64,000 nt of DNA from positions 8,191,155 through 8,255,154 of the forward strand of contig CM026428.1 in assembly GCA_014871385.1 (NCBI GenBank), in the 5' to 3' direction. Below, piece after piece: positions 1 to 64,000 of this stretch; the stretch's first letter is position 1, and every line of letters begins with the position of its first letter. The notes under the pieces are model-generated. The model did not search any database and was not told the DNA's origin. It worked only from the letters and a program-made list of their open reading frames with translations. The position numbers and the translations under genes are program-made. The stretch comes from Ceratodon purpureus. Taxonomy: Eukaryota; Streptophyta; Bryopsida; Pseudoditrichales; Ditrichaceae.

Positions 1-639
1 ACGATCCTCTCCGATCCGTGGGACTACAACGACAAACCAATCCGGATCTGGGAGAACCAGGATCCGATTATCCCTAGGCGACCCGTACCACGTTCCGACT
101 CCCCCTCTCACTATGCACGGAACCTCTTCAGAAGTTCAGGGAGCCCGACCAAGTAGTTCTTGATCCGCTTCGACCCTAGCGACGGCTATTCCGTATGAGG
201 TTGATTTGGGGACGGAACAGTGAGGCTTCACTCCTACGACAATCAGCTAAATCTTTCCGCTCAATCCCATTTCCTTTCCGATTCGGGTCTTGTCGCAACT
301 CCCATCACCTTCCTATCCGAGCTACAGCGGAACTCTCATATCCTTCCCGGATCATTCACACTTAGCGGGAAATCACGCACAGTACTTACAAAACACAAAT
401 ACTTTACTGATAAGGAATATAGGGGGAAAACATGCAAAACGAAGACCCGGACCGCCTCGCCTGCCTGGTTTAAGTAAGCAGGGGCTTCCACAAAAGCGGC
501 GGCGCCGGCAGTTCAATCAAAACCCTAATCCCTAACTACCTACCTAGATTTCTACTTTACGACTAGGACGGATCTCCCGATCCGGAATCTACTCCTATAA
601 ATCCGGAAAGTTACGACAAGTGGCAGTGAGAGGAATCTA
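1..639. other. Unassigned non-coding stretch at the left edge
   Basis: No reading frame that I can support. Read on the minus strand this is the sequence downstream of the retroelement-type frame at 640-2835. It contains one perfect plant telo-box, AAACCCTAA, at about 520-528. It may be the 3' part or leader of an LTR element whose remainder lies outside the window, but no terminal repeat or primer-binding site could be recognised. Confidence 0.4.
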
Positions 640-1395
640 TCACTTCTTTGTCTTCTTGTGGCTCTCCTGCTCGCGATCCTTCGACCTGGTCACCCGCGGC
701 TCTGATCCGCCCGCCCCTGCTGCTCGTGCCGCCTTGCGCCTAGCACTCCGTTCCGCCTTTGACTCCCTCTCCTGAGCCTCCAAAGACAACCGGGTAACGA
801 TCCGGGGCTTGGGAGAATTGGGCGATTTCGGGATCATATGTGCGGGAGGAGTTCTGGACGTCGGAGTCTGAGTTTCAGTCCCGGTGGTCTTGACCGGAGA
901 GCTCCCATGCGTCTCTGAGTCGGATTCGGAAATCGTAATCGGCTCCTTCCTTTTCCGCAACCTCCGGAAATCACCGACAGTGTTCGGAGGGGAACCCGCT
1001 GCTGGCGTTCCGGTGGGAGTAGGCGTCACCGTTCCGGTCTTGGCTGTGGGTGAAGGGGTCAATCCCCCCTCCTGAGTTACTCGGGTCCGTCCGGGTGGTG
1101 AAATAGGTCGTCCCCATTCCGGTCCCGCTACCTCCCCTCGGTAATTCGCAATGATCACTTCATCTCCGAGTCGTGGAAGAACATCCGGCGGCACGGTCCG
1201 AGTCACCTGTTCCGAAACCGTCCTCTCCTCGATCCGCCTCTCGGTGACTGTCGTTCCGGTCACCTCCACCTGTCCTCTGGGGATCGCGCAGCTCTGTTGG
1301 ACTGTACTGGTTCCGGGTGACGCCGCCTGTGCTTGGACTTCCCGGATCGCCTCCGCAATCGTTCGATTTGTCATGGCGGCCTCTTCGACCGTCAT
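640..1395 (-). CDS. Downstream in-frame continuation after a single TAG (disordered, basic/Ser-Thr rich)
   Basis: A 251-codon frame directly abutting the preceding one with no frame change. The first product stops at TAG (1396-1398) and ATG follows at 1393-1395. The protein is rich in Ser, Thr, Pro and Arg, contains a short acidic-serine patch (ISESDSETHG) and ends in a lysine/arginine tail. No catalytic domain is visible. It could be reached by stop-codon readthrough, translated separately, or be the tail of a 731-codon frame inactivated by one nonsense mutation. I favour the last because similar TAG interruptions recur in this window. Confidence 0.5.
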   Translation of the reverse strand: MTVEEAAMTNRTIAEAIREVQAQAASPGTSTVQQSCAIPRGQVEVTGTTVTERRIEERTVSEQVTRTVPPDVLPRLGDEVIIANYRGEVAGPEWGRPISPPGRTRVTQEGGLTPSPTAKTGTVTPTPTGTPAAGSPPNTVGDFRRLRKRKEPITISESDSETHGSSPVKTTGTETQTPTSRTPPAHMIPKSPNSPKPRIVTRLSLEAQERESKAERSARRKAARAAGAGGSEPRVTRSKDREQESHKKTKK

Positions 1396-2835
1396 CTATT
1401 CTGCTGCTTGGAGGTTACTCCCTATCGGGGTTCGGAACCCAACTCCGCGAGATTCTCCTACCACGGCACGAGAGGGCGATCCGGGGAGCGGAAGACCCCG
1501 GCCAGCGACTACGAGACTGGGACTTCCGGTGCTCGGATTGAGCAGCTGCCGGACCTTCTTCAGGATCATGTTCATCGAGTGCTCGCATTTGGAGAGGATC
1601 TTGATGATCTTCTGCTTGTCCTCGAAATCAGCCGGCTGCACTACGTTCTCATCGAACAGCCGGGCCTTGTTGATTACCGCTCCCGAACTTCCCACCAACT
1701 TCCGAAGCTCCCCCAAAGTCTCCTCCTGCTCGGCGTGGAACTTACGGATCTCGTCACTCTTTGCCGCCAGCTCCTTCGTCAACTCCTGCAACTGAAGCTC
1801 CAGCCGCTTCTTCTCACTCCGGAGAGTTGGGGCATCCTTCAACAACTCCACTTCTCGGATCACCTCTTCCGGTAAGCACCCTCCCAGCGCTGTACAGACC
1901 CTCCGGAACAGGGTTTCGATCCGATCATAAGAAGCTTGAGCCCGGTGAGTCTCCTCCCGAATCCCTCGAAACAGGTCCACCGGAAATCCCCGATCGGAAC
2001 TGACCTCTCTCCGTTCCGGATCTCCCCGGGCCGTAGACGGCTCCGCGTGTCGTGACGGAGCCTGCTCCGATCTCGACCTGGACTGAGCCCTAGTAGCGCC
2101 AGGATTCGGAACCTCCCTCGTATCGTCCTCATCTTCCGAGTCCGTTGTATCCGAGGGCTCACCTCGCGGATCGGGTTCCATTCCGGGCGGAATCTCCGAG
2201 AAGTTGAGGCAGTTCTTCGCGTGCGTATACGTCTCGTCCTCCTTATCGGTCAGCAAGTCATACGCATGGTAAAGGTGAAAGAGGTAAGGGGAGAGTGGGG
2301 TCGGCTTCTTTCCGATCGTCGGAACCATCTTCTGCACCACTTCCGCCATGAGTGCAGCCCAATTCACCGGACGTTCTCCTGTATACGCTCCGAGGATGGT
2401 ATTCCCGACCGTAATGGTAACTTGTGCCGGTTTCTGCGGATACAGGATCGGAACGAGGAAAGCTAAGACCTGCCTCTGCCTCCTATCCTTGCAGGCGTCT
2501 ATCTCGTATCCATTGTTCCTATGGATCTTCCCGTGGAACCTATCCTGCACGTACTGGTCCGTCCGGGTCGCCCAAAGGAGTCCCTTCTGCTCGAAACCGT
2601 AAGCTTCCGCCCACTGTTCCGCATTCCACAGCGTGGGCTTGCCTCGGATCGTATTATCCCACCGGTTGTCCGGACCTTCCAGGACCTCCCTCACCATCAC
2701 CTCACTCTTCAGTAACCACGGCCGTGCCAGCAATCCCTCACACCTCATCCGAGTGAGGTCGGTGATCAGTTCCTCCATATCCGATTCCTTCACTGGAGTT
2801 CCGGGGCTAAGAACGCAACACTGTACGCGCGCCAT
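1396..2835 (-). CDS. Retroelement-associated protein with plant-transposon module and coiled coil
   Basis: A 479-residue frame starting at a good ATG (MARVQCC...) about 150 bases downstream of a TATA box. Residues about 120-200 hold a conserved block with GERPVNWAALM followed by LSPYLFHLYHAYDLL. This resembles the domain called 'putative plant transposon protein' found in accessory frames of plant Ty3/gypsy elements. A related block occurs in three other places in this window (9.2, 24.4 and 47.1 kb). A low-complexity acidic/arginine-rich stretch follows, then a predicted coiled coil near residues 330-460. The frame ends in TAG, and the next codon, in the same frame, is ATG of the following frame, so the two frames form one stretch broken by a single stop. 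Function is not known; a structural (Gag- or Env-position) role is inference. Confidence 0.6.
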   Translation of the reverse strand: MARVQCCVLSPGTPVKESDMEELITDLTRMRCEGLLARPWLLKSEVMVREVLEGPDNRWDNTIRGKPTLWNAEQWAEAYGFEQKGLLWATRTDQYVQDRFHGKIHRNNGYEIDACKDRRQRQVLAFLVPILYPQKPAQVTITVGNTILGAYTGERPVNWAALMAEVVQKMVPTIGKKPTPLSPYLFHLYHAYDLLTDKEDETYTHAKNCLNFSEIPPGMEPDPRGEPSDTTDSEDEDDTREVPNPGATRAQSRSRSEQAPSRHAEPSTARGDPERREVSSDRGFPVDLFRGIREETHRAQASYDRIETLFRRVCTALGGCLPEEVIREVELLKDAPTLRSEKKRLELQLQELTKELAAKSDEIRKFHAEQEETLGELRKLVGSSGAVINKARLFDENVVQPADFEDKQKIIKILSKCEHSMNMILKKVRQLLNPSTGSPSLVVAGRGLPLPGSPSRAVVGESRGVGFRTPIGSNLQAAE

Positions 2836-2969
2836 CTCTACTCCTCACTTCTCTCCCTCTACGATCCGACAGCAAGAAACCCGGCAATCCAACTGCCGGT
2901 GAATCGGAAAAGACAAGGACACCTCACCGCTCTTTCACTCTCTACTCCCAGTTCGCAAAAAGGAACTCC

Positions 2970-2997
2970 AAACCCTAACACCCTCGCTTATATACCC
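2970..2997 (-). promoter_or_regulatory. TATA box with adjacent telo-box
   Basis: On the minus strand the sequence reads GGGGTATATAAGCGAGGGTG, giving a TATA box at about 2987-2995. A perfect plant telo-box (AAACCCTAA on the plus strand) lies at 2970-2978, between the TATA box and the ATG at 2835. The spacing fits a transcription start near 2960 and a leader of about 125 bases. This is the only strong promoter signal I see for the frame at 640-2835. Confidence 0.6.
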
Positions 2998-3313
2998 CAG
3001 GCATAATAAACGCTGTGGCGGCCCGTAATTGCAGCCGCCAACGTACCGGGGTAAACGCCTATCCGAGTCATGATGACTTCCGCGTCGCTTCGGATCCTTG
3101 ACGCGGTTACAGTAACGGTCAGTACTCGGATCGTCCACCCGTTCCGTATCTTATCTTCCGAGTTTCCGGAATCCAGGTTCCGGGAACACTTCCTACGTTA
3201 ACTGTTTTAACGTTTCTGGAGTATCCGATTTGCGTTAACTACTAATGCTGCTAGTGTCTGGCCAGTTTTTACCTAATTAACCAAAAAAAATGAAAAATAA
3301 ATGGAATACTTAC

Positions 3314-5571
3314 GCCGGCTGGGGCTCTTCCGGTTTATTCTGAGTTTCTCGGATCCCACATTGTAGATGAGGCAGAGGGCACCATCTGTCTGCAAGTATT
3401 GATCTGCAAAATGGAAGATGTCGTACACATAATCCTTGTAGCGAGAGTTCCAAGGCGGAATACTCGTGGGGGGATCGAAAACGGAAGGGACCGGAAGATC
3501 CTCAGGGATGTCGGCAATGATCAAGTTGACTCCCAGATGGTTCTCTTGTTTGCACCGGTCCGGAACTTTGTTTTGGCGGCCTGCTCCGAACTTGAGAAAA
3601 CAAGAAAGCAGAGTTAGAAAGCATAAAACGAGTAGAGGTGGATGTATCCAAGAAATGTCAAAATATCGGAACATACCTTGCGAATGAAGTCTTGAGTCAT
3701 GATCCAATCTGGGTGGCCTCCTGTTGTCTCCAATCTCTTATTTCGCCGCAACATCGAATCCACAGAGGAGTTGAAGATGGAAACGTGTGTGGTAATCGAA
3801 GCTCTAGCGGAAGAAGTTGATTGAGGATAGAGTTTGGCCTTCCACTGCTCAATGAGACTTCTGGTGATCTCAGAAGCACTAATGGATGAAGGCGCATTCG
3901 TAGTGGTCGAAGTTGGTATTGGGACGTCTGCGGTTGGAGAAGCGATGGGTGTCTCCTTCCCTGGTGCGGAAGACTCCGCACCAGTATCCTGTGAGGCCTG
4001 GGACTTCGAACCCAGTGGTCGCAGTCGCCACCCTCTCCCTCACTTTGGTGGAAGTGCAGATGACTGATCCTGCAGGCCTTCGGCCTCATCTGAACCGTCT
4101 GCAGAATCCTCAACAGCCGACGATCCTCCATCAAGCTCAGATTTCAGCTCCGCTTCGGACTCGATAACAAAACCACGAATGCAATCAAGATACCAACAAC
4201 CGGCTTGAAGGTGCTGGGTATTGAACCTCTTCAACTATTGAGGAGTATAGATACACTGGTCAGAACCCTTTTGAATCCACGCAGCAAAGTACTTCGGGAG
4301 CTTCTCTTGTTGAATGACACCTTTTGAAAGCAGCTCTCTCTTGAAGTACCTAACCAAGTTCAACCGAAATAGATCAGAATTCTACACGTGAAACTCAATG
4401 AATGGAAGATGTAATTGGAATACAAACGGTCATTCTAAATGTCATACCGGTATGTCACACGCTTCACCGCGTCTGCAGCCCCCAGGAATTTGGAAAAATT
4501 CGACTGCTTTTCAAAAGGCTTATCTACGCGGAAACTGAGGAATGTGGGGAATGCCTTCTCCCATAAGAGAATACGCCAACTCTCTACATATGCGTTGGGT
4601 CGCAGGATACCCGGGAAAGACTTCCACTTGATGACAAAGTTCTCAGCCTTAGAGATGTCTTCAAACTCACAGGTGACCGATTCCTCCAGCTGCAACATCA
4701 AAGTAAGGTAGTTAAGATTCAGAAAAATAAGCAAGAAATTATAAATTTACATCACTCACGATAAAGTTTGAAGGTACTATACCGCAGCCCAAAATGTTGC
4801 CTTGTTCAACCAATGGTCGAGGTCTGCCTCTTTAAATTCTGGGGGCAGAAATCTGTAAGAAAGCCGGGAACGAGGTGAAGAGTTCCACCACCTCAGCCAA
4901 CGAGCTTTGACTTTGGCATCCATAGCTGCAGGGACAATCTTTTGAAGCTTGTCCACAGTCATCTTCGGTTTATTGACGTCACTGTAATGCCGATTGATCT
5001 GGGAACAGAACAACACATACAGAATTAGATGAATTCGTTGAGAATGCAATACTTATGAATTGACTAATAAGCAAGTGATTAAAATCTTACCACGGCAAGG
5101 AAGTCATCTCCATTCTTGGGATTGGCAATGGCCAATAGCTTGGTGAAGTCCTTCTTCTTAATGGTGTCGACCATGTTGTTCGAAGCCGCTGTCATGGCGT
5201 CCCAAACACGAGACGGAGTTTGTTCGTCAGCCGGTGTTTTCTCCTTGTAGATTCTGGCAGCTTCGTCTGATGCCACCGCAATTTCTCGCTCTAAAACAGG
5301 GTCACAGTGTAGTTACTTACAACAAAAGATTAAAAAAGATTAAAGGAAATGTAGAATATAAATAACCAAGTGCTTACGCGGTAAAGAAAGGCGATGAAGA
5401 CTCTGGTTGGCAAAGTAAACCACGATGGAGTAGACGGTTTCTGATTTAAACATATCTGGTATTCCTCTGGATGGAGTAGGTCCTTAAATTCCTCCAATTT
5501 CATCACCCCAAAAGCGCAAATTCGAAATAGTTTTGCCGGGAGATTACTCTTGACGTAATCATTCTCTGTAG
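3314..5571 (-). pseudogene. Multi-exon gene of unknown family, broken by two nonsense codons
   Basis: At least six exons can be chained on the minus strand by GT/AG sites. They lie at about 5571-5377, 5290-5093, 5000-4777 and 4692-4435, then a long exon from about 4388 to 3677 (donor GTATGT), then 3590-3314 (acceptor CAAG, donor GTAAGT). The long exon is open apart from TAG at 4235-4237 (reading YTPQ-stop-LKRFN) and TGA at 4040-4042 (PPK-stop-GRGWRLR). Gln and Arg would fit there. The last exon encodes VNLIIADIPEDLPVPSVFDP and a following helix/strand pattern resembling a Rossmann-type methyltransferase core, but without a clear DPPY motif. That assignment is weak. The 3' end is lost in the retroelement to the left, and the 5' end was not found. 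Confidence 0.5.
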
Positions 5572-5829
5572 ACCTAAAAACAGAGATTGTATTAAAAGAA
5601 ATGCAAATGGTCTAAATGGAAGCAGGTAATGGGTGGAAGTACACTAGAGGTAGTGCAGTTTTGGCAAAACTCCACTGTACCATTGGGACCTTTTAGTACT
5701 AAAGTGTACAATAAGTACTCTAACGGGCTCAATCTGAGCCGTTGAAATTCCTTGAAAGAAGCGGGGTTAGGCGATTGGAATCAGCCAATCAGGATAGTCT
5801 ATTCTGACAGTAGGGATTTGCTTTGATTT

Positions 5830-7794
5830 AGATCCATATGGGCCAGCACATCTCGACATGACATGTGGCGAAATTCAAACACATGGAGTGGCGGGAGTTG
5901 ATGTCCAGCCTCGGTGGGTGGATCTGCGATTCATTGAGGCACTTAGCATCCTAGCCTTTCCAGACAGGGTTTCCAAGATTGGTGATTTGATTACAATCAT
6001 CCTTCTAATGTGCAATCATCCTGCTCCTGAAAATTGTATATTTGTTAAAGGTCTCAAAGTTATGGACTTGTCTCCACTTTAGGTTTTTTTTAGATGAACT
6101 TGGGATGAAGTCTAGTTCAGTCAAGTGATTGGTTGTTTGAAGCATTCCAAAATATCATGCAAGCTTTTGAAATTAAATTATAGCATGGCCCTAATAAGAT
6201 TTTCTTTTTAATACGTTGTTATAATAAAAATTCCTTAAAGAAAACCATAAATATCGATTATTTATACACTTGTTTTTTTGGAATTGTATATGGTTCCTAA
6301 TTTTGTATCTTGAAAATAAACCTCCGTACTTTGAATTGAGAGTTCTTCCTAGAATTCATCATTTTATAAAAGAAAACATGAGAAGTTGAGCTATTAGCAT
6401 GGTGGAAAAAGGAGAATGCAAGAAAATACTCTATATAGCATGTTTATTTTTTCGTCTTTTATTTTTTTTGGGGTATAGCCTTTTGAAGTTGTTTTAATAT
6501 TAATATAAAAATTAAAATTAAAATATGGACATCATTTCCTCCCCCCCCCCCCCCCTCCTAAAATAACATTTTAAATATTAAGATTAAAGAAGGAAACACT
6601 TAATGGAGAAAAAAAAATAAAAATAAAAATAAAAATAATGAAAGGACAAATAAAATAGAAACAGATTTGAAATACGGTAATAAAAGAAGGAAGAAAAATA
6701 AGTTAAATGAAAAAAAATAGAAGAAAAAAATAACAATAATTATAGAAGGACTAGAAAAAGAGAGTAATATGAAATATGGTGATAAAAGAACAAAGGGGAA
6801 AAAATTAAATAAAATAGAAGGGTGAGAAAAAGGTTGCGAATATGAATACTCTACTATAAGAGGGAATGAAAATAAATAAAAGTGGGACACTGAAAGAGTT
6901 CTACGAAAGAAAGGAATGAAATATTAAAATAAAAGAAGGTGGAAAAAGAAAAAAAAAAAAAAAGAAAAAAAGGAGGACTTATGAAGAAAAAAGGAAAAGA
7001 AAAAAATTAAAGATGGTTAAAAAGAAAGAGAAAAAGAGTTTAATTAAATTACAAAAAATAAAAAAAATAGTTGAAGGATGAAGGAACACTCTAATCAAGT
7101 GTGATGTAATAGAGCGATGAAAGTGAATTCATCAGATTTATGGGTGCTAATGGATTTTTAAGATAGCAATTTGAAAATAGAATATTCTAAAATGTGGTTA
7201 GATTTGTTTATATGTAATTTTTTCTTAAAATAAGGCATGAGACATTAGAAATTAGTATGATGGAAAAAGTATAGCTGCAAAATCAACATATGAGATAGTT
7301 AATATATTCATTTAACATGTACAACTACTTTAAGATATTTTATTGATAGAGAAATAAATTTAAAAAATAAATGAATGAACGTCATTTTGTGCGCCTCTTC
7401 TTAAGAGTTGATATGATATATTAAAAAAGAAGAAAGCAAAGAATAATAGATCAATATTATTAGAAAAAATAATAGATCAAGATTATTTCTTCCCCCCTTT
7501 AAATAAAATACGAAACATTAAAAGCAGGAAGAAGTGGTGAAAGAATTGAGAAGGACACTTTTCCAAAGACGAAAGAACAAGATATTGTAGAGATTGCTTT
7601 ATATATGTTGTTCATTTAAAAAAATAAAAAATAAAAAAAATAAAAAAATAAAAAAACGAGATCTATTTTAAGTTTATTTGATAATAGGAAATTAAAAAAA
7701 AAAACAATAGACAAAAATCGTTGTCTTCCCCACTTTAAATAAAATATAAAGTATAGTACTTATCGTATGTTGGATGAAGACACCAACATATGTG

Positions 7795-7825
<31 letters not shown>

Positions 7826-7965
7826 CTGGAAAAAATTAGAAAACAGAAATCAGAAATTAGGTATAAGGAAAATACAAGCAATTACTTTATACATATATTT
7901 CTTTTTTCTGATTGTTTAATTTTTTAATTTCATATAGGTGTATTTTAAGTGTTTTTCAAGTGTCA
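5830..7965. repeat. AT-rich, low-complexity intergenic DNA
   Basis: About 2.1 kb dominated by A/T runs and A/G-rich (AAAAT, AAGA) low-complexity sequence. It includes a poly-C tract at about 6541-6555 and a long poly-T tract at about 7795-7821. The open frames here are compositional artefacts. No gene or terminal repeat is recognised. Confidence 0.7.
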
Positions 7966-8379
7966 ATTAATGTTGAAGTCGGCTTACACTGAAGGTGACG
8001 GCGGGAAGTAATGCTCAGGGTTTAGTGACCGGTGATCACCAGTTAGGAGTGAGGAGAGTGTGGGCATGACCGGTGACCGCCGGTGACCGCTGTGAAGGAG
8101 TGACGGCGTGACTGGTGGTCGGCGGTGAGCTTCGTCTCGCACCTCTGTCGGGGGTCGAAGGTAGTGAGCTTTGTGTGTAGCCGAAGCTGCGACTGTGAGA
8201 GGAGATGCTGGAGCAATGGTTTTGTAGACTTTGAGTGCGTCTGTTGTGGGTTTAGGGGGGGCGATGGTGAGCTCGGATTGTGGGGTTTAGGGTGTAGAGT
8301 TTTCTTTTGGTTCTTTTGGAGCGGTGAAGGTAGCATTGGTGGCTGTAGTTGGTGTTTCTGTGGAGGGGTGAGGCGCAGC

Positions 8380-11300
8380 ATGGAGCGAAGTACTGGTGCA
8401 CGCTCCGGGGACACATCCAGCGCGAGGAAGGGGAGAGTAGTGGCGGCGCGAGAGAGGAGGAGTCGCGGTGCGGGGAGTGATGAGGAAGACGCTGGGGGGG
8501 AGGGTCCGCGGAAGAAGGCGCGGGCGTCGTCAGGCAAAGGAGGGCGGACTGGTGAAGAGCCAGCGAAGAGGGAATTGCGGACAAAGGAGGCAGCAGGAGG
8601 AACCAGAGGTTGCAGTCGTGGCCGGGACGAGGTGGAGGGAGGAGTTGGTGAAGAGCCAGCGAAGAGGGAATTGCAGACGAAGGCGGCAGCAGGAGGAACC
8701 AGAGGTCGCAGTCGTGGCCGGGACCAGGTGGAGGGAGGAGTTGCAAAGGACGTGCCGAGGAGGACTTCAGGCGCAACGCGAGGAGCAGATACCCCCCAAG
8801 ACGATTTGGAGGAAGAAGCTGCTGCGGGTTCGAAGTCCACAACGAAGAAGAAAGGGAAGGGGACTGTGAGGTCTGAGAAGGCCTTCACTTGTGTAGAAGA
8901 CGTCGACGACGAGATTTCGAGGCTGAAGAAGCCTCCGCGGGAATTGAAGAAGGCGGACTTCCAGGCTGAGTATGGACTCCCCAACGAGGGGGAGAACCCC
9001 CACCACTTCCGAAGAGGCACGGTCTCTTCCGACACTGTGCGCAAGTTGTTTGGTAAGCCCTACGGAGATGGTGGTCGGAGCGGGTTCTACTGGCAGGGTT
9101 GCGAAGTCCAGGATGTTGTGGACAGGGTGAAGTACCTACATCCCATTCTGTATCAACATGGGGAGGAGGAGAATCCAAACCTGATCACCGTGAGGTTCGC
9201 CGAAGGGATAGCATTAGAGTACGAAGAAGGTGGTGGACGAGTGAATTGGTGTGCGTTTGGGGAGGAGACAAACAAGAGACAGAGGAGTCGGTACACCATG
9301 GACAGGGGAAAGCTCGAGGAGCTGAGGAAGTCAATTGCGGAGTCCAAGTGCGTGGAGGGGAAGAGAAAGGTCGACGTCCGGGGTAAGGAGTGGCGTGGCA
9401 TTAAGATAGAACCAGGTTGGGAAGGAAGGGTCGAGCAAGGGGATGCTGTGAGGGTGGGGGGTCGTGGGCCACCGGGAGATTCGAAGGGTGGACTTGAGTC
9501 CGCCATGGCCTCGGGTGTGTGCCTACAAGGGATACGGGTTTGCGAGGACAGAGCAGTGGCAGGTTGGCGAAGGGGGAAGTGGAGGAGCGGCTATGAGACG
9601 TGGAGGGTTTACAGCAAGCTGTCTACTTGGAGCAGAAGCATAAGCGGGAGCTGAAGAAGGAGGCAAGTCAACGGCTTGACGGCGCCATTTGGAAGAGCAA
9701 GCAAAGTGAATGGGGCATGGGCACATTGAGGAAACAAGAGGAGCAGAAGACGGCGCTGATTAGAGGGATGGAAGAGGAAGGGGCCGATGTGTACAAAGAG
9801 AAGATCAAGATGGAGGGAATTCAGGAGCAGTTGGCAGAGGAGGAGGTCAAGGTCGCGGCCGCTAAGAGGGAGCTAGAGAGTGCCGAAGCTGAGATCCATG
9901 CATTGAACCGTGAATTGGAGTCGAGCCAATTGCAACTTGATGCCCTTGCAGCCGAGAAGTTTCAGTTGAAGCAAGGGAGGAGTACTCTGAAATTTACTCC
10001 AAGTCCACTAGTGTATGCGCCTGCGGTGTCAATTCTGTCCGGGTGTGATTTTGAAGATGAGACCGGGTTCATCAGGATTACCCCTTGCTGCTTGTGTTAC
10101 TTCCCATTCCCGCAGAATGACATGGTTGTATCCTCCTCTAGACACTTATATCATCCTTTCTGTGCTTCAGTAGTCTTTGTGCGTAGCTGCAAGTGCGTGG
10201 CAATAGGGTGCGGGGAGATTTGTCACCCGGAATGGTACCGGAGTTTTGGTTGGGTAGAGCCACCTGCGGATTTGGTGGAGACGGCTAGGATGCTTGGAGT
10301 AGCCGAAGAAAGGAAGAGGCTGATGAAGGAAAGGACAGAGCAGGCTATGGCGAATGTGTCATCCGATGGTAAGTTAATTTACATTTAATTTTCAGCATTC
10401 TGGATATGTGGTTTAGAGTGTTGAGTCATTGTTGTGCTCTGTAGGAATTTGAGTGCTTATGTACTTTGGAGTCCTAGAATGTAGTATGCGGTTGTTCCAG
10501 TTTAGGTGAGTTCTAGAAGTTTGTTAAAGGAATAGCTAGTATATTGTTGGATCGTAAGGTTGTACACTATGTCTTTGGTGTGGTTGCTAGCATTGTGATG
10601 ATTGCGATCTTTGTGCCGGATTAGACTTGCACAGTGGATATGAAGTCCAATTTCACTAACAGCATATGTCTGAAGATGTATCTTACTGTCGAAGTCTGAA
10701 ATCAATATGTGTACAAGAAGTCCCGTCATTGAATTCTATACATTATTGTGTATTGCATGGTACTTGGTGATTTTTGTTAGTTGCTGGAGATGTCATATTT
10801 GTATAATAGTGTCAAAGTCTAAATCCAGTACGTGTACAAGTTGTTTGCTTCACTGAGGTCGGTACATTATTGTGTATTGCATGGTACTTGTTGATTTTTG
10901 TTAGTTGCTGGAGATGTCATATTTGTATAGTAGTGTCAAAGTCTAAATCCAGTACGTGTACAAGTTGTTTGCTTCACTGAGGTCGGTACATTATTGTGTA
11001 TTGCATGGTACTTGTTGATTTTTGTTAGTTGCTGGAGATGTCATATTTGTATAGTAGTGTCAAAGTCTAAATCCAGTACGTGTACAAGTTGTTTGCTTTA
11101 CTGAGGTCGGTACATTATTGTGTATTGCATGGTACTTGTTGATTTTTGTTAGGTGCAGGAAATGTCATATTTGTATATTAGGCCTAATCTTCAGGTACAT
11201 GCGGCTACTTAGAGCAAGTATTTTATGTACTCCATGTGACATAGTGCTTCAAATGTACTTACGGTTTAGGGTGCGCAGACAACATTGTACTTGACGGAGC

Positions 11301-13332
11301 TACTACAGGTATTTCTTGTCTTTATTTTATTTGGTACTAGAAGTCCTACATGGTAAACACAAAGTGAGAACAAGTCGTAGAGTACATTTAGGATTGCGAA
11401 CTTCTACAAATGGTCCACCAGTTCAAACAGAATAGGTAGTGATAGTACTGGTTCATTTGTGCTAGTTGATTGCAAGTACATTCGGTACCATGTGTTTAGA
11501 CTCTAACGGGATGTTTGGTGGCAGGTTCTAGCCTGAGGTTTGCATCACCTATGAAGGCCGTCAAGAATGCGGGGCCAACAGTGGAAGGGGAGACAAGCCA
11601 GCCAACATGGTCTCTAGGCGATCCAGAAGATTTAGGTGAAGAGCCGCAAAGGATTGTCAGGGGCGAGAGCATTAAATCTAGATTTCCTCGAATGCTGGAG
11701 AAGCCGGTGGAGAAGGTGGTGATGGACTGTTTCACGGATGGGACTCATGTAAAGGAAGCTGAACCAGAGCTCGATTCACGAGACGATTCTTCTTCTGACG
11801 AAGAGGACGACAACAAGATGGGCCCCTTACCTTCAAGCTCCGGCACTACCGTCTTAGGTGAAACTTCGGAGACCAGTGATGGTGAGTCGAGGGAGGGTCA
11901 AGAAGATGTTGGAGACGGTGACATTTCAATAGAGCCGCTCCCTTCAGATGGACATCTCCTCAGCCCGCCACCGCCAACGCCACCGCCACCGCCAGGAGCC
12001 GGGAGCAATGAAGGAGCGACGGCGGAGGGCCAAGAAGGAGGTAGGGGTGACAAGGCGGGTGGTTTAGGCGTTGTTGGAGGAGGGAGGAGGAGGGATGAAG
12101 GAGCGGGCGTCATTGGGAGTGGAAAGAAAAAGGGCGAGGCAGTTGGGGTTCTTGGGAGCGGGAGGAAGAAGGGCGAGTCAGTGGAGGATCAGCCAGCTGA
12201 GGAAGGGGACGGCGCTGCAAAAATGAAGAAGGGACACCCTGTTGGGAGCGGGAGGAAGGTTCGTGAGGCAGTGGAGGAGGTGAAAGCTAAAGAAGGGGAC
12301 GGCGCAGCAGTGCCGAAGAAGGGTCCAACTGTCGGGAGCGGGAGGAAGATTCGTGAGGCTGTGGAGGTGGGGACAGCTGAGGAGCTACACGGCGCTGCAT
12401 TGCCGAAGAAGGGTGGCGGTCCGACTGTTGGGAGCGGGAGGAAGAAGGGTGAGGCAGTGGAGGAGGGGACAGCTCAGGGGCTACTCGTCGAATTATCGCC
12501 AAAGAAGGGTGGTGGAGTTGGGAGCGCGGGGAAGAAGGATGAGGCAGTGGCGGAAGGGGATGGTGCTATAGAGAAGGAGAAGGGACCGCTGACACCGAAG
12601 GAGAACGAGAAGGAGGATGAGCCCTGGTCGGCGAGGAAGGAGACACCCAAGCCAGGGTCGCAATGCTTGCCGGGACGCAAGGCCAAGTTGCTCTGGGGAG
12701 AGTATGGTAAGGATGGAGGAGCCACGGCCTCAGGTTTTGTAGATACATTGGTGCAGGTGGAGGCTGCAGCCAAGTTCATGGCGGTTTCAAGACGGAAGGC
12801 GGAGGGGGGAATAAATGAGAGCATGGCTGCGGCAAAGGAGAAGGGCTCCATGGAAGCAGAGGAGGATATGGAGGATACAGAGGTCGTTATGGAGGATACT
12901 AGAGCCGAGTTTGAAGTCCCTCGCGTGACGGATGATGAGCCTGCGGAAGGAGAGGCAGAAGAACAGTTGAAGGGTCATATTACGCCCCGGTCACCATTCA
13001 AGTTGAGATCAAGGAGACAAAAGGGTCCAACTATAGAAGAGGACTCAGGGCCGAGACTTGAGGGGGCGATAGAGAATGTTTATTCCGCAGACAAGACCAC
13101 ATACAAGGAGCTGGCCGAGATTGTTGGGGGGAGTGGGAGTCCCGTTGCTGTCCCTGAAGCCAATGTGCGGACCAGAGCACGCACCGCTAAGGAGGCCGAG
13201 CAAGCGGCGGAGGAATCCCCGGCACCGACCAGGGCTAAGGGTCGTAAGAGTGAGGGCAGAAAGAATGAGAAGGGAAAGGGTGACAAGGTAGGTGGCGGAA
13301 TCTCACAGAAACGGCGGAGAGGCGCCACTTAG
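8380..13332 (+). CDS. Mosaic protein: transposon module, coiled coil, zinc-finger-like segment, acidic/Lys-rich tail
   Basis: Proposed as one gene of three exons: 8380-9382, 9598-10368 and 11525-13332. The last junction is well supported (donor GATG|GTAAGT, acceptor GGCAG|GT, phase preserved). The first keeps frame but has a poor acceptor. The start ATG at 8380 opens a basic region with two copies of a roughly 32-residue repeat beginning GEEPAKREL. Then comes the plant-transposon module (EYEEGGGRVNWCAFGEE). Exon 2 gives a long coiled coil (Glu/Lys-rich, about 100 residues) and a compact Cys/His segment, from ITPCCLCYFPF through YHPFCA to CGEICHPEW, that looks like a PHD/RING-type zinc finger. 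Exon 3 is low complexity with repeated GSGRKKGEAVEE-type units. It sits upstream of, and co-directional with, the SET gene. A chromatin-linked role is inference. Confidence 0.55.
10688..11175. repeat. 124-bp tandem repeat inside the second intron
   Basis: The motif CATTATTGTGTATTGCATGG recurs at 10741, 10865, 10989 and 11113, an exact spacing of 124 bases. The last three units are almost identical and the first is more diverged. Each unit carries several GTAC tetranucleotides (for example CCAGTACGTGTACAAG). The array lies entirely within the intron between 10369 and 11524. Confidence 0.9.
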
Positions 13333-13613
13333 AATGAGGGCTTGAGCAATCTGTAGATTGCTTTTAGTACTTTATTTTTTTGGGTTTTTGATCTATTGAG
13401 CTGCGGTAGAATGCTTGTATAGAACAGATTTGCAGGTATATTAATGTATCTTCCCTCATCACTGAGGTCTTCCTAATAGGGAAGGGTTACGGCTTGTGTA
13501 CTTTATTTTCCATGCTGATGTGTTATTTGCGATCCATTGTGATTTCTTTGCATTTGTACTTATGTTAGTCTTCCCCAGCAGCCTTGGAACTTTGCATTTC
13601 TATTTTTAAGAGT

Positions 13614-14720
13614 ATGACGAGGGGAAGGTGGTCTGTTGGGATGGTATTCTACCAGGCCGAAGCTTGGTATGATGCAGCAGATTTGTCTAAGGGACTCGAG
13701 AGGATCCCTGTCCTTGTTGGTCAGTCTGATATTGCTATGACTTATTTTCAGTATATTAATTCTAGCTTGGTCTATGACCAAGCACACGTGCCTACCACCC
13801 TTCAGAGCCTTCGACCCGGGGACTACTGTCTTTGTTCCCCGGAATGCTTGGGCGGGAATGGTACGTGTGCGTGCCAAGCCGATTCAGTGGGAGGAGTTGC
13901 ATACACCGAAGGAGGCATTGTGGAGGACGCGTATCTCTACAATCACAACGAAGAAGATGCACATTACTGTAAGAAGGGTAGACGGTGTTTTAATGGCGAA
14001 TCAGTGTGCCGAGGTCATGTTCCTCGTCTTTTCCTTAAGGAGTGCAATGTCAAGTGTAGGTGTCATAGTGATTGTGGCAATCGTGTTGTCCAGCAGGGGA
14101 TGAAGTTTCAAGTAGAGGTTTTTCCTACAGCCCTTACGGGGTGGGGGATTCGGACGACTGAGCTAATACCTAGAGGTGCGTTCGTTTTTGAGTTGGCGGG
14201 AGAGATTTTAACAAATGCTGAGCAAATGGTTAGGAACGTGGGGGTAGTTGGGGGTCAGTCCTATAGCTTGCAACTTGATGCTGACTGGGCCACTGAGCGG
14301 AAACTGGACGACCACAATGCATTGTGCTTGGATTCTACTCGATTTGGAAATGTGGCCAGGTTTTTGAACCACAGGTTAGAACTTGCGACCATATTCTACA
14401 TACTTTGCGGTCTTTCTTCTTACATTCTACGATATGGCCTGACTGTGGGCCTCTGTCATTACAGGTGTGAAGATTCTAACCTAGTGGACATACCTGTTTC
14501 GATAGAGAGTGTGGATCGCCGCTTCTATCATGTAGCATTTTTTGCAAGTCGTATCATACGTCCTGGAGAGGAACTAACCTGGGACTATGGCACTAATTTT
14601 AACAATGATGATCCGGACCTACCTCGGTTTACTTGTAAGTGTATGAGTAAAATGTGTAGAGACAATGCCTTACCACTTGCCATCCGAAGGTCAGCCAGTA
14701 AACCACCTAGGAGAAGATGA
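13614..14720 (+). CDS. SUVR4-like SET-domain histone methyltransferase
   Basis: Two exons, 13614-14374 and 14465-14720, separated by a 90-base intron. The start is the ATG of MTRGRWSVGM. The protein (338 residues) has the whole catalytic unit of the plant SUVR4/SUVR1/SUVR2 class: a cysteine-rich pre-SET region (CSPECLGGNGTCACQ, then YCKKGRRCF, then CKCRCHSDCGNRVVQ-like cysteines), SET motifs GWGIRTTELIPRGAF and LDADWATE, the cofactor/catalytic motif NHRCEDSN created by splicing, ELTWDYG, and a post-SET CKCMSKMC. Family members methylate histone H3 lysine 9 and help silence transposons. It lacks the N-terminal WIYLD region of SUVR proteins, so it is a stripped catalytic core. It lies between a transposon-module gene and a convergent transposase gene, which suggests capture by a mobile element (inference). 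All key motifs look intact. Confidence 0.85.
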   Translation: MTRGRWSVGMVFYQAEAWYDAADLSKGLERIPVLVGQSDIAMTYFQYINSSLVYDQAHVPTTLQSLRPGDYCLCSPECLGGNGTCACQADSVGGVAYTEGGIVEDAYLYNHNEEDAHYCKKGRRCFNGESVCRGHVPRLFLKECNVKCRCHSDCGNRVVQQGMKFQVEVFPTALTGWGIRTTELIPRGAFVFELAGEILTNAEQMVRNVGVVGGQSYSLQLDADWATERKLDDHNALCLDSTRFGNVARFLNHRLELATIFYILCGLSSYILRYGLTVGLCHYRCEDSNLVDIPVSIESVDRRFYHVAFFASRIIRPGEELTWDYGTNFNNDDPDLPRFTCKCMSKMCRDNALPLAIRRSASKPPRRR

Positions 14721-15744
14721 CTCCACATATGTGTTGTGATATCCTTCTGTAAAGCACAACCACACTCATACATTCTTCTAGACTTTCAAGAGCAAGCCTT
14801 TTGTTTATGCATAAAAGGGGTTAATCCTGAACAATATTTCTGCCGATATACTGTTTGTACTAGCGAAGATGTATTCAGAACATACTCTTTGTACATTTTA
14901 TATACTACACGTACATATCCAAAATATACTCTTTGTATATTTTTACATACTACACCTGCATATCCAGAATATACTCTTTGTACATTTTTTGATGCACTAC
15001 ATGTACAAGTAAACCAAATGCAAGGATTTTTGGGACTCTTGGAACTTCATCTATTCTGAAGCAAACATAGAACAACTCGGATAAATAGACAACCATTCAA
15101 ACTCTAGAGCTCGAAGCCTGAACTTGAGTTTATAAACTCACTTGTAAATTATTAGAATCAATGTTTCAATGGTACTGTTTGAGTAGTGTTAGGACTTGCC
15201 TAAACACCAACCAGTACTTCTAAAACCAACGTCGAATGAGAAACAAACCTCTCACCCTAAACCGGTAGCTCCCAATTCCAACATTCTACGATATCACTGC
15301 TATCCTCAGATATGAGCTCTTGAGGTACCGCTATCCAGTGCTCCCTGTAAAAGGCCCAAAACAAAAAGGAAAAAACAACAGTACCTAATATCCAGCAAAG
15401 TGTAGAACTATGATCGTCCAGCCTGACTCAAAATAAAAAAAGAAATACAGAATGGGTGATACTACATAATGGGTGTGGGTAGCATGAAAAGAAGATTATA
15501 AAGAATAAAAGAAAGTAAGGGATTGCAGGTTCTCTTAATCACAGACTACTATGCCAGACAATAGATGACTGAAGCAAAAAAAAGGGGGAGCACTTGGATA
15601 GCGGGATATCTCAGGAGCTCACTTTCAGTCAAACAAATACCCAAGCATTTGTTTGACTTATATCATCACGGGACCAGTACTTTTAAAACCACCGTCAAGT
15701 GAGAAACAATCCTGAAATCAGTGTACATAGCTTGCAACTTGAAC
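14721..15744. other. Intergenic region between convergent genes
   Basis: About 1 kb separating the 3' ends of the SET gene and the transposase gene. No coding frame is supported. It contains a short degenerate repeat around 14830-15010 in which 'atactctttgtac' recurs three times at roughly 60-base spacing, and several further GTAC tetranucleotides. It presumably carries the polyadenylation signals of both genes. Confidence 0.5.
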
Positions 15745-18700
15745 TTAATCTTCGTTGAACGCCCACCACTCTCGCAGGGCATCTTCGCATATCTGAAGCG
15801 TTTCACTTGACATCTTGTATACAGGAGTACCTTTAACCCTGTGTTGAGCTAGAACCATAGGGAATTTACAAGCTCTAACCAGATGGGCATCAACGTGTGC
15901 ATCAACTGCTTTGTCGCAGAGTACATACGTCTTCTCACCACGTCCATACTTCTTGTAATACTTTGCTCTGATCACAACATCTTCGGCCCTAAATACCCCC
16001 CCCCAAGGGCAAGTCTTGGGCTCTGCTAACACAAACTTCTTCGCTTGACACTGGAGAATGTAGAATCCCACCCCGTCTTCATTCTCCTCTTCTGCTGGAA
16101 TCATGAAATTGTCGCCGATGTCCACCAAGTCACCGACCTCCTCTGAAATGCCGTCATACACCCAGTTAGCCTCGTCGTCAATTTCTTCAATTTGCTGTGC
16201 TACACCTCCTGCACTCATCGGGCACAGCCTCTGAACAGCCCACTCCTGCACATGCGTCAAATTCTCACACTCGGTCCAATCACCATCAATGCATGGGACG
16301 CAGAAGCATGACAACTCTCGAGTCCTAAGCGTAGTCGGATCAGCCATAGAGAAGCCCATAATAGAGTAGAGACTCTTTGAGCCGGGCAAAGTGTTACACT
16401 TGATACTCTTATCATTATGATCCACCTCTGTATTTCCTATCAACCAAAACACACGTGAAAGAGGGGAAGTTTTAGCATGAGCATATGAGCTGGCAACACG
16501 CTCTGTGTATTTCTCCTCCAGGAACTCCACAACTTGAGCGGCATTCTGTAAGGGCCTCAATGGATTTTGGATCTGCTCAGCAGCAAGCGCCCTCTTCACC
16601 ACAGCACCAGCCCCATCCCATTCTCCTTTTCCATGAGCCGACTCAAAGTAGTTCCACCGCATCTTGCAACCCCCGGTGAGCGCCGAGTAGCGTGCAACAA
16701 AGTACATCGCTGTCGCGCACTTAAACTGGGAACTACACCCGTCACTGTAGACCCAATGTTCCTCCGGTGTCAACCCTGAATCACCCAGCCAATCCCAATG
16801 CAACGTCAGACAATGTTGAACAAAAGCTGAATCGTGAGCCTTATCATCAGATATGTAGAAGTGAGTCTGCTTCATGGTCTGCTCTCCTTCTTTCCACATC
16901 GTAATGTGCACCAGGATGGTCACACTAGTACTGAAGTAGTACAAGCTCTGGACCTCATTTTGGATGGCAAAAGTGTAGTTCTCTGCATAGTCGATATGTG
17001 ACACAACCACTCCCTCCGGAACGTTCTTCATCATCAATTGACATTGCTCATCTTGCCATCGTGCCTTGAAGTTGTGTGTGATAAAGGTGGTCACTGTTTT
17101 CTCCATATAAGATAGGAATTCGTGAACAGCTGTCTCTCTGAAAGCTTCCCGAAGACGTTTCTTCACTTTTCCAGACTGAGCATCCACTCCCACCTGGTAG
17201 TACTCGAAACACTTCCATCTAACAAGAAAGGTGTTAGAACCAGACAACTCATGCGGGCAAATAGGAAAGAGTTGGAAACCACAGCTAGAACAATCGCCCA
17301 TGAGACATTCAAGCCTATGCCACATATCAAATTCTCCTTTTGGACAAACACATGATTCCCACATCAGAGTTATTCGTTTGAAAGTATTCTCATGTGCACA
17401 ACAAGTCCCTTCCTTACTGCCCGTGCACACTGTACACGCACAATCACACGTGGTATGCACATGGAGCCCCCTGACTTTGTCCCTGAGGTTGCTCAATCCA
17501 ACCTTCATCATGTCCATCTCCACATGGTATATGCAACAGCAGGTATTCCTCTCCTTGAGTTTTCGCACCCACCATGGCTTCAACCTCTCAAAAGCCCTCT
17601 GCCGCACACTACATTCTGGGTGGACCTCTTCGAAGCGCAAGTAGAATGAGGTCTGCCAATCACGCACAAGTGTACATCAGGTACGATAGAGGACCTTCAT
17701 TCAGAACCTAATACAAAACATGCAACGAAATGTACTAATTGTACAAAACTGAGACCATTATTCTACAAAAAGTCATAGATAAGAACAGTCGGTACCCCTC
17801 AGTACTCTGAACAATGCCGCAAGTATAAAAGGTACATGAAGACCATACAATACAACGCAACGCAACGTATGTACATGACTCCAAGTACTAATTTGTACTC
17901 TAAGTTATTGCTGAGTGTTCAAAAGTAGCAGTCTTAGTCAATTACTAAACACTGTATTACAGAAAAACTCTAACCTAGTACAATAAGTACAGTGAGGAAC
18001 CATCATATGGACATTTAGACCCCTACATCGCAACTAGGGGAAGTCCAAAGTCAAAAAGTACATTACGGCGCACGTCCAGTACTTACTATGACCGTAAAGT
18101 ACTCACGGTACTTCTTCTCCAATTTTAATCTAAAGTCCGCAAAAGCACTAAATCATCTATTGACTCCAAATTGCACAACCAGTACAAATTATACTTCGCC
18201 CTAACAGGACCTTGCTAGAAGTTTACATTACAAAGAGTACACACCCGAAGAAGACTATGTATAGTACCTTTTCTTGAAATTGTTTGATCCAAACTATGTA
18301 TCATAGAATGCAGCCTAGGCAAAATACGCTACACAACAACTACAAAGTAACTAATGATGACTTCTCTACAACCTTCAGATATCCATATTGTCCTATGAGG
18401 TACTGAAAGTATGTAAACTAAGCAATCGGACTCATCATATTATACAAACAAGAAATCAATAAGTTACAACTCACCTGAGGCTCGCACAAGTAATGTGTTG
18501 GATGAGGTTCGGCCCAGTCTTTTCGACCTACTCTATGCTTGACGATGTCCTTCTTATTCGGTGATACTTTTGTTTGACCATTCCACCATGCATGAATGCA
18601 TTCTTTGACGTACTCAGATAGCCCTGGTCTCTTCTTTCGATGCAATCGAAGACTGCAAACCGTGTCTGGAGTATTGGGGGCGTAAACCCTTCTGTTTAAC

Positions 18701-19272
18701 GCAATATTGATGCTCTTCTGTGTCGTAACCAAAACACGTGACAACGGCCTCACTCCCTCGATCCCCTGGCTAACTGCGGCATCTAACAAAGCACTCTTCC
18801 TTGCCAACAGCTCGTTAGAGTTAGCCTGCTTCACTAACTGTAACTCGTTCTTGAAGTTCTCAATGAAAGAATGAATAACCTTTGCTTCGTGTGGCCGAGC
18901 ATAGTAAACAGGTAGCAAAGGCGAAATAGTGTTATGACGCATGACCTTCTCCATAACATCTCTCCTACTAGATGGACCGGGACAACTTCTCAACTCTTCG
19001 ACTATGTACTGTGCTATGCGAAGGAAGATCCGGTTCAACTCCCGCACAGTGAGAGCATCATCAACTTCATGATCCGGCGGCACAGAAGCTAAAACCAATG
19101 CCTCCTCGTGTCTTTGTCTATCTCGTGCTCTCTGAAGGGCCTTCCTTTCTCTTGCCCTCTCTGTAGCTACGGCCCTAAGCTCCTCCTGCAAGCGAGCTTC
19201 AGCAAGCCTAGCTGCTGGACCTGGGCGGCTGATACCCTGTCGCAAGCGTTGCCTCTTAGCGGTGTTTCCCAT
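15745..19272 (-). CDS. DDE transposase-like protein (family shared by plants and animals)
   Basis: Two firm exons: 19272-18475 (ending CCTCAG|GTGAGT) and 17652-15745 (acceptor TTGGCAG), joined in phase 0 to give 901 residues. The first exon starts with a basic coiled region. The second has FERLKPWWVRKLKERNTCCC, then a cysteine cluster, then an RNase-H-like core with DYAEN (about residue 486), YSDGCSSQFK (about 569) and AHGKGEWDGAGAVVK (about 610). These three blocks give a plausible D-D-E/D triad. Similar proteins with the same blocks occur in cnidarians, fish and non-seed plants. I recognise the pattern but cannot name the superfamily. The frame is intact. An upstream exon is likely (see 19453-19800). 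The 822-base intron is very rich in GTAC. Confidence 0.75.
17653..18474 (-). repeat. GTAC-dense intron of the transposase-like gene
   Basis: From 17641 to 18420 I count 20 occurrences of the palindrome GTAC in 780 bases, against about 3 expected by chance. They are embedded in varied flanks (TGTACA, AGTACT, GGTACC), so this is not a simple tandem repeat. Similar density occurs at 20281-20680 (10 in 400 bases) and in the intron 10369-11524 (about 24). Confidence 0.8.
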
Positions 19273-19452
19273 CGCTGGAAACCTAAGAGAAAAACAGACG
19301 TAGAAAACAATAGACCCGCATCAGTTTTCTGAAATTGAATAATCGGAGATCATGGTCGCGGAGTTCAGTCCGTGAAGGGTTTACAGATGAAAAACGCAAA
19401 ATAACTCTTTCATGAGACTGCAACGGGAACTCACCGTCGAATATTAATCTCG

Positions 19453-19800
19453 TCACTTCCTGAACGCAACAGATTCGCAAGAAGCAGTAGGAGACCCTAC
19501 TGAACGCCTTCCCTCCGAAACAGAAGGTGTGTTCTCAAAGCTACTTGCAGAATAACATATCGAAACTGGACTCATGAATAAGGACCGCCTAGGGGACTCA
19601 TCTACGTTGTTGCATCTGCCTAGATAGAAATCACGATTCCCTTGTTTTGACACTGGGGTTTCTTCAACATAACCCGAATCAGAAACCTCACAGAATGAAT
19701 GGCAGCAAGAAGAACCGAACTCAGTGATCGGAGCTGCAGTAAAGTATGATGTTATCAGTCTCTGCACACGGACAACCTGCCGCTGCGTGGACTTTGACAT
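19453..19800 (-). CDS. Probable 5' exon of the transposase-like gene, with a PIP-box-like motif
   Basis: An ATG at 19800 opens a 115-codon frame beginning MSKSTQRQVVRVQRLITSYF. Residues 14-21 (QRLITSYF) match the PCNA-interacting peptide consensus Q-x-x-[ILM]-x-x-[FY]-[FY]. The rest is Ser-rich and disordered. It lies 181 bases upstream of the firm first exon. A donor (GACG|GTGAGT at about 19434) and an acceptor (TTTCCAG at about 19274) lie between them. Linking the frames needs one more short splice or a frameshift that I could not resolve, so its inclusion in the same protein is tentative. Confidence 0.45.
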   Translation of the reverse strand: MSKSTQRQVVRVQRLITSYFTAAPITEFGSSCCHSFCEVSDSGYVEETPVSKQGNRDFYLGRCNNVDESPRRSLFMSPVSICYSASSFENTPSVSEGRRSVGSPTASCESVAFRK

Positions 19801-20280
19801 TCTTCACTGAGGAAGAACAACCGCCCTTAAACTCATGAACAAGAGTTATCGCACAGCATGCAAGCTAAACTACAGCACGAAGCAAAACCCTCAACACATT
19901 GTAAACCTCAACGCAACCAACAACATGCTACAGCAAACACGCAACAGTGTGCTGCATGGCCGATCAGAGGACATCAGTGAGAGAGACGATGACGTGGACA
20001 AATCAAGAGGTGGCGGCGCCTTCATGGCATGGCGGCCCGGGAAAACGGGATCTGTTGAAAAGAACGAGGCAGTAGTTATGACAGATTCCATGTACATCAT
20101 ATACTCATGCGTACATTTTGTACAAGTAGAACACAGGAAGACGTCGAGGATCAAGTAACGGAAAAATGACCATTTTCATTATTTGACAGAAGGCCATTGT
20201 AGAAATGCGTGCCGCCGTCGAGTCTAATGCCTCCGATTACGAAAAATCTTAATTTTCCACTTTGTATTCCGTTGCAACTG

Positions 20281-20680
20281 AAACCAGCACTTACTTCCAT
20301 GTACAGACCAAATTAACTATGTACTTGTAAAATCAGGGATAGATTCCAATAGGCTATTCCTTCTTATCTCCTTTGCAAAAAACGAAAACAGAATTAGAGC
20401 CTTTGATGTAAAAGAATTGTGTACTTTTCTCATATACAAGTACTATGTGACCTTTTTGTACTAGTGCACAATAGTACAAATTGAACACACTTAACTACAT
20501 TTTCTAACTGATTCAATAATGCATAGGAAGTCCCTACATATGTAGTATTTGGAAAAACAAAACAAAACCCGAAGAAAAAGCTTCTAAGTACAGGTAATTA
20601 AAAGTACAAATTCATGCCATCAATGTATAATGTACTGTGACTCAAAAAGTACATTGGTCTAGCATACTTCCACCCTAATA
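20281..20680. repeat. GTAC-dense non-coding segment upstream of the transposase-like gene
   Basis: Ten GTAC tetranucleotides in 400 bases, several as TGTAC or AGTAC next to A/T-rich flanks. There is no supported coding content. Together with the introns at 10.4-11.5 and 17.7-18.5 kb it gives the locus a distinctive signature. Confidence 0.7.
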
Positions 20681-20718
20681 AGCGCGGAGTCGACGAAAAG
20701 AAGAGATGAAACTCTTAC

Positions 20719-21302
20719 CAGTTGATATCGTGCATAGCATGAAGAAGGTTTCCCACATGACCTCGTTGGTCAAGAACGATGCAATGCACGGAGATATGCC
20801 ACGCTCGATCCTCGGTATGGTGAGTGTCGATATGCCTTAACCATGCGGCAAGGCGATGATTACCTTCCTAGACGTAGAACATCTTTCCAGAGAATTGCTT
20901 CCAGGTGGAATCGACTTGAATCTCCGATTTGAAATCATCATTCGCTTTTTGCCAACACGGGCTCTAGTCGGCCTTGATCTCCTCAGTGACATCGGCTGAC
21001 TTCTCTTCGTGGTTGTACAAGGAAATGTACATAACCTGGTCTCCATCCCTATATCCCTTGACAAACTCGCGCTCCAAATGTTGGACTCCCATTTCTCCAA
21101 CAGGCCTCACTTTGGCCATTAACTGCATTCTACACATGGGAACAAGAATACGTGACTTCTCCTTGGGGAGAATTCTGAGGCTCTTGATGACGCCTATAGA
21201 GTTGACCTTATGCTGTTTCCGGTGGACCAATTCACTCTCTACTGCAGTCGTCAATTCAGTAGGACAAGATGGTGCCGGTAACTCATCCTGTGTTTGAGTT
21301 CC
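20719..21302 (-). pseudogene. ParB/sulfiredoxin-like motif gene exon with two in-frame TAG codons
   Basis: A 584-base exon bounded by an acceptor (TTTTGGCAG at 21303) and a donor (CAACTG|GTAAGAG at 20718). One frame is open along it except for TAG at 20964-20966 and TAG at 20868-20870. After the second stop it reads EGNHRLAAWLRHID and later WHISVHCIVLD and AMHDINW. The GNHRL(A)AW segment resembles the DGxHR(L)xA nucleotide-binding motif of the ParB/sulfiredoxin-like fold, and an acidic residue followed by GNHR is conserved there. Gln fits both stop positions. Flanking exons were not found, and no function is assigned. Whether it belongs to the adjacent transposase locus is unknown. Confidence 0.5.
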
Positions 21303-21795
21303 CTGCCAAAAGTCATGCAAGTTTTAAATGAACTTCAAATCAACGAATTTCGAACTGAAATCACTACCAGAGTGACAATGTCCCTTTTAACACAAAAACC
21401 AACACAAGGATTACAAAAGTGTGTTAGTTAGGACGTGTCGATCCATTTGTTGATTCCGTTGACAACTGACAGATTTTCAGTCACAGAAGTGTTGAATTTT
21501 CTGTAGAGAATATAGCAGCCACGTCAGACCTCCATGTCACAGTCCACGTCATGTCATAGTCCAGTCAGCTCACCACATCATCTTTCCCGCCATTCAGTAT
21601 TGAACTCCCGCCCTTTGTTCCTGATACCCGGACCCTTTCAGCAATTGCCAAGTGTAGTTTCCACATCCAGTATTGCAGTGCAGTCCGTTTGGACAATTCT
21701 CATCCTCTTGAAACAGTGTGATACCGCCATCGATCAAATGTATTTATTTTATAAAATAAAATATACATTGAAACCCTCAAACATTGTCTTCTCTG

Positions 21796-22046
21796 CTATT
21801 CTATGAGCAACAAATATCTAGCTCGTGCACAAGCTAAGTCAAGAGCTATGACCCGCTCTAAAAGGTCAACAACATCCTTAGAGACACCAAGGAGCTTAAA
21901 GGTTAACTGACGGCAAACAGCAATTTCTTCCAACTTTTCCTCTTCTGCAAGTTGAATCTCCTCGTTGTTGAAGTGTAAAGCAGGTTCAGGCTCCATAAAG
22001 TAAGTGGCTAGTCGCTCCTGAATTGCTGACATCTAATGTAACGCCA
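21796..22046 (-). pseudogene. MUTS2: MutS2 exon, 3' half (split by a retrotransposon)
   Basis: This is the downstream part of an exon whose upstream half is at 31246-31511. The peptide YFMEPEPALHFNNEEIQLAE then LDLACARARY matches the core/clamp region of plant MutS2, a chloroplast-targeted MutS homologue lacking the mismatch-binding domain. At about 22004-22013 (ACTAGCCACT on the minus strand) there are seven extra bases relative to the expected SGAT-YFMEP reading, which shift the frame. The gene is therefore broken twice: by this frameshift and by the gypsy insertion. Only this exon was recognised with confidence. Confidence 0.75.
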
Positions 22047-22051
22047 CCTTT
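22047..22051. repeat. Target-site duplication CCTTT (left copy)
   Basis: The five bases CCTTT directly precede the left LTR and are repeated at 31241-31245 directly after the right LTR. A 5-bp duplication is typical of Ty3/gypsy integrase. Confidence 0.95.
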
Positions 22052-22708
22052 TGTTACGCTGGATTCTAGACATGGAGAGTGTGAACAGGGGAGAGCATAG
22101 AGGAGACGTCTCGGTAGGGGTTAATACCCGGTACCCGGATGATACCCGGATCGGGGGCAGCAGTTTGGTCGTCCAAGGGTCGGGTGTCACTGGACAAGGA
22201 CACGGCGTTAGGGTTAGCCCCGGACGACTGAGAGCGTATCCAGTCAAGGGAAGAAGGCGGAAGTGTTTTAGGAGGTAGTCGTCTTAGACTGCGAGGGAGA
22301 ATTCGGGGAATACATGGCCACGGTGTCCGAGTTAGAATAGAGAAGGCTGTAAGGGAAAGCAATTCAAAGAGCAGGGAGTAGGAGACAGAGCACTCATGAG
22401 ATAACCAGTGTGAGAGGAATAATCATACAAGAAAGACAGGCAGCAAGGGTTTGGGGGCAGAATAGGTGTCTCATTATCAAAACATCGGAGCATCAGAGTT
22501 GTCACAAAGTGGGCGTCCAAGTCTTAGCGAGGGCGTGCTACTGTTCTAAGCCTAAGCTCTTCACCAAAATCCGAGAGAGGGTCCTAGTCTGGTCCTATGC
22601 CCCTTTTATACTATACTGCCTATCTTGGAAGTCGCAGCTAACTCCCAGTGATGCCGCTGCTGCCGTCCCTGACTGTAGTCCTTGCGGTGCGGATGTTGCG
22701 GGGTAACA
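22052..22708 (-). repeat. 3' LTR (left)
   Basis: 657 bases, TGTTACGCTGG...GGGGTAACA, bounded by the terminal inverted hexamers TGTTAC/GTAACA. It matches the right LTR base for base as far as I can compare. The plus-strand open frames inside both LTRs are incidental. Confidence 0.95.
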
Positions 22709-22724
22709 TTTTACCCTCCCTTGT
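22709..22724 (-). promoter_or_regulatory. Polypurine tract of the gypsy element
   Basis: Immediately upstream of the 3' LTR on the coding strand lies a purine-rich run reading CAAGGGAGGGTAAAA. This is the expected position and composition of the second-strand primer. Confidence 0.8.
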
Positions 22725-22758
22725 AGCTCGCAATCCGTCCGCGGATTGTCGGGGTTTG

Positions 22759-25700
22759 CTAATTCTTGGTCCGTCGGTGTGCAGGTCGCCTGTCGGGACG
22801 AGTGGCTTCGCGAGGAAGCTGCATCTGACGCCGTGGAGGTGCTTGGTCGCCATAGAGAGTTTCGATTGCTGCTGCTACGCCACGATGGATCAAGTTGTGT
22901 TTGGATCGGGACGTAGCCGCATGCTGATAGATGTCATAAACTGTTTTCCCTAGGAGTTTGTTGCAGACGGGGCACTGGATATTATCTGCTTCAGGGTCAG
23001 CGTATCGTGAGGCCAAGTCAGGATAGGTCCTGAAATAGTTTCTCACTTGAGTAATCGCAGTTTCTCTCTCGTCCTCTGCCTCACTGTCGTCACTGGCTTC
23101 TAATTCCAAGTTGAATTCTTCTTCTAGCTTTTTTAGGTTATCCTTATGAAATTTCAGAGTATGAGGGCGGGGATTTACCATGGGGATTGGCTGACTTGGT
23201 TCCGTGGGCTGCACAGTAAGATGGGGCGAGGGCTGCGGTGTGTCTTCGATGTCCGTCAGCTGATCGGGGATGTCCACATGCTCTGCCGGGTCAGGTGAGC
23301 CAGGGGGAAGTGCTGTCGATGATGAAGCCCCAGGATGCAGAATGATCATCAATGGTGCGTCGGTACCCGGTCGCTGAGGTGAATGGTAAACTTCTTTGCC
23401 CTTTGCAGCTTCCTCGCCGTCTAGGAGATCCTGGTCCATGGCTTCCCAGTCTGGCTCTGATTGTTCCAGCTCCAGGGTAGCCATGGCCTCCTCGATGCAT
23501 TGGTCTATCAGGCCTGGCAGCATGTCCTCGGTGGTTGGGGGCTGCAGGCGAAGCATTCGAAACATGTTGGTGGCTATGGCCTGAGTAGCTGTGTGTACCC
23601 AACCTATTTTGTTTGCTTCGAATGTTGCCTTCATCTGCTCGAGGGTCTCCTGCTCCTGATGTGATTGGCCTTGCTCCCCCTGTGCTGGCTGGTTGACCTT
23701 GGCAGCGTGATCGACAGACAGCTGCTTATACCTAGCTAGGTAGTCGGCATTGAGCTGTTCAAGCTTCTGAATCTTCTCTTGCATCCAGAGTTTCTCCTTG
23801 GCGATCAGATCCACTTGTTCGTGAGCATGGGTGAGTTCTAATTCGAGGCTCGTGATCTGGTTGCGGAGATTGGCCAGCGTAGTCTGTGCTTCCTCCAACT
23901 GTTGCCGAAACTCCAAGCGTGTGGCCTCCAAGGTTTGATTTGCCTGTGCTTGTGCTGCCTGGAGAGCTTGCATCGCTTTGCGCTTTCCGCGCTCCTCTTG
24001 TTCTTGAAATCGTTTCTTCTCCTGCTCCGTTGCATGTGCGACTTGTAGGAAAGCTGTCAATGTGGCTGTGATGGTCGAGGCCTGATTATAAAGCTCTGTT
24101 GTTCGCGGTCCCCATGCTGGATCTTTGGCGATGGGCTCCCCGGTGGACAGCTCCAACACCCGTTGGCGCTTGCTGCTTGGACCTGTCGCGGGTACTTCTG
24201 CTGGCGCAGTCGTGGCGAGCTCCCGCCGAATATCGAGGAACGATCCCATGGCAGGTGGGCGACCATGGCGTCCATGATAAGCGAGGAAATGGTGAATGTA
24301 AGCTGTGAGGAAGGGTCCAATTGGACTGGAATACTCCGGTCGGCGGCGGTGTCCTCGCAGCTGCACGCGAAAGTTTTCATCCACAAGAAAACCCCAATTG
24401 ATCGCCTCCCCCTGGTCGGCCATGAACAAAAGCAGGAGTTGGTCAGGAGTGATACCGTTACAGTCGTTTTTGAAGAAGACTTGGCTGAGAATACCACGCA
24501 TTCGAGAGAACCAGGGCTCCACCAAGATCTTCCCCAATGCGAAAACATCGTAACGGCCATCAGCTCGCAGAGGTAGATGCTGAACCAAGGCTTCCACGTC
24601 TGGCCGAGGGTGGACGCAGGTGGGGCTCCACTCCGTAGCTCCGGTGCCGTCCCATCCGAAGAAGGCATGGAGGTATCGGCTCGAATATTGTACCAAGATG
24701 TTGCCGACCATGCCTGCTGGAAACGCCTCGTCTTCACTACGCTGCCTCATGGACTGTATGAACTCGTTGCATAGCGCCAGGTCTGTCTTCCCTTCCATGA
24801 GCGTCCAATACTTCACAAGCCCTGTCTTTGTTGTCCAAATCTCGTCCGCCCTCCTCTTCCATTCGTGTATCATGCGTGGTACATAAAACGGTGGCACATG
24901 TTTCCTAGGTGGCGCGGCGGCCATGGTGATGAGAGGCGAAATGGAGGAAGAGAAGAGAAGTGTGGGCGTGAGGTACTGGCGGAGTGCAGAGAGGGAGAGG
25001 CGCGTGTGAGTCGGGTCCCAGTGCTGGAGCAGACTTGGTGGTATGGAGGGCCTGGGCTGAGGAGAAGGGGAGGACCTTGGGGAACAACATGGGGCGCAAT
25101 GAGAAGAAAGGCGGGTGCATGGCGGCTTTGAGATGACCTGGGGAGTCTCCTGATGGGCTGTCCAGGGAACTGGTGGCGGCCCTGAGGAGGTATCATGAGA
25201 CTCTGATGGCCGCGATGATAGTGGCGGCGCTGCCCGGCTGGGGCGGCGGTGATGCGGATGGCATGCTGTCTTGTCCATCTGATGTCCATGATGGCCCCTG
25301 TTGTCTATGGGAATTTGGACAGCATGGATAAGGTGAATCGTCACTTCAGGTAAGAAAGACTGCGGCTGATGATTGATGTGGTCGTCTGTGATGGGATGTG
25401 TGCTGAGACCATTATCAGAATTCTGCTCTTGACCGGCTTCTGTTTCCAGGCGTTTATTAATTTCTCCTAGATTCAGTGTTGGTGATAGGAGTGGTGTTGC
25501 AGTATGATAATGTTTGAGCTTTGCTGCATTGACCATAGTTGCATGGTCGTCATAGTTGTCATTGTTGATTAAGAGTACCGTATTATTAGGTAGGACTAAT
25601 TGGACCCGATACGGGCCATGCCAAATGGATTCAAATTTGGCCCTCTTGATTTTGGGATCCCTGGGGCACCATAGTACCAGGTCGCCTTTTTGGAAAATGC

Positions 25701-28700
25701 GAGGTGGCTGTGATGCTTGGAATGACTTGGCGCTCAAACGTTGCTTGTGTACAATGTTGTGTAGAGCGGATTCCCTAAGTTCCTCTAAGTGATGTATGTC
25801 CTGTAATCTGGCAGCCAGAACCCGATGGGGTGTGTAATCCCTAGGTTGAAGGCTACGGAAGGTGGGGGCAATATACTCCGTTGGCAGCAATGGTTGTGTG
25901 CCGTAAACCAATTCGAAGGGGCTGGCCTGGGTAGCGGTTTTAGTGGCTACCCTGTAGGCCCATAGAGCTGCAGGCAGACAGTCGTCCCAGTCGACCTTGT
26001 TAGCGTGGATGAATCGTTTTAGCATATTGAGTAGTGTTTTGTTGGTGGATTCAGCTTGTCCATTACCTTGGGGGTAATAAACAGTACTCGTTCTGTGCTT
26101 GATAATATGATTCTCCATGAGCTCGTCGATGACAGCGTTGACAAAATGTGACCCTTGATCTGATAGGATTTCCAAGGGACAACCGAACCGAGTAATAATC
26201 TGTTCGTAGATAAATGCAGCGGTGACCAAGGCTGTATTAGTGCGGAGTGGTTTGGCTTCGACCCACTTGGTGGTGTAATCAGTAGCTACTAAGATATATT
26301 TGAACCCACGTTTAGTGATTGGTCGAATGGGACCAATGAAGTCTAAGCCCCATCTAAGGAAAGGTCCTAACGGTGGTATAGAGCGTAAGGGGACTTTGCC
26401 TTGATGTTGGAAGTTTGTTGTGGCTACCTGGCAGGCGTGGCATTTTTTAACATAGTCATGGACGTCTTTGTGTAACGTCGGCCACCAATACTTGGCGGTT
26501 AGGATCTTTTTAATAGTAGTATCTGGACCCTGGTGTCCACCGGCAGGACCGTCATGGAGGTGCGATATAATGTCCTGTTGTTGCTCCTTGGCGACACAGA
26601 TTCTAGTTTCTCCGTCAGGTCCCCGGCGATACAGTTGGCCCTGGATGACCGTATAAGGAAGGGTGCTGCGAATGAAGCTGATTTTTCTGGTCCCTGTGAA
26701 GTCTGCTGGGGCCTCCCCCTTGGTTAAGTATTGTACATATGGATGTTGCCAATCAAGGACTGCCTCGGGGGTGACCGTTGCTGCTTGGATATATGAGTCG
26801 TTAAATGAGTCATCAATGCCGTCCTCGGTAGTCGTGGTGTCCCTGGATAGATAATCGGCAACTATATGGCGTTTGCCGGGTACATAGACGACTTCGAAGT
26901 CATATTCTAATAGAATCATGATCCAACGGGCAACGCGCCCACTGACTAGCGGCTGATTTACTAGGTAAGATAAACTGTGATGGTCGACTATAAACCTGAA
27001 CTTATTTCCTAGTAAATAATGTCGAAATTTCTTGACGGCATAGATCATGGCTAGAGCTTCTCTCTCGGTCGTGGAATAATTCCTTTCTGCTGTGTTAAGT
27101 AGACGGCTTGCATAGGCGACCGGTTGATCGTGTTTTCCTGTGATGTTTTGTGCTAGCATGACGCCTACGGCCAGATTTGAGGCGTCCGTGTGAACATGAA
27201 AAGGCTTGGTCCAATCTGGAGCAATGAGGATGGGTGCGTTGGAGTAAGCAATCTTGATTTTTTCCAATGCTTCTTGGGCGGCAGGGGACCAATCTCGTGG
27301 ATAACTGTAGCCCACACGATTTAATGCTGTGATGGGAGCTGTGATATGTGCCAACTTTTCGATGTAGATGCGATTGAACTGGGCCAAACCAAGGAGCCGT
27401 TGGACACCCTTTTGGTTAACAGGAGGCACCATGTTAACAATGTCTTGGATCTTCTCAGGGTCAGGTAATTTTCCATGCTTGCACACAATATATCCCAGGA
27501 TGATTCCTGCAAAGAAGAGGAACATGCATTTGTCGGCATTGAGGCTGACCCCGTTGGCTCTGCAGGCATCGAAAATCTGTCGCAGATGATGGATATGGTC
27601 TTTCATGGACCCATAGACCGTACCATCGTCTAAATATATGCGAAAGAATCTTTTTAAAAAAGGTCTAAAAATTAGTTCCATAACCCTCTGGAATGTCATG
27701 GGGGCATTTTTGGCTCCGAAAGGCATTCTCTCGAATTGGTAGGGGCCCCATTCAGTAGAAAAAGCCGTCTTGTTTTTGTCTTGGTCGGCCATGGCAACTT
27801 GGTAGTATCCAGAGAAGCAATCCAAGAATGAGTACATCTCATGGCCGGCAACTTCATCGATGATCTCTTCCATGTAGGGCAGTGGGTAATGGTCCTTTTT
27901 TGTGGCGGCATTGAGTTTGCGAAAGTCGACACAAATGCGAAGTGTTCCATTTTTTTTTGGAATGATGACCATGGGTGATAACCAAGGTGCAGAGTCTACA
28001 GGTGAGATAAATTTGGCTTCTAATAACTTATCCAGTTCGGTTTTGACCCGTGTAGCGTAATTTGGGTTCATACGATATCGTCGTTGTTGTACGGGGTGAG
28101 CATTTGGAATTAGATCTATAGTATGCTCTGCTAGTCTGCTTGGTATGCCTTTGAGGTCCTCATGACTCCAAGCAAAGATGTCGTGATATTCGTGGAAGAG
28201 TTCGATGGCTGCTCGTTTCAACTCTTCGGGGGCCTCAGCATTGATTTTGACAAACTTTGGTTTGTCCGTGGTGCCCAAGTTAATGAGCTCCACTTTATCT
28301 TTAGCACCATGGGACCATCCGTTGATGGTATGATTTTTCAAGGCTTGGGAAGCTGGAGGGGCGTCTACTTTAACTGTTTCTTGGACTTCCTTGGTGAAAT
28401 GTGCAGGGATGTCGAACTTTTCTTGTTCTGGTACTAAACTTGCTAAATGTATTTCTGCCAAGGGTACCAGGTTAGGGTCGGCTTGTAATACCAACGCCTC
28501 TTGTTCCGGAGAGAGTCCTTTCAACCAATTTGTACCTGCATGGTGTCGGATTTGGTCGGCTTTAGCTCTAGTCACACAACTATCTACAGGAATGGTTATG
28601 GTTTTTCCTTGTCTATGAATCCTGATCTGGTTTCTGGCCCAGTCATGGACGGCGTTCATGTCTCGTAGCCATGGTCGTCCCAGGATGATGGGAAAATTAC

Positions 28701-30519
28701 TTCGGTCTGGCATTTCGATTATCACGAAAGTCGCTGGTGTTGTGACACCATGTGTAGTTATGGCCACCGAAGAGAGTATCCCCAAAGGCGTAACAGGAGC
28801 ATCGTTAGCCATTCGTAGAATAAATTGTGCAGCCTTGGGGCGGGGTAAGCCCAAGTTCTCCCTTAATTGATTGCTCATAACGTTGACGCCAGATCCACCA
28901 TCGACTAGTACATTGGTAAGTTCATATTGCCCTAGCTGAATCCTGATCACTGCGGCGTCTGGGTCCAGCGTCGTGGAGTTGACTTCTATGACCTTGGGAT
29001 CTTTGGGTGTGCTGGGTAATGCTGCCTGTTGTAAATATCTGTGAAACTCTGGGCTGATTTGCATCAGCTTAGACAGCGTGATGGTGACATTGATGTTGTC
29101 AACGACCTGTTGGATGCTGACTGGTTGCGGTGTTTCTAATTCTTCCTGTAAGTTCTTTCGAATCTGATGCAGCCTTTCCCAGTGGTTGGGTGGGAATGGT
29201 TTCCTGGGTTCGACGACGTGGTCGTCTATTGGTAGGTTGGTGCCTGCCTGTGATCGAGTTGTTACTGCGGCGGTGGTAATGGCGGCAACCTTGGCCCCCG
29301 CTCCATGGACTTCGGTGATGGTGACACCCCCCCTTCTTGGTGAAGGCCCCTGGCTGTCCTTGGGTGGCGGAGGTGGGTGTGCAGCGGTGGCCCATTTTTG
29401 GCGCAGCAGAGGACACTGGCCCCTTCGATGGTGCAATGACCCACATTCCCAGCAACCATCATTGCGTGCAGGTTGAAAAGCGTCCACCTCAATTTCTTCT
29501 GGCTGTACAGCGGCCGTGGAGTTTCTGGGGCGTCTAGCGTCGTCCATTCGTGGGTTGGTATTGGCGAACCAACATCTCCCGCCATGGATTTTTCCACAGT
29601 TACTGCATGGTGCCGGGGCAAGCCGTACTTCGGGTCTTAGTGCCGGCAGTGGTAGCAGGGGCGTCTGTAGCTTATGTAGCGCTCCTAATTCGCGGCTGAT
29701 GTCATTGGCGGCGTCGAGGATATCTTGTAACCTTTTAACACCCCGAATGACAATACCTTGTTGTATCCATGGCAGTAAGCCTTTTTTGAACCATTCACAT
29801 AAATAATCCTCCTCGGGTTTCTGATTAAGCTTGTCTGCTAATTGCTTGAATCTATCATAAAATTTGTCCACAGGTTCGTCTTTGTTTTGTGTGATACTGC
29901 CCAAGGCTCTGAGAATCTCGGAGCTCGTTTTCAGTTTCCGGAATTTGTGTAAAAAACTAGCTTCCATTTCTTCCCATCCTGCCAAGGGGTGTTCTGTTTC
30001 AAAATCAATATACCAATTGATATGATTCCCTTGCAGCGTGGTCCCGAAGATGTTTTGTAGGTCGGCTGTGTTTGTGACTCCGTTGGTCCTTGCAATGACT
30101 TTAAATCGTCGGACATGCCAATCGGGGTCGGCAGTGTCGTCAAACACCGGGTAAGGGATCTTGGGGAGCTTGGTGTAGTGATCGTGACTGCCCGCACTGT
30201 TAGATGTGGCTGCAGTGTGATTTCCTCTGGGTAACGTAGCCGACCTTAATTCTTCTATGGGGTTTTGCGATGCTTGGCCGGCTAGGTTTAGTGGTGAGTC
30301 TTCTACAGGTCCAGGGACCCTGCTACTCTGGAGGCTTTGATATTGTACGTTTAATAGTTCCAACTTGGCGTTGGTGGCATCGTTCTTTGCAGCCAGATCA
30401 GTCATCTGCTGCTTCATCCATTGTAAAAACTCTTTGGTGCCTTCAAGGTCGTCTTGTACCGTGGCTTCCTCGCCTTCATTGTTGCGAGCAGCTTCGGCGG
30501 CGACTTTCCTAGGAGGCAT
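22759..30519 (-). CDS. Gag-Pol polyprotein with extra C-terminal module and zf-XS-like finger
   Basis: One uninterrupted frame of 2586 residues from the ATG of [12 protein letters not shown]. In order: Gag core (about 130-290); two zinc-knuckle-like Cys/His clusters ([12 protein letters not shown], about 310; [14 protein letters not shown], about 356); aspartic protease ([12 protein letters not shown], about 540); reverse transcriptase with [10 protein letters not shown] (about 963); RNase H (HTDAS, about 1110); integrase HHCC finger and core ([26 protein letters not shown]). After a Pro/His-rich linker comes a non-Pol region with the plant-transposon module ([12 protein letters not shown], about 2040) and a long coiled coil. 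Near residue 2520 is [20 protein letters not shown] followed by a His, which resembles the zf-XS finger of SGS3/IDN2 RNA-silencing proteins. It ends in TAG 50 bases before the LTR. Confidence 0.95.
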
Positions 30520-30562
30520 GGTGATTGAATTTTCTCCGGTTTCCCCCTTATTCACAATTCCA

Positions 30563-30583
30563 TCCCCAGCATGGTCGCCAAAA
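30563..30583 (-). promoter_or_regulatory. Primer-binding site of the gypsy element
   Basis: Directly downstream of the 5' LTR the coding strand reads TTTTGGCGACCATGCTGGGG. The TGGCGACC... start, complementary to a tRNA 3'-CCA end, is where minus-strand priming is expected. The tRNA species was not identified. Confidence 0.7.
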
Positions 30584-31240
30584 TGTTACGCTGGATTCTA
30601 GACATGGAGAGTGTGAACAGGGGAGAGCATAGAGGAGACGTCTCGGTAGGGGTTAATACCCGGTACCCGGATGATACCCGGATCGGGGGCAGCAGTTTGG
30701 TCGTCCAAGGGTCGGGTGTCACTGGACAAGGACACGGCGTTAGGGTTAGCCCCGGACGACTGAGAGCGTATCCAGTCAAGGGAAGAAGGCGGAAGTGTTT
30801 TAGGAGGTAGTCGTCTTAGACTGCGAGGGAGAATTCGGGGAATACATGGCCACGGTGTCCGAGTTAGAATAGAGAAGGCTGTAAGGGAAAGCAATTCAAA
30901 GAGCAGGGAGTAGGAGACAGAGCACTCATGAGATAACCAGTGTGAGAGGAATAATCATACAAGAAAGACAGGCAGCAAGGGTTTGGGGGCAGAATAGGTG
31001 TCTCATTATCAAAACATCGGAGCATCAGAGTTGTCACAAAGTGGGCGTCCAAGTCTTAGCGAGGGCGTGCTACTGTTCTAAGCCTAAGCTCTTCACCAAA
31101 ATCCGAGAGAGGGTCCTAGTCTGGTCCTATGCCCCTTTTATACTATACTGCCTATCTTGGAAGTCGCAGCTAACTCCCAGTGATGCCGCTGCTGCCGTCC
31201 CTGACTGTAGTCCTTGCGGTGCGGATGTTGCGGGGTAACA
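30584..31240 (-). repeat. 5' LTR (right)
   Basis: 657 bases, the same sequence as the left LTR including the TGTTAC and GTAACA ends. The right-hand copy of CCTTT follows at 31241-31245. Confidence 0.95.
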
Positions 31241-31511
31241 CCTTTGAGTAGCCCTTTTTGAGGTGCTCTTACCGCAACATACATCCGCCCCTTCGCTTGG
31301 TCACAAGCTGGAGTCCATTCCCCTTGCACCGTACACCATCGCTGCTGTTTCTTCATTAGTGCTTCAAGAGCCTTGGAGTTTTCTGTCCTCTTCGACCAAA
31401 TTGAGGCTAATTTTGCACTGGCTCTGTCTAGAACAATTGAACGGGTACAGTCCAAGCAGTGTTCGATTGCTGCCTCGAGATCAGAGCATAAATTGCAGTC
31501 CTGCAGTATTG
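31241..31511 (-). pseudogene. MUTS2: MutS2 exon, 5' half
   Basis: The exon begins after an acceptor (GTGCAAG at 31512). It reads DCNLCSDLEAAIEHCLDC, then RASAKLASIWSKR and GRMYVAVRAPQKGLLKG up to the retrotransposon. Joined across the insertion (one CCTTT removed) it continues as GGVTLDVSNSGAT. This is a close match to the plant MutS2 segment ending in SSSGATYFMEP. The insertion is within the coding exon. The first five bases double as the right target-site copy. Confidence 0.75.
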
Positions 31512-32492
31512 CTTGCACCGAATTACAACTTTGTCCATCAAAATAGCATAAAAAGAACAACATAATTCAACTCGATATCAGCAAAGCTCCAAAGAATTCT
31601 CAGAAAACGATCGTCTGCTCAACACTAACTGGACGTGTCTGACGATGAGCCTCCGATATACCAGAGCCATTATAAACAAAAATAGGCAATGACGAGTAGA
31701 GTTATCGAGTTACAGACCTGCGACATCGGGTTGATTGCTCGTAATGTCTTCATTGCCCATAACCTACTAATACAAACGTCTCACAGCCGCTAAAGTCATC
31801 CTCACTTGACAAAACTGATCAAGCTCACAGACGTTTTTAGATTGAGCATCTTCAATAAAACTGCGCAGGTCTACAATATCAGAGAAATCAAGCGGGCTGG
31901 AGAGTGATTGTTACCATAATAAAATCCCATAATAAAATCCCACGAGACTCTGAATGAACGCAGACACGGAGAAATAAGCACTTGCAGCCATGCTATCCAT
32001 AGCAACAAAAAGACTCTATCAAAAAATAAGTTCCACCTTTGAGCAACAAGGTCAGAAAGCAAAGCCAACTTGCAAAGGAAAACCTCCCCAAGAGCCATCG
32101 ACAGGTGTTTTTCTCGTCTAACATCACAACCGGGAACTGTAAACCTAATTCAGAACATTCCGCTGATGGTAAAGGATTTGTTTACTCACACAGTTCTATA
32201 CATAATAGAAACACTGAGATACGATCGATGCAATCGACGAATCAAGCCTCGCTGAATTCACCTAAAAGAAATCCAGCGACTTAAACCCTTCATTCCTTCG
32301 TTCAAAATATGAAACTCGATGCATTGCTCCGTTCCAAGGGAGGCCATCCATGGTGAAACCGATTCAAGCTTCAACACTCTCTGATCACTTTGAAAATCCA
32401 TCATTGCTGACACAGACGAATGCTTTATAAGGATATGAGGCCTGCTTGATTGATTGGAATATTAGGTTTACCTTTGAAATTAGGTCAAGCGC
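31512..32492. other. Mostly non-coding; possible further MutS2 intron sequence
   Basis: No convincing gene. A possible short exon on the minus strand (about 31870-31818, acceptor CTGCGCAG, reading FIEDAQSKNVCELDQFCQ, donor GTGAGG) has correct splice sites but no recognisable similarity. The remainder is likely intron or spacer. Confidence 0.3.
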
Positions 32493-33236
32493 TTACTCCA
32501 CCTTCCATCTCTTATCATCATCCGCGGGATCCTTTTCAGGTGTCTCCAGAGTCGAACCATAAGCCATAATTTGCGCATACACCACGCCGTTCGTCAACAA
32601 CCCGAGAACGCTTCCCACCACCATGCTAAACGGCGCATTCTCCTGGATGCTTGTAAACGTGCGAACCCCACATCCAGCAAAAGACAGAAAGTTCGTCAAA
32701 ATACTCAACTGCACGGTGTTCTTCGTCCTCCAGTTCTGATAGATTTGCGGGAGCCTCGCAGCGAAGAAGATGGCATGTTGACGCGCACATAGCGCTTCAA
32801 ACAGATTCGCGTCCAACCTCCCGGCAAGCAGACTTGGCGCCAAGGCGCAGTAGAGCGCGGACTTGAACAAAGTAAACGGACCAAGCTTCGGCGAGTAGTG
32901 GTATATCAACGCCACGCAAAGCAGGCTCTACATCAGAATGAACACGAGCTCCCCGTATGCTGAAAACGGCTGTTGCTTGAAGAGACAATACGCCAACGCA
33001 ATCGAGAACCCCGCTGCCTCAAGCTCGAACGACGCCACACTCAACCCGTGGATGCTCTTGTTCTTTATTATCACATAAATCTGCGGCACCTTCAGAAACA
33101 CCGACCCTGCCACTATGCCGTACCCTAACTCCTTCGACATCACCGGCAAGACGCACTCCAGCCCTGGCATCTCACTCTTCGCATACAACTCCACCAAACA
33201 CAAGACATCTATCCCTGCAAACTCCGTCTTCGACAT
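32493..33236 (-). pseudogene. MPDU1: MPDU1-like (PQ-loop) intronless copy with one TAG
   Basis: A 247-codon frame from ATG at 33236 (MSKTEFAGIDVL) to 32493, full length for plant MPDU1 homologues (about 240 residues). MPDU1 is an ER membrane protein needed for use of dolichol-phosphate-mannose and -glucose. Two PQ-loop repeats are present: KVPQIYVIIKNKS and RLPQIYQNWRTKNT. The conserved FTSIQE(N)AP segment and several hydrophobic helices are intact. The only defect is TAG at 32928-32930 (FILM-stop-SLLC), where relatives have Gln. The lack of introns suggests a retrocopy, although no poly-A tail or target duplication was seen. It could also be a host gene with a single recent lesion. Confidence 0.8.
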
Positions 33237-33239
33237 GAT

Positions 33240-34590
33240 GCCCTTCCACCCAAATAATCTCACAGCAAAAAATCTCATCCAAACGATCTCACAACAAATG
33301 ATCTCAACCAAAAAATCTGACTGATCCTCAACCTCTAGTGTTCGACCCAAACCATCTGCATACCATCAATAGAACTCAAACCCATCTGGAGCAGAACATG
33401 AGGGATGGTGAGAGCAGTTGTGGTGTGTTGAGAACATTGTCGATAATGCCAGCGTCAAGTGGACGTCGGAGGCGTCGCATGCAGGGAGACTGGCATTCTC
33501 CCTTCGCATTTGCCGAAAGTGTCCCAGGAGGTCAAGATGTGGTGTCGACGTTCTAGAAGACTTTCTGCATGCAGCTTGGGTTGTCTCCTTGACGGATTCC
33601 GGCGTGGAACCGTCGAGTGAGACAAACCATGCACATTTGTAATATAGATGGTCTACATGTATTTCCAAAGAGGATATAAGGATAGTTAATGTAGCATGAG
33701 AAATTTGTCATATACTATGCACTTGCATAAATAATTGATGGCGTAAAACTAGAGATGCAAATACTCGGAGATGCACAGAATGTAACTGTGAATATTCATT
33801 ATCGAATTTACTTTCTGTGCTGGTTGCCCTATAAGAATGATGTTTCTTGTGAATGTTGCTTCATGTGAATGTTGGGAGCTTTACATGTTATGAGTCAATT
33901 AGTTGCATTGCATGTAATTGGTAGGTGAGATTAAAAATGGACTGTTCAGGGTATGTATAGAATCTAAACACGGAAATTTGAATGCTTTAGCACTGATATC
34001 GATTATGCACATGTACTTAGCACAGTGTTGTTGTAGCCTTTGGTATATGCATTCTGGATTACATGTGAAGTGTGCAAACACACTGTGCACTTGTGAGAGC
34101 GACATAAGAATCTTTCAACATTACTCCCATCCCGTCTAATGAAAACAAAATGTAAAACACAGAAAATGACTTCACTTATATAAAATTTCATTTAAAGCAT
34201 CATCTTAGCTTTACCTAAATCATGTACAAAACAGGGAGGACGATATAGAGGCAGTACTTCAAATAGACCGGGTACATGGGATAATTTTGCTAGGATGACT
34301 TCCATCGTAGAAAACTTCATCCACAAAGCCTGAAATCTAAGTTTGACAGTCTGTGTCTGTTCTGACAAAAACGTATCAATGGTTCTGACATTATTGGCAC
34401 TGCAAAAATTTCTTACAGAAAATCAACAGAATTGAGTCCTTCTTAACAGCAATTTGCAATTTTTTTGTCGGAAAGGTCACTCACTTCTGGTAGTGAATAG
34501 ACAATTATGAAGAGGGAGAAAACAGTTTGTTCTGACTCTTAAACATCTTTTAAATAACATAATAATAATCAACAATGAGTATGTAGCACA
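33240..34590. other. Intergenic region without supported genes
   Basis: Moderately AT-rich. The open frames are short and overlap on both strands without splice support. No terminal repeat of the neighbouring MULE-type region was found here by eye. Confidence 0.5.
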
Positions 34591-34599
34591 ATAAAGCTA

Positions 34600-37158
34600 C
34601 TATCTACGTGGTGCACGCCTATAATACTCCTTAGACAATCTACAGTTCCAATGACGACGCCTTCTCCAAAATTGCCTGGTTTGTTGGACAAGGCATGGCA
34701 GTATTGCCGGAAGGGCGAAGACCACATGGGCAAGCCTCCTAACTCTAATAGGCGAGGAAGGAGAAGGTGGAGACATCGGCGGAGTATCAAGCCGAGGAGA
34801 GGTGGGCTCATATACTGGAGAGTAAACCTGGAAAACCGGGGAGGTAGGCATGTACTGAGGAGAGTGGACCTCGAAAGGTCCACTGCTTGAACCTACAGGG
34901 TTTCCTAAATCACATCTACATAAATGGGGCCGATCAAATGAATCCGAGAGGTCTGACACGTTCATCACTGTAACCGGAGAACTGATGGAAAGAGGAGCAT
35001 CAGAACAAACCTAGAAAAAATGGAACAGAAACAATGTCAAATTACCATTAAATATTATGTAGAGAAGGAATCTATTCTATAGCAAATTGCAGAATTTAAA
35101 ATGAACTACCTCAGTCTTTGCCAGAGTCAGGCCCTCAGTTTCAGTGCCCGTGTTTAGTGTAGTGTCCTCCTACAGCAAAGTCAAATTAAACATATTAGAA
35201 TTGACACAAAAAACCGAAATATGTATTCAAAAAGGAAAGAGTGCAACATAAACCATAATCCCCTCATTCATAACAAGGTCTCTCCCTCTCTCAATCACTC
35301 CTTCCTCAAGGTTGGGTTTCGGCTCCGAATGGGGGGTGGGAGGGGCACCCTCCTTCGCGGCCTCTGCAGCCAATGTGTGCTCCACATGCCCTTCCTCCGC
35401 CTCCACCTTCGCGGCCTCTATAGCTACCGCATGCTCAACATCCCCATCCCCCCCAATCACTTCTCCCTCACTTGGGGGGTTTCGGCTCCGAATGGGGGGT
35501 GGGAGGGGCACCCACCCTTGCGGCCTCTGCAGCTACCGCATGCTCAACATCCCCACCCCCCCCCCAATCACTTCTTCCTCAAGGGGGGGTTTCGGCTTCG
35601 AATGGGGGGTGGGAGGGGCACCCTCCTTCGCGGCCTCTGCAGCCTCTATGTGCTCCACAGGCCCTTCCCCCGCCTCCTACCTCGCGGCACTTGCTGTAGA
35701 AGCCTCTGTCCCTGCCATTGTATGCTCCCCATGTCCTTCCCCCGCCTCCCACTTCGCGGCATCTGCAGCTACCACATGCTCAACATCCCCACCCCCCCCC
35801 CAATCACTTCTCCGTCAAGGGGGGGTTTCGGCTCCAAATGGGGGTTGGGAGGGGCACCCTCCTTCGCAACCTCTGCAGCCACTGTGTATTCCACATGCCC
35901 TTCCCTCGCCTCCCACCTTGCGGCCTCTGCAGCTACGGCATGCACAACATCCCCATCCCCCCAAATTACTCCTTTCTCAAGGGGGGCTTTCGGCTCCGAA
36001 TGGGGGGTGGGAGGGGCACCCACCCTTGCGGCCTCCGCAGCCACTGTGTGCTCCACAGGCCTTTCCCCCGCCTCCCACCTTGCGGCACTTGCTGTAGAAG
36101 CCTCTGCCCCTGCCACTGTGTGCTCCCCATGCCCTTCCCCTGCCTCCCACTTCGCGGCATCTGCAGCTACCACATGCTCAACATCCCCACCCCCCCCCAA
36201 ATCACTTCTCCCTCAAGGAGGGGTTTCGCCTCCGAATGGGGGGTGGGAGGGGCACCGTCCTTCGCGGCCGTCACAGCCACTATGTGCTCTACATGCCCTT
36301 CCCCCGCCTCCCACCTCGCGGCCTCTCCAGCTACTGCATGTTCAACATCCCCTTGCCCTGCCTCCCACCTCGCGGCACTTGCTGTCACCGTATGCTCCAG
36401 AGTCCCTTCCCCCGCCACCCACCCCGCGGCACTTGCTGTAGAAGCCTCTGCCCCTGCCTTCCTTGCGGCCCATACCCACAACCTCATCCTCTCTACTCGA
36501 CCCTCTTCTTTCATTCTGTTTCGGTCTGCCTCCTCACACAACAACCCAGAAACCCACAACCCGACACCAACAACCCTAAACTCAAACCCCATAATCCCAA
36601 ACCCCAAACCTCAATCCTCAAAACTCTTAACCCCAAACCCCCCTTCCCGAATCCTTACCTCTTCTGTCGGCGCGTCGCGGTCCGATCCGCCTCGGTTGCT
36701 CGCCATCTCCTCCTCCACGCGCTCCTCTCCACGCCCCTCCATCCCCTTCACAGTCTCCCCCTCGTCCGTTGACGCGGGTGTTTGTGTGAGTGCGGCTTGC
36801 AAAGAGGCCTTCCCTCTCCCACCTCGACCCTTACCCCTCCCTCGACCCCCCACCTCGGCCCCTCGACCTCTCCCTCTGGTCGACCCCTCATCCATATCCT
36901 CCTCTCCTGGGCCTACCGCAATGTCAAGCCAATCAACATCCTCCCCACTAGTCTCAGAAGGACTTCCAGGGTGCCCTCGCCCCGCTCGTCTAGCAGCTAT
37001 TACTTCCCCACCTTCGCCGGCCTCCATGATTTCGCGTCTTGCTCTCCGAGCGACTTTTCTCAATGTCTCAGGATCTGACTCCTCGCCCGCATCCACTTCT
37101 GGCGTCTTCTCCTCAACAACCTCTTGCTCAATCCTAAACCAGTCGACAATCTGCGCAA
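34600..37158 (-). CDS. Accessory gene next to the MULE transposase: Gly/Glu/Ala repeats and Pro/Ser-rich tail
   Basis: A spliced minus-strand gene. A clear acceptor at 37158 (TTGCGCAG|ATTGTC) opens an exon reading IVDWFRIEQEVVEEK, then acidic and RGRGRG-type stretches down to about 36630. The middle (36480-35280) is a coding minisatellite with repeated WEAGEGHVEHTVAAEAA and GAPPTPHSEPK units. Then come a short exon 35170-35112 (ending LTLAKTE, donor GTAGTT) and a last exon from about 35008 (acceptor TTTTCTAG) to the stop at 34600. That exon holds VYSPVYEPTSPRLDTPP and a basic C-terminus. The exact exon structure across the minisatellite is unresolved because of the variable G/C tracts. No known domain. 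It is transcribed divergently from the transposase. Confidence 0.4.
35284..36330. repeat. Coding minisatellite, six units with variable poly-C tracts
   Basis: Six units each start near the motif 'tttcggctccgaatgggggg' (about 35316, 35484, 35590, 35826, 35986 and 36225), with spacings from about 105 to 240 bases. Five units end in a poly-C tract before 'aatcac' or 'aaat': I count 7, 10, 10, 6 and 9 C. The different lengths shift the minus-strand reading frame, so one frame does not read through all units. Confidence 0.85.
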
Positions 37159-37514
37159 ATGTTTAAGACGATGACGAGTATTACTACTTCGGGTCTTTTA
37201 TTCTAAACATCCATTCGGTTTGATGCGGCGTCATAATTCTAAACAGTAAAAAATAAACCCGCAGCGAGGACATTACTTCTAACTTAATATAACTCCACAA
37301 AAATACATAATTTACATTTAGCATCTTTTAATGTATCGATTATGAAACTTACCACATCCGTGTTAGAATGGTCGTTCGAATGTCAATCTGTCTCTCTTGT
37401 TGAACACTCCTTGAAACCGAATGAAGGTTGTGGTGTCTCCAGAGTCGGACTGGAATTGAACCCTAGTTCTTCCGTCATCTCTATGAGTTCTTCATTTTGT
37501 TACATCACGAATGT

Positions 37515-40500
37515 ATGATGAGTCTCAGATTCCATTTCCGTGAGGATACCATCAGTATACAGGAGGAGATTTTCGATGACGTTACTGCCGAGGTTACCCA
37601 CACCGTCGGGCAACTTTCCATGAGAGATGAGAACAATATGTTGCAGTGGAGGTTTTTCCCCGGATCCTATAGAGTCTATGGTCTCACTGATTCTCTGATG
37701 GCTGCATCCACTGAGATTCTCACCCCCCGTCGCTCTTCTACATGCACAATTCAGACTCCCTTACCTCGTGATGTCAAGGTCAAAGTCGAGCCTGGTACTG
37801 AAACTTCAGACGTAGAGAAACCCCCTCCCCCGACAGTCATTTCTCTCTCCTCTGATGACGAAGTCAGTCCCGTCAAGTTGGTGCCTAAGGTCCACGCAGA
37901 TGCTCCTCCTTCCAATGTCTCTCCTCCATTGTCCCAGGTCACAATTAGCATTGTTCCTCTCCATCAACAGCTTGCAAAGGCGCGTGGGTCAAAAAACATT
38001 CTAAAGAAGATAGACTATTCCACTATTAGACACGAGAGAGTAGAGTACTTGCCTGCGAAGTTTGACGGTCCGGTTCTTTTTTAGTTGCCCCAAGCTGCTG
38101 CAGGATCCTCTAAGCTCGCCGCCAAGTCAATGCAGGAAATGGACAAACGATACGACGGACACTCGTGGACCAAGACCATCACAACAAACATCAAAAACGA
38201 CTTCAGACTCTCTTTTCGAAGTTCCACCTGCGTCGGATGGCTCCGCTGCATCAACAAGGAGTGTGACTTCCTCAAGCGTGTTCCCAAGATCTTCGAGGTT
38301 AACGAGACTGAGTTCGAAGGGTGTACCCTTCAAGCTTTTCTCATGGATCAGCCTCCTCCATCTGACTCCACGCTAGTGTGCTAGGTATGTAAAGAACCTC
38401 CATCATGTGTAGCTACATGCGAGGCTAAGATTTATTACGTAGTGGGCAAAGCAAATCAGACTAGAGCTTGTATTCACATAGGAACACATGATCATCCAGT
38501 GAAAGTTGGAGACTACAGAGACTCTAAAGCGGAAATTAGTAGCTTAATAGAAGAGCAGGTAGAGATGAACAACAAAGCAACGAAGAGCGACGTTGTCTTG
38601 GAGGCGAGCAAACTCCTCATCGGGAGCTACTTGCTACAGCCTGAGGATGCACCACCGAGGAAGCTGACAATGGAGGAGCTGCTTCCTGTTCTGGATCGAG
38701 GCAAAGACATGGCGTCACCAAACATCCGCAACAAAGTCGCGACCTTCAAAAAAATCAGAAGGTACGGAATCATGGAAGGTATCACCAAGCTCCGTGGAAA
38801 CAGTCTGTGGGCGTATGTCCAAGAGAATAAGTTTCTTGGTAAGGGGTTTATGCGTGACAAAGTCTTCGTCTTCAAGATGTCGGAGGTCGGGCCGGGAAGT
38901 GGTGTCGACTTGGTCAGCCAAATGCAAGCTGGTGGAGATTTGGAGAACGCATGGATCATGTTTGACCATGTAAAACGTGTCAAAGAGTGGTCGACGATGG
39001 CGTGCCATGTGTACGACGGCACCTACTGCCGCGTGATGACAATCGCCAGTAGCAACATGCAGTCCGAGGACACGGAGGCCCAGCTCGTCTTCTGGAAAAA
39101 CCTGAACCTGGTCATGGAGAACAATGGCGTTGCAGCGCCGAACTTCAAGGGGTTCATGGCGGATAAAGCACACGCGAATTGGAATGCAGTGCGAATCCTT
39201 TACGGCAATGGTAACAAAGAGGACCCAATGGAGGACCGTGAGAGGTCGTGCTTGTTCCACTGGACACAGAACATGATGGCGTATACGCAGAAGTACTTCC
39301 CCGAAGAACTCTGGGAACAACACAAGAAGATGTGCACTCACTACAAGAATGCGACCAGCATGGCAGAGGCGGAAACTCTGTACCACGCATTGCGAGCATG
39401 GTGGGCATCCACCGGGGTCGTTGGCGAGAGCGGGCTCATCAAACTGGATCAGTGGCTGTCATTCTGGCACCACCGCTTCCGCCAGTGGGAGGGATTCATG
39501 ACCACGGTACGATTTCTGCACTCTGATTTGATGTTTTTAATACTGGTTTCCTATCCCTAACCTACAACAATCTAATCGTTGAATCTAACGGCACCTACTG
39601 TCTAAACTGCAGAAATTCACGGAAGAAGAACACACAGAGATGCCGACCTGTAACCTCGCCGAAAAAATTCACAACAAGTGGCTTCAAGCTTCAGGAAACA
39701 ACGGGAACGACCTCTACGTTGCTACCGTGGACGATTTTGTTTGAGCTTTTCTACAGGTTGTTAACTACTACCAGTTCCTCAAAGGTGACGTCGGCGGAAC
39801 AGGACCATCCAAGAAGGAACTCAAGCTCCGGATGGCGGGACGCAACGCGAAGAAATGGGGAAATCCTACACTGCTTGAAGACCCCATGCTCGATATGCTA
39901 GGAGCGGATGAGTTCTGCACCCGTCAGCCTATCATGCCTGGAGCGGAAGTGTTTGGTTCACAAAAGCGAAAAGCCGACGTCCCCATCGGAGCTGACGAGG
40001 AGTCTCATCGCTCGGACAAGACAAACTTCTCACGCCTAAGAGGCCCAAGACGTGCCGTTAGGGCTCGCCCTATGCAGATGCCCGTCATTGTGGAAGACGA
40101 CTCCGAACACGACACCGAGGTACAAGGTACCCAATCTCTTGCCCAGGAAGTTGATTCCGCTTTACCTTCACCTGTGAACAAGGGCGGCATTCGCCGTGTC
40201 AACGCGGTTGAAGAAACCAAGGTGAATGTGAAGGAGTGGCACATATCGAGACTTCACAAACTTTCTGCGAAGTGCTGCTGGTCCCAAAGAGCTGAAACGA
40301 GAAAGAAGTGCTCCGAGAGAATTGTCAGGGGGCCCCATTGCACAGCTGTCCCAACCTACACTGGGCTTTGGACTAACTATCGCAGGAACATAGTTGAGAA
40401 GACGGAGTTCTTCTTCTGCTCCGACGATATTAAGCGCTGCGTGAAAGGCTCTAAGCGCAAGTGGGTAGCACACTACTCAAAGGACCAGGAATTCCCCTCC

Positions 40501-41106
40501 ATTCCTGAGGTCTGGCCAGTGAAACTAGGTACTAACCTCAAACTTACTGAGATTCTTGTCCTCGAAGCAGCGGGCTTTCAACTTCCGCCGAAGAAACCGG
40601 TCTCCCCAAGACGCCTGTTCTCTTCGGCCCCGCCCCCTTCAAATCTCAGCTCAGTGCCAGTCCCTGCAGACGCTGACCGCTACCCAGGCAAGAGAGACGG
40701 CAAGATGGTGAAGCGCACTGCCACTCGTCCCAATCCGGCGCAGCGACTATCCATGGGCTCCTCCGAGTCTCTCAAAGCGCGCCTCCGTTCTGTCACCATG
40801 ATACCTGAGCCGGGCCACGGTTGCATCATTGGGCTGGATTCGGGCGTCGCTCCGCACATCACAAGGTACCAGATTACCATCAGTTCTTACCCTGGTTGCA
40901 CTTCCCCAGCATTCAAGAAGACGATGACTACGTTCCGAGGCAAGACTCAGTTCACGTATTGTAAGCACCTATACTACATACTCTTGAAGGTCTGCAACCG
41001 TGATTCCGAAGCCGAGCTTTTCATCCATGCGCCCACCTTCAGCTTCAACGAGGTCAAGTTACTCCTAAATAGTGGAATCTTGCGTCACCCCTTGGCGAAG
41101 AAGTAG
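37515..41106 (+). pseudogene. MULE-type transposase with three nonsense codons
   Basis: Exon 1 runs 37515-39506 and exon 2 39613-41106, with a 106-base GT/AG intron. One frame runs throughout but is broken by TAG at 38082-38084, TAG at 38382-38384 and TGA at 39742-39744, where Gln, Gln and Arg fit. The N-terminal third is disordered with a SUMO-interaction-like motif (PTVISLSSDDE) and a sumoylation-like VKVEPG. Then comes a zinc-binding region (GWLRCINKECDFL, then CIHIGTHDHPV, a WRKY-GCM/FLYWCH type). The catalytic core has WIMFDHVKR, VYDGTY and GFMADKAHANWNAVR. Near the C-terminus, CTSPAFKK followed by YCKHLYYILLKVC is a SWIM-type finger. This order is that of MULE transposases. The real 5' start may include another exon. 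Confidence 0.75.
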
Positions 41107-41357
41107 GTAGCACTCCTTCTTTAGAACTGCCATTTCCACATTGGCCATTGATCATGTAGTGAATGATTTTAGTAATATCCCATGTACTAAGTCAGCAATA
41201 CAGAAGCTGTATTGACTTTTTCATTATAAAGGCTTTGTCGTTCACATTCATTGCATTCTATTTCAGAACATTCTATCTTCAACAAGTACACTATATACCT
41301 CGTATCCCCTGACATGTATCTTTTATTACAGCAAACATATACTTGTTATTAGATGTC
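41107..41357. other. Spacer between convergent genes
   Basis: 250 bases separating the stop of the MULE transposase from the stop of the small minus-strand gene. AT-rich 3'-UTR-like sequence, with nothing else recognised. Confidence 0.5.
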
Positions 41358-41810
41358 CTAATCTTCGAACCTAACACGTTTAGGATTGCCCACTACACTA
41401 TCAGCAGGACTGCGAACCTCTGACTCTACTACAGGACAAACTACATTCGCGTTCACTTTCGTTCCCACACTTGGCAAGTGTCCTTGGTATGAACGTTTCA
41501 GCAATGGTCCACCTCCTCGCCTCCGATTCACAGATTCCCTGGAATAGGTTCCCCTTGGGATCTTTCCAACCTTGGAGTATGCATGTGGTTGCAAAGGCAC
41601 ATCTGCGTCCTCCTCCAGCACTATGATATCATCCGAATTTTTTGAACGTGGACGGTCAGCTGTTACATCCGGTTGTACGTCAACATCCGTTGTCAAAGGA
41701 CACCCTTGGCTGTTGGCCATCACCTCTTCTTCGTCCTCCACCTCAACATATGGTTGAAATGGACAAACATCGTCAGCAAGTGAAACAACAATATCTCTGA
41801 CGTCTTCCAT
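41358..41810 (-). CDS. Small acidic protein with SUMO-interaction-like motif, MULE-associated
   Basis: 150 residues from ATG at 41810 to TAG, uninterrupted. The N-terminal half is acidic (VEVEDEEEV). The middle contains DDIIVLEEDADVP, a hydrophobic core with flanking acids that matches a type of SUMO-interacting motif. The C-terminal half is basic, with NRRRGGG and KRVRFED. No known domain. Its convergent position next to the MULE transposase, and the shared SIM-like motif, suggest it belongs to the same element (inference). It may be one exon of a longer gene. Confidence 0.45.
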   Translation of the reverse strand: MEDVRDIVVSLADDVCPFQPYVEVEDEEEVMANSQGCPLTTDVDVQPDVTADRPRSKNSDDIIVLEEDADVPLQPHAYSKVGKIPRGTYSRESVNRRRGGGPLLKRSYQGHLPSVGTKVNANVVCPVVESEVRSPADSVVGNPKRVRFED

Positions 41811-41819
41811 AACCGATGT

Positions 41820-44800
41820 CTCGCACTACGGAAAAGAGCTTCACAAAACACCAACAGAAAAGAGGAAGAGACATTCCATAATCTTATCTTAAATATCCCT
41901 GCAGAAGATGCTTGGCGCCCTTGAAAATCGGCTTTTCATTCATTTAAAAGTTGTCATCCTCCTAAACTGAATGGAAAAGGATGAGGGTTTAGCAGAAGTC
42001 ATTTACCATAGGAAATTTAGAAAAAAAAAAAAAAAAATGAAATTAGAAAAGGAAAAAAAAAAAAAAAAAAAAAAAACATTTAAAAAATTTGAAATTAAAA
42101 AGATAAAAGTAAACAAAAGCAATATTTAATACTAAGGTTGAAAATAATATGAAGGAGATTAAGAAATTGAATGTGAAAATAAAATGAATGTTATAATAAA
42201 ATGAATGTGAAAATAAAATGAAGGAGCAAATTAAATGAAAGGAGGCTTTTGACCCCTATAACAAGATAGATAGAATAAAGAAAATTAATAAAAAATACAA
42301 GACAATTATAAAAATAAAAATAAAATAAAAAGAAGGAGAAAGGCATGTAGACTATGGTGGATGAATCATAGCTATGTTAAGAAAATGTTACGATATTAAA
42401 TGTTACTTGATCCCTCTTAAGAGCTTCAATACCAATACATTTTAAGAAGTAATTTGCATATATATGTGAGGGGATAAGGGGAATCAATGTATGCCTTAAC
42501 TAGGTAGAAGGAGCTGGAGCATAGTAATTGGTGCACGTCAAAAAATTAATCACCAAGAAATCAGAAAAAATTACAAATTCAATGAAAATACTGTAATTAG
42601 TCCACGGTTATAGGGTCAATTAAATTACTAAAATTAGGAAATTTCTAAAAATATACAGAGAATATTCGAATCTTCTAATTTCATATTTTATTTTTAGTAA
42701 CAAATTCTATTTTTAGGTTATGTCCCCCATTCTGTGCTCTCCACTCTCCAAATCTCCGCTCACCGCTCTCCGTTCTCCGCTCTCCGCTCACGTACAAGCT
42801 ACGTCCACCAACATAACAAAGTCAAAACCCACCCTAAAATCCAAATTCTTATCAAATTTTCAAAGTACACCATAAAGCATAAGAAGAAAGTGCCTTTCAA
42901 AATATTTATACTTCAAAAAATTCTAGAAATTTGAGATCTACTCTAATTGCATTGAAATTTTTTGTGGTTCTTTTCCCCATTGACTTTAACATATCAACCA
43001 TTCAGATTTCCAATTGAACATCTTCATAGTTCCCTTTAAGTAGTTTTAATTTTGGATAATGTAAGGTAATTTCGAGAGACACCCTTTCACAAAATCAAGG
43101 ATTTTTTTGCACTTCCAAGCACGTATGAGGCTCAAAATTTGTGAGCTTATACCTAACTTCCATACCTAAAGGAATTGATGATCCTCTACGGGTCAAATGT
43201 GTTTGCAAAATATAGGTTTTGGGCATCAAAACTTCGATATTCTCACGGTGCAGTGTCCAAAAAAACTTTTTTAGTGACTTCAAACGTTATAATCTCGCAA
43301 TTTGTACGGTGGATTGTCTTCAAAACTGGTATATACCTTTTTGAATAAGGAAATTACAAGATCCTATGATTAATTATTCACTTTAATGTTTAACTTTAGA
43401 AATAAATAGGTTTCTATTAATAAAGGTATATTTTGGCAGTTTTGGCTCCAAAACCACCAAGGGCCTTTAGGGATTAATTACTTGTACACCAGATTTTAGA
43501 GTTGGAAATAAGGTGTAGCATTGTGAAAAAAGTTGTGAAAATAATATGGGTTCATATTATTACTAATGTGTATTTTATTTTTTGATAATCAAATTTTTAT
43601 TAGCATATGAAAATTTTATGTGGTCAATACAAAGGTTTGTATCTTTTCTTGGAGTAGAAATAAAGAAGAGAAAAAAAGAAAAAAATATCTCTCTTCTATG
43701 AGATGAAGAAAAAGTTCTTATCATCTTGCTTAAAAAGTCTATGGGAAAACTTTGACTCATTATAGAATGAAAATCTTCCACAATATAAGATTTTTTTTCT
43801 TTATAATCTCAAAACCAATCATGTTAGTTACTTACATATAAAATTCAAAAGGTAATTATAGGGGGTAAGCAAAATTTTGGAGCTACCCGAGGAGTAAGAA
43901 AAACCAATTTGAGCACTATAAATATTATTTCATATGTTTAGTGTAAAAACCAATTATAATCCTATGAAGCTCTTATAATTCTCTACGTCTAAAAAAAATA
44001 TAAAACACTCGCATCCAAAAGTTATATTGTAGGAACCCACCCGAAATTTTAAAAAGTCCATTCTAAGACTATGGGCAATTAGAGTTTAAATGGCATTAAA
44101 AGCTCTTTTTGGACCCTTTGAACCCAATGAATTTTTTATTTTTTTGAAGACACGTAATAAAGTTTTATTACTGCAAAAAAAATGAACAACCGCTAAGGCC
44201 CCGAGAGGCCCTGGTCTTAACAACCCCAATGGATTTAGAGCACCAAAACAGTCTTGTGGTAACAATTACTAAAGAAAAAGTGACATACTATTCACTTCCT
44301 AAATTTAAAGACATTACTATAGGTCTAGGTAAGTGATAGTTCTTATGGTTACAATTACTGTACATTGTATAAAACTTTCTTTAAATCTCATTTTCTAGAA
44401 AAGACCAAAAAATGTATAATAATAAAAAATCTTGTTATGAAGGGGTAAACAGAGCCATTCCTGATAGTCACATTTGTCTTGTATAGAAAAGTGTTATTGA
44501 TTTATAATTGATAAAATTAAGGCCCTAATTACATCTCCACTCTAACTTCATATTGTAAAACCTCTACACTGGTTCAAGGTAAAAAGTTTCATTTCAATTA
44601 GATGGCAATAGTTACTTGCATAAATAGAAAGCAAATGTGCACTAATTAGAATTTTCAGTCTAGTTCATGGTGCTGTGTGGCGCCACTCCCACCTGGGTTC
44701 TTTGACTCAAGATCTCCTCATGATCCTACTCCAAGAGTACCAGCCACAAATCCACATTGGTAAGTTCATGCGACAATCACCTATCCTTGTAAGGTAGCAG

Positions 44801-45730
44801 TACCCATTCATGCCAGCGACCCATTCCTGCCTCCTACTTTTTGACCAGAAAGTGCCTCCTTGTGAACCTAAACTTGAACATAAGTGTATTGAAATTTCAC
44901 TAGAATCAATGAGATGGAACCAATGAGATGGAAGCATTACCAAGTTTTGTCCACAGGTTTCTTCTGTCACTTTTGGGTAAGTCTACACTAGTGGGAACAG
45001 CAGTTTTCCCCTCCAAACAGCCCCTCAGGCATTTAATCCGCTGAGGGATCCAAAATAGAGAAGCAGCTGGCCTCGAGGGCAGGGGTCCCTGAATCTGTTC
45101 CGAGATTTCTCTTGCCATGTGGGTCTGTACCAGTGGCCATTGGGTGCCTGCGATTTTCATCTATACATTTCTGTTCCATTCGGTGGAATTTCCTGTGTCA
45201 CTGATACGTTTACTCAGTGGTTTATCCTCATATTGTGTGTTTTACTATAATTCCCGATGCGCTTCACTTTGTCCGGACTTACAGCTGATGGAAACGTCTC
45301 ATCATGGATGAAAACTTTTGAACATCATCTACTCTGTTGCAGTTACTGTCGAAGGCTGGTGAAGAGCAGATGTTTAAGTAAAAGCTGAATTCACTCACAC
45401 ACTCACTATGTTGATACTCGGCTGCGATTGTATATCATCAATGTCTTATGCGGAGTCCTCTGACAATCACTTAATGAACCAATTAAAACCGAGGCGTCTT
45501 GTAAACAAATGGAGTTCAAAAATTTGTAGCAATCGAAGAGAGTTTCAGGCTTGTAGGATACAGTCACTCCCTCAAAATTATCTCTCCTGCTCTATGTGCT
45601 ATTCTTCTAAAGCGCCTGTATATGTTTTCCTATAATTACTTCCTACAATATTACAACTTCTCCTGTGCAACAGTGTAAACCTGTCCCTAATTTTGCATGA
45701 GGAACAAACTTCATATGAACAACCGTGGTT
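41820..45730. repeat. AT-rich intergenic DNA, no gene recognised
   Basis: About 3.9 kb of AT-rich sequence with long A runs near 42024-42036 and 42053-42076. At 43280-43490 it holds one copy of a degenerate repeat also seen at 60.4 and 61.4 kb (motifs CGTTATAATCTC and CTTTAGGGATTAA). Minus-strand frames around 44707-45160 are short and show no recognisable similarity; they could be a retroelement remnant. Confidence 0.6.
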
Positions 45731-45738
45731 CGGCTTTG

Positions 45739-47441
45739 CTAATTCCCTGTTGCGACTTCAGGGATCTGTAAGAAGTCGTTGACAGACTCCAGCCACTTAA
45801 GCTGCTCACGACGGTTGACGATCACAGTGGAGAGATCAAGCTCGAGTAGGTTAAGTTCGTCTGTATTGATCGCTGCCTCTTCCTCGCAGTCTTTCAGTCT
45901 GTCGGTATAGTGGTCCACCTTCAACGCAAACCGACGAAGGTTGTTCAAATTGCTCTTCTCAACGACCATCGTGAGATGGTGAACCCGCCTCAAAGTCGCC
46001 AATACGTTCGGGTCCACATTCTTGTTCATGGCCGCGCTGAGCTCACTTGCTGCTGCCACCGTCCTCGCACGAGAAGCGCTATGAGCTTGACTTGCACGAT
46101 TGCGTACACTTGACCATTCCTCCAATTTATCACGCAGCAATCTCGCCCGTTCATTCACCAAATTAGCAGCCGATCGTTTCTTGGTCCGACTGTACTCGTC
46201 ACGGTTGAGTAGCTGCGCCAATTGCTCTTTACGAGCTGAAGCGGCTTCTTTCAATTCCGGACGTAATATGAGTATGCCTTTCAGTAAGGAAGCAGAACCT
46301 CCACAAAGACAAGTACGACCTTCCTGAGCCCTGCTAGTGCGAACTCCGGGACGTCCGTTGACTCTCCGCGCAGGGGTGCCACCGGGCACTTCCCCTGTAG
46401 CCACTGGGGCTGCATTGCCCCTCCCTCTGACGTTCCCTTCCTGTCAAACAAAGTATAATGTTCACACGAAATCAAAACACAATATCACAGAGTCCCTCCA
46501 AATACATATTATACTCTAAAACATAGTCCCAAAACAGTGGCATACACCCGGGATTCACGTCCGGGATTGCAAGAATGTACTGGCTATGGAGAAATGTATC
46601 CATGGCCAAATACTCTGTACTGGAAAGTGGACTTCTGGAACCAATGTTTAATTACCGCATTATTTTCCGTGCGATTCTCCTCGGACTTGGGTCTCACGCG
46701 CTGTCGATGCTGGCGCTCATCTGGCATTGTGCCTTCCTCTTCGCTAGCCGCCGTCTGCATGCATGCACGGAGTCCACGGCAATTTTCCCCCGACTCCCAT
46801 TGTCGGCCCAAAGTGAAAGTACTACTACGAAACCACAATCACTGCAGAGGACTACAAGTACATGCACTGTAACAATTGAAAATGCAGCGCGATACAGCCA
46901 GGGGGAGCTCAAGCAGGTAGAGGTGGAAATTTAGAGTCCACTGGGAGTCAGTGATGCAGAGGGTGCAAATTACCTCACTTTCGGAGGCGGTATGGTCTGC
47001 GCTTTCACTTCCTGTCTGTGCGGGCATAATTTTGGGATGAGCCCAGGGGACTGGAGCGTTCGCATCCGCAAACTCCGGAAGAGGCTCGAAAGGCCTTCTC
47101 CGCCACCGAGGGAAGCATCGTTTCATGGCAAATCTGCACCAGTTTACCTCGCCCCCCCGACTTTCTTCCAGCAAACCATGTGCAAAGTGTAGAGGCAGGA
47201 TGCCGTCCACCATCTCTCGTTGATGAACTCGCTTGAATAGCTCGCTGACGTACAGGAAGTACTCTTCCCCGTCAGCATCACGGAACGCGTAACCTGCTCC
47301 CTCCTTCTCTCCCCAGTGCGCGACAACGTGCGCAGGCGGGCAAATGAGTTTGGCGGCGGGGTCACTAGGGACGAAGCCCGAGGAGTGTAGAAGCATGCAG
47401 TGCTTGAACCAAGCATACCATGCCTGCTCGGATCGGGCCAT
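45739..47441 (-). CDS. Three-exon protein with plant-transposon module and coiled coil
   Basis: Exons 47441-46974 (ending AGTGAG|GTAATT), 46754-46656 (ACGGCG... to GCG|GTAATT) and 46440-45739 join in phase 0 throughout, giving 422 residues. Exon 1 (MARSEQAWYAWFKHCML) carries the module seen at three other loci here, ending LLEESRGGEVNWCRFAM. Exon 2 is charged and disordered. Exon 3 has a Gly/Arg-rich start and a long heptad-rich coiled coil (residues about 230-410). The frame is intact. An upstream exon is possible: 47575-47470 reads AVTPDIIKQALATYRETKG after a good acceptor (GGAAACAG) in another frame. The function is unknown. The module-plus-coiled-coil architecture parallels the gene at 8.4-13.3 kb. 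Confidence 0.6.
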
Positions 47442-48019
47442 GTCGCGAACTGTTACTGTTCCTTGTGTTTATAAAAATTTTGTACTCTGCGAGCAATTCA
47501 GGATAACTCGCTAAAACACCCTTCGTCTCTCGGTATGTCGCCAGAGCTTGTTTTATAATGTCTGGAGTGACAGCCTGTTTCCACAAGACATGTATGTGGA
47601 GTTAGAAGTGAGCTCAGACAGTGACATACGGACAATGATTAAGAGGCCGGCCCTAGCAGTATTAGTGATCTCAAAACGTCTCTTCCATGTCCCTCCTACG
47701 TTGTGGAAAATCAGATCGCAGATCTAATTATCAAAGGATCTGATTCTTACAAAAATTAGCAATTATGTCAAATCTAAAAGCAATTACTGAACGTCAACCT
47801 CAGCGCTTTATAGGTCGACGGTACCTAAAACTGTGAGGGCTTTGAACCGTGACACTGGGCAGCAGGGAGAGTCCTATGAATTCTACCATGCACCTGGTCC
47901 CGCTACTACTAAGAAATCAAATACAGAGTGGTAGTGGGATTACAAACAATTAAGAAATGTCGATTACATACTTGTGCCTCAGAGAAGTCCCTTTGCGAAT
48001 TGCTGAAGGAGTTTCCTTG

Positions 48020-48487
48020 TTACCTCGACTCTGCGATACGGCAGGCAGCAGCGGTAAGGGAGGACAAATCATTAAAGTGACTCGGGTGTTGATACAGGCT
48101 GAAGGTTCTTCTCCTCCGGATCAAACTCCGCCTTCTGTTTATAATCTCCATCCGCTGCTCTTCCGTCTCGGTCAGAGTACGGCAAAACTCTGTCGTGAGC
48201 CCTTCCTTATCCAGTCGGATTTTTTCTTCCTCCGCCATAGATGTGTGTGGTTCAACTCCTCTGTCAATGTCGTGGAATATTTTGTTGACACTCTTACAGC
48301 CTTCTCCTTCACCTCCCCCAGTGCTGGTTGTTTTTTTGGAACCACCACAAAAATTATTAATCTGCGAGAGAATTGTAAGCCAAACTCGCATGAGATCATG
48401 AAGCCTGTGAGAGACAAATTCTACTGTCAGTTTAGTATATTCGCATGAGACCTCAAATTCTTCAAACTGCACTTGAGTAGACGTCAA
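48020..48487 (-). CDS. Unrecognised frame, possibly a 5' exon of the preceding gene
   Basis: A 155-codon open frame (MTSTQVQFEEFEVSCEY...) with a charged, helical C-terminal half. It lies upstream and on the same strand as the three-exon module gene. No domain is recognised and splice links were not established. It is given because its length and composition are unlike the surrounding spacer. Confidence 0.3.
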   Translation of the reverse strand: MTSTQVQFEEFEVSCEYTKLTVEFVSHRLHDLMRVWLTILSQINNFCGGSKKTTSTGGGEGEGCKSVNKIFHDIDRGVEPHTSMAEEEKIRLDKEGLTTEFCRTLTETEEQRMEIINRRRSLIRRRRTFSLYQHPSHFNDLSSLTAAACRIAESR

Positions 48488-49424
48488 TTCTCCGTCCTAG
48501 GCTTTCTCCGAACCTGACGAATCCGGAATATCCCTGTCAACCCATGGCTACAGATGCAGCTGGAACTCTTCCGGAACAGTTTTAGTAAGCCATCTGTGAA
48601 GAAACTATACAAGATTAAAACACAAGAGAACACGTTTTACTTCCCATTGCAATATATGGGCTGACTCGATAGCAATCTTAGCTGCAACTGTCGACTTTCC
48701 CCTGCACATGATCCAACAAGTCAAAACATTGAAAAATCAGGGTTTATGAAATTCCAAATGTCAAAATAGCTATTTTAGACTGTAGCTATACTTATGTACA
48801 TATTAGGTAGGCCTCTTAAGAGACATGTTATAAGGGGTGTATCCTCTATCTTGAGTTGCTCAATGAGCTTTTCTCCTCTTCTGAAATTCCCAGACAGAGC
48901 TTCAATGCGTAACATGCCCCTGACTCGGTACATCTCGAAAGTGTTGATGGCCGCATTTGGCATGCCCCTAACTCGGTACATCTCCTCCAAAGCGTCGATG
49001 GCTGCACCAAATGATACTTCACCGAGAGCCATGATAACAGTAACCTGCAATTTGAAGGTGCAGGTTCTACAATACAACAATGTGAAAGGTTATGAGAAAC
49101 CTCCGGATGCCATATGTAAGCTCAGATATATATCGTCTGCGATCCTAAAATATTGCTTAGTAAACATGCGCAGTACTGGAAAGTGGAAGAGCAAAACGAT
49201 CCGATAAAAACTTTAAACTCTCCCACGTACCTGTATTGGATTTTTGTTTGTAGTAACTATAACTGGTCTGATTGGTAGGATCCCTAGGTTTATATAACTG
49301 GTCTCGAACCGCACCACCACTCCTGAGCTGCACTGCACGCTTGTCTGCGGAGCATGCAAACACCCAACAACCTACCCTCCCAAACAACCAATTCCATATT
49401 ACGCCTAAACTAAACTCAAATTTG
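48488..49424. other. Unassigned region with a short imperfect duplication
   Basis: No supported gene. Around 48910-49010 a segment is repeated imperfectly: 'catgcccctgactcggtacatctc' and 'catgcccctaactcggtacatctc', 52 bases apart. Confidence 0.4.
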
Positions 49425-49556
49425 ATACGATCTTCCAACAACGTACCTCACTCGAACCTCAGAACACCCTGCAACCAAGACTCAAATGCAATACGATCTT
49501 CCAACAACGTACCTCACTCAAACCTCAGAACACCCCGCAAACAAGAGATCCACAAA
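49425..49556. repeat. 66-bp tandem duplication
   Basis: The sequence 'atacgatcttccaacaacg' at 49425 is repeated at 49491, and the following bases (tacctcactcgaacctcagaacaccc) also repeat with few changes. Confidence 0.85.
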
Positions 49557-49704
49557 AACAAATACAGTAAAATATACTCTTACACTGCATATCACACCCC
49601 TCCTTGCCCACAACAATCAGCCGAATTCAAAAAACCTCAATCCCAACCGAGGCAAAAACACACCAAATCCCACGCAACTCCCATTGCCGAACTTTCTCGA
49701 ACAT

Positions 49705-49875
49705 AACGAATCATCAGAATCGAATCATCACACTCGAATCATCACACTCGAATCATCACACTCGAATCATCACACTCAAATCATCACACTCGAATCATGA
49801 CACTCGAATCATCACACTCGAATCATCACTCGAATCATCACTCTTGAATCATTACACTCGAATCATCACTTGAAA
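49705..49875. repeat. 14-bp minisatellite (GAATCATCACACTC)
   Basis: About a dozen direct copies of GAATCATCACACTC, with some units shortened (GAATCATCACTC) or substituted. There are no spacers, so this is a microsatellite-like array. The frames reading through it are artefacts. Confidence 0.9.
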
Positions 49876-50244
49876 CACCACATTACACCACTCTAAGCTC
49901 AAGACAGTAATCCCAACAACGCAACAACACACCAAATCCCAAGCCCAAGCCAAAAGATGCAATTCCCACTCACCTGGCAATTGCGGAATCGTCTGGCTGC
50001 TGATCCTCCCCGAACAACGCAAACGATCACCCCACTTGTTGAAGTTGTTCGAGAGTCCAATAAAGAGATAATAAGTCTAATAAGTTGTCTGTTGCAGTCC
50101 CCCTCCTCAATGCCCTGCAAGTCTGCGCGATCAGCGTTGGCGATCTGGGACCTGGATCAAAAGTGTACAAAAAGTGTACAAATTTTCCGTTTAAGTAACG
50201 CAATCTCAATCAATGCGCTGATTAGGACTCAAAAAAACCATAGG

Positions 50245-50293
50245 TCTCCCGTGACTTCTAATGAAACCTGCCCTAAATCTTCCGTATGCTTCA
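50245..50293 (-). pseudogene. MYB-CC gene exon fragment on the far side of the transposon
   Basis: On the minus strand, joining 56564-56553 to 50293 downward (one copy of the 8-bp duplication removed) gives an uninterrupted exon reading DADYMKHTEDLGQ. A possible donor CAG|GTTTCA follows. The downstream LHEQLE coiled-coil region expected of MYB-CC proteins was not found to the left. Confidence 0.5.
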
Positions 50294-50301
50294 TATAATC
50301 G
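50294..50301. repeat. 8-bp target-site duplication TATAATCG (left)
   Basis: TATAATCG immediately precedes the left inverted repeat. A perfect second copy lies at 56553-56560, directly after the right inverted repeat. Confidence 0.95.
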
Positions 50302-50316
50302 CTCGGGGGGTGCACT
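50302..50316 (+). repeat. Left terminal inverted repeat
   Basis: CTCGGGGGGTGCACT, the exact reverse complement of 56538-56552. Confidence 0.95.
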
Positions 50317-50604
50317 AGGTGGTAGAAGTAGAAAACTACGTGCGAAATAATGTAGGGTGTCAAACAAACACTGGAGCTAAAAATTACAATTAGTTTAGAT
50401 CTACAATAGCATATCGAAATATGCATTGGATGCCCTTATAACTAATATAGAGTGTTATATATTCTACCAAAGTAGAAAAAAGTAGAAATAGTATAGTATA
50501 TGGATTATTCAAAATTTAGACCAGAAGCTGTCAAATGGGTGACGTGGCGCTGGAATAGCGCTGAGGTGGCGCTGACGTGGCGTTCAGGGGTTTGCAAAAA
50601 AAAA

Positions 50605-50613
50605 TTAGGGTTT
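50605..50613 (+). promoter_or_regulatory. Telo-box in the transposase promoter/leader
   Basis: TTAGGGTTT, the complement of the plant telo-box AAACCCTAA, lies about 310 bases before the transposase ATG. Related TAGGGTT sequences occur at about 50631 and 50895. Such boxes are common near plant transcription starts and bind telomere-repeat-binding factors. Confidence 0.6.
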
Positions 50614-50925
50614 GCCTCCCTTCGTGAGGCTAGGGTTCAGGGTTCGTTTCCCTTGTCGCGTCTGGCACTGCCTCTCTTCCTCCCTCGAGTTTCTTCCGCA
50701 GTTGCCCTGCTTTTGCATGCTTTTTGCTGAATGTTTGGGGTTTGGCGAGCTCTGCTGTACGTTTTTGGTTTGGCGTGCTCCTTTGCGCTTAGGATTCATT
50801 GGCAGCGCTGCTGGAGTGTTTGCAAAATTTTTGAAGGATTCGAAGGAGTTTGCTTCAAAATTAGTTTGCCTCCTGTATCACGTGGTGTAGGGCTTTAGGG
50901 TTAGATCTACGGGAGTTTAGGGAAT

Positions 50926-53900
50926 ATGGCGTTAACTCAGAAAATAATTCTATACACCGTCGCTGATGAGGATGCGCGGCCAGAACTTCTGAGCCCATTT
51001 TTCTGTCAATCTGGGGACACTTACGCGGAGTTGCGTTTGCATTTGGAGAAGGGTGCATGCGTGGATTGGCCGTTCGTGTTTTGGGACATTGCCGAGCATT
51101 GTCGCATCCCAAAAAAATTTGAGGGTTTTAATCCAGTTTCTGATCGTGTGTATGTCATTCAGCAGGAGGAGGACGATGGTAAACGCCCTTGTAAGCGAAG
51201 TCGACTTCTGAATGCTGGAGAAACCGGGAGCAATGATGTGTTGGCACCTTCAGAAATTGAATTTCCTTCACTGGACGTTCACGACCTTGATGTTGGTGTC
51301 ACAACAACGCTGGAAGAGACTCAAGTCGCTGCGGTATCAGGGATGTCGCCGGCTGGGGTTGCAGATGAAGACGAACTGTTGGAATCCAAACTCATTTCGT
51401 CTGAAGTAATGGACAATTATAAGCGCGCTGCTGTGAAGTTGAAGAAGGATCTAGCTGCCATGGACTTCTCGGATCATACATGGAAGCTGAGAAGTTATGA
51501 TCTGAACGGTGTAGGAGTTGTGCGGATTCACTGCGAACATTGTAAGAAAGACGTGGGCGGGACCAGCGGTGACCACAGCCGCTCAGGTATCCAAAATCTT
51601 TTTGCCAATTTCAAAAAATCACACCTGCAGTCAGCCTTGCATATCCGACATTGGTGCAAAAGCCACAATATTCAATACAGTGATCACCCAAGGAAGGAAG
51701 GGAACCCGAGTAAACCTGTACTTCTAACTTCAGCCGACCACAGGCGACTTGTGGAAGAAGGCGTGAGCATTCTTCAAAGTATTAATGATTCAATCTCTTG
51801 CGAAGATCCTCCATTTGTATTGGTAGGAGATTTAAGGGCCGAACAACTTAAATGCGGGTGGTACAAAGTGCGCTGCAAGCTGGATGGTGAGATACTGTTG
51901 TTGTGCCCGCCCAAGCATAATTTGAGAATTAACCTTGAGCATCATCTAAATGGGCTCACTCACACAAAATGCGTTGAAGACTTGGCCGCGGCTGCTGATT
52001 CCACATCCAGGAAGAGCGGAATCTGCACTGGGAAGCGGGGTAGGCCATCAACAAGGTCCAGATCGAACATTGGAAAGCAGCCGGATCTGCACACTTGGTT
52101 TACGGGGTCATCTAACAACGAATCCGCTGCAGGAGACGACAGCGCATCAGGTATGAAATCCGACTCCATTCCCTCACTTTTGTGTTGGGGTTATTGGAAA
52201 AAAGTAACTGAATATGCTGGAAAGGTCTATGAAGTTCATGCTTTATTAAATGATCCAAAGCATGGTGCCCTATGGAGTGCTGAGCCAAATACTAGTGCTG
52301 AATTTGTTTACAAAGACAACAACGTCGTCGTCACGGGATGCTTCCGACACGTTCACTGCAGGCGGCTTACGGTCACAGGGACCCCGTTTACTAATTTTTC
52401 GTGTGATAAGTGCTCAGAAGTTGTGCTAGCCAGGGATTTCAAATTCAGAGTGCTCCGTGAAGGCCGTGCACTTGTGAAGCGAGGCCTCAGGGGTACAGAA
52501 TGTGGCAGGAGGGTGGATTACTTGTCATCCATCGAGTTAGCTGCACATTCTAGGCAATTGGCTAGAAAATACCGTCATGAAAAGGCCATGCATTGGGTGT
52601 TGAAGGCTAGGGTGGCTCAATTGAAAGTGAAGCAACGCGGTCTTAAATTAAGTGCTCATGAGAACTTCAATAGGGAAGATGTCCTTTCTTTTTGTAATAA
52701 TATTCTGGCTGCTCACAGAACCAACGCTTTCGGGGGAAAGCCGGCTTTGTGGGACTTCCTCCGGGATGTCGCCAAAAATTTAAATCGATCGAGGCAAGGT
52801 CAACGATTCTCTTCAAATACCAAATCGTTTGGTCAAGCAATGAAGATATACGGAGGTAGGCGTATGTGTGACCTCTTCTCTCTGAATTTTGGTGGTCCAT
52901 CTTATGATACAATTAAGCGTCAGAATAAGAAAGGAGTCCAGTTTATTGCCGGGGAGCATTCTGCTGTTTTTGCTGCTGTTGCTCAGATTTACGAGGAGGC
53001 CAAGTCCGTGCATGGAATTTCCGGGCTTGTTCCAGTTATTTTAGCCGAAGATGAGACGAAGGTGAAGTCTAGAATTTCTTGGGAGGCACGTTCAGATGGC
53101 TTGGTGGGTTTCTGTGGTGACACCCAGGATCACGTGTGCGTCTCCGACTTCAGGCCGCAGGTAGGTAATGGTGAGTCGGGATATTCTGCCATTGTTGATG
53201 CCTTCCGTCAGAATCAGAAAGGCTCATTTGCTCGGGTTATAATGGTAAATCCTTTGCATGAGAAGCTTCCAAGACTAGTCCTTGTTGTATCATGTACTTG
53301 CAACAGCTTTGATTCTGAGTGGGTCAGAAATCAATGGCAGCGTATAGATTCTTTGTGGCAGGAAAGGTGTGCTACCTCAGTAGGTCCAATCATTGGACAT
53401 GCTTCAGATGGGGATTCCAGACGAAGGCAGCTCATGGTCAAAGACTTCACAAGCAAGGTAGGACTGAGGTACGTAATTCCATGGGACGGGTGGTCTTTGT
53501 CTTGTGAATGGTTGGAGGAAAATAAAATTCGTGGCTTGCATGACCAGGACTTCATCCATAATGGCAAGAAGTTAATCAATCCATTGGACAGTCCTGTGAA
53601 AAATCTTCAGTTAGGGGCTGATGTATGCTACTTAGACCATCTTGGTCAAGTCTATCAGAAGTTCGCGTTAGATCAGCATGGTTTGAGAAAGGAAGATATA
53701 CAACGCAGTGACAGGCAGAATTGGGCCAGTGCCCAACGCATCTGTGCTGAAAAAGCTAGGAATTGCTTACATGATCTAAGAGTTTCAAGAGATGCACATC
53801 AAGAAAGAACCCTTGGAACTGAATTGTATTTGGGAATATGTGCTGATTACATTTCAATTTTTCTCTCTCTTTCGTTGAGTTTGAGGGACAGGGTAGTGTT

Positions 53901-55434
53901 GGCAAGCAAGGTTTCCTTTTTCTTCCGCATATGGAAGTTGTGGTTTCACCATGGTGACCACAGCGTTGGTGGAAATACCAAATCACCAACACTACAAGAG
54001 TCTTTTGTTAGTAATCAATGCTACCTTGATGTACAGCTTTCGTGTCATTTTGTTGTGTTACTCATAAGGTATTTCAGAGACGCATTTTCTCACTTGCCAG
54101 TTCCCTTTCACCTCACTGGATCTGATTCTTGTGAAATATTTTTTAGCAAGGTTGGGGGAATGCAGGGTATGGAGAGAGCTTACGACTTTCAAGAACTGGT
54201 GGGCTGCGCCAATACCGTTAATCAACTAGCGGCCATCGAGTATGGAGAGAATGGTTTGCGTTTTGATAGGGCACACAATAAGCAACAAAACATATGGGCC
54301 AAACTACACCCTTTACACCCTGGAGAGGCACCTGCAGATCTAGGAGATTACAGCAGCCTGACCACCGATGCAGATATCGTGTTGGCGCTGAAGGAAGGCT
54401 TGAAGGCAGCCCAGGCGACCCTGAAGTCCCTGAATATGGCCCCATCTTCGTATGCCAAAAAGAAAACCTGGTTTGCCGAGCCGTGGCTGGTGGAGCGTGC
54501 AGATCCGAAGCATTGGACGTATGTGCCTCCTGCCCGACCCGTCCCCGGCGAAGACGGCGACGCCGAAGTCTTGAGAGAGGCTCTCGCTGTTCAAACCGAA
54601 GCAGCGTGTTCCGCTAGCGAAGGTGACGACGGGGAGGCTGATGACGGTGGACTCCATTCTCTTTCTGAAGATGAAAGTGATGTTCTCCGAGTTGCGGAGG
54701 AAGAATGTCGTCATGCCATATCGGAGATGCTAGATGAAGCGGAGCCGAGACAGCCTGGCATGAGTGATTGCGAAAGCTCAAACCTGAAGATTATGCCCGT
54801 GGTTCAATATAATGGTCAAACCATTTATAAATCCACTTTGGTCGCCGACTTGAACGGAAATCCATTTCTCTCAAAGGATCGTCTCACTCGCATAAAGAAT
54901 AGTGTGTACTTCAATAATGCTAATGACTACTTGTCCGCTGCCAATTCGTCGACGACCGCTCTTCTTGGGCTTGGGAGCGATTGTGGTGTTTATTTTGTGC
55001 AATCCGGCAGCCTCAATCAATCATCTGCAGTGCAGGCTGCGCAGAAACGGAGTCGAAGCTGTGGGCAAGTTGGAAGGCCCACTGCAGTGTCCAGTGGTGC
55101 AGATATCGGGACTTGGTGGCTGGGACGAGTGCAGAAGATTCGAAGGAGTTTTGGATCGAAATGGGGTCCATGCAGGAATCCCATTGACCTCATGTCACAC
55201 AGCGGCCTAGGTAAGAAGGTAAGTTCCAAGCCGGAATATCAAGTAATGCTGAATTGGTTTAAATCTGCGCCAGGGAGAAACAAATTTAAATATGAAGTAA
55301 CGGACACCCAATGGATAGATGTAGATAGTATAATCTGCATTGTAGCGTTGTCTTTCAACTCTACAAGTAATGTTTACACGCTAGACGAAAATGACAGAAA
55401 TGTTTTGGATGAATTTGTGTCCAAAAATTCTTGA
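50926..55434 (+). CDS. Transposase of the 6.25-kb element (P/hAT-like layout)
   Basis: A single intronless frame of 1502 residues from ATG at 50926 (MALTQKIILYTV). The N-terminal part has an NLS-like KRPCKRSR and two BED/C2H2-like zinc clusters (IHCEHCKK...SHLQSALHIRH and LLLCPPK...HHLNGLTHTKC). An AT-hook-like KRGRPS and a PIP-box-like QPDLHTWF follow at about 370-390. The catalytic core shows LAEDETKV (Asp about 709), GHASDGDS (Asp about 829) and SDSCEIFFSKVGG (Glu about 1070). The long insertion between the second Asp and the Glu recalls P-element and hAT transposases. The tail after residue 1200 is acidic. I cannot name the superfamily with certainty. No lesion is visible. Confidence 0.8.
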   Translation: MALTQKIILYTVADEDARPELLSPFFCQSGDTYAELRLHLEKGACVDWPFVFWDIAEHCRIPKKFEGFNPVSDRVYVIQQEEDDGKRPCKRSRLLNAGETGSNDVLAPSEIEFPSLDVHDLDVGVTTTLEETQVAAVSGMSPAGVADEDELLESKLISSEVMDNYKRAAVKLKKDLAAMDFSDHTWKLRSYDLNGVGVVRIHCEHCKKDVGGTSGDHSRSGIQNLFANFKKSHLQSALHIRHWCKSHNIQYSDHPRKEGNPSKPVLLTSADHRRLVEEGVSILQSINDSISCEDPPFVLVGDLRAEQLKCGWYKVRCKLDGEILLLCPPKHNLRINLEHHLNGLTHTKCVEDLAAAADSTSRKSGICTGKRGRPSTRSRSNIGKQPDLHTWFTGSSNNESAAGDDSASGMKSDSIPSLLCWGYWKKVTEYAGKVYEVHALLNDPKHGALWSAEPNTSAEFVYKDNNVVVTGCFRHVHCRRLTVTGTPFTNFSCDKCSEVVLARDFKFRVLREGRALVKRGLRGTECGRRVDYLSSIELAAHSRQLARKYRHEKAMHWVLKARVAQLKVKQRGLKLSAHENFNREDVLSFCNNILAAHRTNAFGGKPALWDFLRDVAKNLNRSRQGQRFSSNTKSFGQAMKIYGGRRMCDLFSLNFGGPSYDTIKRQNKKGVQFIAGEHSAVFAAVAQIYEEAKSVHGISGLVPVILAEDETKVKSRISWEARSDGLVGFCGDTQDHVCVSDFRPQVGNGESGYSAIVDAFRQNQKGSFARVIMVNPLHEKLPRLVLVVSCTCNSFDSEWVRNQWQRIDSLWQERCATSVGPIIGHASDGDSRRRQLMVKDFTSKVGLRYVIPWDGWSLSCEWLEENKIRGLHDQDFIHNGKKLINPLDSPVKNLQLGADVCYLDHLGQVYQKFALDQHGLRKEDIQRSDRQNWASAQRICAEKARNCLHDLRVSRDAHQERTLGTELYLGICADYISIFLSLSLSLRDRVVLASKVSFFFRIWKLWFHHGDHSVGGNTKSPTLQESFVSNQCYLDVQLSCHFVVLLIRYFRDAFSHLPVPFHLTGSDSCEIFFSKVGGMQGMERAYDFQELVGCANTVNQLAAIEYGENGLRFDRAHNKQQNIWAKLHPLHPGEAPADLGDYSSLTTDADIVLALKEGLKAAQATLKSLNMAPSSYAKKKTWFAEPWLVERADPKHWTYVPPARPVPGEDGDAEVLREALAVQTEAACSASEGDDGEADDGGLHSLSEDESDVLRVAEEECRHAISEMLDEAEPRQPGMSDCESSNLKIMPVVQYNGQTIYKSTLVADLNGNPFLSKDRLTRIKNSVYFNNANDYLSAANSSTTALLGLGSDCGVYFVQSGSLNQSSAVQAAQKRSRSCGQVGRPTAVSSGADIGTWWLGRVQKIRRSFGSKWGPCRNPIDLMSHSGLGKKVSSKPEYQVMLNWFKSAPGRNKFKYEVTDTQWIDVDSIICIVALSFNSTSNVYTLDENDRNVLDEFVSKNS

Positions 55435-56537
55435 TTTTGCTTGGCCATGATTGCATGCGGCCATGATTGCATGCATGCTTAGAGCCACTCACATTGATTA
55501 TGGCAGACCTAATGTGGGCTTCGGAGTGTGCCTTGTGTGAAGGCTGTTTTGATATGCGTGGAGTATGCAGCTCTACGTGCTGCACCGTATGTTCACGAGA
55601 TGGCGGCTCCAGATTTCTGGTTGACTTCGAGGGGCTGGCTAGAGGCGTTTGACGAGGCAATTGATTTCTTCACGAAATCATGGAGTTTATGGGACCCCTT
55701 GCCGGAGAGTTTGTGAGCTAGACGAGCTGTCAGACTACGAGCTTGGATGTTTGGTACAGTTGCTGAGGAGCAGCTGCAATGAAGAACTTGTCATTTCAGC
55801 AGGAGATGGCATGGAGCTGCTCCCAACCGTGTGGGTTACTCCAGCTCAACGCGCTTAAGGTAATGCAGAATTCCAACCTCGTTTCATTGGCACCCTAAAC
55901 CTCGTTCCCCATGACCCGTGCAATTGGTTTGATTGTCTTGTGCTGGTGTCTTCTGCTGGTGGTCACGTCATGGTTCTTGCTACTTTGTGAGCTGCAGCTC
56001 ATCTAACTTATTCTCTCGTTGTACTGCAGTACGTGGAGGGAGAATGTACAGTCAAGCTAGGAGTAGTCATGTCGAAATTAGGCACCGTATGTTCATTTCC
56101 GCAGCCCGTTAGTGCAAGTATTAGATGTTTTGCATGTTTAGTTGATGCCACGGACACACCTTAAACATTACAGCTAAAGTCTAAACCCTGAACTCAAAAC
56201 TTCCATTTGTAAGGAAGTCGTTTTTTGTAATTGTGTTGTTTAACACAGTTTTTTTCCTTGTTTGTAAGCATTGGCGATGCTACTCTTGTGGTTTTCTTGT
56301 CTGTCTTGTTTTTTGTTTCTAATCACTTGCTTTCCATCTTAAAAATAAAATTTGAAAGTAATATAGCATATGATATATAGATAGAAATCAAAAATTACAA
56401 TTAATGTATGCCCCCACTTTAATGACCCAAAGTATCAAATTCTGTAACCATAGGGTGCCAAAAATTAGAGCAAAGGAAAGTAATAGCCCCCATTTAAATA
56501 CCCCATGATCGCACCTATATCCTTATTTTTTTCAAGG
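55435..56537 (+). other. 3' non-coding part of the transposon
   Basis: About 1.1 kb between the transposase stop and the right inverted repeat. Short open frames at 55467-55858 have no recognisable similarity. They might be a small second gene or 3' exon but are not supported. The last 250 bases are AT-rich. Confidence 0.5.
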
Positions 56538-56552
56538 AGTGCACCCCCCGAG
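56538..56552 (-). repeat. Right terminal inverted repeat
   Basis: AGTGCACCCCCCGAG, the exact complement of the left end. Confidence 0.95.
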
Positions 56553-56560
56553 TATAATCG
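56553..56560. repeat. 8-bp target-site duplication TATAATCG (right)
   Basis: A perfect copy of 50294-50301, lying within a MYB-CC exon that begins at 56564 on the minus strand. Confidence 0.95.
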
Positions 56561-57740
56561 GCATCTGAAAATGCATTGACAGAGAGTAAATCCTCCGAAA
56601 CAGAGGGGTGAGTACTTTCAACATACCCTCAGTCATCTCCGGCATGTACTTTGCAAGTCGGTATTTCTAAACGCAACAAAAGCCCACATGAGACGTCAAT
56701 CAACATTCAGAACAGTAGTAGTACACGAATGTTTGCAGTAACCAACGGACTAGCGTACGTTTGCAGCGACTTGACACATCAACCACATGTCCAGTAAGCT
56801 TAGTTATACTATATGACAACTCAAAGTAATGACAAACAAGATACCAAGCTAGCATTGCGTGTCTGCAGAAAGGGGTTCCTTAGCCAGCAGCGGATAGGCA
56901 CATATGTAGTAAGATCCATTTGACAAACACGAGAAGCTTACAAACCTGGAGGTGGCTCTTCACATGATAGATAGTTATTCCTTCGACACCCATCAACCTT
57001 AGCACTGCTTTAGGTGTTGCACCTTTACACCAAACAAAAAAACACTGAAGATATAATTGAAGAAACAAGATACAGAACGGATATAATTGAAGAAAGACAA
57101 CAGCTTCCTATAACATTGAACCCAAAGAAGTCCTGACTAAAGCATCTCTTTCAAGAAAAAAACAGTGCAGATCTCATACGTCAACAAGGTCACTGACTTC
57201 CAACACTGACTTCCAAAGATAAGCAAAGTACAAAATCGTCAGAATTCAGGGCATACGTAGACTTACGATCTGCCCCTCCAAGATGCGCCACCCCACTTAT
57301 GAACTTCTCGTGTAGCTCTGGGGTCCATCGTAATCGTGACTTCCCAGAACTAGAGGCAGAAGCAGTTGCACCTGACGATGGGCCACGACTACCTGGGGAG
57401 GCGGTGGCACTTGTGGAAGCTACAATCCAGACAATAGGAACTCATTAATAATTGCTAGCGAATTATATGTTTGTGTGACTCACTCACTTGGACTAACGCC
57501 GGTGCTAACAAAAAACCAACCCAATGAATTACACTAGCAGACTAATCATACACTCCACCAAAAAACCCCAGGACCTCAATTGAACGCATTCCATCTACAA
57601 CATGCCCATCATCAAAACCTAATTCATCATCCTCCACGCAACCAGCTCCAAAATCATTCTCCCACATCGAAAGACTCACCATGCTCATAGTCCCCACTCT
57701 CATAGCATGAGCTTTGTCAGCCCCAGTGACATGCCAAAGC
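56553..57740 (-). pseudogene. MYB-CC / GARP transcription factor gene disrupted by a transposon
   Basis: Exons on the minus strand: a short 5' exon ending near 57681 (GAGCATG|GTGAGT), then 57419-57267, 57022-56946, 56666-56627, and one starting at 56564 that the transposon interrupts after 12 bases. All internal junctions use GT/AG and keep phase. Exon 57419-57267 encodes SGKSRLRWTPELHEKF and exon 57022-56946 ATPKAVLRLMGVEGITIYHV. With KYRLAKYMPEM from the next exon these form a complete GARP DNA-binding domain of the PHR1/MYB-CC class, regulators of phosphate starvation and related responses. The dimerising LHEQLE coiled coil was not found. The DNA-binding part is undamaged, so a truncated product is possible. 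Confidence 0.8.
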
Positions 57741-57926
57741 TGAGGTAATCACAACTCAAGCTATTTAGACCCACGTAACCCCCTTTTGGGATTTTTTCTA
57801 TGGGAAATAATTGAACCTCCCGCGTCACTACACCCGCTACGCTTCGCCCCCCGGGTTTGTGGGCGCGGAAAGCCCGCGGGGCCCAAAAGCCCGCGCGACC
57901 CGGACACAATATTTTTTTTTTCGAGG

Positions 57927-57952
57927 TTTTTTTTTTTTTTTTTTTTTTTTTT
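57927..57952 (+). repeat. Poly-T tract
   Basis: A run of about 26 T, preceded by a shorter T run at 57912-57921, next to a short GC-rich segment (57840-57905). Possibly the poly-A tail (antisense) of a retroposed sequence, but no element was identified. Confidence 0.5.
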
Positions 57953-58409
57953 CGAACTTTCCGTTATACAAATTTGAAGTACAAAAATTTCTATTCAGGG
58001 ATTTTTAGATTGAATACTGAAGAACAATATACTTTATTTTATCAAACAGTTAAGTCTCGAATTCACTGTATAAAGAGAGCAGTTAAAAACTGAGAAAAAA
58101 TTACTTAGACATGTTCTTAGAAATGCAAGCTTCTTACAAAAATATCCAAAAAAACATACAATTATCAAACTGTATACAAACATCATTTACATACAATTCA
58201 CACACATCATAGACACAGATTTACAATTGTTCAAATTTGCACTTCACTCGAAAATTAGATTGCAGAAGTTCCCTTTTTAACATCTTATGTTAAAAGGCTT
58301 CACAAAAATCTACAACACTCTACCAATTCCTGAACTATTTACAAAACTATAGACCTATACACATCAATTTGCTAAGCCTATACAGATCCCTTCAAGTTCA
58401 TTTGTAAAA

Positions 58410-59065
58410 CTATTGAGAACTAATGAGGGCTCCGGCTTGAGTTTCACCCTGAAACCAAGAAGACAGAAACTACTTAAACCAAGTCAGATATTTCAAATAA
58501 TCAAGCGAATTCAGATAAACGAAAAAATAATAGATCAAGAATTTCGAATAAGAATATGAAATTCCCTTCAGAAGCTTGGTTATAAAACTTGTCATGAAGC
58601 TTGGATCAAACGGACAGTTAAAGTTGAAAAAGTTGCATCCAGAAGCAGATCCGAATACAAATCCTCCAGGTGACGATCCTTGCTTCACAAAACACTAAAA
58701 GAAGCGAAATCATATCATTAGAAAAATGATATGGAAAAACAAACGACAGAAAAAAAACTAACATCACATGATTGATTATCAACTTACCTCTTCAGAAACA
58801 TAGGGACTGATCTTCATAACATTCTTACATTCTTTAGTAGGATCCTGTAGAAAAATAACCAAAAACAGATATGTTAAAATCAGAGTGAAAACGAATTAAA
58901 AATACAAGTCAGAAACAACAAGCTAGAGCAAATTAAAACTGTAATCAGAATAACAGATACCTTAGAGTCTTGAACAGGTTGTTCGACCTTCAAGACAGCG
59001 GCAGCGCTGTTGACAGAAACCTTGCGCGGAACCAATACTCTTCCATTAAATTTCGCATTATTCAT
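58410..59065 (-). CDS. Small four-exon gene of unknown function
   Basis: Exon 59065-58961 (MNNAKFNGRVLVPRKVS..., donor AAG|GTATCT) and exon 58844-58788 (DPTKECKNVMKISPYVSEE, donor GAG|GTAAGT) have clear boundaries. A third exon starts at 58694 (CFVKQGSSPGGFVFGSASG) with an unresolved end, perhaps near 58515. Exon 58448-58410 ends GALISSQ-stop. All determinable junctions are phase 0. The product would be roughly 125-130 residues with no recognised domain or signal peptide. It lies in AT-rich DNA. The consistent splice sites argue that it is, or recently was, a real gene. Confidence 0.4.
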
Positions 59066-59129
59066 TATTTCACTAATCTACTTGTAAAATATATAAAACT
59101 ATGAACTTCTACTCCTGTATTTATAACAA

Positions 59130-59245
59130 ATTTAAAAGTGAAAGTAGAGCAGTTGAAACTAAAAGCAAAGAAGGTGAAATTAAAAATAGAGAAGGTGAAA
59201 GTAAAAGTCCAGAAGGTGAAATTAAAAGTACTGGAGAATATCGGT
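59130..59245 (+). repeat. 21-bp degenerate repeat (AAGGTGAAATTAAAA)
   Basis: Units such as 'gaaggtgaaattaaaaatag', 'gaaggtgaaagtaaaagtcc' and 'gaaggtgaaattaaaagtac' follow each other at 21-base spacing. One frame reads as alternating Lys and hydrophobic residues and another as Glu/Lys-rich. There is no evidence that either is translated. Confidence 0.7.
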
Positions 59246-59299
59246 GCATGTTTTATGAAAGTCTATTTTATGAAAGTCTATGAATTTGTATACTATGAC

Positions 59300-62200
59300 C
59301 AAAGATTGAATGTTACTCTTGCTGAACTAGTACATTCATGGCAAACTCTCCCACTTGAATCAAAACCATAATGAAAAAAAAGAGGTTATATTCATTTTTC
59401 TCCGTTGGGCCTTGTGATATCTATTCTCGGATTTGTATAAAAAATAATTGATGTATTGTAAAGACTTATGTCCATATATTGTGCTATCAATTCTAGGACA
59501 TGGCAATTGAAAAAGTTTGAGGCGATTAAAAAGTTTGAAAAAGTTTGAAAATCTTTGCCTAAACATTTGCCAAAACAAATGCCATGTCAATCTAGTGTGC
59601 AATTAAAAAACCTCAATAAGAATATCTCTCTAAAATTTCACACCAGGATCTTACTTTAATCCCTAAAGGTCCAGGAAACCCGATTTGGATTTTTGCTATT
59701 TCGGGCAGCTTAGATGAAGAGGTTATAAGTAATATTTTTGCCTAAGATTTTTATGGGGTGCTCTCTTTACCGCAAGGTGTACGTGGTAAATTTTTCAAAG
59801 TCAAATTCCATTTTTAGAACCTTCATCTAGAAAATTTAGATTTCAAGTCGAAATAGGGCAATTTAAAATTAGGTTTTTTTTCAAATTTTTTTTATGAATA
59901 TGTTCATAACCAAATCACTACTCTAAATCCAAAGTGACCCGAGTAAAAAATTTTACCAATTTTACAAGGGCAGCCTCCAAAAATTACATGAATAAGCTTC
60001 AAAGTTTCTTGTGATTTTACATTTTTCCTTTCAAAAATTGTCAAAATTTGAGATTTAGAAAATTTTCGAATTTTTTCCGTCCAAAATTCTCAAACTCATA
60101 GATGTAACTTTTCACCATTCACTTTTTTTCCAAACCAAAAAACTTTAATGTTATTTAAGTTTTACCATATTGAGGATTTTGTACCTGCTTTTGGAAAATA
60201 ATTTGCATGAAGGCCAAAAAATCTAAATAAGTCTTCAAAATTTTGCATGGAGGCGCCCAACTTAGTTATTTACATGGAAAAAAATATGAACAAAATGTTT
60301 GGGGAAACAATCATCAAGTCTTCCTTGGCACCATTTAGACTATGACTTTCGAGCAAAGCCCAAAAACAAAAAAAACAAAAAAAACAGTAAACTTTGAACG
60401 TTATAATCTCACAAATAATAAAGATTCAACAGTTGAAATTTGACATGGTGTTAGTGCAAGTAGTTAAGTTGAAGATCTTACGTCGGTTGGAAATACTAGA
60501 AAAGAAAATTTTATTGGAAACATACATCAAATTCCATAAGGTGGTCAAAATCTGCAGTTTTGGAACTTGGAGGTCCTAAAACATTATGGACCTTTAGGGG
60601 TTAATCATGCAAAATAGACCAAGATATAGTATCAAAAATTGTGTCTCATGAGTTTTTCTACCTCTAGGCTTGAAGTCCAATGAGTGTGCTAAATGAATGT
60701 ATAACTGGTGTAGCATTGCTTAACCCCTAAAGACGAAATGAGCCATATCAGGGTTACATAGATTACTAAATATAGATTACATGAAGTTGATTTTTTTTGT
60801 AGATCCTGGACTTTTTGCATACCTTTCCAACAAGACCATTCGTGCTTCAAAATTCTTCATACTCAGTAGATAATTGCAGTAAAAGTTTGAAAAGACTATT
60901 AGGGCATGCTGAAATTTGCCCAAAACTTTAGTATATGCTCATTCATTCTCAAAATCTGTCCAAAATTAATTAGATCACAGAAACTTCAAAAATTCACCAA
61001 ATTTGAGATTTTTTTATTTTTTTTCAAGTTTTGTTTTTTCCACATGTAAATACAATTTTAAAACATGATTTCACCGCTTAGATTTTCAATCCAATATTGC
61101 TCCATATGCCTTTTATACTATCAAAGACCAACCTTTGTATTTGAATTTCAGTATACCTTCATGTGAAAAATGAAGCATTTCTTTAGGATATACAGGTTTT
61201 AAGAGGTTAAAAATTGCATGGTCATATTCCTAACCCACTTAGGAATAAGCATTTAAAGAGCCTCAAATCAAATCTGCTTTTGAAATTGATTTTTTTGGCT
61301 CACAAACTATGTCAAACCCATTTTGCAACAAGGAAAAGAACTTTTTTCCAACTTTGAACATTATGATCTCACAAATGGTAAGGATTTTGAATCTAAGACT
61401 TGGAATACATATATATGAACAAGTAAGGTACTAGATCCTACAGTAATTTCCTCCAAAATGCATCAAAACTTCAAAACTTACTCTTTGTATTGAAAAATGC
61501 CAGGTTTGAGGGATTTTGGCAGATTTTGGACCTTTCGACTTTAGGGGTTAAAAAACTTGTTAGACGACATACTTTGCCCTAGCTCTCAATGAATTTTTTT
61601 CTTTAAATATTGTTGTAGGGCTAGTGACCAAAGCGGTAGCAAAGCATTTTTGTTGCATACAATATTAAGAGATAAAAATTTATAAAGATGCATATCAAGA
61701 TCAAAGACAATAAATTAGATTGAAAGCAAGAGTGGTTCCATAGACCAAGAACAAAGCAAGACTGTGGTGCACCTTGTCTTGCCTTCATTTATTCCTTAAA
61801 CAATAATTCAAGGCCTAGGCAGGCAACCCGAAATTGGATCATGACATTTTTGTACTTGGGCATCATGAATAGTGCATTATTTAAACTTGGGCATTATAAA
61901 TGAACGAATCAATGATGAGCTTGCAACCTCCTTCAAGGTTATGTGCAACCCCAACCAACCTACTACAATCCGTTCAAAGCATATTAAATTACTCATACAA
62001 ATTGTGAATTGAATTGGAGAATTTGACTTTGTAAATGCATCATAAGTAGGTGATTAGGATGATATCAAAAAATAATTGAAAAATTGAGTACATGAAGAGC
62101 TACCGAGGAGAGTCTATACAAACCCAGCCCTTAGGGCGGGGTTAACGTTTAAGGGTTATAGTACAAAGTCAAAGACCCTTGGAACCTTCTTTGGAAAATC

Positions 62201-62510
62201 ATAGAAGTTTTTAGGAGATTCTCAAATAAAAGATTATAAAAACTTATAAATTTCAATATTGATGTCTTAGACTCTACAGTAACACCAAAACATGAAATAT
62301 TTATTTAATTAATGAACTTTGGTAAATTCCTCACAATTTTATAACATTAAAAAAATTTGGATGAAAAAATTAACACAAGGATTGAGGTTATGCCTTGGAA
62401 AAATGTTCAAGTCACGAGGAGGTCATTAGCTAAAGAATTTGAATGTCTTTGGCTCTGAGAGTAATTATACGGTAAGGTATCAACAAGAACTATTAGACCG
62501 GGGGTCTAGG
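59300..62510. repeat. AT-rich DNA with a degenerate dispersed repeat
   Basis: About 3.2 kb without a supported gene. Two motifs recur about 200 bases apart: 'actttgaacgttataatctcacaaat' at 60391 and a variant at 61353, and 'cctttaggggttaa' at about 60590 and 61550. That makes two units about 960 bases apart. A third pair lies at 43280 and 43467. Inverted forms of the second motif occur at about 59660 and 60722. Confidence 0.6.
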
Positions 62511-63745
62511 TATATAAAGCGGGGACCCAATTTCATGCACTAGGTTAAGAATTTCCTCAATAGCAGGTTCCAGCTCGCCAGCTTCAGTATAGATTTCTCA
62601 CACTTGAAGGTGTGATCTATCTTCTATTACAAAAGTACATACCTTCCCGTCAATGTGAATCCAAGTGCAGCCCTTGACACCTCTGTCCTCCATTACTTTC
62701 CTCACTTTAGCGACATAACAGGTGCGGGATACAAGTGAGAAAGGTGTACATAAACTGCACTGTCGCGTGGATCAATCATCAGACACCTCTCAGCAACATG
62801 TTCTACAAACTCCAAATTCCCGTGGATTCTACAATCACCCAATAAAAAATCTCGGTTGAAGCGGTAAGCAGTAAGTTGCTTCACATGCGCCATTCGGGAC
62901 CCCGGCCATGGCCACCCCTCAGATGTTCATATCTAGCACATTCAAGGTGACTCATATGTGCGCATGAGTGACACCCATGGCCGGGGTGTATTCTAGCCAA
63001 AACTTGACAAGCACCCTAACTGCTTCTGCAATTTGAATACATTTTTGTACAAGGCATTTCGTAGAGGAATATGGGAAACCAGACTTGCTTCCATATTCAA
63101 AGTGTATCTCCTTGCCCAAGTCTAACATCCCTGAATTCACACATAAATTCAAGATGTTGATATATGTGACCTTATCTGGCTCTATGAGTCCTTACCCTGG
63201 AGTTTCATATGATGGAAAATCTTGACCACAACCAGGTTACCAGTCTTAGCGCAACCCCTAATCATCGTTCTCCATGACACAACGTCTCGTAATTTTGACA
63301 TACTATCGAAGACTTGGCGTACGTCCTTGACAGCACCGCACTTGGCATACATAATAGTGAGAGCCATTCTCACAAGAGAATCAGTTCCAAATCCAGCTCT
63401 CTCCACTTGAGAATGAACCTCGGACCCTCCCCCTCTTCAAATCTGCGGATCTTGCACATGTGCGTTCAAGACATGCATGTACGTGACCTTGTCTGGCAAA
63501 ATACCTGAGTCCATCTTGCATCAATATGGCAAAAACCCCGAAAGCATCCTCAATGTGACCACTCTCAGCATATCCTTCAATCGTGACTGTCCACGAGACA
63601 ACATCTCGTACTACCATGTAATCAAACACGCTACGTACGTGCATCCTCGATGCTCCCACATTTCGTTTACATGCGGATGCGAGCCGTCGCTACGCGTATA
63701 CCATCAACGAGTCCGGCTTTGATTCTATCTGAAGACCCATCTCAT
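62510..63745 (-). pseudogene. PPR protein (DYW class, E/E+ region) pseudogene
   Basis: Fragments in changing frames follow the order of a PLS-class PPR protein. The first is RDVVSWTVTIEGYAESGHIE (about 63600), then ALTIMYAKCGAVKDVRQVFD and RDVVSWRTMIRGCAKTGN (63400-63230). Next come VNSGMLDLGKEIHFEYGSKSG (63150-63080) and the E motif GDCRIHGNLEFVEHVAERC with DPRDSAVYVHLSHLY (62840-62740). The E+ segment MEDRGVKGCTWIHIDGKVC lies at about 62690-62630, followed by EDRSHLQV-stop. Such proteins edit organellar RNA. Frame changes and stops show that it is dead, and the catalytic DYW domain is missing beyond 62510. Many relatives of this exact style occur in non-seed plants. Confidence 0.75.
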
Positions 63746-64000
63746 TGCAGAACCCTCATGTGGGTCGGACCTAGGATCAAAAACACCCAAAGAATCAGTC
63801 AGCAACACCCACATTCTGCTGCCTCATGCTATATCAGATGATGTGAGGTTCAATTTCGAGGATCCATTGCACTCCACCAAATCGATCAAAATTCAGGGGA
63901 CCCACCTGGCGAGCCAGTCCAGAACTCAGGGTTTAATGTTTAAACCGGTACTCCCCCACTCAATTCCGAGGTTACCTCCCCCTTTCTATCTTCGGAGTGA
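63746..64000. other. Right edge, nothing recognised
   Basis: 255 bases with no supported frame. It may be further decayed PPR sequence or spacer. Confidence 0.4.

Follow-up and report, generated by a model that had tools for sequence, protein, structure and literature searches.

Gene content and limits of the element

The window, a stretch of 64,000 nucleotides from the moss Ceratodon purpureus (C8:8191155-8255154 of a 362 Mb assembly), contained open frames on the forward strand (8380-9654, 9717-10388, 11551-13332 and 13614-14720) and on the reverse strand (15745-17517 and 18418-19272). A Pfam scan detected a SET domain (PF00856, E 7.6e-17) in frame 13614-14720 and nothing convincing in six other frames of the window. 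The features of the locus are listed in Table 1. An earlier note on this DNA had placed a SET gene, a gene with a transposon-type module and a DDE transposase-like gene in one element, and this was borne out by common ends, 4-bp target duplications and recurring neighbours. The element was wider than the stretch first described (8380-19800). Its ends, set by comparison with other copies, delimit 15,045 bp.

Table 1. Features of the transposon and its insertion site, in window positions
Feature	Position	Strand	Remark
Target duplication TAAT, left copy, 4 bp	5627-5630		
Whole transposon	5631-20675		Block recurs with common ends at six other genomic sites
Left terminal inverted repeat, 18 bp	5631-5648	+	GGGTGGAAGTACACTAGA
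AT-rich, purine-biased 5′ region	5649-8379		No listed long frame
Exon 1 of the proposed module-SET gene	8380-10368	+	Encodes basic N-terminus, conserved module, coiled coil and RING-like zinc region; disrupted in the window copy
Intron 1	10369-11524	+	GTAC-rich; GTAAGT donor and CAG acceptor in matching phase
Exon 2	11525-13287	+	Low-complexity; four tandem 90-96-nt repeats (12142-12513)
Proposed intron 2	13288-13655	+	CAG acceptor, phase 0
Exon 3	13656-14374	+	Pre-SET and beginning of SET
Intron inside the SET domain, 90 nt	14375-14464	+	GT-AG, no in-frame stop; removal restores NHRCEDSNL
Exon 4	14465-14720	+	Remaining SET, post-SET, stop
DNA between the convergent genes	14721-15744		GTAC-rich; 11 GTAC against 3.3 expected
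Transposase exon 2	15745-17650	-	Catalytic D229, D312, D354 (numbering of the 643-residue frame); 5′ edge approximate
Transposase intron	17651-18474	-	GTAC-rich; edges approximate
Transposase exon 1 (N-terminus)	18475-19272	-	3′ edge approximate; by-eye match to liverwort protein P0151
Region upstream of the transposase	19273-20657		GTAC-rich; 13 GTAC in 19273-20700 against 4.1 expected
Right terminal inverted repeat, 18 bp	20658-20675	-	GGGTGGAAGTATGCTAGA, reading inward
Target duplication TAAT, right copy, 4 bp	20676-20679		

Ten SET copies, from a first SET search of the assembly in which 150 of 699 candidates were scored, were compared with the window over 20 kb each. Six aligned with the entire element (5631-20675) or almost all of it, and a seventh over 5631-15487 alone. 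Another was a diverged relative (71-84% identity in blocks), and the remaining two, labelled family C, were far more distant. Most aligned blocks of the near copies were 97-99% identical, with part of the 5′ region at about 90% in two copies. Copies of 98-99% identity left in the genome point to recent mobility. Full-length copies, with both ends present, measured 13.8-15.2 kb in family A, to which the window element belongs, and 10.7-10.8 kb in family C.

The copies ended sharply in the 18-bp inverted repeats, which start GGGTGGAAG. Perfect 4-bp target duplications flanked eight of the nine insertions checked, their sequence varying from site to site, and three of the four bases agreed in the ninth. 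Near C6:109 Mb, a related repeat that lacks the element aligned colinearly with both flanks of the window insertion (two flank blocks, 81-83% identity); the junction itself aligned poorly in this comparison. Inverted repeats with duplications of fixed size, a DDE/D transposase with a predicted RNase H fold and dispersed near-identical copies are the hallmarks of TIR-type cut-and-paste elements. The locus holds a complete DNA transposon of the cut-and-paste kind, with a DDD transposase.

Linkage of the SET and transposase genes in the genome

Searches of the genome returned 69 transposase matches (69 of 1616 candidates scored) and 113 SET rows (111 of 1081 candidates scored), so that these copy numbers are lower bounds. 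A convergent SET lay within 6 kb of 54 of the 69 scored transposase matches, or of 56 when nine rows from the first SET search were added. The gaps ranged from 48 to 2940 bases, all pairs thus being closer than 3 kb, and the chance expectation was about 0.06. Seen from the other side, 54 of the 113 SET rows were paired with one of the 69 transposase matches, and the others may pair with unscored ones. Four of the 13 unpaired transposases were inspected over 1.8 kb alongside. Three of them had SET sequence (one near-complete exon, one disrupted, one C-terminal part only), and the fourth had the module exon and no SET. Eleven of the 113 SET rows covered residues 1-367 or 1-368 without an internal stop.

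Twenty more SET loci, 2 kb each, were chosen for diversity. Nineteen resembled the element SET, and one (L048) had the look of a different type of host gene. Relative to the window SET, identity fell from 99% (spliced) to about 36-50%. A convergent transposase was recovered below SET in families D (86% identity in the main blocks) and E (71%). In families F and G it was not found in the 2.5 kb examined, even with 33 transposase homologues as queries. The two family C copies (C6:44.8 Mb and C10:1.9 Mb) had no nucleotide match of 150 nt or more to the element, except for one transposase piece of 65% identity in one copy. The copy at 44.8 Mb nevertheless presented a module frame, a zinc-region frame, a low-complexity frame, SET and convergent transposase pieces in the order of the window.

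Other SET copies with the same neighbours, common termini and target duplications, which the earlier note had proposed to look for, are thus present in the source genome, and a single-copy SET gene without the flanking genes, which it had set against the idea of an element, is excluded. SET is almost certainly a regular cargo of the element.

The SET rows were unevenly distributed, 82 of 113 lying on a 110.5-Mb contig against 30% expected, with the reservation that the rows are not independent. The U and V chromosomes of C. purpureus are each described as larger than 100 Mb, about 30% of 360 Mb, in the part of the source used here (PMC8000587). By its size the 110.5-Mb contig would agree with a V chromosome.

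The SET gene

The SET frame matched solved histone methyltransferases, with EHMT2 (9.3e-31) the best among 60 listed of 73 distinct sequences found at E 0.001 or better; the H3K9 methyltransferases among them included EHMT2 itself, SETMAR (2.6e-26) and SUV39H2 (4e-22). The frame was found to contain a 90-nt intron, at whose site the relatives P0003 and P0005 have an in-frame insert and many relatives from other data sets stop or diverge. Once it is removed, the pre-SET, SET and post-SET motifs are intact. Of the compact, intact SET gene at 13614-14720 described earlier, the full set of motifs therefore stands; the single compact frame does not, because of this intron, and translation probably does not begin at the ATG at 13614 (see below).

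By its motifs and its place in the tree, SET is predicted to be a histone lysine methyltransferase of the plant SUVR4 type, as the earlier note had proposed. A protein search gave 297 relatives, the seven closest among the 120 listed being 57-92% identical. The named relatives among the matches listed were plant proteins, many of them called SUVR4, at about 38-45% identity. A WIYLD domain (PF10440), which many plant relatives carry, was absent from seven window frames at E up to 1.

The SET tree comprised 32 rows: 17 element and environmental SETs, 12 plant SUVR4 proteins and three other SET proteins of the same genome, the host SUVR4 gene not being among them. The 17 formed one group (93/88) beside plant SUVR4 (94/94), and the two together (98/96) stood apart from the three other SET proteins of the genome. 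The separation of element copies from other genomic SET genes, for which a tree had been suggested, was thus recovered for these three. The environmental proteins nested within families D and E, and the long branches of families C, F and G were uncertain. Equal contig sizes suggest that SET P0022 and transposase P0123 (5267) lie on the same contig, and likewise SET P0003 and module protein P0156 (8592). Viral contigs searched for SET and DDE relatives gave 12 and 600 pattern-matching stretches respectively, none of them confirmed.

Nei-Gojobori dN/dS was computed on the spliced SET for 13 pairs, with 95% bootstrap intervals. In ten pairs it was 0.16-0.46 with intervals below 1, two very recent pairs (0.61 and 0.38) had intervals reaching above 1, and in one pair dS was saturated; some other dS values were high and rough, and stop codons in some copies were dropped. 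Values between families were well below 1 in this check, another that the earlier note had proposed, and SET is under purifying selection between families.

The module gene and its junction with SET

The frames assigned earlier to a module gene at 8380-13332 are present and recur beside SET; exon 1, by contrast, is broken in the window copy. The homologue P0154 spans frames 8380-9654 and 9717-10388 as a single exon, and the window exon is one base shorter than in six siblings; the frame of its second half is also interrupted by a stop. Window exons 2-4 are open. Intron 1 holds three 124-nt tandem repeats (10726-11181) with several GTAC apiece. The RING-like label of the zinc region rests on weak Pfam matches. 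A search with the module protein found 13 relatives, and its profile reached a best E of 0.13 against solved structures. In the low-confidence predicted fold (pLDDT 45.8) only the long helices were well predicted.

SET probably forms the C-terminus of a single long gene, whose predicted product would run from the module through a coiled coil, a RING-like zinc finger and repeats to the SUVR4 SET. A phase-0 donor for intron 2 lies near the end of the upstream frame, reading AAG/GTAGGT in families A, B and D; that of family C (GCG/GTGGGT) is one chosen among candidates. In families A-D the SET exon starts after CAG in phase 0. In family B and at locus L038 a stop lies just before this CAG, in the frame of SET. 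Given this stop before the acceptor and the in-phase fit of the upstream exons, translation is unlikely to begin at the ATG at 13614.

The four-exon model was applied to eight copies, five of which had all the marks. In one of these five the joined frame ran uninterrupted through 1,545 codons, from the module through SET; in the other four, the window copy among them, it contained stops or frameshifts. A fused module-SET protein of about 1,545 residues appears likely from these splice marks and frames. If intron 2 is retained, the frame stops at 13330-13332 after a short basic tail. The stop and the basic tail after the donor are conserved in families A and B, so that a module-only product would also be encoded and SET may often stay unjoined.

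The transposase

The convergent DDE transposase-like gene of the earlier description was confirmed and proved to have two exons, by comparison with P0151 (junction approximate). A protein search found 33 relatives, one of them from the liverwort Calypogeia fissa. The residues D229, D312 and D354 of frame 15745-17676 were kept in 97-100% of covering rows, and an RNase H-type integrase/transposase core was predicted for this frame. Foldseek returned nothing at E 0.001 or better with the transposase model, whose likeness to integrases rests on a realignment. Between D312 and D354 there were no conserved pairs of C or H and only a single H348.

The GTAC motif

The tetranucleotide GTAC was four to seven times as frequent in the non-coding DNA of families A-C as in their surroundings. 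In family A it occurred 15.1 times per kb in the window element; outside it the figure was 2.6, and in the flanks of six other copies 3.0. The values were 15.9 against 2.3 for family B and 11.9 against 2.7 for family C. The excess over dinucleotide expectation was 3.6-fold, 3.3-fold and 2.6-fold, respectively. Stretches of families D and E had 12.8 and 17.6 per kb and the whole F stretch 9.5, and the G stretch, at 3.5, was not enriched. Density was low in the coding parts (2.4 per kb in family A, 4.1 in C). Non-coding DNA of families A and C gave no nucleotide alignment, and GTAC thus seems to have persisted longer than the DNA in which it lies.

In the window element most GTAC occurrences were intronic or intergenic and remote from the termini; the transposase intron (17677-18474) alone held 19 against 5.2 expected. 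There were also clusters at both termini (5639-5715 and 20588-20649), with five GTAC in the first 90 bases. The AT-rich 5′ region of family A was GTAC-poor overall (2.9 per kb), its sites clustering at the terminus. The terminal clusters indicate that the transposase may be the reader of GTAC.

Possible function of the element-borne methyltransferase

Hosts use H3K9 methylation to silence transposons. Purifying selection on SET, retained in families that have diverged from one another, suggests a benefit of the enzyme to the element. The best explanation, in which we place moderate confidence, is an element with a SET cargo whose fused protein would be a self-targeting chromatin regulator acting through GTAC. 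The SET exons would be spliced to the upstream module exons to give one protein, and a module-only protein would result where intron 2 is kept. The module part may bind the GTAC motifs scattered in the element's non-coding DNA, and SET would then write H3K9 methylation at GTAC-bearing DNA, in trans, on many copies. In this way the element could govern how it is expressed, how many copies it has or where it integrates. Self-targeted H3K9 methylation, taken by itself, is a more doubtful proposition. More tentative still, and somewhat unlikely in its entirety, is the picture of an old and still mobile group of land-plant transposons that has piled up on the probable male sex chromosome of the moss and encodes a GTAC-directed H3K9 methyltransferase, in which the module and the zinc region are joined to a SUVR4 SET.

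Other readings assign the same features differently. The SUVR4-like protein might instead disturb host silencing, by competing for substrate or partners or by displacing host writers at its own GTAC sites; it would then act much as VANC does for Arabidopsis VANDAL transposons. The window element shares the VANC-type layout of a non-coding motif, tandem repeats at the motif and protein repeats, but SET keeps its catalytic motifs and is under purifying selection, which a mere decoy would not need, and we regard anti-silencing as unlikely. A division of labour, in which GTAC sites bind the transposase and SET acts elsewhere (on a non-histone substrate such as the transposase, or by marking target chromatin for integration), we likewise hold to be improbable. 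The clusters at both ends speak for binding by the transposase and the position of most sites far from the ends against it; the excess on the 110.5-Mb contig could reflect targeting, but it may reflect slow loss on a non-recombining chromosome.

Two simpler possibilities carry much less weight. Plant transposons often carry captured genes that serve no purpose, and a host SUVR4 gene could have been picked up by chance as a passenger of no use to the element; the same gene order in diverged families and the purifying selection on SET make this very improbable, the dN/dS values largely refuting it. A host SUVR gene that merely lies beside unrelated transposon genes would agree with the plant SUVR4-class sequence, but is refuted by the multicopy state, the common ends, the target duplications and the fixed neighbours, and its probability is practically negligible.

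Should the favoured account of a self-targeting methyltransferase be true, transposons would write their own chromatin state. With so many near-identical copies, it can be tested whether a silencing mark of host type serves transposons to regulate or conceal themselves. The conserved GTAC suggests a way for one protein to recognise a long element, a question that VANC also raises, and the Ceratodon host brings sex-chromosome biology within reach.

Relation to known systems

SETMAR is a primate gene that joins SET to a mariner transposase, one domesticated host fusion. It resembles the window element in combining an H3K9-type SET with a DNA transposon, but the window SET travels on a multicopy mobile element, as a gene separate from the transposase. 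The element SET shares pre-SET, SET and post-SET with its sister group in the tree, plant SUVR4, and differs in the WIYLD domain, not found in the window frames scanned, in its N-terminus and in being transposon-borne.

SETMAR had been taken for the only well-known association of SET with a transposase, a view that is not supported: SET genes are reported from HarbingerS and MuDR elements, DNA transposons of Phytophthora (Kojima and Jurka 2014, cited in PMC12730594). A SET-bearing transposon as such is therefore already known from the account given there. Compared by that description only, these elements also have a SET histone methyltransferase as cargo of a DNA transposon; they belong to oomycete hosts and, by name, to other superfamilies, whereas the window element has a land-plant host, a SUVR4-type SET, a probable module fusion and the GTAC motif. 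No SET-bearing plant transposon was described in the titles and abstract openings of the literature searched, and an earlier Repbase deposit is possible. As far as these searches show, what is new here is the plant host, the SUVR4-type SET, the likely fusion and GTAC as the motif.

The layout of the motif resembles that of Arabidopsis VANDAL21. According to the portions of PMC5735166 used here, VANC acts on motifs in the non-coding DNA of its own family, the motifs have spread as tandem repeats, the variable regions of VANC proteins contain peptides repeated in tandem, and VANC reportedly brings about a loss of DNA methylation. A short motif enriched in non-coding DNA is likewise present here as GTAC, except in family G. 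The likeness is one of layout only and extends to an element-encoded protein besides the transposase, a short motif in non-coding DNA (introns included), tandem repeats in the motif regions and repeats in the protein; the motif and the superfamily are different, and a SET domain is unmentioned for VANC in those portions.

For Lanisha, PMC12730594 cites Maumus, McDaniel and Carey. In the portion of that source used here, the Lanisha/EnSpm group (CMCT) has C(2)C and H(3-4)H motifs between the second D and the last catalytic residue (PMC12730594). By this description only, and provided that D354 is the third catalytic residue, the window transposase differs, C2C/H3-4H not being seen between D312 and D354. 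The three authors reportedly also worked on the Ceratodon genome. Target duplications of 4 bp, as found here, are described for Sola2 in the excerpt available (PMC3627910), a likeness by description only.

Distribution and families of SET genes

The 110.5-Mb contig C6 of the source genome assembly represents 30% of the assembly and carried 82 of the 113 matches of the SET frame. Such matches have accumulated on this contig, which is a probable sex chromosome. Five SET hits of equal score were found on five other contigs (C13:10342, C18:7611, C73:32228, C108:14060 and C119:20437), and are possibly a duplicated or contig-end repeat.

Two diverged families, F (loci L053-L045-L054) and G (L055-L046-L056), consisted of SUVR4-type SET genes, each preceded by a low-complexity frame. 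No transposase was found in the 2.5 kb downstream of SET in either family. The tetramer GTAC, which is enriched in the non-coding DNA of element families A-C, was abundant in family F and not in family G. The SET genes of F and G may be part of other elements, or they may be host or domesticated genes.

Repeats and other frames in the window

The AT-rich 5′ part of the element (see table) contained abundant AAAATAAAAGAAGG-like repeats and was also found in six further element copies. Beside the element, the retrotransposon was bounded by 300-nt direct repeats (LTRs starting at 22052 and 30584) that were 100% identical. Its 2608-aa frame (22759-30585, minus strand) had gag, protease, RT, RNase H and integrase family matches and a long C-terminal extension. 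The 1509-codon frame had no match in Pfam, and is perhaps another transposon protein.

Features of the window
Feature	Position	Remarks
AT-rich, purine-biased stretch	5631-8379	G+C as low as 25%
Ty3-type LTR retrotransposon	22052-30883	minus-strand frame; direct repeats and protein family matches
66-nt tandem repeats	49407-49538	
14-nt tandem repeats	49693-49886	unit CGAATCATCACACT
1509-codon open frame	50905-55434	

By eye, the minus-strand frames 1396-2844 and 46839-47468 resembled the module, the conserved transposon-type part of the element's exon 1 (around 8860-9400), as if it were common to several transposon types.
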